From the NCBI RefSeq assembly GCF_028389875.1, contig NC_084672.1, positions 12,081,958-12,145,957 of the forward strand: a stretch of 64,000 nt of DNA, read 5' to 3'. Position numbers and translations under genes: made by a program. Under the pieces are notes generated by a model. That model did no database searches. It was not told the origin of the DNA and saw nothing but the letters and a program-made list of their open reading frames with translations. The DNA comes from Rhea pennata. Lineage: Eukaryota; Chordata; Aves; Rheiformes; Rheidae. This document shows, one piece after another, positions 1 to 64,000 of the stretch (positions within the stretch are counted from its first letter, which is position 1; each line of letters starts with the position of its first letter).

Positions 1-380
1 GGAGAAGAGAAGACTGAGCGGGGATCTTACCGACATCTACAAATACCTCAAGGGAGGGTGTCAAGAGGATGGGGCCAGACTCTTTTCAGCAGTGCCCAGC
101 GATAGGACGAGAGGCAACGGGCACAAACTGAAACACAGGAAATTCCATCTGAACGTGAGGAAGAACTTCTTTACTGTGAGAGTGACAGAGCACTGGCACA
201 GGTTGCCCAGAGAGGTTGTTGCGTCTCCTTCCCTGGAGATATTCAAAACCTACCTGGATGCCATCCTGTGCAATAAGTTCTAAGTGACCTTGCTTGCACC
301 AGGTGATTGGAGTAGATGATCTCCAGAGGTCCCTTCCAACCTCAACCATTCTGTAATTCTGTGGTTCTGTAATATTAATG
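1..380 (+). mobile_element. CR1 LINE 3' end fragment
   Basis: The stretch reads like the 3' end of an avian CR1 non-LTR retrotransposon: a 'gttgcccagagaggttg' block near 203, then 'ccctggagatattcaaaacc' near 231, then 'tgatctccagaggtcccttc' near 318. It ends in repeated ATTCTGT-type units at about 349-372, the usual CR1 tail. It is cut by the window start, so its 5' extent is unknown. Short open frames in it are remnants or chance. CR1 is the dominant LINE of birds and other sauropsids, and this is the best single clue to the host group. Confidence 0.9.
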
Positions 381-2628
381 CTATAACCATTGTGGAATGA
401 GTGGTATGTGCAGAATCAGGCCCTCCAGCAAAACTGTTCACTTGTATGGGCAAATATTTGCCATCTCTCTTCGTTAGATCATGGAATCGCTTATCCCTAC
501 GGCCAGGGAAATTTTATAGGCTTTTTGTATTCCACTGGACTTATTTGAGCATATTCCTTTGTGGCTGTGCTATGTTTCATTTAAGAAAAGACAAGAGTAA
601 ACAGCTTTGCACTTCAAATACCAGAATATTCAGTCTTTGGCTAGAAAGTAGCAGCTTGTTCATCAAAGATTTTAATTCATTTGCTCAAGTACTAATCTGT
701 TTAGCATGTAAGTACATCCGAAGAGAGACTATGTCTATTTTTATTTTATCTTTTTAACTCGCCTCCAAATATGTAAATATTATTCAAAACATATTAAAAC
801 TGAACTATTTCTTGTTAGACATGGAATCTAATTGGCAGTTGTCCTTAACAGAGAGAAAGGAAGTATTTTAGGGAGGAAAACTATCTGATAGTAATCAGAA
901 AAGAAATGGTTCTCTTACCTGCCCTTAAGGCTTCCTACATCCTAGAAAAGTATTCAGCACCAAAATCTGGAAGAAATGAGGTGTCAGATTTCATTAATTC
1001 TTTAAAGTTCTTTAAACAAAACCATCACTGCAGAGAAATCTGAAAAATGTCCTGGAACTTATCAGAAGGTCACATGGCAGTCAACAGACATAGTAACAAA
1101 GCTTATTTTCCAAAAGGTTGTTTCACAATAGTTTTACATTGGAACCCTATTCTTTGAAATTATATTAAATTAACATAATATAATAGCTCACGTGTGTATT
1201 AAAAGAACTGAGTAATGCGTTTCCCTCTAGCTATAGTATGCTAAAGGAACTGATCAATAAAATCTTATATGCAATAAATGCCTCAGAGGGTATCAGAGCC
1301 CAAGCTGAATGGGAAACAGTAGCAGATGTTTTCAGTTTATACTCTACATACAAATAAAGAACACCTTCCCATTCTTACACTTAGATTTTGACCTGATTTA
1401 TTGTGAGGACCAGGTTAAATAATTAAGCAGTAGGTCAGAATTGTGCTGCATAAGGTCATCGCAGCTAATAGTTTGGCCAGCTGTGTTACAAATGAGGACT
1501 TGAATACTTGTGTTCTGGGAAGCTGCTATGTTGCTTCTTGTTTGTTTATTTTCCCCAGACTAATATAAGCCACGTCCGTATCATCGTATGGCTATTCTAT
1601 TTAACCCCAAATCTCCTCAAGATACAATATCTATAAACTTGCTCCATCTCAGGGTCATTAATATTATATAACAGCTCTGCTTTTGTCAGATTTAAGTCCG
1701 TGGACTTAGATTTCTGGAAAGCTCATAAATATTTCTTGAAGATATCAGCCAACATGTAATCTTCAATGGCCTTTTTGGATGTTTCAGGGATGTTGTAAAA
1801 TGGCTATATTTGTCTCTTAGTTATGATTTGTGCGTCATGGGTTTTTGTTACTACCTTATTTTGGATCATACTTTCAATTCATTCAGTGATGCAAATTAAA
1901 AGAAAATTTATTATTTACTTGAAATGAAGTCACTGTGTGCTTTTCAAATATGAGAAGGAAGACCACATGCTTACTAAATCATGTAGGTCACAAGTATTTC
2001 AGAGCATTGTTTCTATGAAAACGTTAAAAAATCAAAATATGACAGAATCAAATTTTCATATATAGCTAATAAACTATACTTCTCCCATCCACAAAGAATC
2101 TAATAGCTAAAATGGTTTTAATTTTGTCCAGTGCAGGGTAAATCTAGCAAAGGTGTAGTATCTTTAAGCTTCAACTAATGCAATAGATATTTTTTCTTGG
2201 GACAAAGTATTAACTAAGTCTGAAAGTAACAGAGAATAAAGCATTGTGGCATTGTAGACTAATATTAGAAAACAATATATCAGTGTTTATGATAATTGAA
2301 AACATGTACTCCAATATATAGCAGTGAATCCTGGAACTGAGTGGTTGAGATTCTTTATTAATTTCATGGTTGCTTGGTGGACTGGTCTCATAAAGAAACG
2401 TGGAAACCAGAAAACAAGAAAGAAAGAACATGGGGAAGTTTCATCATCAGAAAAAGGTATTCACTTGTGCTGATAAACAAACAAGAAATCTTCCTTAGCT
2501 TTAAAGACAATCTACTACTCATTCTTCCTGGAAATCCTAAAAGCCTTTCAATGCCTTTATATTTCTTTATAGGGAAGAAAGCTTGAAGCATAGCTATGCT
2601 ACGTGTTCCCTTTTTCGTTGTGTTTTAG
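381..2628. other. Anonymous AT-rich DNA upstream of the NNT-like relic
   Basis: No coding exon can be supported here. The first recognisable NNT-like exon begins at 2629, so earlier exons of that gene should lie here or to the left of the window. One stretch near 1741-1850 has a faint resemblance to the preceding NNT exon but is too weak to call. The 118-codon open frame at 401-757 has low-complexity composition and no family resemblance that I recognise. Confidence 0.5.
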
Positions 2629-2823
2629 ATGATGCATTTGGACTCAGGTCGTTGCTGGGCAGGTGTGCTGGCAGGGTTCTCCAGTCAAAACGCTTTTAGG
2701 TTTGGAAATGCCCTTGGTATGATTGGGGTTGCTGGAGATTTAGAATCAACACTGGAATACTGAGAACCTCACCAGAAGTGCTTGCACAGATGTCTGCAGC
2801 CATGGCACAAGGGGTGGCACGAG
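2629..2823 (+). pseudogene. NNT-like relic exon a (domain II helices)
   Basis: After the acceptor 'tgttttag' the frame reads [16 protein letters not shown] and then [12 protein letters not shown], matching the NNT segment with YLGSGLCCVGALAG and [13 protein letters not shown] one-base loss near 2755-2760 brings a TGA into frame at 2761-2763. The next frame continues with PEVLAQMSAAM, the counterpart of PELLAQMSGAM. Counting the lost base, the exon ends in phase 1, which fits the start of the next relic exon. The donor appears mutated ('cggtag'). Confidence 0.87.
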
Positions 2824-3702
2824 CGGTAGACGTATTTCTTATGAAATACATGTGCTCAGTTCATGGCATTTTCATTAATGGTTATTAATTTACTTCTTAT
2901 GTGAGGATAGGAAAACATAATATGTGGCACACTTAACTAATGGAGTTAAGTTGGGGCAAGAAATATATTAATTGCTCATAAATACCTTCAGTTTTCAGAA
3001 CATTTGAATGTTCTGAAATGAAAAAAAATGTTATTTCAAAAGCACTAAAAGAGTTAGGCATTTTTGGAACTTTCCTGTTATTTTTCTCAATTGAAACAAT
3101 TTAATTGTATGAATCCACCAACTATTTCACCTGATCTTGATCTGAATTTATTAATTTGTGGGGGAAAAATATTTTCATTCAGCTCTAATGTTGGTATCTA
3201 AGGCAGGTTTTGTATCTGGCAGTATGGAGGCTGATAGAAATTCCTAAAGGTATTTTTCCAGCACACATATGCAATTGAAACTTTGTGCAATAGGAGAGTA
3301 GGAGGCATTACTTCTTTACCAGTCTGCCACTTAAATTGTGGCATCATCTTCTAATGCATCCAGAGATGTTTTGCCTGTCTTGGTTCCCTACAGGCAAAAC
3401 TTAGTTGAAAAATGTTACGGGTGCATTCTCTCTCCAATACATAAGAAGCTGTGGCTTCAAAAGCACTATTCTGGCTCCATTTCTTACAAGCTGTCATACC
3501 CAAATGTTCTAATGCTGTATTTTTGGAAAAGACTTAAATTAGGTTAAAATTTCCTATAACTATTATATTTCTATTTTATTGTGCAAAAAGGAAAACAGCA
3601 TTAAAAACTAAACGTCCTTTCTTGCTTAACTGTCTGTTTATGCTTTGAGCATGAAATACAATATAATATTTTATCTTGGATCTAAACCATCTCATTTTGC
3701 AG

Positions 3703-3926
3703 GTCTTACCATTGCGAAACAAACTGAAATCTCTGACCTTCTTCAGCTTATAGCTGCGTTTCATAGTCTGGTTGCCTTGGCAGGAGCTCTTACGTGTATT
3801 GCTGAGTACATGATTGAATATCTGCACCTTGATGTTTGCCCTTCTGCCAGTGTTCTCAAAACAGTGGTGTATCTGGGGACTTATATTGGGGGTGAAACCT
3901 TCAGTGATTCTTTACTGGCTTACAAA
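3703..3926 (+). pseudogene. NNT-like relic exon b (domain II helices)
   Basis: Acceptor 'cattttgcag' is followed by an uninterrupted frame of about 75 codons containing [31 protein letters not shown] and [18 protein letters not shown]. These are landmark strings of NNT ([48 protein letters not shown]). The exon starts in the expected phase 1. After ..LLAY the similarity stops, so the original donor has probably been lost. This is the best preserved exon and has no stop inside the aligned part. Confidence 0.92.
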
Positions 3927-4020
3927 GTGCCCTGTTATATGCAATTTAAGATGAAGCTTCCTGAAGTCCCTTGTTGATCCTGGGTCCCCAAATGCAGTTG
4001 AACTCTAGCAGGATGTGCAG

Positions 4021-4072
4021 GAAAAAAAAAGAAAGAAAAGGAAAAAAAAAGAAAAAAAAGAAAGAAAAAGAA
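4021..4072 (+). repeat. Purine-rich (A)nG tract
   Basis: AAAAG/AAAG-rich simple sequence in the intron after relic exon b. A similar tract occurs at about 25549-25583. Confidence 0.8.
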
Positions 4073-4729
4073 ATTGTAGTCTTTATGCAACTTAATTTGA
4101 TGAACTTAGTAGGACTGGTAACCACGTAAGGGCTAGTGACTTTGATTTTGGTGCTGATTGGGAGAGACGTTGACATTAATCTTCAAAGTTGTTTTTGCTG
4201 GATTTTAGTTGTTAGAAAGAGATGTTTGACTACGAGTCCAACTTACACTTTGGACGTAATGCCTTTGGACTAAGATTCTGATGTAAACAAAGAGTGGCCA
4301 GAGAAATTGTAGTAAGAGATCTTCTAGGTCCCTATGGGTGGATTATTTCCTACTGTGTTAATAGACAGCTACTAAAGCTTCATCTTCCAAATAGTTACTG
4401 CTCCCTATTTGCTGCTATAATGTACTCATTTGTCATGAGAAACTGATTTTGCTTTACCCCAGCTGATAAGGATGAAGCAGGAGTAGTCATGGAGTATTTG
4501 GAACTGGAATGCTTCTATTTCTGAAAACTACTTCAAAATAAAATTCCTTCATAGTTGTCTTGGATCTGCAGTAGGCAGATCTTCCAGCTCAGTTAATCTC
4601 TCTTGGGACCAATATCTTTGGTATTTTGTTTCTGTATCTGTAGCTTGTCTTAATTTCCAGTGCTTTAGCAGTAAAAATACTTTAGTAGTAAAGTCAATAC
4701 AGTGTTAGAGCAGCCATGCCTGCTTCCAG

Positions 4730-4890
4730 GTGTACTGAACTCAGGAGCATTTCCTCTATGTGCACATGACTACTTGAATGTTGGTTCGTTGATAGCATCC
4801 TTGGGTAGTATGATACCTTTTGTGTTGGATCCAAGCTACAACACTGGTGTAGTGTGCCCTTTTGGTGCTACAGGTCTCTCTTCAATTACA
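4730..4890 (+). pseudogene. NNT-like relic exon c (domain II helices)
   Basis: Acceptor 'ctgcttccag' and donor 'aca|gtaagg' flank an open frame with YLNVGSLIASLGSMIPFVLD and PSYNTG. It aligns without gaps to the NNT segment that runs from the QG before LLKS to SALSAVM ([26 protein letters not shown]). The end is phase 0, matching the next exon. No stop is seen in this exon. Confidence 0.88.
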
Positions 4891-5521
4891 GTAAGGGTAT
4901 CAAGAGAGAACTTCTTGAACCTCTGCATTGCAAATGCAAGTAATGTAACACTCTTGCACGCACATTTAGCACTTGCTGAAAGCTAGCCACAATGCAGTCT
5001 TGCACACTAGCTGAAAAATTTGGCATAAATTATGAGGAATCAACAAAGCACTTCACAGAATGTTTATGTAGCCCTACAAAAATTCCATAACAAGTCTGCA
5101 AAACCCTGCAGGATCCCACAAACCACACTGCAGAGATCCAAAACGTTTTAGCCAGCAGCGGTGCTGTAAAATAAGCCACAAATGTTTATCTAGTGAGATG
5201 TATATGTAATCCTAGGCATTGCTGTAATTATGGGCTAGTTTTGAAAGAATTAGGAGAGAGTAAGGGTCTTGTATGAAAAATAACAAATATTTTCAGCTCA
5301 TCTTCTGTCTGTGATAAGCTTTTAGTAAAACTTCTAAAGGTTTATCTGCTCACATGACCGAACCCAAAATCCATAAATAATGTCATGGGTAATTGTCTTT
5401 TGCTAACTGTCTACTTGAATTAATTTTTGTTTCCTCTTAGTTAATATTTTAGGAATTATATCATTTCTTGAAATATGAATTTCACTTTTCTTTCCCTTTT
5501 GTGATGTTTGTTAAATTGCAG

Positions 5522-5699
5522 GAACTGATGCTCACAGCAGCAATAGGAGGAGTAGTTATGCCTGTTGTTACTACTGCTCTGATCAGCTACTCTGGCTAGG
5601 CCTTGTGTGTAGAAGAATTTCTTCTTGACAACAATCTGATGGCAATTGTGGGTGCCTTGGTTGATTCCTCTGCAGCTATCCTGTGATACATTGTATGTG
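5522..5699 (+). pseudogene. NNT-like relic exon d, two nonsense codons
   Basis: Acceptor 'ttgcag' and donor 'g|gtaaga' bound a frame reading LTAAIGGVVMPVVTTALISY and then LLDNNLMAIVGALVDSSAAI. The NNT counterparts are [20 protein letters not shown] and [20 protein letters not shown]. The conserved tryptophan codon of the YSGWALC string is now TAG at 5597-5599, and the serine of AILSYIMC is TGA at 5684-5686. Both changes are in the exon frame and are single-base differences from likely ancestral codons (TGG, TCA). Confidence 0.92.
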
Positions 5700-6782
5700 G
5701 TAAGATGGAAACACTACTAGTTTGGCCCCTTCTATGTGAAATGAGCCTAAAGCATCTACTTTGGAAACTTTTTTAAAGTAAGATACTGGAGGGAACTGGA
5801 TGACTAGTTTGGCTGCCAGTTAGAATTTTGCTCATAATTGTAATAAATGATGAAAAGTTACCAGAACTGGGTGAATTTCTGGTGGGTTTCTAGAAACAGA
5901 ATTTGGCAAATGAACTCCTTAGATGCCAAGAACAGCTAAAATCTCAGAATATGTCTGCCCAATACAAAGATGTGTAGATGACTTAGCTCAAGGATTGGAA
6001 GTAATGTATGTTTGCTAGGACTGCACTTCCCCATTTTGCCCTACTTATTAATAGCTTCTTTACCCTTAACTCAAGCACTTCCACATGGCTCCTTAAGCGA
6101 GCTGATCCTTTCAGGTCAGGTGATAGCCATATGGTAGACGAGAGCTTGCACAGCTTTACCTGAGTCAAGCCACTTAGTATATAAACAGTTCCTGGTACAC
6201 TAAATCTGGCATTTGAACTTGAAAAACAACTAGAAAAAGAAATAAGCAGCAATGTGATTTCCCTGCAAATCCAGAAATGTAAGTGAATGTTTTTATAAAA
6301 AGACTAAACAACCTTTATGAAAGGATCTCACCCAGCAGCTAACTTTGAAGAAATGTGCTGTTCCATAACAAGCAAAAGGGGAGATATTAGTTAAACAAAG
6401 AACGTCTTTGTTTCACAAGAGAAAAATGTGAAGGTATTTTGGGGAGGAGAGGAAAGTTGTTTAAAAATGGATAAAAAACCCAAGGTTTTCTGAAAGGCTT
6501 GTCTGAAAAATCTGTGTTCAAATTGTGTCATTTTTTATGCCAAATGGGATGCTGAAGCTTTCCAAAAAGAGAGCAATAGAATATTGAACTGTTGAACTGT
6601 TGCTGCATCAGCTTCAGAGCTTGTTAAAGTAAACTTTAATGAGCTGAGGAATAGTACAGTCTGCTTTCCCAAACAAACTACATGGGAATTTACAGCAAAT
6701 GCGCTATTTATTTTGAGATTCTTTTAATGGAATCAGAACTGTTGTTTTGACCAATATGCTTATTCAATATATTCACATTTAG

Positions 6783-6943
6783 GCCATGAACAGATCTTTG
6801 CCAAATGTCATTTTGGGTGGATATGGTACATAATCTACAGCTGGAGGCAGAAACCCGTAAAAATTTTTGGAACTCGCACTGAAATTGGATTAGACCAAGC
6901 TATTGAAATGATAAAGGAGACTAATTCTGTCTCATTACCCCAA
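6783..6943 (+). pseudogene. NNT-like relic exon e (start of NADP-binding domain III)
   Basis: Acceptor 'cacatttag' is followed by AMNRSLPNVILGGYGT, then TAA at 6831-6833, then STAGG. A one-base gain near 6855 shifts the frame, after which GTRTEIGLDQAIEMIKETNS matches NNT [20 protein letters not shown]. The exon end, before 'gtgaga', shows a further two-base discrepancy. This segment links the membrane domain to domain III. Confidence 0.9.
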
Positions 6944-9900
6944 GTGAGAGTTCAGATATTTATTGTTCATTTACACCATAGTAGGCTTTTCAGGCTACCT
7001 CAGATCTTGCATAACATTCTACATAGTTCACTTTTCACTATTAAACATATCAAATTATTGTTTTCACTTCCTTTGAGTCTATGCAATTGACTATTAAATT
7101 TACAGTTGTACAGATATTAAGATTAAATAGCTCTTCTCTCCTTATATGCCACCTGTGTCCCATTTAACGTTAGCAACTATTTCCCTCTGGGCTTTGCGCA
7201 TGACTACAGCTCTGTGCAATCATTAGTCCACTTCATGCTTAATCATATTTGTTCCTATGTATATGCTTCCTTTTAAAAACTGAGTGTCCTTGCCTTTCCA
7301 GCAGAATAGAATTTCTCTTTACTTTGGAAGCTGTTTTGAAAGCCTACGGCTGCCAAGTCAATTACATGCAGACTACCTGAGTGTACACTATGAAAGCATT
7401 GCCCAGCTTCACCTCACCAGTTTTACTTTTGCTCTCTTTCTTTGCAGCTAACTTTCACCCTTGATTTTAAGTGTTTCAAGACAGAGATTTTGCTTTTGTG
7501 TCTGTTGCATGCCTGTGACTATTATTATTGTAGTGAAGTAGCAATTTTGTGCTAGGCCTTATACAAACATGCAAGAAAGACTAAAAATCTTGCAATAGAG
7601 AAATTAAGAATATAAGCTAAAAATGAGGTTATAACAAATACTTGGACACAAAATGCAAGATTATTATGTGGGTTTTTTTTTTCTACCAACATGTTTGCAA
7701 TGGAACTTTTTGTTCAGATATAGTCAGAAAATACACCATTTTTGTGATTTGCTATCATGAATGCAGAATGCCAGCCTGTCACTAGTGAATCCATTTGATA
7801 GCATCCTGGATGCATGTGGCAACAGTGAAAACTGAATGCTTCCTGATGTAGTGAATTCCAACCATAACTGATATTATAGATCTAATGAAAAACTTCAGTT
7901 AACTAGAAATAGCACATTTGATAATGTTGCATATGTCTTGGCAGTATTATGATCCTCAGCTTGTTTTGTAATGATATAGCATAGTACAAAGACCTTTCAA
8001 CATGAACCAGGTCTAGGTAGACACCAATCTCGATTTCATCAGTTTTATGATATTTGTCATTTTTCTGGAATTTTGAGAACTTACTCTTGCACTTTTGCTG
8101 TTTGTTCCTGCTACAATGGAAGTCAGACCTGCTTGTTATGACTGCTAGACCCTAAAGAATAAGTGCCTTGCTTTCGATTTTCTATGAACTCTACTGGGAG
8201 TTTTTTTCCTCACCTGAAAAAATAATGAAGACCTTAAGGCTAAAACTGGGGATAGAGAAATACAAAGTCCTCGGGCACACCTAAACTTAAATGGATTTTA
8301 CAACTCTGAATGGTATTGTCATATAGCAAAGAAGCATGAAGTGAAGTTACTGAAGTTATTTCATTGGTTTTCCCTTTTCTTGTTAAGTCTCATACCTCCA
8401 AAAAGACCACTTGCTTTTCATGTCCAAAAAATGAGTGACCCACCATTGCTAAAATTTATTCAGGCTAATCATCTACTGAGTCTGATAAGATATTTTACTA
8501 GGAATGGCAAGTCTTGGCCAATATTCAATTACAATTTGCAACAATAACAAAAAAAAGTTTGTGTCATGATTTATTAGGTATTTTCTACATATAGCTGTCC
8601 TAGAGAATTTAAAACTATTTACTGTGATCAGGAAACGTTCTGTTTTCACACATCTCGGGTCTGCAGGCCAGCATAGCCAGTGAGCTGAAATGTGCCAGTT
8701 AGTCGTCTTACAATAACTTCTTGTGGATTATTATAATGAATTTTTTGAAGGTGTGTGAACAAAAGACCGTGGTTCCAAATATGTAAGAGAAAATCATTAA
8801 ATTAATAGTTGTTTTACAGTGCGCTGCCTGAAGCTACCAATCATTTGTTATTTAGCCAGCTGGGCTGTTCTGCAGCTCAGCAGGAGCCCCAAGTATGGGC
8901 CTAGATCTTCCCCTAAGTTGCAGGAGTTAAAAGCGCTATATATACCTATAATTATAATCAAGCAAATTTCTCCAGCTGACCCAAGAATACAGTTGGCTTC
9001 TTTCAGATGCAGCTGCATGCAGCCCTTAGCCAAATGGATGGGTCATCGTGATGAGGGGCCTCTGAAAGGAGAGGGGATGATATGGAGAAAAAGCAAGAGA
9101 ACTGCCAAAGTGCCTCCCCCAGTAAAACAGGCGACTGTAGATGGTAATGTTAAGTGCTGGTTTTTTGTACAGTCACATTAAAAAAATCCAACACAAAACA
9201 CTCAAAGTCCTAGAAATTTGCTATTGGTCATGATGCTTATGTGCTCTTCCCCAGGAGATTAAAGAAATTATTTTTAATAGGTCAGAAGTTTTACTTGCAA
9301 CAAAATTATAGATTCCAAATAGAACACTGCAGTGTTAAATATGTGAAAAAAATCAATGTTTGGGATGTTAATTATTTGTAGTTTTAATTATCACTCAATT
9401 ATCTTTTTTGGATTTATTGCTGTGTAAGTCCTAAGTTTGTGTGCATGGCAAATCATTCGTAATATATTCTACACTGTATGCATAAGGAAGGCCCTAACAG
9501 CTGTGACCATTTCTCCAGAGATGCGTATGATCTGTAACATGTTCAGATTGCAAGAGAAGAGCAAAAGTGGCTCTACTGCCTCTGGGCCATCCTCCTCCTG
9601 CTGAGGCTGCCAGTCATTAATCCAGGACCTCCAACGGCCACTGCTGACAGCCAGAGAATTTGGTAGGTTCAGCAGCGCCCTTTCATCACCTTACAATGTG
9701 GTTCTGTAGGGAAACTGATGCAAGCCAGTACCTAGAACTTTCTCATTTCACTTCAAACAAACAAAACCCTCCTCTAGATGCAACGTAGATTTTTAGGTTT
9801 AGGATTAAAACTATCCCTCTGCAGTATAGTTTGCTCTCACATGTCCTCTGTCATCTGCCTGCAGCAAATGAATTTTGTTGGTTTCTTAAGTGATGAACAA

Positions 9901-10000
9901 GATTCTTAAGTCACTAAGTCAGAGAAACATGTTGTTGTTACTGGAGTGCTATGGGGTGCTTTAGGTGGAATGCTTCTGCATGACGATAACCTTTCTGAAG
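6944..10000 (+). other. Retained 3-kb intron of the NNT-like relic
   Basis: No coding exon was recognised between relic exons e and f. The 120-codon open frame at 8819-9181 has no family resemblance and no clean splice context, and is taken as chance. Confidence 0.5.
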
Positions 10001-10080
10001 GTTTGGGAAGGAGCCTTTGTGCAGCCAAGGCCCAATATCCCATTGCCAATATGGTAAAATTGCTTAATGAACAAAGAAAA
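10001..10080 (+). pseudogene. NNT-like relic exon f (NADP(H)-binding motif)
   Basis: The frame reads GLGRSLCAAKAQYPIANMVK and then LLNEQ. NNT has GYGLCAAKAQYPIADLVK and MLTEQ here. Two extra codons (RS) interrupt the glycine-rich nucleotide-binding turn, which would be expected to harm NADP binding in a living enzyme. The acceptor is weak ('ctgaag'). Confidence 0.85.
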
Positions 10081-10573
10081 AATCAGCTATGTTGTAATGA
10101 TACTCCTGATCTTCAGCTAGCAGGACCTGCCATATGTGTTTTCATCAATATATGACTGAATCTAATCTCAACAGAGGGAAGCCAAATTACCTCAGCTAAG
10201 GAGCTGATGTTATCTTATTTAAATAAGCTAGTCACAGAAAATGTAGTAGTTTCATTAACACATTGTTTACTTTTTTTTTAATAATTTCGGCAAGGAACTT
10301 CTGAGGTAATTTTTGAAGGACAGAGGGCAATGTGCAGAAGTTCTTTACTTCAGTCCTCTCCTCCTGCTCTCTCATTATAAAAATGCTAGATGCTGTTCCT
10401 CAGGATGTACTTTTAGGAGTGTTTGGTTCTCTTTCTGCATCTGGTACACAAATATCGCTTTGGAATCAAACTGCTTTTACAGGTGTGTGGGTTTTTTTGG
10501 TTTTTTTTTTTTTTTTTTTTTTCAGTTCACAGCTGAACATCTTCACCTCCACCTTTTTTCCCCTCTTTTTCTG

Positions 10574-10695
10574 TGTTTGGTGTTCACCTGTAGCAGGCCA
10601 TATGCCAAGGCAACTAAATGTGTTGCTGGTTAAAGCCAGTATACTTTGTGGTGTTGTATTACAAAAACTGGACAGCATAAATGAAGATTTTCCAG
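10574..10695 (+). pseudogene. NNT-like relic exon g (domain III)
   Basis: The frame reads PVAGHMPRQLNVLLVKAS and then LDSINEDFP, ending at donor 'cag|gtaagg'. NNT has PVAGRMPGQLNVLLAEAG and MDEINHDFP. A one-base loss near 10586 separates the upstream FGVH from PVAG. The acceptor region is a long T tract with no clear AG at the expected place. The phase at the donor joins perfectly to the next exon. Confidence 0.9.
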
Positions 10696-12048
10696 GTAAG
10701 GCCTAAAATATTAACTGCTTGTCTTGTAATCAAGTCACACCAAATAGTTACATTTATGTCTTACGGTGAATGATTAGAATTTTTTTTCTAACTGGCATTT
10801 TGGTACTTTACATTTTGGCTAGAGTGGTTGAATTAACATTAAGTAATATTTACTTAATAACTAATTAATTTAAATTATTAAAGACTGAAAAAAATTAAAC
10901 TGAAAAAAAACCCTAAGAATCAAACAATTGGTTTACCTAGATAATAATGGTAATATCTACTGAGTTTTGCTTGATATATGTAAAATAGACCTTTTTCATC
11001 AAATACATACCTGTGTGTTATCAATACAGCTAATATGGTCTGGATTCATGTAATATTCTGAAATATCAGACAAAGGCATGTTCACTCTTTGTTTCACAGC
11101 AGTTATTGGGAATTATGCTACTGATTCTAATGAAAACACAAAGATTTTTTTTTTTTTTTTTTAATGAGCTGAGAGCATCATTCCAGTAACTTCCAAAAGC
11201 CATCTATTTTTTTTTATCCTTGTTGATGGGTATCAACAGTCAATTTTTCTTTCCCCAACCATCATAAGGTAATTCCTTATGGCTATTCCTTGGAACCTTT
11301 CTTTATATGGGTATAGTTGAAGAATGGTCTTGAACTGTTATGCCAGAATGTGTAAGTTGTAGAGCAAATCCATTAAATGAATAAGCCACCAAGTATTAGG
11401 ACCAGATGGTATTCACCCAGAAATTCTGAGGGAATTCAAATATGAAACTGCTGAAATGTTATTAGGGGCTTGTTGCACCAACCATTCATGAGTACTGTGG
11501 TAGCCAGAGCTTTTAGGAATTACTTGGAAATTCTAGAACTGTGTTCTACCATCTTAACCCAAGATGTGGAATCTCTGGACCTACGATGGCCTCTGTGCAA
11601 GTGGATTGCTTCTCACATGCACAGCCATGGAAATGAGGCACTGAACAGAATTGTAGAATTAGACTGTAAGTGAATGGTGTTGAAATAAACTACATGTTAT
11701 AATATTATGGAAGTCGTACTTGGATTCCACATTATGTGCTCTATTTAGCAACCTCACAAGGGCCTTGCGTAAGATCCCGTTAAATCTTAGGAGTATTTAT
11801 CTTCATGGAATCTTACACGGAGAATGCACAAAAATATTATAATAGCTTTCATTAGCACATGTAACTGCCAAGATTTGATTCTAGATTTGAACACCAACAG
11901 ATGGACCTAATTTTTTCATTTAAACAACAAACTGTTATCGTTTATTGTACGCTTGATTAATGTGCTTTGGTGTCGCCTTGATAAAAGAAAAGCCACTGCT
12001 TCAGGTTATAAATAATACATTTTGCAATATATTTCCTTTCTGTTTCAG

Positions 12049-12134
12049 ATATGGACTTGGCTCTGGTCATTGGTGTAAATGACATGGTGAACTCAGCAGC
12101 ACAGGAAGATTTCAGTTCTGTCATTGGTGGCATG
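12049..12134 (+). pseudogene. NNT-like relic exon h (domain III)
   Basis: Acceptor 'tgtttcag' is followed by DLALVIGVNDMVNSAAQED and then SSVIGGM. The NNT counterpart is DLVLVIGANDTVNSAAQED and NSIIAGM. Splicing from the previous exon would keep the frame (..FP-D-MDL..). The donor now reads 'atg|tgagtg', one G short of 'gtgagtg'. The following NNT segment (from PVLEVWKSKQ) was not found. Confidence 0.9.
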
Positions 12135-14394
12135 TGAGTGCTGCAACTCTGTGAAGCAGAACAGGTACTTAAACAGCCACAGAATTCAGTACAGTATTAA
12201 TTATGGATTGTACTTGTCTCACAAGGAAAGCACCATCATGTTAGGGAAAAAAAAAAGATGAATAAGTGTTTTTTCTAAATTGACAACTCATATGCAGGAT
12301 GAATATACATAGGCACATGTTTGGGCACTGCCTACACAGAGGGGCAGAACTTTGCAGTCCTGGGGAAAGAAATCCTGGCCATTTCCATAGGACCTTCCAT
12401 AGGAACAGCTGCAGCATTGCACATTGTCCTGTTGCCTTGAATCTGCTGCATTAGCTTTCATGGACTTCAAAAGATTCAAGACTGGATTGTATCTTAATTG
12501 ATTTTATTTTTTCAATGGATTTTCCTTCTAAAATTTAAAACAAAAACAGGCTAAGCTTACATTAGAGATTTTCCTACGTTTAGGAGTTTGGCAGTATAGT
12601 TTTGTTGGCAAATCTAGCAGCCAATCCAGGCATGGGGTTTAAACCAGATTAAGAATACAATATTCAGAAAAAAGGAAGCTTTGGACAATGCAATCATTTC
12701 TACATTATGGTTTTTGCTAATATCGTTGTGACAAACAAAAAGGCGACTGTTTTTCTACTCTTAACTGACATGGGTATGCATATTGAAGATGGTACTCTGG
12801 GGCGTGCTTAGACCTGTGTGGAGCTGAGAAAGTGATGCAATCCAATTGCTGGAAGGAGTAGACTCAGTGTTTTCATGAGGTTTCTGCAAATTGAAGTGTA
12901 TCAGTTTGCTTCCTTATCTTCTGTAAATAGAAAAAATTGACATCACAGCACTGATTTTGCTCAAGGAAGTGTGTGAGCAGAGCTAGATAAAATGTTTCAG
13001 TTGAATAGAGAACTACTGGAAAATGCAGGTTCAGGTCAACTGCAATTTATGCTGAACTTAGCAACTATTTAGTCATGAAATGGAAGCCCCCAAGATAATT
13101 TTTGAAAGAAATAAAACATTTTTGATGTTTTTGAAATGCAGCATTTTTATTTACCATTAACAACATCTGAAATTAATTCTGTAGTTTCAGCTTGAGCAAA
13201 CTGTTTTGCTGCACCTAAAAATATTGTTCTGTTGTGGGAAAGTCTGAGAATACTTTTGTTTTTATTTCACTTTTTTTAAGTGAAAAGGAGCCCAATTCTG
13301 CTCAGTTCATTATCATCTGTCTCCAAAGCAAATGATACAGATTCAGAAATTTTTGCACTAAACCACATCTTTAGGCTGTGAAGGTAGCGTTCAAGAAATG
13401 TAGTAGGACTCGGTGATTACGAGAGATTCAGTTCAAAATGTAGTGAATCCTATGAATCTTTTTTACATTATTTTTTATGAATTGAGTAAAAGTAAGGTTT
13501 TTTCCATATGGAAATCAACTTTTTAAACTCATGATGATGAAAGCCTCATGAGTGCTAAAGTACGTTACTACATGACTTGTAGACATTAGCAGATACAGAC
13601 GTGAAACACGACTAGACAGTACATAAAATCAGTGTGGTAGTATGTGCGTTGGAGATGGTACTGAGACATACAGACATAAAAATTAGGAAGAAAAAATCTT
13701 AAAACATAGTGGAAAAAATGAAAGAAGTATAGGAATTCCATGTTATTTACCTCACAGATGACTTGTTTTGCTAGATTAAGTTATATAATATTCCAGATCA
13801 CAAGCACAAAAACTTAGAGTGAAGGCCAGGCCTTATCTCAGATTGGTAGGATAGTAGGTGTATTATAAAGTTTGGTTACATTGATAGCTTTACATGCTAT
13901 TATTTGCAATATAATGATACTAAAATGTAGTAAATGTTAGCATGAAATCAGGAATTTGAAACTATTAAAATATTATTAATCAAAAAAGCAAAACATCAGA
14001 GAAACAGTATAAAACTAATCTATTTTATAAAATCAGTAATCAAAAGAGCAAAGCAAGCATCACTTTGCATCATATACAGCATGAAATTTCCATCAACGGT
14101 GCTGGAGTCTTGCATCATCTGAAATGTGTGCCAGATGTTTTGCCTACCTCCTCATGGCCTGTCACATCCATGAGCTGTACAGCTAGGCCCCTCTCACATA
14201 GGCAAGATTCTGGCCTGAGTTCTGGATCTGAATTCAGCTGAGTTAGAAATGAAGTAAAATCCCTGTCATTCTGTCAGCATTGCTTAGAGTCATACCTAGT
14301 GAGCATGAACATATTGAAGAATCACTTGAAGAAGAAAGGAAGATTACCTAGCTGAAACTGGAGGCTCTTTGAGATGCGTATGCACTTTCACACA

Positions 14395-14474
14395 CTGTTC
14401 ATACTTCTCTGTACTTTAGATTCATGCTAGGAAACTGTTCATATTTCTCTGTACTTTCAGATTCATGTTAGGAA
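14395..14474. repeat. Imperfect tandem duplication of about 40 bp
   Basis: The unit 'actgttcatacttctctgta...' at 14395-14434 is followed at once by 'actgttcatatttctctgta...' at 14435-14474. They differ at a few bases, so the duplication is not brand new. Confidence 0.85.
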
Positions 14475-15342
14475 AGTTTGAGAATCTAGAAATAAGAGGA
14501 ACTGTATTGGTGTACTAAGCTTTTTTAAAAGACCACGTATTCTACACACAGATGAATATGCTTTCTTATAGTGCTAAGGCCAAAAAAGCTGACTTAAGCC
14601 AGGCTGTGAGTGCACTTGAGGGCAACACATCTCAAGGACCTGTCAGGTAGTTGAAATTTCCTTTAGAATTTATGATATTGCAAGCTGTAACAACTGTGCT
14701 GATTGGTACAGACTTCACAAACTAAGTCTGCTCACCCTATCTGTATAGGGAATAAAAGATTAGAGTTCTTGTTGTGTCCTTCAGAATTGCCTGGTCTTTA
14801 CCAGGGAATGCGCCAATCAAAGGCATGAGTTCACTGAATTTGGGCATACATATGTTCAAGGTATAGAGAGGAGATGAACAGAAGACACTTTGAGAGAAAA
14901 CCTGTGCAAGACAAAGGTGCTGTCATTCGTTTAGTCTGTTTGATGTCTGGGGAACTGTAATGTTGGTAGTGCTGCTTCAAAATTTCATGATTAATAAGAT
15001 CAGTAGCTTTCATTCAGGTTAGCCTGTGATGTTAATAAAAACCTACAGTCTAGCATGAGAAGTTTCTGCTGTCTTTCCTCAGTGATTTGGAGCTCAAGTT
15101 CTTTAGTTCATTATAAGATCCAGTGGCAGTCTTAGTCAGGAGTCAAGTGAAATATGCGTTGATATATCGATCTGTGTAGCTATATTTTTATCTATTTAAT
15201 TTTCTATTGTACTTTAAGTAGTATTAACTTGCTCTAAAGTTTTTTTTTTTTATTTATTTATATAGTTACAACTTTTTATTGCGACATGGTTGAAAAGTTG
15301 CAGGAGAAGATACTTTTTCAGTTTATACACCTCTCCACCCTC

Positions 15343-15750
15343 ACTGCAATCTTTCAGGACAGAAAGCTCCATAGCTTGTTCTATGGAAAAAAAATATGTA
15401 TATAAAATGTGTGCTACTACCACTGCTAAATGATTTTATTGTACACAAGCATTCATTACTGAGTGTAGATTTTATAGGATATGATACATTAAAAAATTGA
15501 ATAGTATCCAAATATAATTTCTAGTCAAATAACTCATCTGTGTGCCACTGCAATCTTTCAGGACAGAAAGCTCCATAGCTTGTTCTATGGAAAAAAAATA
15601 TGTATATAAAATGTGTGCTACTACCACTGCTAAATGATTTTATTGTACACAAGCATTCATTACTGAGTGTAGATTTTATAGGATATGATACATTAAAAAA
15701 TTGAATAGTATCCAAATATAATTTCTAGTCAAATAACTCATCTGTGTGCC
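15343..15750. repeat. Perfect-looking 204-bp tandem duplication
   Basis: Copy 1 is 15343-15546 and copy 2 is 15547-15750, head to tail with no spacer. Both begin 'actgcaatctttcaggacag' and end 'aactcatctgtgtgcc'. I found no difference between the copies by eye. Either it is a very recent duplication, a polymorphism, or an assembly artefact. Confidence 0.93.
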
Positions 15751-18291
15751 TTAATAGACTCCACTGCATGACTGTATTTAATTAAAACATATATTTGTTC
15801 TATCCCTATAGCAGATTATTTCTTTAATCTTACAAGCTGTGATACTTCACAGCTTTGTAAAACTTTGTTCCCTATGACAGAATTACCAAAAGAGAAAATC
15901 TTTGGTTTGTCCCATCTAATGCGTTGATTACTGGGAAGGATGTGCATAATTTAATCATATTTATATGTACACATATACTTCTGTATAGCTCATCTATCCC
16001 TGAACCTTTCAAATAGTAATACTTAGCCCTCAGATTTCATGCTAGGTTCTATTGATTTACGGGCACAGCTTTATATACACATATAGACATGTCACTCAGA
16101 GGCAGAAATTAATTTTACAGGTGAGAAAACTGAAGCCCATATATTCATGGGTAGAGCAGGACTCAAACTCAGATACAATGGTATGGAGTGTTCTCTTCTG
16201 TTCAGTCTTCTGTGGTGTATTTCTAAACATCCTATTGCAACACGAGTGGCCTGAAAAGTGAGCAGTAAAATCATGGCTAGAGTACGTTGATTTGAATGTG
16301 ATGTTAGCACCACTATTTCTAATTAGGCAAAGATGTCATTTTTCAGTAATGTAAAAATATTTTGTCCCTTTTGCATTACAGAAGTAGTTCCCAGGTCTTG
16401 CTGTGGGGCTCTAGAACTATCTGAATTCACTTTGATGGGTACTGGTAAAGAAACTATGCTCTTAGCTGTAAGTGTTTTTAAAGTTTCATGTGGAACATTA
16501 CTTAGTCTTATAGCATCTGATTTCTCTTCAGAACCCATTTTAAAATGGCAGTAATGTGTTATGACTCACAAGTGAGCAGGAAGAATGTTGTAAAATTTTT
16601 CATATAAACACTTATCTTGAATGTTGGCATTAGCAAATGTCACCAAAATCAGCATTGTTATTAATTACAAAGTTTGACAGTATTGGAATTGTACTGAAAT
16701 AATGTCTCTCAAGACAAAGGATAACTGTTCAGGGATTACGTTGACACACTGATTTAGCCTCTGTAATTCAGTGCCTTAATGGTAACCTCCTGTTCTAGTA
16801 TCAGCAGATCCAACTGTCTTACTGCCATCATCTTAGTGATGAAAGTTTTCCTGTTTTGACATTGCTGTGGTCACTATTAAAGTTTTGTTTGTCAAAACAA
16901 GGTGGAAGAATTTAGCTGATGCACTGCTTTTTGGAATTCGCTGAGACACAGAAGTTAATGAAGTTTGAGGGTGTAACTATGTTATGGTAGGTGATGGGAA
17001 ACTCATAGGAAGCCTTTTTCCCCTTAACTTGTTTTGGTACTTTCAAAGATTGGGACAGATGGAGTAGATTTTCACATAATGTTATGTTTTATATAAGTAT
17101 TTTAAAACCTTCATCTAATAAGACAGACAAATGCTTTTTAAAGCATTCAAACAAAAACTTGAACATAAATACTGAAATGCAGTGTCAGAGAAAAGCATGA
17201 ATGTATTAGTATATTACTCTGCAGTTGGGGCTGAAGAAGTCTATGTGAAACTTGAAAACCAAGATGGACTCAAACTGAAAAAAAGCTGCAAGAAGCAGTG
17301 GCAACAGATTTAAATCAGGTGAGATTACAAGTGCTTTGGAAGACTTCCGCTGTAGATTCCAAGTTGTCATCTTATTTCAAGCCCTATGTATCTTTACCTC
17401 ATACACTGACGTGACCTTTTATTCAACCTAGGCTTGGATGACTTCTGTGCTACCTTCCAGGAAAGGAATTATTTTTTTGCAGCTCCTTTTCGTATTCATT
17501 CTCAGAAGGGGATTAAATCCTCCCTCTGACCAAGCACACAGGCATGCTAAAGGGAAGCCACTTTACACTCCTGGCCAAACAAAGAACAAAAATACCCACA
17601 ATAAGCAAAAGCAGATGGCTTCAGTGGCAGGAAATGAATGAGCCAGACTGCAGGTAAAATGGCTCTCTGAACACATCTCAGAGGTTTGTCATGACAGGTT
17701 CTTTGTTATCTGGGGCCTCCCCACAGGAGGCCAGATGTCTTCTGTTGTGAAAAGAGATAGATAGAGATGCTCTTCCTTTTCCTCCCCCTTTAACTTATGG
17801 CTGTTTAAGTTACTGCTAATGGAAGTGGAAGCCTGTTTTTCCCCCTTGCTCTCTGATGTTTTTGGAAACAGAAGAGATAGTTAGTGAAGGGGTATTATGA
17901 TATGAAAGAAAAGGCCCAGAACTGGCCTTTACCTCCCCATGACCCTCGTTTTAAAGAACAGGGAGGTCAGTGCTGCTAATTGCACTTGAAAGGATTAACC
18001 ACTTGATTGCTTTCATTTGGCAGTACAACACTATTCTTTGGTCTAAAAGCTGGAAAATGTATCAGAGGTACTAAGACATTTTTAGTGTGAGGTGGATAAC
18101 TTGGTTGGATAACTTCAGCTTATAGCAGTATTTAAATTAAATGGTGGATTTAAATCTTTTAACTGGGGAAAGAATGGAAGATGGGAGAGAAGGGGGAATT
18201 GCATCTGCTGCTCAGGCAGAACAGACTTACAGCTTAAGTGACAATAGACCCCTTCCTGCCCTCCTGAAAGGTTATCACAGGAGTATCAACA

Positions 18292-18311
18292 GTCCATAAT
18301 TAATTATGGAC
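18292..18311. repeat. 20-bp perfect palindrome
   Basis: The sequence 'gtccataattaattatggac' equals its own reverse complement. It lies in intergenic DNA with no neighbouring gene signal. Confidence 0.85.
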
Positions 18312-18741
18312 ATTAGATATGCCTGTATCATTTAGTTTAAGAATTACTCTTGCCTTACATCAAAGTTACACTGGAAGGAAAAATGTCTGAACCCAATTTC
18401 TGGATGCTTTTTGGTACATTGATTTTCCTGTACATTGATTTTTCTGCTTTAAATGCTTTTCTGTACATTGATTTCATCTAAGAATTAAAATTAATTTACT
18501 TTCAGAATAAATTTTTAATTCCCATTGTTCAAATAAAGCAAGGTACACAAAACCTGAATTTGGAAAACACTTTTAACCTTAAGAAACTATTTTTCAAAAG
18601 TAACAAAGACCAGCTTATATAAGCTTTTATCTGACCTCTACTTGTTAAATAAAAAAACATGTTTTCAGGGAAGTGTGTCTTGGAAGTAACTCGCCCTCCC
18701 CCCCCAGATTTTTCTCTCTGGTTCTTGTAAAACATTAGGTC

Positions 18742-18793
18742 AGTGGGTTCTTTTTCTTTTTTTCTTTTTTTTTTTTTTTTTTTTTTTTTTTTG
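18742..18793. repeat. Long T-rich homopolymer tract
   Basis: C-interrupted poly(T) of about 50 bases. It could be the reverse-strand poly(A) of an old retrocopy, but no source gene was recognised beside it. Confidence 0.8.
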
Positions 18794-20973
18794 TTTAAAG
18801 TGGGTGAAAGTTTCTATGATTTTTACAAAATACCAAAGCAATCTTTGTTTAAGAAATGCAAGAACAGATGGAAATGTCAAAAGACTATCAAAATTCATAC
18901 CAAAGGAAATAGCATTAATCACTGTAAGAAGCCAAAATAACCTCTCAATAGCAATAAGAACCAAATGAGTAAGAAATATGTTGTTCCAATAGCACTGAGA
19001 CATGACTGCTGATTTTTCTGACTGCCTGGCACATAAACTTGTAGCTTATTTAACAGCTGTGCCATTATATGTGTATATTTAAAATGCTGTTTCTCATACT
19101 GACTTCAAAGCTGTAGTGCTGTGGTAGTTCACCTGCACTTCATATGCATCCATATAACTTAACGAGCATTTCTTTGTGTAAATGGGAGTGAAGTGTTTTG
19201 GTTGTTTAAAGAAATGCGTCTTTTATATGCGTTCGCTTGTGCAGAAGAGCATACACACCTGGAGGTATGTATGACTTGCAGAAAAAGCGTAGCTGTAGTT
19301 TGTAGTTCAAGCAGTATTTATTTTGATTTATTCAATATCCTGATGCATAAAAATCAAAAAAAAAAAAAAAAAACCTATAGTACATTTTTTTTTTGTTAGC
19401 ACTTGTATGGATTTCTGTGTAAGTATAAAAACAATTTCTTAAAGTGGTTTTCAAGGCACAGTTTCTGTGCTTGCCCGATGTGAAGGGTGCCCTCCTGGAC
19501 AGTACATTACAGATAATAATTTAGCCAAATTTGTTAAGGAAAATTACAATAAAAATAAGCTTCAGAATTTTTGTTTAAAAATAATATATAATAGTTTTTA
19601 ATCTGTGTCACTTTTATCAGATTTACTGTTTTTCTTCCATAACAGTCTTCTGAAAATACTAAGAAATATTTATCCATTTATATTGGACCTGTGTGTAAAG
19701 AGTTTTTTCCCAGCTTAAATGTTTTTTTAAAACTATAATTTTTCACCAACATAAACGTTGTAGCAGAACATCTTAGCATAATGTGAATATATTTTTATAA
19801 CTCTGATTATAAAGATATTACCTAGATCTGTTTCCTGTGCCAGCACAACCTGTTCTGATATAGCTTGGCAAAGGCACATGTACATAATCACATCCATATA
19901 TGACCGCTCTGCCAGCACAGTCCTACACATAACAGCAAAAATTTATTCACTGCAGACAAAGTCTTACTTATGCTGAGCAGATCTCCACTATTACTGCAAA
20001 AGAAATAACACAGTAGATTCATAGTTTGCCCAAAGGAAGATCTGTCAAACTCTGTGGTCAGAACCACCTTTTCTCTTATTTCTCATCTCTGTAAACTTAG
20101 GTTTAGGTCCTGCAAACAGATCTGCATTTTCACACAGCCCCAGTAATGCAATTAGCCCTTTTGGCTGCTTAATACACAAGTATGTGGCACTTAGCAAAAC
20201 TCTGCTGTCTGTGATATGCCATGAGAAAAGTTAAGAGATCCTAAAAATAATAATCAATTGTATTATATAACAATATTAAATGTAAGGAAAATTTATTTGA
20301 AGAAATTTAAAATTATTCAAGAAGTTGCAGATAATACAAATATGTGAATGGTACGTCAGAGAAATCATGCACTGTACAAGGATGTTTAAACAGATAGTTT
20401 GTTTCCATTACTAGGACAATTTCCAGAAGTAAACCTGAAGTGTGTAATTATATGCCATTCACTCAGTTAATGTGGCCTTTCATTTTGTCATCTTTTTCAC
20501 CCTAATTAATACCATCCTAATCATTTCAGTAGGTTTTTGACGCTGTGAAAGTAAAGCCAGTCTTACTGGGTAAAACAGAAAGAAATCATCTGAGCAATTA
20601 AAAGAGCACCAATTCTTTTTTACAGTTGGACAGATCACCCTTCATGGCATGAGGGCCGAGTCTTCCAATCTCCACCTCAGGCAATCCTTTCACTATGCCT
20701 AGCAGATTAGGACTGTAGGTTCAAACACAGCATATTTAGCAAAACAAAGCTGTTTTCAAATAAGTAATTCTATTGGGATTGCTCATCTGAGTAGTTCCAC
20801 AGCCTTATGTGTGCATGGCATGAGGTCTTCAGTTTATATTTGGAGCAACATCATAGACATGAAGAATATAATCTATTTTCAGATTTCAGATAAAAAGTAG
20901 TTGCATTTGTGCAATTTATCATTGCAAAAGAAACAAAATATCATGTTACTCACCCATGTATGGTCATCTTGGT

Positions 20974-21203
20974 TTATTCTTTCCCTGCACAACACTTAGC
21001 ATTTTTAATCAGAGTGTACATAAATGAAAAGAAAAAAAGGAGATTGTCATATTGCCCTTTGTAGTTCTCTTTCAAAATCTCCTGATGATAGTCTACAAGG
21101 AAATAATAAATTGCTTCTATTGTGGAAAGGTATGTATCTGGCTTTCCCTTTTGATGACGCCAAAAGCAAGTTTTTCTTGTTTTCAACTCAATTTGTAGCA
21201 GCC
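20974..21203 (-). CDS. DTWD1: DTWD1 last coding exon
   Basis: Acceptor 'cttgacag' is followed by [20 protein letters not shown], then [16 protein letters not shown] and [19 protein letters not shown]. It stops at TAA (20974-20976), which overlaps an AATAAA on the minus strand. Confidence 0.96.
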
Positions 21204-24032
21204 CTGTCAAGAAAAAGAAATGACGTAGATTAGATGACGCAGATTGGATAAAGCATCAAACAAATCTTTGGTTGTGGTTTGCTTTTGGCTTTGCTGCTAG
21301 TCTGCATTAAAATCAGTTCTCTATCTCTCTCTGTATATGTATATATCTGTTTTTCATCTATAAAATGGGGGCAATAACATTGTCCTTTATAGATCACATT
21401 GAAATTTGATAAAAAAAAAAAAAATGCTGTAGGAGCTAGGTTAAAATCTGCACACTCGCATCTAAAATGTACAGGGAGCCTTGACTTGACTGAGTGAACT
21501 GCAGTTTGGATGCAAGGTCTATCACATGGCAAGAGTGAAATGCATACCTATTACTGGTCAGTGTTCATAAAGTGATGTATAAACTTCATCTCTTACAAGG
21601 TTAATACTTTTGAGTGTAAAACAGTCCTTCAGACTACCATAGCTTTTCTGAACTCTGATGAGGAATATTTCTATTTGCTAAAAGCTAGACACAATTTATG
21701 CTTGTTAAATAACTGTAATAATCACACTTGGATTACCCAGGACCAGAGCCTGGCCAGTAATTTATTTCAATTTTTTTTTTTAGCAATTAAACATTTTCTA
21801 GCTTGAGATGAAAGCAAGATATTCATGGCATGTATGGATATGTATGGCATATGAGAATCTCCTATCTCCTATAGTCTCTGTGTATAATTTCTTATTTGGT
21901 ATTTCTTAAGATACACAAATTACTCAAATCATACTATTGAATAACCGCTTTGTAAACAGGAGTGGACAGCTGGATTATGAAGAATAGCATATATTACTAT
22001 CAATAATAAGATCAGTTTGTAAAGTTATCTTTTTTTTAATGTTAAGATACAAAATTTGCATCTTGGGATGGTTTAGTATCAGTAATTAACATTGTCGAGA
22101 ATTACCTAGAAGTTATAGACAGGTAAGTTTGGATGCTTTTCCATATGGCCCAAACTCAGGAACCCAAATTGGTCTATAGCCCAGAGCTTGGAAGTCTATC
22201 CTTCTTACTTTCAAACTACATTTAAATTTATAGTGTAATGGCAAGATGGACTTAGCCATTTACTCTGCAGTTAATAACATATAACTTGTACAGTAAGAGA
22301 AATCTTCTACAGCATTTTTTTTAAAATTTACATCACTGAATTTACATGCTATTGTTAGCACTCCAAAACTTAAAATTCAAAATAATATAGTCTATTGCCT
22401 CTAATAATCTCACACTTAGTATAGTTTTTACACTACTTTAACTACATCGGTTTGTTTCCCACAGGAAATAAACTTCTCACAGGAGGTTTCAGTGCCTACC
22501 TTTTCTTACTTTGAACCCTGCCTTTTCTTTCTTTGAACAAGGTTAGCCTTAGATCCAGTAGAAAAAAATGGTGAAATCTCAGCCCTAATGAAAGTGAAAA
22601 CTCTCATCAAATTCAATGACGTTTCCACTTTAAGAGTAATGGACAAAATTTAGAGGAAGATTCCTCCAACATAATTTATCACCTATTCATGGTTTGAATA
22701 TAAACGTAAGTTCATTGAACGCGAGAGCACTGATGCTACTGAGCTTACTGCACATGCAGGATCAGTTAATTTCCAACATAGAGTCTGAGTTTTGGAACAA
22801 ATACATGAAGGATTAAGGGTTACAGCTTACTGAGCATATTTCCATCATCTTTGTACTGTATGTGTACAGCCAAAGGCTATGTTTTATTACAAACATTGGT
22901 TGTTCTTATGAAAGCAACTCAAACTATGAAGGAAATCAACTTTTTTTTTTTTTTTTTTAGCATCCACATACTTTGAGCTCATTAGAAATAAACGTTTATG
23001 TAAATCTAAGATCAAGCAAGAGGAAAATACAGCTACCTTTAAATCCACTTGGCTATTGAATGTAAATAAAATTTTCCCTTATAAAAGTTATCCTCCTGTA
23101 TATATGCCTTCTGGCAGACAATAGGATTATTAGAGACATACAAACACTCCTCCACCTTTCCCTCATCCTCCATTCTTTTTCCATACATCTAATTATCACA
23201 AAACAGTCCCTGTGCTACTTCATTATAACAACAGAATGCTCAAACCTTCAAGATCATATTTAGTCATATTTAGTCACTGATGTTACATCTAAGGGAGACT
23301 CAGATTCTTATCAACAAAATGTATGTACATTATCCATTTTAAACACAGATGAAGCCTTTTGTTTACTCTAGGTCTTCAATCCCATCTTGGTTTTATGGAA
23401 TATTTGTATGGTGGATTGGGAGATTTACTAGTTCAAGAAATACTAGTGTGCTGGAACGAGTAGTTATGGTTTGCTCCTAAGGCTTTTTTTTTTTTTTTTT
23501 CCTTCCCTTCAAGAGGCAAGGTACTTACTCCTGCCAATGTGCCTATCCTTATTTTAATTATATCATTTAATTTACTACAAGAAGTCTCGGTACCTTCTTG
23601 AAACTGGTACTTCAGAAAAAAATTCCACTCCTTTCCTAAGTAAATGTCTACTTTCCCAACTTGTGTGAATAATTTAACAATTTAAGGTGAAGCAGAAGGG
23701 ATTCGCATACCTTGGATTCACCTTGCCTCTTGTGCTGTTGGCCCCCTGACTATATACCAAACTCTCAGACGTAGAATACAGTCCATGCTATTGTGAAAAG
23801 ATTTTAGAAACCTATAACAGAATTTTCACTTTGCTTTGCATTGTACACCCAAAAGTTTGATTTTGAGGGAAGAGGAGAGAGAAAAATGTGAGAAGAGGGT
23901 AAGAGCTATCAGAAAAAAGAGGCTGAAGAGAAGCTGGTCTTAGAGAACATCACCTTTCTGTTCTCAAATATCCTGGCTATGCAAAGGTATAAAGGGTACT
24001 ATTTTCTTGCAGAAATAAAGGCAAGCACAGAA

Positions 24033-24068
<36 letters not shown>

Positions 24069-27000
24069 AAAGCAGAGGTATTATATACCCTTCTACAAGG
24101 GAAGCTATACGCTGATATAAGACATTTGGCTAATACAAAATAGCTCTAATTAGAGAAAAAATACCACAGCAATCTGTTTCTTTAACAACCACGTTGATGT
24201 TGCCAATATGCTTCATCACTCATATGAGAGAGTAATCGTTAAAACTAAATATAACTGCTTCCTTTCTGATCTAGTGATTGTTTCACTTCTAATGAAGTGA
24301 TCAATCCTAAATATTATCAACTTTCAAATATTTCCTGTCTTTAATGCAACTGATTTGGTTTTGCTTTCTAAAGATATATTATGCCACTTCTCTAAGAAGA
24401 TACAGAAGTATTTTGTTTTGTCCAAGTCTTCTAGATTGCCTATTTTTAAGATTGATAGAGTCAATTGCTTTCTCTTGCAGTGCAATTAGCTAGATTTACT
24501 CCATATATCAGTCCAGGCTTACAAAACACAGGCTTTATTTTACATTTTCTTGGCTTAATTCATTAATGGTCTCCATCCAGTATTTCTCATAACTTCATCT
24601 TTTTGAATAAGCACTGCAGTAGCTTCTTATTTGGAATTGTAAACATTCCTTTTTGAACTTTAATATCTCAGGAATATTATGTGGATGATGGCTTAATTTG
24701 TAGGAGAACTGAAAAATCACACAGTCCTCTAGTTTTCATGTGCATATGATACGCACATTCCTTCAGTTTATGTCTGAGGAAACTTCATCCCTGTCCATCC
24801 TGAAAGGCAAAACTGCTATCTCTAAAAGGTACAAGAATGCAACTTATGTCCTGTAAAAAAGGAAAGCGATGAATGCACCAGATGTATACCTGCTGCATGG
24901 AGGGTAGAATTTTCCCTTGGGCTGGATAAAAGAGAGCCTGATTCACATGACACCAGTCTCACCTCCTAGAGCACTTCTGAGAGGAGTGGAAGGTACTTAG
25001 GGAAAGAGAGGACTGGAATACGACTGAAACAGATGAAGTTCTAGAAATGAGGGAAGGGTCCACTGGATCTGCATGCACATAGGCCAACTGGAAAAAATGG
25101 TGTAAGAGCTAAAAAGTAACAACAGTCACTAAATCTTGGCTGATACACTGCATAAGCTTCTACGGAACCTTCAGTTCCCTTGGTTGACTGTTAATTTTCT
25201 AAAGTTTCATCCTTTCTATAAAAGTTCTAAATACTTTACAGTAAATTATAAAATGCAGTAACTCTAGTCTTTACAGTAATATACAACACGCAATAACTCT
25301 AATCTTTACAGTAATACTTCTGTTTATTTGATAGAGTATGTTTTGTGTTAAACTAAATATTTGGTAACGGAATTTTAATTAGCCAATAAGTTATACTAAC
25401 ATGTGGGACTCTTTAATCAGCTGGCTACACAGCAAGGCAACATTCATCTTTCATGTAAGAAGCCTGTGAAAGCACTTGCAGGAGCCAGTGGAAAGCAGGC
25501 ACTACTAAGCAGATACATATATATTAGTATTTTCAAACTCCTACCTCAAAAAAAAAAGAAAAAAAGAAAAAAAGAAAGAAAAAGGAATGCCACTGCTAAA
25601 TTGGTTTATATTTTGTGGTTTTCTTCAGAATACTTAAATGTAACCTTCTTTAATAAACCTAAGACAAAAAAAAACTTTGCAGAAGTCTTAGGTATTTGCT
25701 TTCAAAGATTGGAGGGTGTTGGGGGCAGGCAGGCATTCCTCTTTTGACTGGATAATACTAGTGTCATTGAAGTGACTATGAAACAAAGAACTGTACTAGA
25801 AAAAGGAAAAAAGCACCTTTACCAGTGGCCTCTTTGCCTGGGAACACAAAGCAAACCCAAAAATTCTCCTGGCCTTTACTGACTAGGAAATGAAAAAACA
25901 AGTCCAAGATAGTGACCTACAAAGGAAATTTTTCTGGCTTCCTGCACAGTTCATTTAAAGGACTACTGTTTTTCTACATTGTCTAACATGACAGCTTCCA
26001 GTCCGTGAGATTCAGGAAATCTGTTCCAAAAGACAATCGGGGAAAAGAAATGTAAAGAAATGCTTTCTTAATAGTAGTTTTATCAATTAGTGAAAAGAAA
26101 ATATGTGATATGAAAACAAATGGAGTCTTGACTCAGGAATACAGCATTGAAATACTGAGTATTTCATGACTACACAGCTCTATGGTAACATATGCACTTA
26201 TAACATGCTGAGATCTGTTACACATATATACATATATTTGATTCAATCATTTTTGTAGCAATAAAACCTCAATTTCAACTTTATTTATTTTTTTTTACCT
26301 TGAAGTCGTTCATCAGTTATTATTTTGTTAGTTTGATTCCAGGTACTGTCAATAAATATAATTTTCTTCAGTCTAGTTCCTTCACTCCTGTTGCTTGAGA
26401 TGCATTCATTTATATTTTTTTCTTCTTCAGGGTCTATTTTTGCTTGCTTAAGAAATGGCTCTCTGGAACAGCCATCATCATTGTCATAAACACCTTTCTT
26501 AGCATTTTTTTGGAGATGGAAAGCAATATCTTTCACTGAAATTGAATTGGGGCCAGGAAAGATAAGTGCTATCTACAAGAAGAAAATAAAGAAATCAGAG
26601 TCATCAAAATATGATACTTTTATAAAATACTAAGAATTGTTTCAATAAAGAAAAAATAAAAATCTTTCTTATCTGCACCCACAAACATTTAAGACAGTGA
26701 AGAAGTAAGAGAGCATCTCTTATAAAATATTCTATTGTCTAAAAGCATAAGGGATTGTATTAAAATAATGAATATTAGAATATTTTATTAATGTAATCTC
26801 ATGCCTCTACTACTGATTCTTTCTGTAAAAGAAAGTTTTTTTCATCTAAACAACGGTGTCAGCAAAGAGGTAGTTTGAATTTCACTTGTCACTGTAGAGT
26901 ATGGACCAGGAAGGCCATAAAGAATAGTTTCTATCCTATTCTCATTCACAGCTTTGGGGTCAGAAGAAATAACCTGTTTTGTCCTTCTGCAGCTCTCACA

Positions 27001-29278
27001 AATACGTTTTATCAAAAAGACTAGCGACTGCCTTTACTTATGATACAGTATTTCTTCGGTAGCTTATTATTGCATTCACAGTCTGTGACTTGGAAAGCTT
27101 GAGCAGTATTAAGTCACTGCAACCTCTTCCCATTTTGCCTACCTTCTCCATCATAGTTTCCTTTTTTCAGCTCCTGGCCTCATACCTCCTATTCTTTCCT
27201 TGATATTTCATTATCTGAAGAAAGTACCCTCTCCCTGAGCTATGCACGTTATCCCCCTTTTCAGGTAATCAATGAAAGTGTTAATTATGACATCAGATGT
27301 GTTAATGGTAGGTTTTAGATTAATCACACCATTCAAATGTGTTTTTAATCTCACTTTCTTTTTCAGGCTCTATGCTGACTCAGGTAGACAACAGTTTCTC
27401 TGTAATAGTGAATGTTATAAATTTTAAAGAAGTTTAAATCCTGCAGATGATGAGCAGGACACCTAACAATGTTCAGCTTGCATTAAGTTGAATACTTTCA
27501 CAGATTTAGATAAAATAATTCTCATAGGACACAAAAAATCAAATTATATGAGGTGCTAGACATGAGAAACTCAAACTGGTTAGATGGTGATACAGTATTT
27601 TTCAGCTTTGGCGGGCAGTCCATAACAATACTTGTGGACATGTGCTTTGAGAGAACTCAAACGGGTGGGTTGGATTAATATACTATCGCTCTCCCCCCTC
27701 TCTCTCTTAGGGGACTGCAGTACCAGCTGCAGCAGGGAGTACAGAAGATATCTCAGCATTTCCCCAGCGCAAAGCCCTGTTATCTACATAGTATTTCTTA
27801 CTTCATGCCTTTTTTCTTCATATTCTGGAATGCAAGGGTATTTATAAATTGTAACATCATCAGGTGCCAGGAGCTTAGCATGCACAGCAGTGCTTTTGCC
27901 ATCAGTTTCATTTGGGTGTTTAATAATGTCAATCTTCAAAGGTAACTACAATAAGAATAGAAATAAGTAAGATGTATGATCATATACATGTCTACGTAAA
28001 AAACAAACAAAATCCAGGAGAAATAGCTATGGTATATAATTAACACATACTTGCTTCAAATAGTCTCACTGAATGTTTTTGGTTAAATAGGCTTAAAAAT
28101 AAACTAAAAACAAATGAAAAAAACCACTTCTCACATTCTCTCCATTCATGTAAATAGCTAAGTATACAATGAATACAATATGGAATGGTGTAGTAGTAGG
28201 GTAGTAAAAGCTCTAGTATTAGCATCAATCAGGTAAAGAAGATAAAAGTTTAAATTTAGTAATATAATGGTCCCAAATATGAATATGCATCTGTATTGGA
28301 TATTCACCCTATTGCAAAAATGGCCAAACTTAAGTTAAATTAACGAAACCCAATAGGTCAAATTTCCAAAGTACTTCTAAAATATTTTCACAATGCTTTC
28401 AAAGTGTCTTCAAAATGCATTTTTTGCTCCTAGGTGATTTTGCAAAATGTAGCTCAGTCACATTTGATTTTTTTTCCAATATATTTTAGCTGAAGAACAC
28501 TACATTTTAGAAATATTTATTTTTACTTTAGGAGTGGTTATCTGAATTAAACACCCTTTACATTTAGGAATGCATTTTAGCTCACATTTTATGTAAAATT
28601 CAGCCTTGGTTATGGGCAGATGATACCATTTGTTTCAGTACATTCTGTTCTGGCCAGAGTTCTTACGACTGAAGAATGAAGGTAAGAACAGTGTAAAGAA
28701 GCTTTTAAAAACTAAGTGAAAACACTGTCATTTGTGTGAGAATCCCAGTGGTTTCAGCTGATCCTTTTCATCTAGAACATACATAAATGTTTATGGTGAC
28801 TGGAACATTGTCAGTGCTTGTACATTTAATTCCTTAAATAAGAAGGATAATAATTTTATCTAATTGTAGTTTATTCATACTTGATGGCTACTGTGTTAAA
28901 GGTAAGTGCTCATAAAAAATGAATCAGAAAAGAAATAGTCACATATACTAGCTGCTAACAAGCAGAAGAATATTACAAAAAAAATACGTAAGAGAGATTA
29001 ACCTTCACAACCGGAATTTCTTTGGTAGGGACAGTTTCAACAGGAACAAAGCATGTATAACAATAAAACATCCTTGAACTACTGCATCGTGGGCACTTTG
29101 ATCTCCCACTCTTTTTTGCCTTTTCAAGTACTTCCTGCGATGCTAACTGTAATTGTTGAAGTGGGTTATCTTGAAACGATGATGGAGTCTGCAATTCTTG
29201 ACTTTCCAAACATTCAGTATTTCTTTTTAGTCCTTGAGAGTTTTCTTCATTTAAAAGTGTAGACGAGTTTAAATACAT
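20974..29278 (-). CDS. DTWD1: DTWD1, tRNA-uridine aminocarboxypropyltransferase 1 (complete, 4 coding exons)
   Basis: The coding sequence is the complement of join(20974-21203, 26299-26572, 27802-27945, 29003-29278), 924 nt giving 307 aa. Human DTWD1 is 304 aa. All junctions have GT/AG sites and keep the frame. DTWD1 adds the acp group to a D-loop uridine of certain tRNAs (acp3U20), using S-adenosylmethionine. Visible landmarks are a zinc-knuckle-like pair CPRC and CYTC (Cys62, 65, 73, 76), the family DTW-type motif [10 protein letters not shown] (Asp215-Ile224), and the C-terminal block [17 protein letters not shown]. The C-terminus ends at ..CCAGKE, a few residues shorter than in human. The gene diverges from FAM227B across a CpG island, and a 5' non-coding exon probably lies in that island. 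The first coding exon begins six bases before the ATG. Confidence 0.96.
21204..26298 (-). other. DTWD1 intron, 5.1 kb
   Basis: No nested exon was recognised. It contains poly(T)/(A) tracts (22941-22959, 23486-23501, 24038-24067), and at about 25251-25316 a diverged tandem repeat containing 'aactctagtctttacagtaat' and 'aactctaatctttacagtaat'. The AATAAA at 24014 followed by about 30 As looks like a retroposed mRNA end. Confidence 0.6.
26299..26572 (-). CDS. DTWD1: DTWD1 third coding exon with the DTW motif
   Basis: Acceptor 'tcttgtag' is followed by [20 protein letters not shown]. The exon includes a variable acidic linker and the catalytic-family string [19 protein letters not shown], and ends in phase 1 at 'caag|gtaaaa'. 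Confidence 0.96.
27802..27945 (-). CDS. DTWD1: DTWD1 second coding exon (residues 93-140)
   Basis: Acceptor 'ttgtag' is followed by [20 protein letters not shown] and ends near [10 protein letters not shown] at donor 'gaa|gtaaga'. The exon is 144 nt, phase 0 on both sides. Confidence 0.95.
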
Positions 29279-29284
29279 GGTTAG
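29003..29284 (-). CDS. DTWD1: DTWD1 first coding exon (5' UTR tail plus residues 1-92)
   Basis: On the minus strand the acceptor 'ctttcag' (29286-29285) is followed by CTAACC and ATG at 29278-29276. The exon carries [20 protein letters not shown] and the CPRC...CYTC cysteines, ending at donor 'aag|gttaat' in phase 0. Confidence 0.95.
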
Positions 29285-30542
29285 CTGAAAGAGACAATAT
29301 GTTGCACCTGATAAATACAGATCTGATATACAATGAACTAATTTACTGGAAATTCTGTTTGATCTTATTTAGCAAAAAAATACTCAAAGTAGATACCCCC
29401 TATACTGAATCAGATGATTTTATTCTTTCTTTTATTACAGCACCAAGAACTCCGAACAGATTTCCAGACTGCATGATATAAACAGGTAGAAGAAATTTGA
29501 GATTTGCATTCTTAATGCAAGTATATGTACAATCATCATTTTACCTAGATAAATTATCCCACTCACTTCACTTATGTAACAGAAATATAAATTTTTAGGA
29601 TCAGTATCTTTTTTGTTTGCTGTTCCTTTGTCTGCTGTTTGTTGCAGAAAATACACTGGTAGACATTGATTGCTACCTGCATGAGCTGTCCCACTAATTT
29701 TCACCAGGACTACTGACAATGGAAGAAATGCCTGCAAGACAGAAGTCCATAATAAGAGAAAAGTTAACTGTACAATTTTAGATCTCTATCCTGAAATTTA
29801 TTGTGTGTAGGCAGACCAAACTACCTGAATAAAATCCCTACTGACAAAACTTTGTGAGATAAAAGAAAAATTAGACTGAAATCTGGCTTTGGGGCTGGTT
29901 TCAGTCTAGACTCACTCTGCAGGTTCATATTTATTTTTAAAAAATTGATGGATTAACATTTTTTTTTCCAAGGCTTGCTTCAGGACAAACACTGACCCTC
30001 TGCAGCTGGCATAAAATTCTACTGTGTTCTCTGAGTAATGAACCTGAGTAATGACTGTATGTATGCCCACACCTGATCCAGATCGAATTAGCACTGTGTG
30101 CAGAGATTGATATTCCCAATCACAAATATAGTGAAACCTTTCAGACTAGATTAGCCAGGGGCCTCTCTAGTCTTCAAAGCAGCCCAAGTGCTGGAGATTG
30201 AGCGGCCTGCAGTAGTTACGAACTGCCTTTTGCGTTCTGTACTGCATCACTTAAGATGAGAAAAGTCATTCGTATTATTTACTTTCAGTTACTTTAAGTT
30301 TACTTTTTCATGTCACAGATCACACTTGTGAAATGATGTAACAAAACAGTCATGTTTAGCAAAAACAATAATTTCTGTGATATGATCCAGAGTGAAGTGT
30401 TTAAATAAAACCAAGTGTAGTTTAATTGAAAAACAGCAAAAATGAAAGACTCAGCTAACTCCCCCACATAAATTTAAAATCTATTCCAGAAAAATTAGCT
30501 GCTATTTTCTGGTAAAGCTGAATACTTATACTTGTTTTGATT

Positions 30543-30559
30543 CCCCCCCCCCCCCCCCC
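30543..30559. repeat. C17 homopolymer beside the promoter
   Basis: Seventeen consecutive cytosines on the + strand (G17 on the DTWD1 sense strand), just outside the CpG island. Such runs can form G-quadruplex or i-motif structures and are prone to length change. Confidence 0.9.
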
Positions 30560-30679
30560 GCCCTCAGGTTCTAACTTTTGAAGGGTCAGAGACCTCTCTT
30601 AAAAAAAAAATCAGCAGTATGCATAGAAATTTTACAGTCAATTTGCTTTTAAATGTACGTGAGATAATGCGAAGGGAAA

Positions 30680-31760
30680 ACTACACCCTGTGTCTCAATG
30701 AAAGCTCGTCACGCCTAGACCAACCCTACAACTACCGAGATTCCTCCCGAAGCGGAGGGGGCAAGAGGCCCTGTAATTTGACATCCGTTCCCGCCCGCCA
30801 ACGGATTCTTCTCAACACAGCGTCTCATGGCACTCATGTTCAGCCACGATGCCCCCGAAGCGCTTTCGCTGCTGATGCTGACGGGGGAGAGGCTGCTCTA
30901 AGGGCACAGGAAAGCCGCAGTGGTCTCCAAACAACTGCCCGCGAAGCAGGGTGAAAGCACACACGCAGCACGCTTCGCACAGACGGGCACTAACAACGTG
31001 AATGCCGATTCCACCCACGCTTAATCTCCCAGGTGGCTCCCGCTGCAGCGTACCCTCCACACTCAACTACACGAAACCCGAAATCTCAGCCAGGGCCCGG
31101 GACTTTCCCGTGAAGTTCGCCGCAGCGCCACAGCGCCCGCCGGCCTCACACGGACCGGCCGCCGCGTCCGGGCTGCTCGCTGCCTTCTGCCCGGCCGCTG
31201 GCACGGCAGGGCCGAGGCGCTCCGCGACCCGCGCCTGCCCCGGGCCCGCCCGCCGCCGCGCGCCCTCCGCCGCGCGCCCTCCGCCGGGCCGCAGCACCCG
31301 CCGCTGCGGGGCTCCGCGCCTCACCCGCTCCCTCGGCTCCGGCCCCGCCGCCGCCGCAGCCCGCCCGGCTCCTCCCGGGCTCCGCGGCCCTGCGAGCCCC
31401 CGGAACGGAAGTGTTTGGGCTCGGCCGCCGCGGGGCCGGAAGAGCGCGCCCGGGAGAGCGCTTTTCCGCGGGGGACAGGCCGTAGGGCGCTGTTGCTAGG
31501 GGCCCCTAGCAACGGCGCGCGGGGCCTGGAGGCAGCGCGGCGCGGCGCGGGCGGCGGCGGCGCTGTGTGCTCCCCGCGGGCGCCTCCGAGCCCCTCGGCT
31601 CCGGGGCCGCGCCTGCTGGCCCCAGCTCGGGCCTGCTCCCCGCTGAGGCGGCCGCGGGCCGCGCCGCGCGCCCGCCCGCAGCCTCTGTGGGGCGTCGCCA
31701 GCGGCCGCGCGCGGAGGCGCCGCGTCGTCCCACCTTGTGGTGTTTCCACGTTTTGTGCCC
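30680..31760. promoter_or_regulatory. CpG island, bidirectional promoter of DTWD1 (-) and FAM227B (+)
   Basis: GC content and CpG density rise sharply from about 30680 and peak at 31090-31730, in strong contrast to the AT-rich surroundings. The island lies between the 5' ends of two divergent genes. It holds an ETS/GABP-type site CGGAAGTG (31406-31413), a second CCGGAAG near 31436, and a palindrome with two RFX-type half-sites (31492-31513). No TATA box is evident. Long open frames inside it are a result of high GC. Transcription starts cannot be fixed from sequence alone. Confidence 0.85.
31492..31513. promoter_or_regulatory. 22-bp palindrome with two inverted CCTAGCAAC RFX half-sites
   Basis: 'gttgctaggg' + 'gcccctagcaac' is a perfect palindrome. 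Each arm contains CCTAGCAAC, the half-site of the X-box bound by RFX factors. Spacing between half-sites is wider than in the classic X-box (GTTGCC-n-GGCAAC), so binding as a standard dimer is uncertain. Confidence 0.6.
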
Positions 31761-32984
31761 CCAAATCTGAAGGGAAGTCGCGTCCTGTTACCTGCAGGGA
31801 AGATACGCACCGTTTTCGACTGGTTTTCGTCCCACCTCGCGTTAAACCGCCCCCTAAATTTTAACTGCCTTGAAGTGTTTTCCCCGGAGGCGGCAGCTGC
31901 CTCGGGCTTGGGCCCAGTTAACTCTAGGGAAGTCAGGTCATTTGGACTTTATAACCTGTATTTGTTTGTTTGTTTGTCAGGTGCTAACTACATACTTCCT
32001 GTTGACACCAAGGACTGCATGATATTTTTTTGTAGTAGTCTGTTTTCGTTATTTTGCTTCTCTTGCTAAATGGGACCTGGGATCTCTCCTGTGAAACTTG
32101 GTTTGATTAAGGGTGATACTCTGCAACAATGTTTACCCAACATCCAGTGTTCAGCAACTGCATTTTTAGGTTGAAATGGGTAGCCTAAAGCAATAATTTT
32201 GGTATACAGAAGATTTCTCTTGACTCAGTGAAATAAAGTCTGTGATATGTTAGTTGTAATAGCCTTAGGGAAAAAGTTAACTTTGTAGGCAGATTTTATG
32301 CCAAACTTTGATCTCAGTTACACCCTTAAAACCTCATTGACTTCAGTGGTATTGCATTCAATGGCAGAGGATTTTTACCAGAATCCTGTTGTTATTTGTC
32401 TTTGCTTTGACCTGATCAGTTTTTCTTATTAGCACGATGTAATACATTGCAGTAGAAAGGAAAAAAATGGTGACATTTCACATGATTTATCCTTTTTACC
32501 TCCTTATGCTGCGACAATGTGTCTTGATGTGAAGTAATTAATTGCATTAAAGTAATAAATGTTTATTGGAATATTTCTAAAATCCTTTTTTGCCAAACTT
32601 AATCATTTTACTAAGAGTTCCATCTCCTACTTGTATGATTTTCTTGGATGCTTGGTCCAGAGAAAAACTGTTTGGGAATGACAGAGCTTTGCATTTTAAA
32701 AGCTGGGCCTGAAATCTGAATCTGTTTTATCTGAATTAGTCCTGTACATTTTATTATTATTATATTTTAACAAAACTGTTCTTCAGAATGGTTGCTATAT
32801 AACTTTTATTTGAGGTTCTTAATTTCACAATTTATTAAAAAGGTAATTTTTTTCAGATATTTTGCATACTTGGTTTCTACTCACAAGCAATACTGTAAAG
32901 TTGTGCTTGAGTTCTTAATTATACTGAATTCAACAGATACCAGCTGACTGATTTCTTTTCTGTGAGGCTTTTGCTGATCTGCAG

Positions 32985-33052
32985 TGCTCATATGTCTTCC
33001 AATTTCTAAGCAAAAATTGAGTGTATATATGAGAACAGAGCAGGCTTACCAG
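32985..33052 (+). other. Possible non-coding 5' exon of FAM227B
   Basis: The pyrimidine-rich 'tttgctgatctgcag' precedes, and 'cag|gtgagt' follows, a 68-base segment between the CpG island and the start-codon exon. It has good splice signals but no coding evidence. Confidence 0.3.
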
Positions 33053-33378
33053 GTGAGTGGACTTTTTCTTAAGAATGTATTTTAGAAGTAAATAAAGAAC
33101 TAAGTAAAAAAAAAAAATAACATTACAGATATTTTGCATGAAAATACTTGGAATAAGATGGAAGTTCTGCTTTTACAGTTCAGTTATCTTTCATGTTTTT
33201 AGCATGTTTCTCAACATTTTGTTTATTGGAAAAATGATAATGAACATGCTTATTATACTTTACCAAGGTAGCTTTATCTGTCAGCATTAATCATCTAAAG
33301 TTTAAATGAATGTTAATAAATGTCTTAGCTTTTAAAAAAAATATTCTGGTAAAAACAATTATTATTTTATGTCATTAG

Positions 33379-33432
33379 AAAATGCAAAAGCCTCCTTTCT
33401 CTTTTGAAGAATTCTTACGGTCTCAAAATTTG
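33379..33432 (+). CDS. FAM227B: FAM227B start-codon exon
   Basis: Acceptor 'atgtcattag', then AAA, then ATG (33382), encoding [17 protein letters not shown] before donor 'ttg|gtgagt'. It ends in phase 0 and joins in frame to the exon at 35033. Confidence 0.82.
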
Positions 33433-36400
33433 GTGAGTCCTACTGCTTATTATTTTAACTACCCATATGTATGGTGAAGTGAATATGCAGGAATGGGGTC
33501 ATGAGCAAAGCCATGTGGATATAAATATTGAGAACTGAATTTGAACATAAATTGTATTTCCTAGACCCTCAGGCCCTGGAAACTACGGGTTTGTAGAAGT
33601 GGCAGGCCTTCAAGAGAACAGGCTGTATGCTGCTAAATTTTCTTTTTCTCAAAGAAAAACCATGAAGGAAGTCTTGTCCATGAAGGAAGTGAACCATGGA
33701 GGAAGTCTTTTGTCTGCTATGCAGCAATTTTTTATTGTTGGAAGCATACTTGAGTAATGACACTGACTCAAGCTTTGTTTATAATATTTGACCAGTCCGC
33801 AACATTAATAGCATAATACGAAGTCCTAAATCCTGAGGCAAAAAGGTCTGAGAAGTGTGAAAGGAGGAATAGCTAGTTTTGCTTTTTAAATGAGCTTTCC
33901 TTCTTTTCCTGTGCTGATAAGACTGTTGGGGAGATCTTTGAATATGGCTGTATATTTTGTTACAGAATTTCATGTAATGTGGATACAAGTGATTCATTTA
34001 AATTACATTCTTATTGGAGCAAAAAGAATGTTGGCCTGTCCATGTTATTTGCAAGTATTGATTCACTCAAGGCCATTTAACTTTAGAGCTATGAGGAAAA
34101 ATTGCTCTTTTTGACTGAACCAGAGCTTTTTCTGTCGCAGAAGAAACAAAGAAGAAAAAATTTAAAAATTCTGACAGATTGAAATTGCCTTACAACTTTT
34201 TTGGGGGGATATAATCTAAAAGGAACAGCTTGACAAAAAAGGAAACATTTAATTGGGAAAATGTCAAAACAAAATACATTAATATATTTTCAATTTTTAA
34301 TTGGTTTTATTTGCCTTTTCTCTTTTATCCCAAAATGATCATATGTTTTAATAGTTTTCTTTTTTTCTGAAATAGTTTGTCTTACTGTCCTACTATTAAG
34401 GTAGAACCGTTGTCCTTCAACTATTCTTAAAGGATATAAAAACAAATGAATTGTTCACTGTTAATACTTACTAAGTTATTTCAGGAAAGCAACAAATTTG
34501 ATTATTAACTTCAAATGTCTGCCATTGGCATCAGCAATTTGCTCATCTACTTAAGCTACTAGTTTTAATGCTTTGCTAGAATGAGGAACAGAATTTTTGC
34601 CTATACTTCCAAGGATATTCTCAACAGATGGAAGACATTACTGTTCTTTCAGAGAATTCAAATTGCACGTGATTTTATTTGTCTCTTTAGAATAATAACC
34701 CTTTTTTCATTGAGTAACCTCTTTTCTAACCAAAAAAGTTACAATCTTGTTAATTACTCTGTGTATGCTATAATGGGCCTCCTTGGCCTATTTCTTTTTT
34801 ACTACTTTTTGAGATGTTACAATAATCTCTGAATCCGCTATAGGGAATAGAAGGAAAACAGGGTGTGTTGACAGTGTTGCAAAATATAGAGATTCTTTGG
34901 AGGTGTATGTAAAATGCATTTATACTGGTTCTGCAATTCTTTAGGTAATTTGTGAATTCACTTTATATAATTTAATCTTTACACTTGTATCATATCTAGA
35001 AATAACAAATTTTAACTACGTACTGATTGCAGAAGGAGTGGCCCAGATTTCTCTTTCTGGATGAACCTTATTCTTTGGTGGATAAATTACAGAAAGACTA
35101 TTCATTTGAAGCTATATCTAAATATCTACATGAAAATGTGCCATTAAACATCAGCCCTCTCTCAGGTTTGGAGAAGAGAGTAAATGCATGCATCACTAAA
35201 CTAGAGGAACATGCTCAAAAAATATTTTCATTACAACATGGACCAGGATATCTAGAGGAACATCTTATTCCACCTGAACAGCGTAACAGTCATTTTAGTT
35301 TTTTCTAATAGAACATAGTTAGAAAGTGAAAACAATACTTAATCCCTTTAATTAAGGCCTATATAAGTGGTGATTTCTTTCCACTTCTTGGAAACAGTTT
35401 AGAGTAGTAGCCAAAAAATTTAGGATTGTTTATGTAGATTTAGCATGTAGACCTTGAGTTTGTTAAATTCTAGATGTTAAAGTAAAATGAAGCATTCATA
35501 TTAGAGAACCTCCAGGTTTAGTCAGTTGGTATTTAGTCTTTTCCTCAGTTTGTAAGAGTAAAGTGTCAAACCTATAATTTAAAAAATTCTAATAAGCTAA
35601 AGTCTTGGTTCTTCCTAGGTCTCTAGGTACCTTTTGGTTCAGGCCTAGAGAAAGTCAGGCAAAGTCTGTGAAAGCATAAGTCATTTTCCGCAGATTTTGG
35701 CATTACTTAAAAAAAAAAAAAAGAGAGAGAGAGTGAGAGAGAGACATATGTAGATTGTGATTTAAAAAAAAATGTTATGCCTACTGATCATTTCAGTGAT
35801 GAAGTAGGACTATACACACACAGTGTATTAAGTTTTGGGCATATACACATTTAGATGTAGATCTAGTTATATTAAAAGTCTTTGCCTGATTAGAGCTTTT
35901 AATTGATAAAATCACCAATCCAGATTTCTTGCTAAATCTTGCCATTTTTTAAAGCCATTGCTGCTGAGCAAATTGATGCAGAAGGAGTTTTGAATCCAAA
36001 AAGTGAGATGGGAGAAGCAAAGGTATGCTGCCTATTTTTGATTCTATTTTCAAGTTAGATGGGGTACACCAAACTTTCAAGTTCTTTTCCTTAAATCCAG
36101 AAGTGAGATGATACCTTTCTCTGTATGTTTGGGAGTGGGAGGGGGAGTGACAACATGAAAATGTATATTTTTTCCTTTGTATCTCCAAAAGTGATTTGTT
36201 ATGTTATGTCACCTGACATCTCAATTTTAGACAATTGTTTCTAATCTAAAGTTCCATTCATAATGTGAATTATCGTAGCTGAATATTGTTAATTTCATTG
36301 CTTGAAATATATGTAGCATTAATTTTGAATTGTGTATTTAAACATTTTTCAGGTTGCCAAATACTCTGTTGACAAGTCAAAGGGTAGAAATGTAGAGGTG

Positions 36401-37821
36401 AGCTTTATTACTGAAAGAAGTACACAGCATTTGGTCTTATGAATGTTTGTTTTTAAGTCAAATGTGTTTAATACCAAACCAAGGGAAAGAAATGTCTGGA
36501 CACTCAGATGTTCAAGATTCATTATCAATTTTTCCAAGATTACATAAACTTGTATGTATTGTTTTGAATTTTGCTAGATGAGAGATTTCACGGAGAACAA
36601 ACATGTCTCTGATAGCTTAGAATGTCTTGATCCTGATATTTCTTGGAAGCTGGTAGCACTCTAGCATAATCAGCTTCTGTATTTGAAATGTTAATGTGAA
36701 TACTTACAAAATTGGATGCCATTAATAACTCATTGAGGATTAAGTGATGCAAAAATTTTAATGTAAGGCCATACCATATTTGTCACTGAGCTTATTAAAG
36801 CTCAGTTAAACTTCAGTTAAAAAAATTGGTACGTAAAAATAATAAACCCATTTAAATTCTTCTGAGACATCTCAAAAATTTCAAAATGTAAGTGTCAAAG
36901 TGTTGTCCCAGAATTGGGTTATTTTAGCCGGTATGCAAGCAGCCAAAAGCATGTTTGCCTCTAACATGTCAGTAAGTGGGACAGGTTGTCCAGAGAACTG
37001 CGCTCTACATGCTTAAGGTTGTCAAAGCCCATCTGGATAAAGCCTTGAGAGCTTGGTCTGATCTTGTAGCTGACCCTGCTTGAAGCAGGATGTTGGACTA
37101 GAGCCCTTCTGAGGTCCCTTCGAACCTGAATTAGCGTATGATTTGTAATACTGATATCAGTAGGTCAGAAATCGAGCAATAGTGGTGTTATTACTATTTA
37201 TATATAGTGCTTTGAACACTATCAACTAAGTTTCATTTGTATATGTTTTCTATGCTTTTTAAATACAAGCTGAACAATGATTTGAGTAAAGGATGACAGC
37301 ATTTTTGTGTTATATATGAGTAGATAATGAAGCAGAAGAGTAATTGTTTGACAGAGGCCTGGCTTAGCTTCTGTTGGGACACTTCCTATTATGTACTTGA
37401 AACGTAATTAGCAGAGTAACTGTACAGGAAGTACTCTCAGCAAGGGGAAGTCGAGTGGCTTTGGTAACTCTACTTGAGTTGAGGATCAAAGTCTTCAAAC
37501 CAAGTAGCATGATATCCTTGCACATATACTCTCTATATGAACAGTTTTACTGCAAGTCAGTAACTGCCTAGAGTATTGAATTTTCTGCCTGGAAAGGCAG
37601 TCAGCTCATTTTAAACCAGAGCTACTCTGGTAGACTCTTAGGGACAATTTAATGTAGAAAGTCACTGTATAGATTTTGTGGGCAATCAGAGTTTGTACAT
37701 GACTAGGAACTCATGCCAAGTGCTAATAGAACAGAGCAGAGAGAGCCACAGTGGCCAAGAAATAGCTATTGTCATCTCATATTGAAAAACTAATATAAAG
37801 GTTGAAAGAAACAAAAATCCC

Positions 37822-37854
<33 letters not shown>

Positions 37855-40800
37855 AAGCAGTTTACTCATTTTATGATAGAAAATAAATTTTGGGGAAAGC
37901 AGAAACTTACAGGAAACAAACTTCAGTAAAGACTGAAGTGGCTGATTTTTGTACTTTGACTGACTCTTACTGAGTGTTAAAGGAAAGCAACTGCTAAGCA
38001 GTATTTTTACAAAATGAGGCCGTGAGCAAGTGAACACCTCTGATCTAGAATATTTTTTTAAAATTTTACTTTAGAAAGGAAATGGTTATATGTCTGATGC
38101 ATAGTATTTTCTCAGTGAAGCAGTTATATAACAGAAATGTAATAATTAGCTTTTTGCTTTTTTTTTTTTTTTTTAAGAGCTATAACTACCCTGGTTTCAA
38201 GGTAAAACAACTTTTAGAATTACCAAGACATTTGGAAGCTCCAAAACTTTGGGACTTCGTTATAAAAGCTCAGCGTTTCAAAGTACGTATTCTTTGTTCC
38301 AGTTTGCTAAACAGAAACTGATACATAGTATTGCAAATATTTTGCTACGTTACTCTGAGGTATTTGATTTTGGTGCATGTTTTAGTACCACTGTTTGCAT
38401 TTCTTGAAGTTACCAAATTGACGGATCTAGGAGTCATTTATTAGTAGAACAGCATTACTAAAGGATTCTTTCTGCTGCCCTGTCCTTATATCACAGAGTT
38501 GACCAATAATTAAAATACTGAAATAAATATTAAGCTAGGATTGTAGTTGAAAAGAAATTAAAAAGCAAAGTAAAGCCAGATTTTGTGTTTGTTTCTCTGT
38601 GGGTGATTGTTCATGGCTGGTTGGCATGAGCCTCATGTTTGTGAAAGTACTCTTGTAGCAGCAGTGTCAGATAGAACCTCGCTGCATCTGCATCAAGTAT
38701 GCATCTCCTCATGTGTCTCACCTGAGGATATAAAAAGTGGATCCACTCTTTATTTCTTTCATGTGACTAACAGCAGCAAGGTGTCCAGCTGCTTCTGTGT
38801 GCACTGTTCATTAATGATAGTTAACAGCTCTTTTTTGTCAGCCAAGGCAAGATTATCTGATGATATAAGTCCTCCAGTATGTGTACACCCATCTTTTACA
38901 GGACTGATGTGGATACTGTTTATATGTAAAGATACAGTTTTTGTATCTGCCCCTAGACTGAATTAACCATCTATGACACAAATCATAAATGACAATTTAG
39001 AGTATAATTGCAACCCTAACCTTTGTATTCTAATTTTTACTGATTTTAATAAGAATTATCTATGGCTTTGGATGCTTTAGTTACTTCACTAACAGACAGA
39101 CAAACAAGCAGGCATATTCTTTCCCCTGTGAATTCAGTAGGGATATTTTTGAGCTATATCTCTCCGGTCTTTGTGATCTGCTTCCAGTAGTGATCCCTAT
39201 TCCTGTGCCTAGTTATTTGGCCCAGAGTAGCTTTCTCCTTGGAAAAGTCAGTTTGCAGCAGAGACAGAATTCATAGTGCCATGGAAGGCCAAGCTACAGT
39301 ATGTTAGATTTTATTGTAACTTCCATTTGAAGTGGAAATGGATAATAAAAATATTAATATTTATGTTGAAAATATGTTTAATACAAAAAGTTATAGATTA
39401 GATAAATAGACTGTAAATTATATGATAAAGAAAAAAGAAGAGAAATTTATTTTAAGAACAGATTTGAATTCTCATCATACAAATATTTTAGAAATTTAAT
39501 ACTTTAAGTAGATCATTCAAAATCACTTCTTTTATGCTGTTATGCTTTATGTTGCAAGATCTGTAGGTCTACATTAGTACATAAATGTATAAACAAGAAG
39601 AACAGATAGGAGCAAGATACATACGCACATATGTGTGTATGTATGTGCATATATAAATACAAAGATATATATGGAGACAGTGTGTATATGCATATGTAAT
39701 ATACAAGATACACAACTAAATATATATATTTTGCTCACTCTTTCACACAGACAGACACACACACTTCAGAAGAACAGATTCCTAGTAGGAATGTGAACAT
39801 AGCACTAATATAAAGCTATCGCTAGTCTGTTACTGATGTCATTGGATACTATGAAATCCTGATGTTTGATCTGTTTTGTATACTAAATTGTTACTCTTAA
39901 GCAGTATAAAAATGATTTTTATGACTTTTTACAAATTAACTCATGATTAAATAGTGCTACACAGACTGAATTTCATAATGTGAAAACAGTTAGCACCAGA
40001 TAAGACTGAAGAATATTGTTTATATGCTATATTTTTCTGAATGAATTTAGACTATTTCAGATATTTATGAATGATAGAAACTGTTAATTCTTGTTACTTG
40101 TTCAGGTCTAATAACATCAAGTTGGCAAAAACAAATTTTGCGTATTTGGATGCAACTCAAGATTCAGATTTTTGAGCAGTCTTGGTGTACTCTGTGCTTA
40201 AGGAGTGGCCTTTAGCAGCACTTATGAAAGCATATGTGCTTAAGTATAACTTTTTTGAGTGAAAATTCTTAAATGTAATCAGAAGTATTCTTGTTGATGT
40301 TATTAGTACAATATCAATATACAACAGTAATCCCTAGTCCTATAAAATATAAAACATCATAGTTCTTGTATAAAACCTAATGTATTTATGCTCAAGAAAC
40401 AGCTGTTTATTTGCATTAGATAAAAGGCTGATAAGAATTTATAATCTGCAGCTAGCCCAATGAGGATGTTTGTAGTACACAGCTAGAACCTAATGTAGCT
40501 TTCTGAAATACCACATGCCTGTTTTAAAAAATCCGTTAGAAGATTGATTTTAAAATTTTGTTCATTTTTGCTTGAATGTTTGCAAATGTACCCAAATAAG
40601 GATGATGCAAGGACTCTCCAAACCCTCTCAGCACTTCTGTGCAAAGTTTGGCACAATTTAAATCACCACCTGCCAAAGTAAATAAGTGAATCCAGTGTCT
40701 GAATTTTGCTTTGTTGTCTTCATTATTTATATTTATGCTTTTAGATAGTTGTTAGTTGTCATTGTGCTATGATTTTAACGCAACAGGTATGACTTGCTGT

Positions 40801-43800
40801 CTTACTAATTTTATATACCTTCATTTTTATATGTTGAACTTGAGGTGTTTGGACTCTGAGTTCTATGTTTACTGAAAATTTATAAATCCAATAAAAAACT
40901 GAGTTGCAGGTATCCTGGAAATGCAGATCAGTGTCTGTATTTTGAGGACCTGATGCTGAGGTACCCGAAGTAATGGATTCTTTAAAGAACTTGCTATTTT
41001 TAAGCCTTTCTTCCACAAGCTTTTTTTTTTTTTTTTCTTCTTTTTTTTTTCTGTCTAATAATTCACCAAACTGAAAGAAATTCCTATTTTATTCTGGACT
41101 GTATTTAAAAAAGAAAGATCTTGTTCTTTATATCTTTGTCCAGTTTTGATTTGTTTCGTGCTTCTTGGGATTTTTAAATCCCTACAATCAAGATAAGGAA
41201 TGTTTTTATTGTTGTTTTAACAGAAGGATGTTCGTAAAGTTTGGAGAAGTTTGTTTCTCTCAAAATCATCTATTGCAGTGTTTCAGGATTCTTTCTGGTG
41301 GTGGTTTCTTCAAAAGTTTAAGGTATAAATGAATTTAAAACATTTTTAGAGCTTTTGTAATCAAAGAAATAAACTGCAGATTCTACAAATGCAAACTTGT
41401 AAATGTTTTGCTGACTAGACTTAACTATATGAAGTGTAACCCAAAAATTAACTTTTCATGTAACTTCAAGCAGCAGTAATTGAACTTAAGAAGAGCTAAT
41501 TTAGTTAACAGATTTATACCATGAGGCTTAAAATAAACCTTTAGGCTAAAATTGACTGTTTATTTTACTTTACTTGCTTTGTGTAATGATGGTAGGATTT
41601 ATATAAGATACAGTTTTGGAATATTTAGGTTAAGAAAATAAATCAAGAAGGTATATATTCTGTTACCTCAGATGATCATTATATTCTCTATTAAGAAGAG
41701 AAGGAAAATATTCATATGCTAGGAGAGTCTGCTTAGATATACTGACTTTGATTCAACACAGCATTTAGGTTCTACCTTAATTGTGGGCTGATAGACTTAA
41801 CATACACTTCAAATAATGCATGTACTAAATGCTGTGCTGAATCAGGAACTACTGCAATAAACTGAAGAAAACATCTGTTAATACATTTAAAGAAAAATAT
41901 TGCAGAAAGAGGGCAAACTGATTTAAGTGTTTGTAATTCAGTGGTGTTCCTTTATGTCAGTTCCTCACATCACAGGATACACGTAGTTTAATAATGTCAT
42001 GCATCGATATTTTAACACACATCTGTTTCTGAATTTATGTTGTTACCTTTATTGTTATTTTTTTCCCTTTTGAAGCCTAACCAAGAAGATCAAGACCACT
42101 TATTTGACAGAATTGCAGACAGTTTTGTGGCACTTTTTCTTCTTGTTCCTAGGGATACTAAAGATGCTTTTTTTCAGGTAACAGTACAACAGTACAGTTA
42201 CTGTACAACAGTAAAATTACTTAGCATTTGCAATGATATGTGGCTAGATGCTGTATTTCAGCTCATAATACTAACATGTCACATAAACCAATTTGCATAT
42301 AGCCAGATCAGCAATACTCTAAATACAAAAGAGAGCTGCAAGTATGTACATGCAAGACAGCAATCAGAAATGTTGTTGAAGAAAAGCTAGAAATCATGTG
42401 CAATCTGAAGTGGGTATTTTTTGTCTTATATAATATGTGAATAACAAAATTTCATTATACTATAAAAAGACAAGCTTTTTTCCAAAATTCTTGTTTTTCT
42501 TTACATATCATGATTAAATATAAACAAATATTTTATTCTGCATCCTAGTTTTAGCCTCAACAAGTGACTTGTTCAAATCTATAATTTGTTTAAATCATTA
42601 TTCTACTGTTCAGACTTAACTGTGAACTTTGACTTACACAGTGGTTAAATGAATTATGGAGACATGCATTTGCTTATAATTGATATAGTTATCTAATGTT
42701 TCATACAAGTAATAAAAGCTTGTACTATTTTTTAACAGAATTGCTTTGTGATTACGATGTTTTACTTGAATATTATTACATTAACTTAAATACTGTAATT
42801 TGAAAGCTCTTAGTAGCCTTGTTAGATATGGTGTTGTTATTATTTTGACAGGTATATCCTGATTGTTTGTCACAAGTCATTTATGTTGCTTTCTGTGAAG
42901 CATTTCCAGAATCCGTTAAACGTTTTGATGATGATTTTAAGGATGAATTGGTAGATATAATTTTTCAGTGGATATCAGGTACTGATGACTTCTTAAATTT
43001 TTTTTCATTTTCACTGAGGCATATTTTGTCCAAGCTACCAGATTTGCATTTCATTGAGAATCTATTGCTTTTTCCCTTAATAAAAGTATTTAATAACTGA
43101 GTTCAGTATTAGTAATACTGTTGTCAAACTTGACTTTCTATGTTCAAATAATAATAATAATATCATAATTCTGATTCTTGGTGTATATATAAGTAGGAGT
43201 AAATAGTTAAAAACAATAGCTGGCAGTCTGGAAGGGAAACAAAGAATGTCAGCTGATTATACAGCATTAGTTCTTTTTCTAATTTAAGAAAAATTAGAAC
43301 TGGATCTGACATTTCAAAGTGTTTTTGGCAAAAGCATGTCAGAGTGCTTAACCTACTTTAACTGCTCAACTGTGCTATATATCTGTGTTGACTAACCTGT
43401 TTAATATCCCATTGTCTGAATACAGATGACATTGTGGAAGCATACTGCATTCAGATTATTTATTTGCATAGCAAGATTAGCTGAAGCAGAGCTTCTGATG
43501 CGATGATGGTGGTGATGTCTTACTGCAAATACGAGAAACCTTTGAAACTTGCTTGCCTTTCTATCTTTATATCACTTTCATATGTTTTAGATCCAGTTTT
43601 AGAACTCTTCCTACGTAGGATGATTGAAGTTACATCAGTATTAGTCAGTTGGATTTAAGTCAATATTTTTTCCTCTTAAATTAAGTATTTTCAAGGACAA
43701 ATTTAATTGTGAATATCCAAAACTTTTATTCATTCTGCTCTAGAGTTATTAATATAATAAGAATAATAATGCAGTGTTAGTTTTTAGAAGCTTAATATGT

Positions 43801-45433
43801 CTCAGAATTTGAATGGATGTGAATTGATAATCTTTTTGGAGATGCTGACTTTCTGGATGATACTGAAATGTAAGTGTGTTATTTTTAAGACTATACAGGC
43901 TTAATCCAGTTCAAGTCATTGCCTTATTGCAGAGTGACTCTGTTCTAGAGTAGCTCTTTCAGCTGTGTAAGTACTTAACTATTGCAGAATTGATCAACAA
44001 GGATATAACAATGCTGTAGGATGTCACTTTCATAATTGAACTGGTGAATGTGGATTTCCTTTCACTGCTTTCATTGTGATACTCTGTATTCTGGAAGAAT
44101 CTGTGGTAAGCACATTAATGCAGTTAGGATGGAAGCCTTAAAATTCAAGGCCTAAGCAACACTATAATAAGTACCAAGAAAAATAATGAACATAGTGAGG
44201 ATTCAAATTTTCTTAGTTAAAGCAGAAGACTAGAAGATCTTCCTCATTATATGTAAGTGGCCTTGAATTTTTTTCTCTTAAAAAAAATGGTCAGTTTGTA
44301 AAAATATTCTTACAAGACTCAGACTATACCTGTCTTAGAGTCTTCTGCTAGAAATACTATTATTACCATTAAATATTCAGAAGGTTTAACAGTAACAGTT
44401 CGTGATTTATAGATTGTATGTATCATCTAATAGCCATTCCAAAAATTAGATTTAGAGCAGATTTCTATCTTTAGTGCTTATTTAGATTTTATGACAATGT
44501 GGAATTCATTATCTTGTATTTGAAGCTGATTGACAAATATGTTTTTGAAGTAGCTACAAAATACAGAAATATTTTCTCAAAACCTTTCTCTGTATCAGTC
44601 ACTGTTTCTTCAGCAGAATTTTCCTTTTAGTTACAAAGAGAAAATTGTATATAGAAAAAGTATACCGAAAAATCTAATTTAGAGAAGGTTTGCATGCTTC
44701 AAAGTCATACGCACCAAATTCAAAATGAGCCTTGCACTCTGAAGAGTTGGATAACCCACAGTCTAGTCTGCAATATGTAACCACTATAGATAGATAATGG
44801 GTTGAATTATCTGAAATTTAGTCAGACCCCCCCCCCAAAAATCCCAACAAAATAGATCGTTGTTATGGCATGGATTCCATATCTTAATGAAACTTATGGT
44901 GTGGGAGCTGAGCAAAATTCTACTGGAATAAGTATTGAAAACCACTGAGTAAAGTAAATTATATATCACTGCCAGAATAATTCGCAGCCTCAACAGAGCA
45001 CGCGAATGTATTGAATTACCAGTATTGGAACAACCGCAAGATAAAGATATTCATTCATGTGCAAAACCAAGCAGCAGCAGAAGAAAGATCATCCATGAAG
45101 ATGCTGGCTTACTTTAATATGTGAATACTACTGTTTAAGTTAACAATTTTGCTCCTAAGCTTAAGGATGTGCACGTGTATAACAATATGCATGCATATTT
45201 GAGACAAGAAATAAATCAATTTTAATTAAATTTGGAAATATTCATAGGAAGCTTTTCAAAATCATATCAACACTTATCTAAATTTAACTTTTGCTTTTCA
45301 GGTCTGAAACCGAAGAAATGTATATGGAGGAAATGGAATTTTAATAGCTTTAAAACAACCATGATAAATGGTACTAGTAAAGATGCTACTACTAATGTAC
45401 TAGTTAGTGGATCTGCCAGTTCTGTAGCAGCCT
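33382..45433 (+). CDS. FAM227B: FAM227B, FWWh-domain protein (10 coding exons, 3' part not found)
   Basis: Join(33382-33432, 35033-35282, 35955-36022, 36353-36397, 36578-36652, 38178-38282, 41224-41322, 42076-42177, 42852-42978, 45302-45433) keeps one open frame of 1054 nt, about 351 codons, with GT/AG at every boundary. Human FAM227B is about 508 aa, so the C-terminal exons are missing from my reading, either unrecognised in 45.4-64 kb or beyond the window. The FWWh family signature is visible as DSFWWWFL (Phe222-Trp225). The protein's biochemical role is unknown. Assignment rests on this motif and on synteny: divergent from DTWD1, with FGF7 on the opposite strand downstream. The start ATG (33382) follows acceptor 'cattag' by three bases. 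Confidence 0.88.
35033..35282 (+). CDS. FAM227B: FAM227B coding exon 2
   Basis: Acceptor 'attgcag' and an open frame with [20 protein letters not shown], then [20 protein letters not shown]. Donor 'cagc|gtaaca' is phase 1. It is the longest exon of the gene seen here (250 nt). Confidence 0.9.
35955..36022 (+). CDS. FAM227B: FAM227B coding exon 3
   Basis: Acceptor 'ttttaaag', frame [20 protein letters not shown], donor 'aag|gtatgc'. 68 nt, phase 1 to 0. Confidence 0.82.
36353..36397 (+). CDS. FAM227B: FAM227B coding exon 4 (45 nt)
   Basis: Acceptor 'atttttcag', frame [15 protein letters not shown], donor 'gag|gtgagc'. Phase 0 on both sides. Confidence 0.78.
36578..36652 (+). CDS. FAM227B: FAM227B coding exon 5
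   Basis: Acceptor 'ttttgctag', frame [20 protein letters not shown], donor 'ctg|gtagca'. 75 nt, phase 0 on both sides. The donor is weaker than the others. Confidence 0.72.
36966..37150 (+). mobile_element. CR1 LINE fragment in FAM227B intron
   Basis: Diverged CR1 3' sequence with 'gggacaggttgtccagaga', 'ctgcttgaagcaggatgttg' and 'gaggtcccttcgaacctgaa', on the same strand as FAM227B. Confidence 0.85.
37825..37853. repeat. Poly(A) tract in FAM227B intron
   Basis: About 29 As with no recognised retroelement body upstream. Confidence 0.8.
38178..38282 (+). CDS. FAM227B: FAM227B coding exon 6
   Basis: A long T-tract acceptor ending 'ttttaag', frame [20 protein letters not shown] then [14 protein letters not shown], donor 'aaa|gtacgt'. 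105 nt, phase 0 on both sides. Confidence 0.9.
39600..39765. repeat. AT/TG-rich microsatellite region
   Basis: Interrupted TATG/TG/TA repeats ending in (AC)n 'cagacacacacac', in a FAM227B intron. Confidence 0.7.
41224..41322 (+). CDS. FAM227B: FAM227B coding exon 7 with the FWW motif
   Basis: Acceptor 'ttttaacag', frame [20 protein letters not shown] then [13 protein letters not shown], donor 'aag|gtataa'. The FWWW string is the hallmark of the FAM227 FWWh domain. 99 nt, phase 0 on both sides. Confidence 0.95.
42076..42177 (+). CDS. FAM227B: FAM227B coding exon 8
   Basis: Acceptor 'cttttgaag', frame [20 protein letters not shown] then [14 protein letters not shown], donor 'cag|gtaaca'. 102 nt, phase 0 on both sides. 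Confidence 0.92.
42852..42978 (+). CDS. FAM227B: FAM227B coding exon 9
   Basis: Acceptor 'ttttgacag', frame [20 protein letters not shown] then [17 protein letters not shown], donor 'cag|gtactg' in phase 1. Confidence 0.93.
45302..45433 (+). CDS. FAM227B: FAM227B coding exon 10 (last one recognised)
   Basis: Acceptor 'ttgcttttcag', frame [20 protein letters not shown] then [17 protein letters not shown], donor 'cct|gtaagt' in phase 1, so at least one more exon must follow. Confidence 0.88.
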
Positions 45434-48400
45434 GTAAGTCTTGTAAATGTTTTTAAACACACAAAACACATTACTTTATGCATATTGGAATGAAACATGG
45501 TGCATTGCAAAATCTAATTGTCAACAGGAATTCTTAGTATTATTTCCCTTTATTTTGTGAAGAATCAAAGTGTTACAGTAATTAAAACTTAATTGTGAAT
45601 TTTGATTGAATCTTAATGTATATCCTCCCAGTTTTCTGATATTTGCATTTGACTGAAGCTCAAAACAATATCAGTGCAAGTTACTTAAGGAAGCTGCTAA
45701 TGTTGAGTTGCCGATATATGGATCACATTTTTATTCTTCTGTGCGTTCTAGCAAGTGCCTTCTACCACTTTGTCTTCTCTACCCTGATGGATCAGGTCTT
45801 AGACAGTTTTATGATTTGATACTAACATGCTGTTGAGATCTTATCTTAAGCCTTTTGTGCTGCTGCTGCTTACTGATTCCTTCTAGCTTGCTCCCTTTTT
45901 GTATGTGATTCAACTTTTTGTTTCTTCAAGCTAACCAGATTCTTCTTACTGTCTTATTCCCCATGCTCTTTCTTGCACTTACAGCCATCATTTTATGCTA
46001 CCTATCTTCTCTTACTCATTATCTTCCTTCTCTCCCAACCCAACAACTTTTCCCATCTTTGCCTGCCACTTTGTTTCCAATGACCAAATTATTTACATGT
46101 TCTTTATACGATCCATTCACTCTCTATAGATGTTGTCAAAATTATTATTGTTCAGAATGTACTAATCTCTGGCAACTGCAATTTACTGTTTATGAAAGTG
46201 CAAATGATATGCTGTATTCCATACATAATAACAATATGCTCAATGCTAGCTGAGTTTTTTTGTGTAGATTGGTCCATTTATTTTAATTTTATTTTTCTGG
46301 GTGATGTTTAAGCACTCTTTTATGAGACTTACCTCTTAAGATGCAGTCTTTATAAGCTTATGCTTGCTTTTGTCTAGAACAATACTGGAAGTGTATCATG
46401 TATCAAGCAATGAGGTCTTCTAATTGCATAAGTGCTAGTGTTTCTATCCTGCTAAGCAGCAGGAGAGCAAAATCTCTTGCATGTTAAAGAACTGTACAGA
46501 TGTGGGGTTATTACCTCTGATTCATCTTATTTATACTTTTGGAAGCCAGTAGAATCTCTTCTGAATATTCACAGTGAAGTCCAAGCACAATAGAAAGACT
46601 GGAAGTTTTCTGTGGATAAAAATATACATACAGCTGTGAGAAACTGTGCTATAGGCAGCTGGCTGCAGACCCACTGATGTTCTGTGATTTCTTGAGAATT
46701 GGTGTGTCCTATAGAGACTGACTTTCCTTCCATGGTATTAGGGCCCTGTGTTATTGGGGAAAGGTGAAGATGGGGAAATGTTAACTTTGTGTACCTGAAT
46801 TTCTGTGTGGATTTTTTTTTTTTCATGAGCTCATGAGCTTTTTCTGTTTTTAACTAATTTCCTCAGTTTCCAGGGTAGGAAAACATAATTTTTGCTGCAA
46901 AGTGATTCAGAGGGAAATACCTCTGCATCAAACATAGGTGTCATTCAAGTTAATGAAGTCTGTGAATCTATGATTTTCCATGTGTTAATGTATACTTGTC
47001 TATATAAAATAGGAAGATTCTTTGCCAGATTTAAAGATAATTTGGGGAATGATTTTAGAAGTTCTTTATTGTTGGAAGTTACCCGAGGATAAGATATCCT
47101 CTGAATGGTATCTCTGTGCAAATTTTCAAGGCTATTCACTCTGCTCTATTGATAAATCTTCCCTTGCTTCCCTCTGTTGTCAATGTCATTCTGACAAGCT
47201 TTATTTTTTCTACAGTTATGTTAAATGTTTTAAAGGAAAATATAGATAAGCGTCTATCAAAACTAGGCTCTTAATGTCATAAGGAGTTAAGATAGGGAGC
47301 ATACTCGGGAAATCCTAAACTAGTGAAATACTGCAGATGTGTCAGAGGAAGGGAAGCATTCTAGCATGTGCCATGATTCCTGCAAAACTCACTCTTGTAA
47401 TGTAAATGTAAGAAAACTCCATGGGTTTTTCCCAGTAAGATGGGCTATCTGAGCAAAGAAGAGAGTTGCTCTTGAAAATGAACTGAAATGGTTGCTGCAA
47501 ATGAGCATTTTCCCAAACATAGAGCTTTGCAGAATCTATATATGAATTGGCTACACACAGCTGTGGCGTAAAAAGTTAAATATCTTACTGGCATTATATA
47601 TTGCCTGTTAGCTTTCTGTCATTTTTCTTTTGACTTTAGTGGTTCTTTTCAAGTAGAATAGTTAAATAAAGTTGCTCTAAAGTTGACAGTCAATGTTATT
47701 TTCATCAAATTACAGTCTTGAAAGAAAATTCCTGTTTACAGCATCCTTTTTTGTGTGTGTTGTGCAGTTTGCAGTAGTTTTTAAAAATAGAAATGTATCT
47801 GTGTCGTTGAACACAGTTGTCAGAGGAACATTTGGGTTTAAAAAATAATATGCTTTTACAAAACCTAAAACCAATGGAAATGTTTATGTGATTTTTATAA
47901 ATTCCCATGGTTTTGTTTTTATAGAGTCATATTTCCTTTGCCTTCTGGATCTCTGTCATTAGAGCACTTCACTAGTATATGAAAACAAGAATATGAAATT
48001 GAGTAGAAAGCAATTATTTGTAGGGTGAGAAAGTTTGGTAATCACCTGAGGTGTTTGTTATAATAATTCTTATGCCCTAACTGAGTCTGTTTTAACTGCA
48101 GTAATTTCTGAAGTCACTGAAGCTGTTGTGATCTTGATGTGTATTACAAGAGAAGATAGCATGACTTATTTTTTCCAATGATAAAATGGAGAAGCTTGAC
48201 TATTTTAGTTCTTTTAATATCCTATTCTGCAATCTGTCATATTGCTTTAGGCTTGCAGGATGCTCACAATTTTATTTAATAGTCTCATGTTCTCATTTAT
48301 GATGAAGAGGAAACTGGTTGCTTGTCCAGGTGTGGGTAGAAAATAAGTGACATCACCCCTGCTGAACTCTGCCCTGTTGTGGTTATTCTGGTAACTTAAA

Positions 48401-51049
48401 GCTGGTGTGGGCATACATTTAATGTTTTGGCAGCACATACCAGACTTGTACTTTCAACATCCTATTCCTTACCTAAGAAAAGAAAGTAGCTTGCTTAAAG
48501 TTATGTAATGAATCTGTAGCAGAACCAAGTTTTGAAGGCTGGTTGATGAACCGTGAAAATTCAGCAATCACTAGCTGTGACTTGCTTCAGGTTCGTTGCT
48601 TCAGGTGCTGTCCGAGGTAATAGTAAATCATTTTTATACTGAAGCAATCAGCTGTAAATTGTAATCGTAAAGGGAGTCTGTCCCAAATTCTAACTAAAAT
48701 TATAGCACATAACCTTATTATAATATATATATATATTCTTGTGTGAATAAAAATGAGTTAGTTATAAGAATAAAATAGGAACTTGAGATTCTTTTTAAAT
48801 ATACTTAGGACCATGAAACATGTTTAGTTGGAGTTCTTTCCTCAGGTAGACAGATCTAAACTAGAAGTAGGGACTGTTGTGCTTTATGAAAACAGAAATA
48901 AAACATTAAACATCAGGATCTATGTGAATTGTTCAGTGAACATCACACTATAGGTATGTCAGTCTACTGTAATTACATTTAGTCAAATGTTGGTAAATTA
49001 TCAGAAAATATAGATGCAAGCCAATGAAGACTGGTCAATAGAATGAATTGATTTCAATGTTTACACTGCAAAGCTAGGAAAAAAATTTTTCTGTTTTGGT
49101 CATTAAAAAAAAATCTATGTTAGTGAAATCAGGCAGCACTTGTATCACTTGGATGATTTCTGTATCTCCATTAGCTGTAGAAAGAGCTTGGTCTGCAGAG
49201 GACTGTGCCCTTAAAATTGACCAGTCAATCCCATCAAAGATGGGATAGTTGTTGATATATGTAAAGTGAACTTGTAACCAGCTTCACAAAGGTATCTGGC
49301 CACCAAGTAAGGCAAATAGCTAGTAGTGGAGCACACTGGATACTTCCTATTGAAATCGCTAAGACTTTGGCAACCTACTTATCTGAACACCCTTCAAGTT
49401 TTAATGAGATACCGATATCCACTTTGAGGTACCTGATATCTCTGAAAATGTATAGTTCATTTAACAATGCTCAGTGTTCACATCTTTAACCATCCTCACT
49501 AAAACACTGTTTTAGAAATGACTATAAAAGTGAGGATTATTATTTGCTATTGGATATCAGTCTGAAAATACTGTAACCTTTATGTGTCAAGTATATGCAT
49601 AGTCATTCAAAATCCTGTGCTTTTCTGGTTATCATTGAAGGAAAATACTTGATTCTCATCAGGAAGCAATTTCATCTGACCTGAGTACTCTTTTTCATCT
49701 GTATTAAGAATCAGTCTTTTCAAGTGCCAGGCCTCTAAGTAAAAGAGTTTTTTTAATGAAATAAAGCAATTGTGGTAAGTTAGGATCTGCCTTCCAAACA
49801 GAAAATTGAGAAAAATCTCCCTTTTTAGTCTGGAATGTAAGCAGTTATAGAATTTCAGTGTCTGGAACACTCGAGATTTATAAGCTAGCATTCCTCAGCC
49901 AGGTATTGTGAAGTTATTTACAGAGATGAAGTTTGAACACATGGTATTTCTAATACTATATGATTTTTTTGTTTGCAAATTTTTAATGTTATACTGTACA
50001 GTGGTATTTTATGTAAGACTATCAATTTAAGCCTATGCTGTTTTTTTTTTCAGAAGTTTTAGCTATGTATGTGAATACCATTGAAGTTAATGTCTTGTTT
50101 AAAACCTCATGAGCGCCTTGAAAATTTTCCCTTCCGAGTTTCTGCTTTAAAGACAGTCCTACTCTTCAGAATGATTCTGTTAATAGTAGAAACTTTGTTT
50201 CTCTTAATGAGTTCACTTTCTCTCTTTTAAGTGAACATTTAATTTAAGTAACTGTTAGCTCTGAAAACTCATTCAGTGATGTGAGCATATGAATTTCTCT
50301 TTTATTAAATGTTATCTTAAAAAAAAAAAAAAAAGGTGTAATATTAGTGCTAAGCATGGACCTCTACTCTGATGATGGCTGCTTTACTGATTTTGGGAGA
50401 GTTATTTAACCTGTAACTTGCATTTCCTATAACTGTTAAATATTATGAAATTCTTATGATTCTTTAAGTATTGAGGAGATAAATTACCTTTTGTAGTATT
50501 TAGATTAGTCAGATAGTGGTTGTTGAGTGAAGGGAGATATTGTTACTCTCTTACTTCATCGATGTAACATAAGTTTAATTTTTTTTCCAACAAAATGCTC
50601 ATACAGAAAACATGTTAATCTTTTTCTCAAATTCTTTTGCCTGTGGTGGCACTAATCACATCAAAATTATTTGTTAGAGTCATTTTTAAAATATAACCAG
50701 GTATTTATTTGGAGCAGTAACATTGTACAGATATTTTCATAACTTCTGAATTGATTCATTGTTTAGTAATTGATTATATGCATGGTGGTATTTTAAAGTA
50801 CTTGCAATAGAGAAATAAGTGAGGCCATCTTGTAGCATATCATGTCTTTTAAAGACTATGGAAATTGTCCAATTTTCTCATTGTTTATTTTATTACAGCA
50901 TGTATTTACTCCATTTTACACACCTCTAGTGACACACAAGTTAATATGAATCTGTAGTTGTTCTCATACATGGATTTCATGTTTTGTGTTGTTCAGAGTT
51001 TGAACTACATTCTAAATAACTGTTTTAAGCAAAACTACTTTCATCTGGG

Positions 51050-51260
51050 ACCATAGACTCATCTGGGTTGGAAGGACTCTGGACATCTAGTGTAATCTCT
51101 TGTTCAAAGCAGGACCCATACTGAATTCAGACCAATTTTTCTAGTTGTCTAGTTGATTGAATTCAGACTTTGTCTAGTCAGGTCTTGAAAACCTCTGAGG
51201 AATGAGCTTTTACAGTCTTCTATAAGATTCTCCAGATGCAATTAGCTCATTTCTGTGTCA
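51050..51260 (-). mobile_element. CR1 LINE fragment, reverse orientation
   Basis: It reads 'catctgggttggaaggactc', 'catctagtgtaatctcttgt' and 'caggtcttgaaaacctctga', the reverse-complement pattern of a CR1 3' end. Strongly diverged. Confidence 0.75.
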
Positions 51261-54200
51261 TAGACTATTTATCAGCACTAATGCAAAAGGTAAGAAGTAA
51301 GTAGAACCTTGTTAATTAAATTTAAGGGACTGCGTAATGGAACAGTTTCTGGGAAATGTGAATGGTTATTGAAGGTGGCTAAATAGAATGGCTATTTAAA
51401 CCACAGGAGCTTATATTTCAGTTCTAAACCACAGTCTATTCATACTTCATAATATCTGTGGTAAACATGGAAAAAACCATAGATTTAAGCCAGTGCACTG
51501 TAGGAATAACAAAGCAATTACAATTGACATTGACTTTCATAGCCCAGTTTATTTGGATTTTCTTGAAATTAGGATTATAAAGATTAGTAATGAATCATAT
51601 CCAGACAGGTATATCTGTTTCTTTTTATTTCACATGAATCAGTTTTCCTCCCATATGGCATTCTGTATGATTGATGTTAAGATTGGATTGTGAGGTAATT
51701 GATGTGAGAGGCTGCTATGAGGATTTCTGAGGTCTATTTGAATAATACCCATAAAAATAAAACAGATTTTTTTATCTTTTAGTAGTTTGCTGTTGTTGGT
51801 CATCATTATAAATTTTCTGCTTATTCCTCTCCATTTTTAACATCCAAAGCATTTTTTGAGGCAGTCGCTCTGCAGCTGGTAAGAAATTTTCTTTTAGAAC
51901 TGATTTTCTAAGTTAAAGATACTTAGAAAATTTCTCAGTTGGCTTTTCTATTTACCTTTTCCATTACATACTGGAATAGAACAACCTGGTGTATGTTCTA
52001 CTCTTTTAGTCTATTTGACTAATAAAATGCCCGAAGAAATGAAAGGGAAAACATAAAAGAAAGGCAAAATACTGGTTCTTCTCAATTATGACCCCTCTTC
52101 CACTTAGTCAGCGTAAGGAACTTATTGCACTGTGTAAGGCTGTATGACTCTGTGCTACTGTAGGATCACATCATTTACATTTGAGTATTTTTTCCAGAGC
52201 CGTTCATTCACGAGATGCATTTTGGATGTGACAGCTGTAAAACCTAAAGCAGCCTTGGTTTACCTGAAGATATATTTCTTTTTCTTCCTTCAGGTTTTTC
52301 TGTCACCTATATTTTTCGGATTGTTTTCTAACTTGTAGTTTTTGTTGGCAGTTTCTATGCATTTTATCTCTGCTAATTATCTTTGTTCCCACTTTCATTT
52401 CTGTTGCTTGTGTTCTCTTCTTGCAGTTGGATAGAATCTTTCTTCACATTATGCATATTCTATCTTTCTTGCTTTCTCCACTGCACAAGTGCTGTATTTT
52501 TCTTAGCTTTCACACTTACATTCCTACTATTTCTGCCTTGCATAAGTATTCTTTCATTGTTTCGTTCTGCAGTAGCTTGAAAGCTTCTTGGATCATCAGA
52601 GTTCTACTTAAATTAGATTGCTATGGCATCCCTCTGAAAATAAGGCAGGGTCTTGCCAGCATTTGAAAAATTGTCAGCTTTTATAGCAGAATAATTCAGA
52701 TAGCTGGATAAATAATACCTTATGATGGCAGTCCCCACCTCATCAAAGTGCATATTTCACTACGGTTCCATACCTCGTTTCTGACTATAAGTTTGCACCG
52801 CCACAAAGAACAGAGTGCAGAACATGTGTTGCCACAGTAGTTTGAATTTGATTCCAAAGATCTACTTTTATAGCACAAAATAAAACTGTTAACTCAAAAG
52901 AATTTTTCTAGGAAATTACTTGGGTTCCTTGTAGTCCTTTGTGTTACTTGGTAGGTGGATTGGTATTTTCAGTTCTTGTTGCCTGGATGATAATGAATAT
53001 GATGGCCTATACAGTGCGGCCAGTAAAGCACAAAATCTTGACAGACATTGCCTGTTCATGATATAGAGTATTATCATGAAGAAGTTGTTAAAAATAATGC
53101 AGTATAGCTTTATGTTAAAGATCTTTGATAACATACATTTCTATTCTTTCAAAGGAAAAAATAAGAAGGATATTACACTGCATGAAAGCTGGTGCCAGAA
53201 GTGCTTTAAAACATACTGATGCTGATTACAGAAGTCTGACTGTGTCCTTCTCGCAATAAAATCTGAAAGATAAACTTTACAAAAGAAAATTCAAGGATCA
53301 TCTTGGGTAGTTGATCTCAGATCACTTGATTAGCATCACAGAAGTTTCTGCTACATACCCTGGAATTCCCTGGGTATAAATGAAAAATCAGTATGATGCA
53401 ACCATGTGGCTCTGATGGTTTGGTAATTCACTCATCTTCAGTCTCATAAGGAGACTTAATATCAAGGATATTGTATTTGTTACTATAAGGACTTCTATTA
53501 GGGAGGTGATTCCCACTACTGAAAGGGATTCACAGAGAAGTTAAAAAGCCCAGCATAGGGCTTGCCTATGCAAGCCTGTTCCCCTTGATCAGTACAGGAT
53601 AAAAGATAAATCATCTTACAGGTAGTGGGAATGAAGTGCAGTATAGAAAAATAATTATTAATGATTTCACAACTTAAAAATAACCAGATGTTCTATAATA
53701 TATAATAGATAGTATATAGTGTAATAATACATATTCTGTATATACTACCTTGGATAAGAAAACATGTTTTGCATTTGAAAATATGCAGTCGGTTTATTTC
53801 AGAAGTTCAGTAGAGAAACGTATATTTCAGTAATACCAAAATGATCTGGTCAAATTTGTAAGTAGTTATTAGTTGGAGGTGATTAAAATAAGCAGATTTT
53901 ACTGTAGAAGTATATACTACTCCATTCTACATCCACCCACTACTCAGAAGTTAACCTGCCAGATGTTGGTCCATATAGAAGAATGAATTTTAATAATTGT
54001 ATGTTTAGCAACCTTTGAGATTCTAAAATGATAACAAGTTATGAACAAACGATCTCTCCAAAGTAATCAAAGAAAGCTCAGTTTTGCTTGTTACATCTCT
54101 TGTATTGATTTTGTTTTACTTATGCATTTCCTTTTACTACTCTTCACTTCAGCATAAATGCACATGCCAGCACCTTCTTGTCCTAAGTCCTCTGTTAATA

Positions 54201-54758
54201 GTGATGTACATGTAGTAATCCATCTGATAAAGTATATATCAAAAGTGTGAATTACCAGTGGGATTCAAGAATTATTTGACTGTATACCTGTATTCTTGAA
54301 TAACCCAATAAAAAGATCTTTAGAAGAGCTAGTCTGCTTCTGAACTGAATTTTAAGCTTTTTGGAATATATTTTAATTCAAGCTTCAATAGAGATTCTAG
54401 ATACAAACAATCTCGGTGAGAAATTTTTTTAAAATTTTATTTCAAAACTTGAACAAACCTAGCTTTTAGGTCTAGAAACTTTTGCTGGTATATTAATTTT
54501 GATCAGGGGTGTGAATTTTGTTACGGTGTTCATGCTTTCACAGAAGGTAGTTCAGACATATACTTAAAGCAAAAATGTTTCTTTCCTAGCGCAGTCTATT
54601 CTATTCAGTGAAGAAGTGATAGATAAACTAGCAAAGGCACAGTGAAGGTTTACTGATACTGCTGTGTGGACAAATATTTCTGCATAGATCAAGTTACCTC
54701 TACACTTTGATGTTTCATAAGCAAGTCAAAAATCATTAATGATTTCCAAGTTAAAGTA

Positions 54759-54786
54759 TTTGTTAAACAAATATTTGTTTAACAAA
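54759..54786. repeat. 28-bp perfect AT-rich palindrome
   Basis: 'tttgttaaacaaat' followed by 'atttgtttaacaaa' is self-complementary. TGTTTAAC-like strings resemble FOX sites, but this is weak in such AT-rich DNA. Confidence 0.85.
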
Positions 54787-56390
54787 ATACTAAAATCCTT
54801 GCAGACATTTTTTTGTGACTGTATTTACAAAGAATGAATCTTATTTGTACAGAACACTGATAGGCTCTAGACACTCGTAAGGGAAATAAAGCATTTAAGT
54901 CCTTTCATAATTAACCTGACTCCATCCAACGTTGATGATGATTATCTAGGAGCTATCTTAGTTAATTTTTTGGTGATCTTTATCTGCGTACAAGTATCAT
55001 AATAACGAGAAAACCTGTAGACATACTAAGCAGAATGAAATGAGATGACCTACTAGGACACTTTAATAGCTAATAAATTAAAATATCTTTTCTTCATCAG
55101 GTCAGTTGATTTTGGCTGGAGTTGGAAATTAGTCATGCAGGTCATATAGGTTCTTTACGTAGTCCTATACCTGCTAGTACAACTTCTGCATCTCTATTCC
55201 TGATGTAACTATGGCCATGCTATTAAATTCAGTTAGTGTGAGTATGTGGCAAAGATTTTTTACATTGTTCCCACAGAGAAGTCCATTGTGAGATTTGCTG
55301 CAGGCTGTCGTTTTTGTCTGCCATCCAATGTATGTTGGCAAGAGGGTTGTGTACTAGACTTTGTGTCTGGTCACAGAAAAAATTCGTGCATCTCAGCCAG
55401 ACCATTTTGTTATTCCTTTAGAATTAAAAGCATATGAAACAGATGCAGCTTAATAAGTTTTCTTTATAAATAACATTTAAATAACTTAGAACAATAAATT
55501 CAAATACAACTTAAAATAAAGTTTAATGCTGTAACAACAGAAAAAGCATGTATAACGATGGAAAAAACAATATTAAAAGCTGTATGCCCTAACAGGAATT
55601 ATACAAAAGATAGGATATGTTACATAAAAAACCATAATATGTCTGAATTTTTGCTTCGTCGTTATATAAAATGTTACTTTGTGAAAAGTGAGATGAAGTA
55701 CATTATTTATTCCTATTCTTATTTTACATACACTATTTTGAAACATCTTTTAGAGCAGCATTAGGTATTTGTTTCATTAATAGATAGGAACATTTTGTAG
55801 TAGAGTAAACTTAATTTTTCCAAACTAACTCTTTTATGTGAATACAACAATAAACATTTACAGGATTATATTTTTTTCTGATCATATAGTTTATGTATAG
55901 GATATCAGTTTCTTGGGGAAAGTATTTAAAATACTGCTCAACCTCCACATTTACTGTTGACTTGATAATCTGACAACTCATTCCAGCAGCCTTTAAGTCT
56001 GACATATTTTACACAACATTATCATCTGCTTATTATTATTATAGCAGCCATATTTAAGAAGCAGATAGGTTTTTTTTAAATAAAATATTATCAGATAATC
56101 AAGTCATGACTTATTCTTCAGGGTAAATTAATTTAAAAACTACCCAGTTACAATGACTACGATAGTGATTGTACAACTCTTTAGAATTTTTTACAACTTT
56201 TAGTTAGTAAATCTGGTTTTGTGTATATTTTCAAATCTTTTTCATGTAGTCTCTTAAAAATAAACATAAATGCGCAAGTCCAGCTTGTTCAGTTTCTCAG
56301 TAGTATTCCAGCCTCTCTTGATACCTTGTCAAATAGTCTCCTTAAAAATAATCTTCCTGCTGGAACTAGTTCTGTATAGATCATTTATGA

Positions 56391-56585
56391 TTAGGATATT
56401 GCCAGAGGAAGAAAGTGGGATGCTCTGTGTTCTTTCTTTGTTTTTTTACCTTTCATGGGAACACCTTTGTGGTTTAGTGTGACAAACATCTCTTTTCCTT
56501 TGTGTGTCCATTTTGCAGAAGCATATGTATTATAATGGTTTTCTTCAATCAGTTCTATGAAGTTGCAGTCCTCATTGCATACTTT
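56391..56585 (-). CDS. FGF7: FGF7 last coding exon
   Basis: Acceptor 'ctcaacag', 64 codons and a stop. It carries [18 protein letters not shown] and the basic [10 protein letters not shown] stretch, with no break in frame. Confidence 0.97.
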
Positions 56586-57073
56586 CTGTTGAGAATGAAT
56601 AATAGTGTAGAGTAAATTAAGTACACGTGTTTTTTAAATACAAAGATGAGGGAAGATGAGAAGAATGTGCATCATATATTAAAAATGTTAATAATATGTA
56701 TTATTTATTACAAGTCTTGAGTCCAAGTATCTGAGTATTTTAACTTAGCATATTCCCCCTTAGTAGTTCACATTTTTAATAAGGATGTAACTTTAATTGC
56801 TTTATCTTTAAATGAGCATAAAATTAGGAGGAAAGCATAGAATACATTTTTAATTTGTTAGGAATCATTTTAAACAAAGTTTGCAGATATGACATTAAGA
56901 TTATCTAAAACTATGTATTTTTAAGATAGTACATGATGATTGTGCATCAAGAAAAATTTGCATCCGTACCTTTCCATACAGTCTTCCTGACTTGTTCATT
57001 GCAAGAAAGTATTCACTTTCCACTCCTTTGATTGCCACTACTCCAACTGCCACTGTTCTGATTTCTAGAATAC
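56391..57073 (-). CDS. FGF7: FGF7 (keratinocyte growth factor), last two coding exons
   Basis: Complement of join(56391-56585, 56970-57073). FGF7 is a secreted paracrine factor from mesenchyme that signals through FGFR2b on epithelium. The exons encode the second half of the FGF beta-trefoil core: [51 protein letters not shown], then the basic heparin-binding tail KGKKTKKEH and the end HFLPLAIS. The first exon is 104 nt and the second 195 nt including TAA (56391-56393). The exon with the signal peptide is not in the window and should lie to the right, beyond 64000. The intron between these two exons is only 384 bp. The gene lies antisense to and downstream of the FAM227B exons, as in mammals where FGF7 is nested in FAM227B. 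Confidence 0.97.
56970..57073 (-). CDS. FGF7: FGF7 middle coding exon (104 nt)
   Basis: Acceptor 'ctttgcag' and donor 'aag|gtacgg' on the minus strand. It encodes [20 protein letters not shown] and [14 protein letters not shown]. Confidence 0.97.
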
Positions 57074-60000
57074 CTGCAAAGAAGCACAGTGATGTCTGTA
57101 AAGTGCTTGTTCGTTTCTGCAATCAACTTACAAGGTTTAATTAAACTAATGTTGTGTAATGTTTCTGTGTTTATTGGATATATGCAGCAAAGGTTCTTAA
57201 AAAGAAAACAGGAAAATATTTATTTATTCATGTGAAGAACAAGCTAGACTTTAAAAATCTGTACATGAACATGTCTGCACAAAATCACTTGAAGAAATCT
57301 CTGTGATAATTTTTAGTTACTATATTCTGAGGTTGCCATGTTAGTATAAGTAGTTTTTGTTTTCAAAAAAATCAGCATATCTTAGAATTTATCAACTTCA
57401 GGGTTTCATTTGGAAGGATTATATGTGTAGTCATCAAGATTCACAGAATCTGTGTAAAGCCTGTATTTTGAAGACTTGTTTAGTTGTATCTTCTTGAACA
57501 AGAGTAAACCTTAGAACTTGCAAATGATAGAAAACAGACCACAGTGTCTTAAATAAGATAAAGGATTTGCTTGACCCTGCATGCTTTTAAAACCAGTAGA
57601 AACTCTAAAGATACCTGCATTTGAAAACAATTAAAAGCTACTGTGAGAACTTACTTATTCAAATATTTTACACAGAAAACATTTGAAGTTATCGTAGATG
57701 AAAATAAAGTAATTTATACGGCTGATGAGTATCTGTGACAACTTTCTGTGGTTGTTACACTACGCTTAAGTTATCTGTAGCATAAAATATATATTTCAGT
57801 AGATTTAAAAAAAAAAAAAACTAAGACTGAGTGAAGGCAGAAGGATATTATAAGGTATTAAGGAACACCAGATAGCTTTCAAATTTAAATATTATTGATG
57901 TTTGGTTTAAGTAATACTTTAGAATTGTACTTCTGAGTTTGAGCCATGTTTTTCCAATATTGAGTCACCTACAAAGCTGTATGTAGTAGGATTTGTATTA
58001 TGACTCAGTCCTCCAAAAGAAGAGGTCTTTCAAAGCCAGCCAACTACAGGCAGATTCCAGCAGCTAAGGGGTGGGGATGGAGGGGAGAGAGAGAGATTAA
58101 ATATTACATTTTTGCAAGAATTACTTATGTTAATCTTTTTTACCCAAAAGAACGTTTTGCCCCAGAGATCCAGAATTAACTCTTTAGTGCATCCATCCAT
58201 AGCCACTGATCTAATACTGACGACATTGTTGCAATTTCAGTAGGTGTTTGAGAATGTTAAGAATCATATTGTGTTACACTGTCGTCTGAGAGATGGCCTT
58301 TCTCTACCTTCTTTTTCTCTCAAGTTTGTATTGACTTTTCACAGTCAATACCACAAATGATGATAATTTTTCATTAATTAGTCTTCGAAAAGATGGCACG
58401 AGTATCTGAAATTTCTCCTTACTTATACCTTTTCTATACCATGATGTCTTTACTATTCTGTTTTATTTTCTTCTTGTTACTTGATTTACTCATGTATCAG
58501 CCCTAACCTGTTATTGCTTGCTTTTTTCTTCCTATTTCCCTACCAGTGGATCGGTTATCTCTTTTCTCGGTATGTGCTTTGCTGGGCATTCGTCTCTCTG
58601 AACACTTGCAGTTCTGTACTTCACTATAAAGCTAAGCCAACTTTAAATACAGCTTTCTGAATTCTTTGACAAGTTCCACTCTGCGGCAGGCATAGCAACA
58701 ATTCTTGCAAAGGGCAATTTCTAACTGAAACTTACAAAAATGTATTAACTTTCATCTAAGTTTCACTTGAGAGAAACCACAGTGAAGGCTGAAGAACAGA
58801 TGCACATCTGTATCTAGCCAAACAAAGAACAAAAGAGCAAAAAGGATCTCTGGGTCATCAAGTCCAGTTCTCTCCTAGCCTGGGATTAATATCAGATAAT
58901 TCTCTTTTCATAGACTTTGCCAATACAAAATAGGAGTTGTTATTTCTTTGCCCCCAGTATTTCCACCAAAGGCTGTTCAGAGCTTGATTTATTTTAATGG
59001 CTAGAGACTATCTAGTAATTTGCAATCTGCATGTTTTCAGGGACAGCTTATGTTCATTTTTTCTTTTGCCTGTGTTGGCTGTTATCTTAAGAGGAGTTCT
59101 TTTCAAAACTGTTTTCTATTTATACAGGAGTAAAAAAGTAAAAGATTCAGAGTGATTCTGTAACGCAAATTACGCTAATAAGAATTGAGATTTCCTTGAG
59201 TAAGATGCTGTTGGCTGAAATTACAGCAGTAAGAAGTACTGCTACTTTTTAAAAAGGAAATGCCAAAAGCTTTTGCCCAACATAATATTATTATTAGAAT
59301 TGTTAGTGTTTTTTTTTCTGAAGTGGATGATGAAATTCATACTAACTTGTGAGAATTACTTTATTTTGGTTTGGGGTACTTGTTTTTGTATTTTATTTTC
59401 AGTTCAGACAAAAATGTCCTATATATGGAAACTTTACAGAAGAGTTTTGCTGTACTATCATTTTGTTGTGAGGTTGCAGAAGGTTGTCGTTAAAGAATGA
59501 ATAGTCATAACTGTGTGGGCAAACAAAACTTATCCTGAAGGTGAATACATAGCACTTATTCAAGATATTTGAGTATACAAATAGAATTTGGCATAGTTTT
59601 TCCGACTTTTGAGTTAAAAATAGAAATTGGGGATGCTGAAATATTTTGTAAGCCTCCTGTAAGACAAATCTGAAGCACTTTAAATAAAATATTAGCTATC
59701 AAAATTATATTCTACACATATATTGAAAGGACAATATATGTAATAGATTTATAGTATTCAGAGCCTTTTGTGCATACAAACCAATACATTTTTTATAATT
59801 AAAGACAGATAATTTGAGATTCATAAGCTGGAATTTAGTACTCTTTGCTACATTATTATTATTATTATTATATAATTTTCACAACTTTAAGCAATTAGAT
59901 GCCCCCAAAATTAGGGCTAACTCTCACATAAATAACATTTGACTCTATTCTGTTGTCTTTTAACCAATCCCCCAAAAAGAAACAGTATGAATTTCTGCAC

Positions 60001-63000
60001 GATTGCTATCCTTTTAATAGAACTGGCCATAAAAAAAATTTACTTTACTGGAAGGTAATCTGCATTTTTTAGAAATGCAGGAAGTGCTTTGCTTCTGAAC
60101 AATTGAAGGTGTTAAAATTAACAACAAAACAGCAATATAGTCTAAAGATTGACTTTATAAGGAACAGTAACCTGAATCAAGAAAATCTTGCTGAAGCTGG
60201 AGTGTCTTTTCTAATACGTCTTCTTTGACTGTCTTTAGGACATGAATATAAGACATGAACAAAATGAAAACGTGTTAATTTCTTTGCTCCTCTACTGGGA
60301 ACTTAAATGTAGCTGTACTTCCATCTTCATGTTTAATGCCTATTGGCAGATTCATTGGAAGGAGATAGATCTCAACATCAACAGAAAAACAGTAATGGAA
60401 GTAAAATTACTGTGTTATGTTATGCTTGAAGGTGATTTTATAGATGAAGGCAAAAATTCCTTCCTCACTGAAGTCAATAGTAGGAGCTCGGCAAACGCAG
60501 TAGGGCAAGGATCTTACACAAATGGTAATTCCTTCAGTGAGGCAGGAGCAGTACAATAAGCTAAAATATTTTCTGTAAAAGCACAGAAACAGAGCAACTG
60601 CAAACTGGTTCATATGTGGGATTTAGCTCTTTCCCTTTCTGAATTTGAATTTATTTAGCACCAGATACTTTAGACAAATGAGAAAGAAGCAACTACAGCC
60701 TAAATCAGAAAGTCTGCTCTCCTCTTTACTGTAATAGTATACTATTCATTGTCAAATCAGTTTTAGCAAGCCCATTCCTAAATGCCTCTGTTTGAAGTAA
60801 AAAATTCTAATCCTTTCAATCTCTGTTCATGAAAAGGAAAAATTCACCCAGCTATGATGAGAAGGAGAAATTTCTTATATTTAGATTTTGTTTCCAAAAA
60901 ACCCTCTCAGTTGTTCCATTTAAATATTCTGTCTTAATAACTTCAAAATTGCTTTAGAGACAAGCTTAAATTGCTAAGATGCTGCTGATGAGAAAGTCTT
61001 AAGTATCCTGAGTTTAAAAATGAAAATCTAAATTGTGTTTTTGAATTACTTTAGATAAAGGATCCACATAAATGCTCAGAAGATATTAAGAGAAGAGTTG
61101 AATTTACAGTGAGGTAACTGGGAAAGAAATCAAATTAAAAACAGAAAGTAAGCAAGCTGAAAATGGACCCACAAAATTGAAAACAATTGTAGTTGCTAGA
61201 AAATCAATATGAAATTCCAAACAATTTTATGTGGTTGCATGGTCAGTGTATAGAGTGTAGCTTAAAATTCCTGGAGTGAATGAAGTTTCCTGCAGAGCTG
61301 AAATTGTCCAGTGTACTTAAAAGATTACTGACACTCAGCTGAGACTGACAGTAGCTTTTCTTCAGGAGGAGATGACTGTAGATGCTGGCTGCAGTGTGTT
61401 CAGTCACTTTGGGCATTTAAGTATCAGACAATTGATAGAAATTCCAGGAGAAAAAACTGAAACAAAACAGCTGTTTGGGTTGAAGCAACAATTTTAGTGA
61501 GTGGAACTATTTCAGTTTTTTGAGACAATTTGCTTGAGTTTACTGGCATTGTGGTCTAAGATGGTGGTTTGTCAGTGCTTTACAAGTAGATACTTATATT
61601 TCTGGATTTATTCCATGATTGTGAGATGGAGGACAGGACCATACCTTGGTCTGGTGATCTAGCTAGAAAAATTGGCATTTCACTATGTCACTGATACAAA
61701 ATTGAATATTCTCATGTGAGATTATCCTTTTCTTGGGCAAATGGTATTGAATAATTTTGTTCTGAGTCACCTGATATTAGTATTTTTTTCTGTTATAATT
61801 AATAATTTCATATTGATTTATTTTTTTCTTTAAAAGTGTATTTTAATAATATCATGAAGTTTTCTTTTTTTTAAAGTAAAGGTTTGCTTATGTTACTATA
61901 GAATGTTTTTACAGATTATATTAAACTAATTTCTAACTGGATGTTGCCACAGCTGACTTGGCATAGTTTTGTTTGCCCACAATATCCTCAAAAAGTAGTA
62001 TCTTATCTTTGTCAACGTAATGAAAGCAGTGTGATTTTGCAAGATTAGAGAAGTTTGTCGTTAATCATTTTGCAGCCAGGAGTCTGAAAGAGTACAAAAA
62101 CATAATATAAACAAATTCTTCATACATCTGAGAGCTGTTTTTTTTAAAAAACAAACAAAAAAAAATCCCAAAACACAATAAATGCAGCAAGTTACTGCAG
62201 AAACAGAGGTGGGAACAGCCTGCTCAATGAAGCTTCCTTGGAAGAGAAAAGAACTTCTGAGACTAGATATTTTTTACCTGCTAGAGAGCTTCCATAACAG
62301 GAAGGTGGTAAGACTATTCAAGAAGATACAGAAAGAGATTTTAAAGCATGCATTTTGTTGAGTCCCTTATCAGCTGGCTCTTTTTCTAGATGTTTCATGT
62401 ATTGCTGATATTCATGAAATATCTCATTGCATTTCTGGTCACTGCTCCTGTACTTGTTAGTGTACGTGTTTCTGTAGACACTAATACGAAGAAGAGTTTT
62501 GACATCAAATACGTTTTTTCAATGAGGCATTCAGCAATTTTATCACAGCATTATTTTCTATTAGGTGCATGTATTATGATAAAATGTTTCTGGAGGCTTA
62601 GCTACTGAGGCTTTTAGGTCTCCTAAATGCTGGAAAGAAGGAATAAAAGGGAAAGTAGGATTTTTAAGGAAAGAAAGTCAAATAGGCAGGAACTAGCTGT
62701 TATTTTACACTCAGAATTTCCAAATTAGCTAATATATCTAAAGCAAATTTTTAAGTATGCTAAGAGCTTTACAGTACTGAATTTTGCTTAATACTATAGC
62801 AGTTTCTCTCGCATGGCCTCTCTGTGTATTGAAGCTGAAAAAAACTAGTCTGCTGTTGATGTTTAACAATATAAAAGCTGGCACCGACAACTAAGCACTT
62901 GTGAGGAATGTGTTTTTGAAACACCCTTTCCTAGGTAGCATTGTCTTAAAGTGTTTGAAACTTCAAAAGGGGAGCAGAAAAGACTTGGATGGAGAATAAG

Positions 63001-63184
63001 TCAAAACAGAATGAAACTTCTTAAATATGACTTTTGTTTCTAATTAATTAAATTTGGGGTATGTATTCATGAATTCAAGTGACCTTTAGAGGTGATTCAA
63101 GGCCAAGAAAAATACTCAATTCATTGATCATAAGAAAGAAGTTAATGGTATTTAAGGTTTTTTACTCCTTTGTTCTGGGTTTAT
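57074..63184. other. FGF7 intron 1 / FAM227B intron
   Basis: No exon was recognised on either strand. A possible old reverse CR1 or similar repeat lies near 58840-58960 ('ctctgggtcatcaagtccag'). The 105-codon open frame at 60242-60559 is taken as chance. This block is a good place for FGF7 enhancers, but none can be named from sequence. Confidence 0.5.
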
Positions 63185-63457
63185 TTAGTTAAAATTGTGT
63201 CTCTTAAAGCAACAAAGTACAAATAAAGATGGTCGATCATCCGGAATTTGGAAAATTTTGATAGCCTTTACTGGTGTTACTAGTGCATTCAGTGAGCCAG
63301 CATGGTAATGTTCATTAGCTGGTTTATTAAACTGGACTTTAAACTTGTTTTCCCAGAGGACTCTATCAATATTTGTTTTCTGAAAATAAGTGAATACTTT
63401 CACTGGATAGTTTTTAAGTCGTTGGTTTCGAGAAGCGCTTACTCCTTTGTTTATCTT
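63185..63457 (-). CDS. Unassigned exon-like 90-codon ORF, possible terminal exon
   Basis: On the minus strand, a strong acceptor ('ccctttattttttcag', AG at 63459-63458) opens in phase 0 into 90 sense codons and a TAA (63185-63187). That stop overlaps AATAAA (63180-63185), so the segment looks like a 3'-terminal coding exon with its own poly(A) signal. The protein has varied composition, with strings such as TNIDRVLWENKFKVQFNKP and LVTPVKAIKIFQIPDDRPS. I do not recognise the family. It is not FGF7 and not GALK2, the next gene expected to the right in mammals. It could belong to a gene nested in the FGF7 intron, or be a relic exon or chance. Confidence 0.45.
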   Translation of the reverse strand, partial: KINKGVSASRNQRLKNYPVKVFTYFQKTNIDRVLWENKFKVQFNKPANEHYHAGSLNALVTPVKAIKIFQIPDDRPSLFVLCCFKRHNFN

Positions 63458-64000
63458 CTGAAAAAATAAAGGGTGTATATATGAAGCATTAATTTTTGCT
63501 CAGCTTACTTAATGACTTTTCAAAATATATTTATTTTAAAGTTCATCGTTAGGTAGCGAATTTGTATGCTCGTTCTGAAATATAAAGCCTAATGGTGTAA
63601 AGATTAGCACAAATACCTCATTTGAAAGATATTGTAGGATTATTTAATTCTGTTTGTCCCTTCCCCTCATTAATAAATTGATAAAATTTAGAATTTGCAT
63701 TTGTTATCTGTACTGTCCTTAATGAGAGTGAGTTTCCAAGATGGTGCCACATAGAACTTTACTTTCCTAAGCTCTGTAAGTAGATTTGGATATAAAAGTA
63801 TGTGTTACAATAGTTTTAACAACAGGGTAGAGATCATTCCCACAGCAGGAATTTTCAGTCTATGGATATGGTTTTAATAAATGGTAACAGAAAACAAGTT
63901 ACATGCCAGGCACACCCCAGCTGGTACATACATTCACTATTACTTTCCTTTTCTATTTGTATTATTTTTACTTCTCCATGTGATACTTAGTGTCTAGATT

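Follow-up and report, generated by a model that had tools for sequence, protein, structure and literature searches.

NNT governs the balance of NADPH and NADH in mitochondria, and mice and people that lose it handle oxidative stress differently and have an altered metabolism. The rhea locus studied here raises the question of why a broken NNT lies beside FGF7, and whether the two reached this place together. Our answer is that the relic is very probably an unprocessed, non-functional second NNT ('NNT2') that arose with FGF7 by block duplication in the early vertebrate genome duplications (2R).

The window, the whole analysed stretch of 64,000 nucleotides, was searched by tblastn with the 1086-aa ovine NNT (PDB 6qti). 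The PDB search matches are what we take to be ovine NNT and the human and bovine domain III. Ten ordered pieces on the + strand cover aa 622 to 1039 at 2629-12170 with E values of 3e-23 to 1.5e-5. The next-best match (E 3.5) falls within relic exon C, the strongest outside the relic reaches E 4.6, and the best NNT match in the reversed-window control is E 2.7. Together the ten pieces make up eight exons, in which the frame shifts at 2752, 2805, 6846, 6932 and 10588. Four in-frame stops are found, and 244 of the 376 in-window codons left after trimming are identical to sheep.

Exon A (2629..2825, +; aa 622-686) has the first two frameshifts and keeps its acceptor AG and donor GT. Exon B (3703..3923, +; aa 687-760) keeps the acceptor AG and has lost its donor. 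Its frame stays open to 3974 and the alignment to NNT ends at 3923. Exon C (4730..4890, +; aa 765-817) keeps an acceptor AG and a donor GTAAGG. Exon D (5522..5699, +; aa 819-877) has the stops TAG at 5597 and TGA at 5684, an acceptor AG and a donor-like GTAAGA that is off by one base. Exon E (6783..6943, +; aa 879-931) has TAA at 6831, the frameshifts at 6846 and 6932, and both the acceptor AG and the donor GTGAGA. Exon F (10006..10080, +; aa 932-956) has lost its splice sites at the mapped place. Exon G (10576..10695, +; aa 960-998) has the frameshift at 10588 and a donor GTAAGG, its acceptor being unplaced, and exon H (12049..12164, +; aa 999-1038) has TGA at 12135 and keeps its acceptor AG and donor GT.

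The eight ordered relics of the preliminary description, with introns kept, are thus present on the + strand at 2629-12164, the exons being about 0.5-3 kb apart and the splice dinucleotides partly preserved. The end that it gives, 12134, should be about 12164. Nor is the relic confined to the window. It spans 12064453-12094127 on contig C10 (+), about 30 kb, with eight further exons upstream of the window at C10:12064453-12080564. Altogether, of the 19 exons that encode aa 54-1038 in the living gene, 16 are recovered in order, with no relic match for living exons 2, 5 and 11, for aa 1-53 or for the last exon. Upstream exon 9 has only 11 codons, and relic exons 1 and 8 are poorly aligned. A sequence that we read as the end of a CR1-type LINE, without a Pfam match (1..358, +), is inserted within the relic between the exon for aa 537-572 and the one for aa 622-686.

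At the boundaries of the living NNT, 11 of 16 splice dinucleotides are kept in the window and 21 of 32 when the 16 relic exons are taken together. Here, the unplaceable acceptors of exons 9 and G were scored as lost, and among several candidates at a living boundary the one in the exon frame was chosen. Most of the gene is present in the relic, introns included, with exon breaks as in the living NNT. The copy is disabled by stops and frameshifts. Ordered exons, parental intron positions and a disabled frame together place it among the unprocessed NNT pseudogenes.

FGF7 lies downstream and faces the relic, with exon matches at 56409-56588 and 56964-57074 on the - strand. The distance of about 44 kb given earlier was measured as 44.2 kb. 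Two genes separate them, a point against the block origin: DTWD1 (20977-21255 and 26288-26572, -, with Pfam DTW matches, and 28976-29368, -, named by our own reading without a Pfam match) and presumably FAM227B, to which we assign an exon with a Pfam FWWh match at 42849..43097 (+). The living NNT is on C61 (-) at 65982013-66022253, and its aligned exons have no stops or frameshifts. The relic and this gene were the only NNT loci in two genome searches, with the best 12 candidates scored in each. FGF7 (-) is on C10 at 12.138 Mb and FGF10 (+) on C61 at 65.82 Mb. Hence, compared within this genome, both NNT-FGF pairs are convergent, and the shared orientation that had been claimed holds.

FGF7, FGF10 and FGF22 form a paralogon with HCN4, HCN1 and HCN2. 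In this genome, HCN genes are found on C61 (65.24 Mb), C10 (22.82 Mb), C27 (0.408 Mb) and C41, and an FGF22-like gene lies 40 kb from the one on C27. All three FGF7/10/22-type genes therefore sit on HCN-bearing contigs, as a genome-duplication block would have them. This paralogon is the block that holds both NNT and the relic, which lie in paralogous surroundings with the same neighbours and orientation, whereas the 30 kb searched near its FGF22-like member (C27:440001-470000) hold no NNT piece (best E 0.55).

Protein identities and codon-position differences were counted on a core set of 587 codons, which excludes exons 1 and 8, aa <779 in C, aa <965 in G and aa >680 in A. The relic and the living NNT differ at 124 of 197 four-fold sites, near saturation, with a K2P distance of 1.66 (2.5% bootstrap bound 1.08) and NG86 values of dN 0.23 and dS 2.2. 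Saturation leaves only a lower age bound, 138-270 My by our own arithmetic from the 2.5% bootstrap bound. In the same genome, FGF7 and FGF10 differ 29:24:54 by codon position over 95 codons and at 9 of 18 four-fold sites, and six HCN pairs of 45-46 codons differ at 43 of 85 four-fold sites in all. Judged from these sequences, the relic is no less diverged than the presumed 2R pairs, which are too small as yardsticks to calibrate it.

In protein, the core identities are 394/587 for relic and living NNT, 387/587 for relic and sheep, and 538/587 for living and sheep. At the 49 core sites where living and sheep NNT differ, the relic agrees with the living gene at 19, with sheep at 12 and with neither at 18. 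With nothing excluded (722 codons), the identities are 461, 453 and 664, and at 58 such sites the relic agrees with living at 21, sheep at 13 and neither at 24. The near-equal distances and the 19:12 split fit a split older than that of birds and mammals, but a protein tree weakly joins the relic with the living bird gene.

The best surviving alternative is that NNT was duplicated long ago, on a small scale, within the reptile-bird line (later than the mammal split but earlier than modern birds), and that the copy landed beside FGF7 by chance and then decayed. We consider it improbable. It draws on the protein tree of the relic, the living NNT and sheep NNT with 27 of 80 bacterial homologues as the outgroup, which weakly joins the relic with the living gene (96/75), the program warning of long branches and unsettled bootstraps. 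The grouping of living with sheep NNT stays acceptable (p-AU 0.174), and rooting the relic with bacterial PntB was dropped with the outgroup too far away. The 12:19 split would also fit an archosaur-age event (p = 0.58 against 250/640), and the silent-site age is compatible as a lower bound. Against it stands the low probability, about 1.6e-4 by our post hoc arithmetic (400 kb of 1.269 Gb, divided by two), that a copy would by chance come to lie no more than 100 kb from FGF7 or FGF22 and in the matching orientation. The near-saturated four-fold sites and the unalignable introns also speak against it. Dating the split from decay-corrected protein divergence, with conserved sites defined from 80 bacterial PntB proteins, was also dropped as too imprecise: the ratio to the bird-sheep divergence was 0.91, 1.49 or 1.97 by threshold, and each interval includes zero.

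The ohnologue origin put forward in the preliminary description is thus strongly supported by the shared convergent orientation to a paralogous FGF within one genome, the HCN-FGF paralogon, the unaligned introns, the near-saturated silent sites and the roughly equal distances to bird and sheep NNT, but is unproven by the tree.

Less probable still is that the locus works today, for instance as a non-coding gene that is still transcribed or through regulation of FGF7. Several splice sites do survive, but nine stops in 722 aligned codons (four in exons 1 and 8, where the alignment is poor) and several frameshifts mean that the relic is dead as a gene. Moreover, the four in-window stops are close to the 4.1 that neutral differences in the window would produce, and we saw no sign of present function in the sequence.

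The past was apparently different. The relic and the living NNT differ 143:98:324 by codon position (core codons without stops), which shows that the relic was long under purifying selection. The unconstrained share of its history is at most 24% (97.5% bound 39%), and conservative replacements exceed the neutral expectation (47 vs 35.5 of 124). The relic differs from sheep at 43 of 141 bacterially conserved sites and 85 of 226 variable sites, 9 of the 376 sites with too few homologues being omitted. Differences are nearly as frequent at the conserved sites, so a large part of the protein difference is due to decay. From published avian neutral rates, the gene would have been lost roughly 42-83 My ago, or about 19-157 My with the stop-count error.

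A recent segmental duplication of the avian NNT is very unlikely. It would have kept introns, as the relic does. The preliminary description had named introns alignable to the living NNT as the mark of such a copy, but the 16 DNA matches between the loci are 12 exons and 4 repeat-type sequences, and unique intron sequence aligned nowhere. With four-fold differences as high as 124/197 as well, a copy made within modern birds is excluded. The relic is also hardly nearer to the living bird NNT than to the sheep one. Birds and mammals split 320 My ago, and on this scale the identity counts reject, under equal rates, a relic that branched off at 100 My (p = 0.0016). A retroposed copy or a chance resemblance is scarcely conceivable, with nothing found for either, as spaced exons keeping 11 of 16 in-window splice dinucleotides oppose the former and ordered matches down to E 3e-23, against 2.7 in the reversed control, the latter.

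Under the preferred 2R origin, an ancestral NNT-FGF7/10/22-HCN block would have been copied in the early vertebrate genome duplications. For most of its life, the product of the FGF7-side gene would have been a functional proton-pumping transhydrogenase of mitochondria, and the gene may have been lost as redundant to NNT. We lean towards 2R having left vertebrates with two NNT genes, of which the copy on the FGF7 side worked for some 400 My and died only around the rise of modern birds. It might then survive, or have died only lately, in other birds, crocodiles, turtles or amphibians, and might equal the fish nnt2. If amniotes kept a second NNT until fairly recently, having one NNT gene is a derived condition, and it can be tested in which lineages the second was lost and whether the losses track with physiology. 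The relic is a readable case of late ohnologue loss: a dead duplicate and its survivor in one genome make the age, the duration of constraint and the time of death estimable. A literature search of titles and abstract starts gave no description of a second NNT beside FGF7.

Compared with the living NNT and the ovine NNT (6qti), the relic shares the protein, the exon breaks and the convergent orientation to an FGF7-subfamily gene, but it is broken, has 66-67% of core residues identical and adjoins FGF7 instead of FGF10. The earlier statement of a single vertebrate NNT is incorrect for teleosts at least, as entries named nnt2 appear for turbot (ENSSMAG00000021288; PMC12907870) and in a zebrafish gene list (PMC10606920). 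Like the relic, nnt2 is a second vertebrate NNT locus and is named as such, but it is expressed in fish whereas the relic is dead, and it may either stem from the teleost duplication or be the ohnologue on the FGF7 side. Another parallel is sox15, described as a 2R ohnologue pseudogenised in amniotes, which like the relic was lost in some amniote lines (PMC8244163). It is a different gene, and the NNT relic, by contrast, can still be read exon by exon.

Ovine NNT (1086 aa, sequence from PDB alignments) matches the window in ten forward-strand pieces that follow the order of the protein, with aa 622 at 2629 and aa 1039 at 12170. The next-ranked match (E 3.5) falls within relic exon C, the best one in the window outside the relic reaches only E 4.6, and the reversed-window control gives E 2.7 at best. 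Frameshift-aware alignment resolves eight in-window exons with frameshifts at five places and, after trimming, 244/376 codons identical to sheep and four stops. Four of six relic pieces match Pfam PNTB, three above the curated cut-off; joined into one query, the pieces find PDB NNT with E 2e-123. The ordered pieces and this alignment bear out the eight ordered exon relics with introns of the preliminary description.

The search for NNT was extended to the genome (1.27 Gb, 180 contigs), in which the window occupies C10:12081958-12145957. Exon alignment places the living gene on the reverse strand of the 82.5-Mb contig C61 (C61:65982013-66022253), with 19 aligned exons free of stops and frameshifts; C61 is presumably Z-like, since NNT and FGF10 lie on chicken Z. 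No third NNT locus appeared among the 12 best candidates in each of two genome searches. Eight extra relic exons (aa 54-572) lie in the 50 kb upstream of the window on its contig, C10; exon 9 has 11 codons only, and exons 1 and 8 align poorly. The whole relic by exon alignments, C10:12064453-12094127 (+), retains 16 of the 19 exons that cover aa 54-1038 in the living gene, and living exons 2, 5 and 11, aa 1-53 and the last exon were not found in it. At the living-NNT boundaries 21/32 splice dinucleotides are kept overall and 11/16 in the window, read by eye with two unplaceable acceptors scored as lost. Given the exons found and these kept dinucleotides, the relic copies most of the NNT gene and is unprocessed.

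By eye, two CR1-type LINE copies lie here in the same orientation, ~22.6 kb apart and 97.5% identical over 1146 bp. One is inside the relic (C10:12081170-12082315, window 1-358) and the other lies upstream, ~4.8 kb from the first exon recognised in the relic (C10:12058550-12059681). Both look young for CR1.

A recent segmental duplication would leave introns alignable to living NNT, and no unique intron sequence aligns between the two loci at E 1e-3. The 16 DNA matches are 12 exons and four with repeat-type sequence (CR1 by eye). Among shared four-fold codons 124/197 differ, saturation being 69% by base make-up, and the K2P distance is 1.66 (2.5% bootstrap bound 1.08). With the neutral rates given for birds in PMC2946954 (2-3.9e-9 per site and year), this is 212-415 My, or 138-270 My at the bound; the silent sites thus set a lower bound on age and no upper bound.

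By post hoc arithmetic, the probability that a copy would by chance land no farther than 100 kb from FGF7 or FGF22 and in the matching orientation is ~1.6e-4. FGF7 (C10:12138366-12139031, -; FGF family match, PDB 1qqk E 1e-48) lies 44 kb from the relic and converges with it, and living NNT likewise converges with FGF10 (C61:65820963-65825158, +; FGF family match, PDB 1nun E 2e-58) ~157 kb away, so the distance and shared orientation proposed earlier both hold in the Rhea genome. Four HCN-type genes (PF08412) occur, on C61 (0.58 Mb from FGF10), C10 (10.7 Mb from FGF7), C27 and C41. The C27 gene has an FGF22-like gene, identified by its peptide, as a neighbour at 40 kb (C27:408094-448871), and with this pair the FGF7/10/22-HCN paralogon has its third arm. 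The human counterparts are HCN1/FGF10/NNT at 5p12, HCN4/FGF7 on 15q and HCN2/FGF22 at 19p13.3. The FGF-HCN-NNT arrangement has the appearance of a genome-duplication block.

DTWD1 (Pfam DTW, -) and FAM227B (Pfam FWWh, +) sit between the relic and FGF7. In their interval, at ~30700-32000 of the window, long overlapping open frames cluster on both strands in sequence that looks G+C-rich, perhaps a CpG-island promoter common to both genes. An AAA-ATPase exon resembling SPATA5L1 by eye (C10:11983368-11984555, -) lies ~80 kb upstream of the relic. Gene order around DTWD1 may be rearranged here relative to human, where ATP8B4 adjoins DTWD1.

Placement against bird and sheep used 587 core codons, which leave out poorly aligned exons 1 and 8 and parts of A, C and G. 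Identical residues number 394 for relic-living, 387 for relic-sheep and 538 for living-sheep; at the 49 sites where living and sheep differ, the relic agrees with living at 19, sheep at 12 and neither at 18. The bird-mammal split lies at 320 My; with this date and equal rates, a relic-living split at 100 My is rejected on the site counts (p = 0.0016), and splits at 250 My (p = 0.58) and at least 320 My (p = 0.28) are compatible. Decay-corrected protein divergence has intervals that include zero. The ohnologue origin claimed for the relic is favoured by synteny, but the protein tree (354 columns; 27/80 bacterial homologues as outgroup) weakly pairs the relic with living NNT (96/75), with program warnings of long branches and an unsettled bootstrap. 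Living+sheep grouping is not rejected (p-AU 0.174), and the relic attaches near the midpoint of the path between living and sheep NNT (0.030 and 0.040). The relic is likely older than the bird-mammal split, on the basis of synteny more than the tree.

Relic-living differences by codon position in the core are 146, 102 and 326, or 143:98:324 with stop codons removed (chi-square 152 against 1:1:1). The second-position distance is just 0.20, and therefore the unconstrained share of the relic's history is at most 24% (97.5% bound 39%). Conservative replacements in the relic are 47/124 against a neutral expectation of 35.5/124. From the nine stops among 722 aligned codons, the neutral distance since death comes to 0.166 (0.076-0.314), or 42-83 My at the PMC2946954 rates and 19-157 My with stop-count error. 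Relic-sheep changes at bacteria-conserved sites (43/141; strictest 14/56) versus variable sites (85/226) point to a similar degree of decay at both.

The assumption of one NNT in vertebrates fails for teleosts: PMC12907870 names a turbot nnt2 'nicotinamide nucleotide transhydrogenase 2', and a zebrafish gene list in PMC10606920 includes nnt2. Among the papers listed by literature searches, titles and abstract openings gave no description of a second NNT beside FGF7, or of its relic.

In summary, the relic is a second NNT that is unprocessed and dead; it is most likely a 2R ohnologue that travelled with FGF7. This second NNT stayed under constraint for most of its life and was then lost in the lineage to the Rhea pennata genome. 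It would join the known class of late-lost ohnologues as an additional case.
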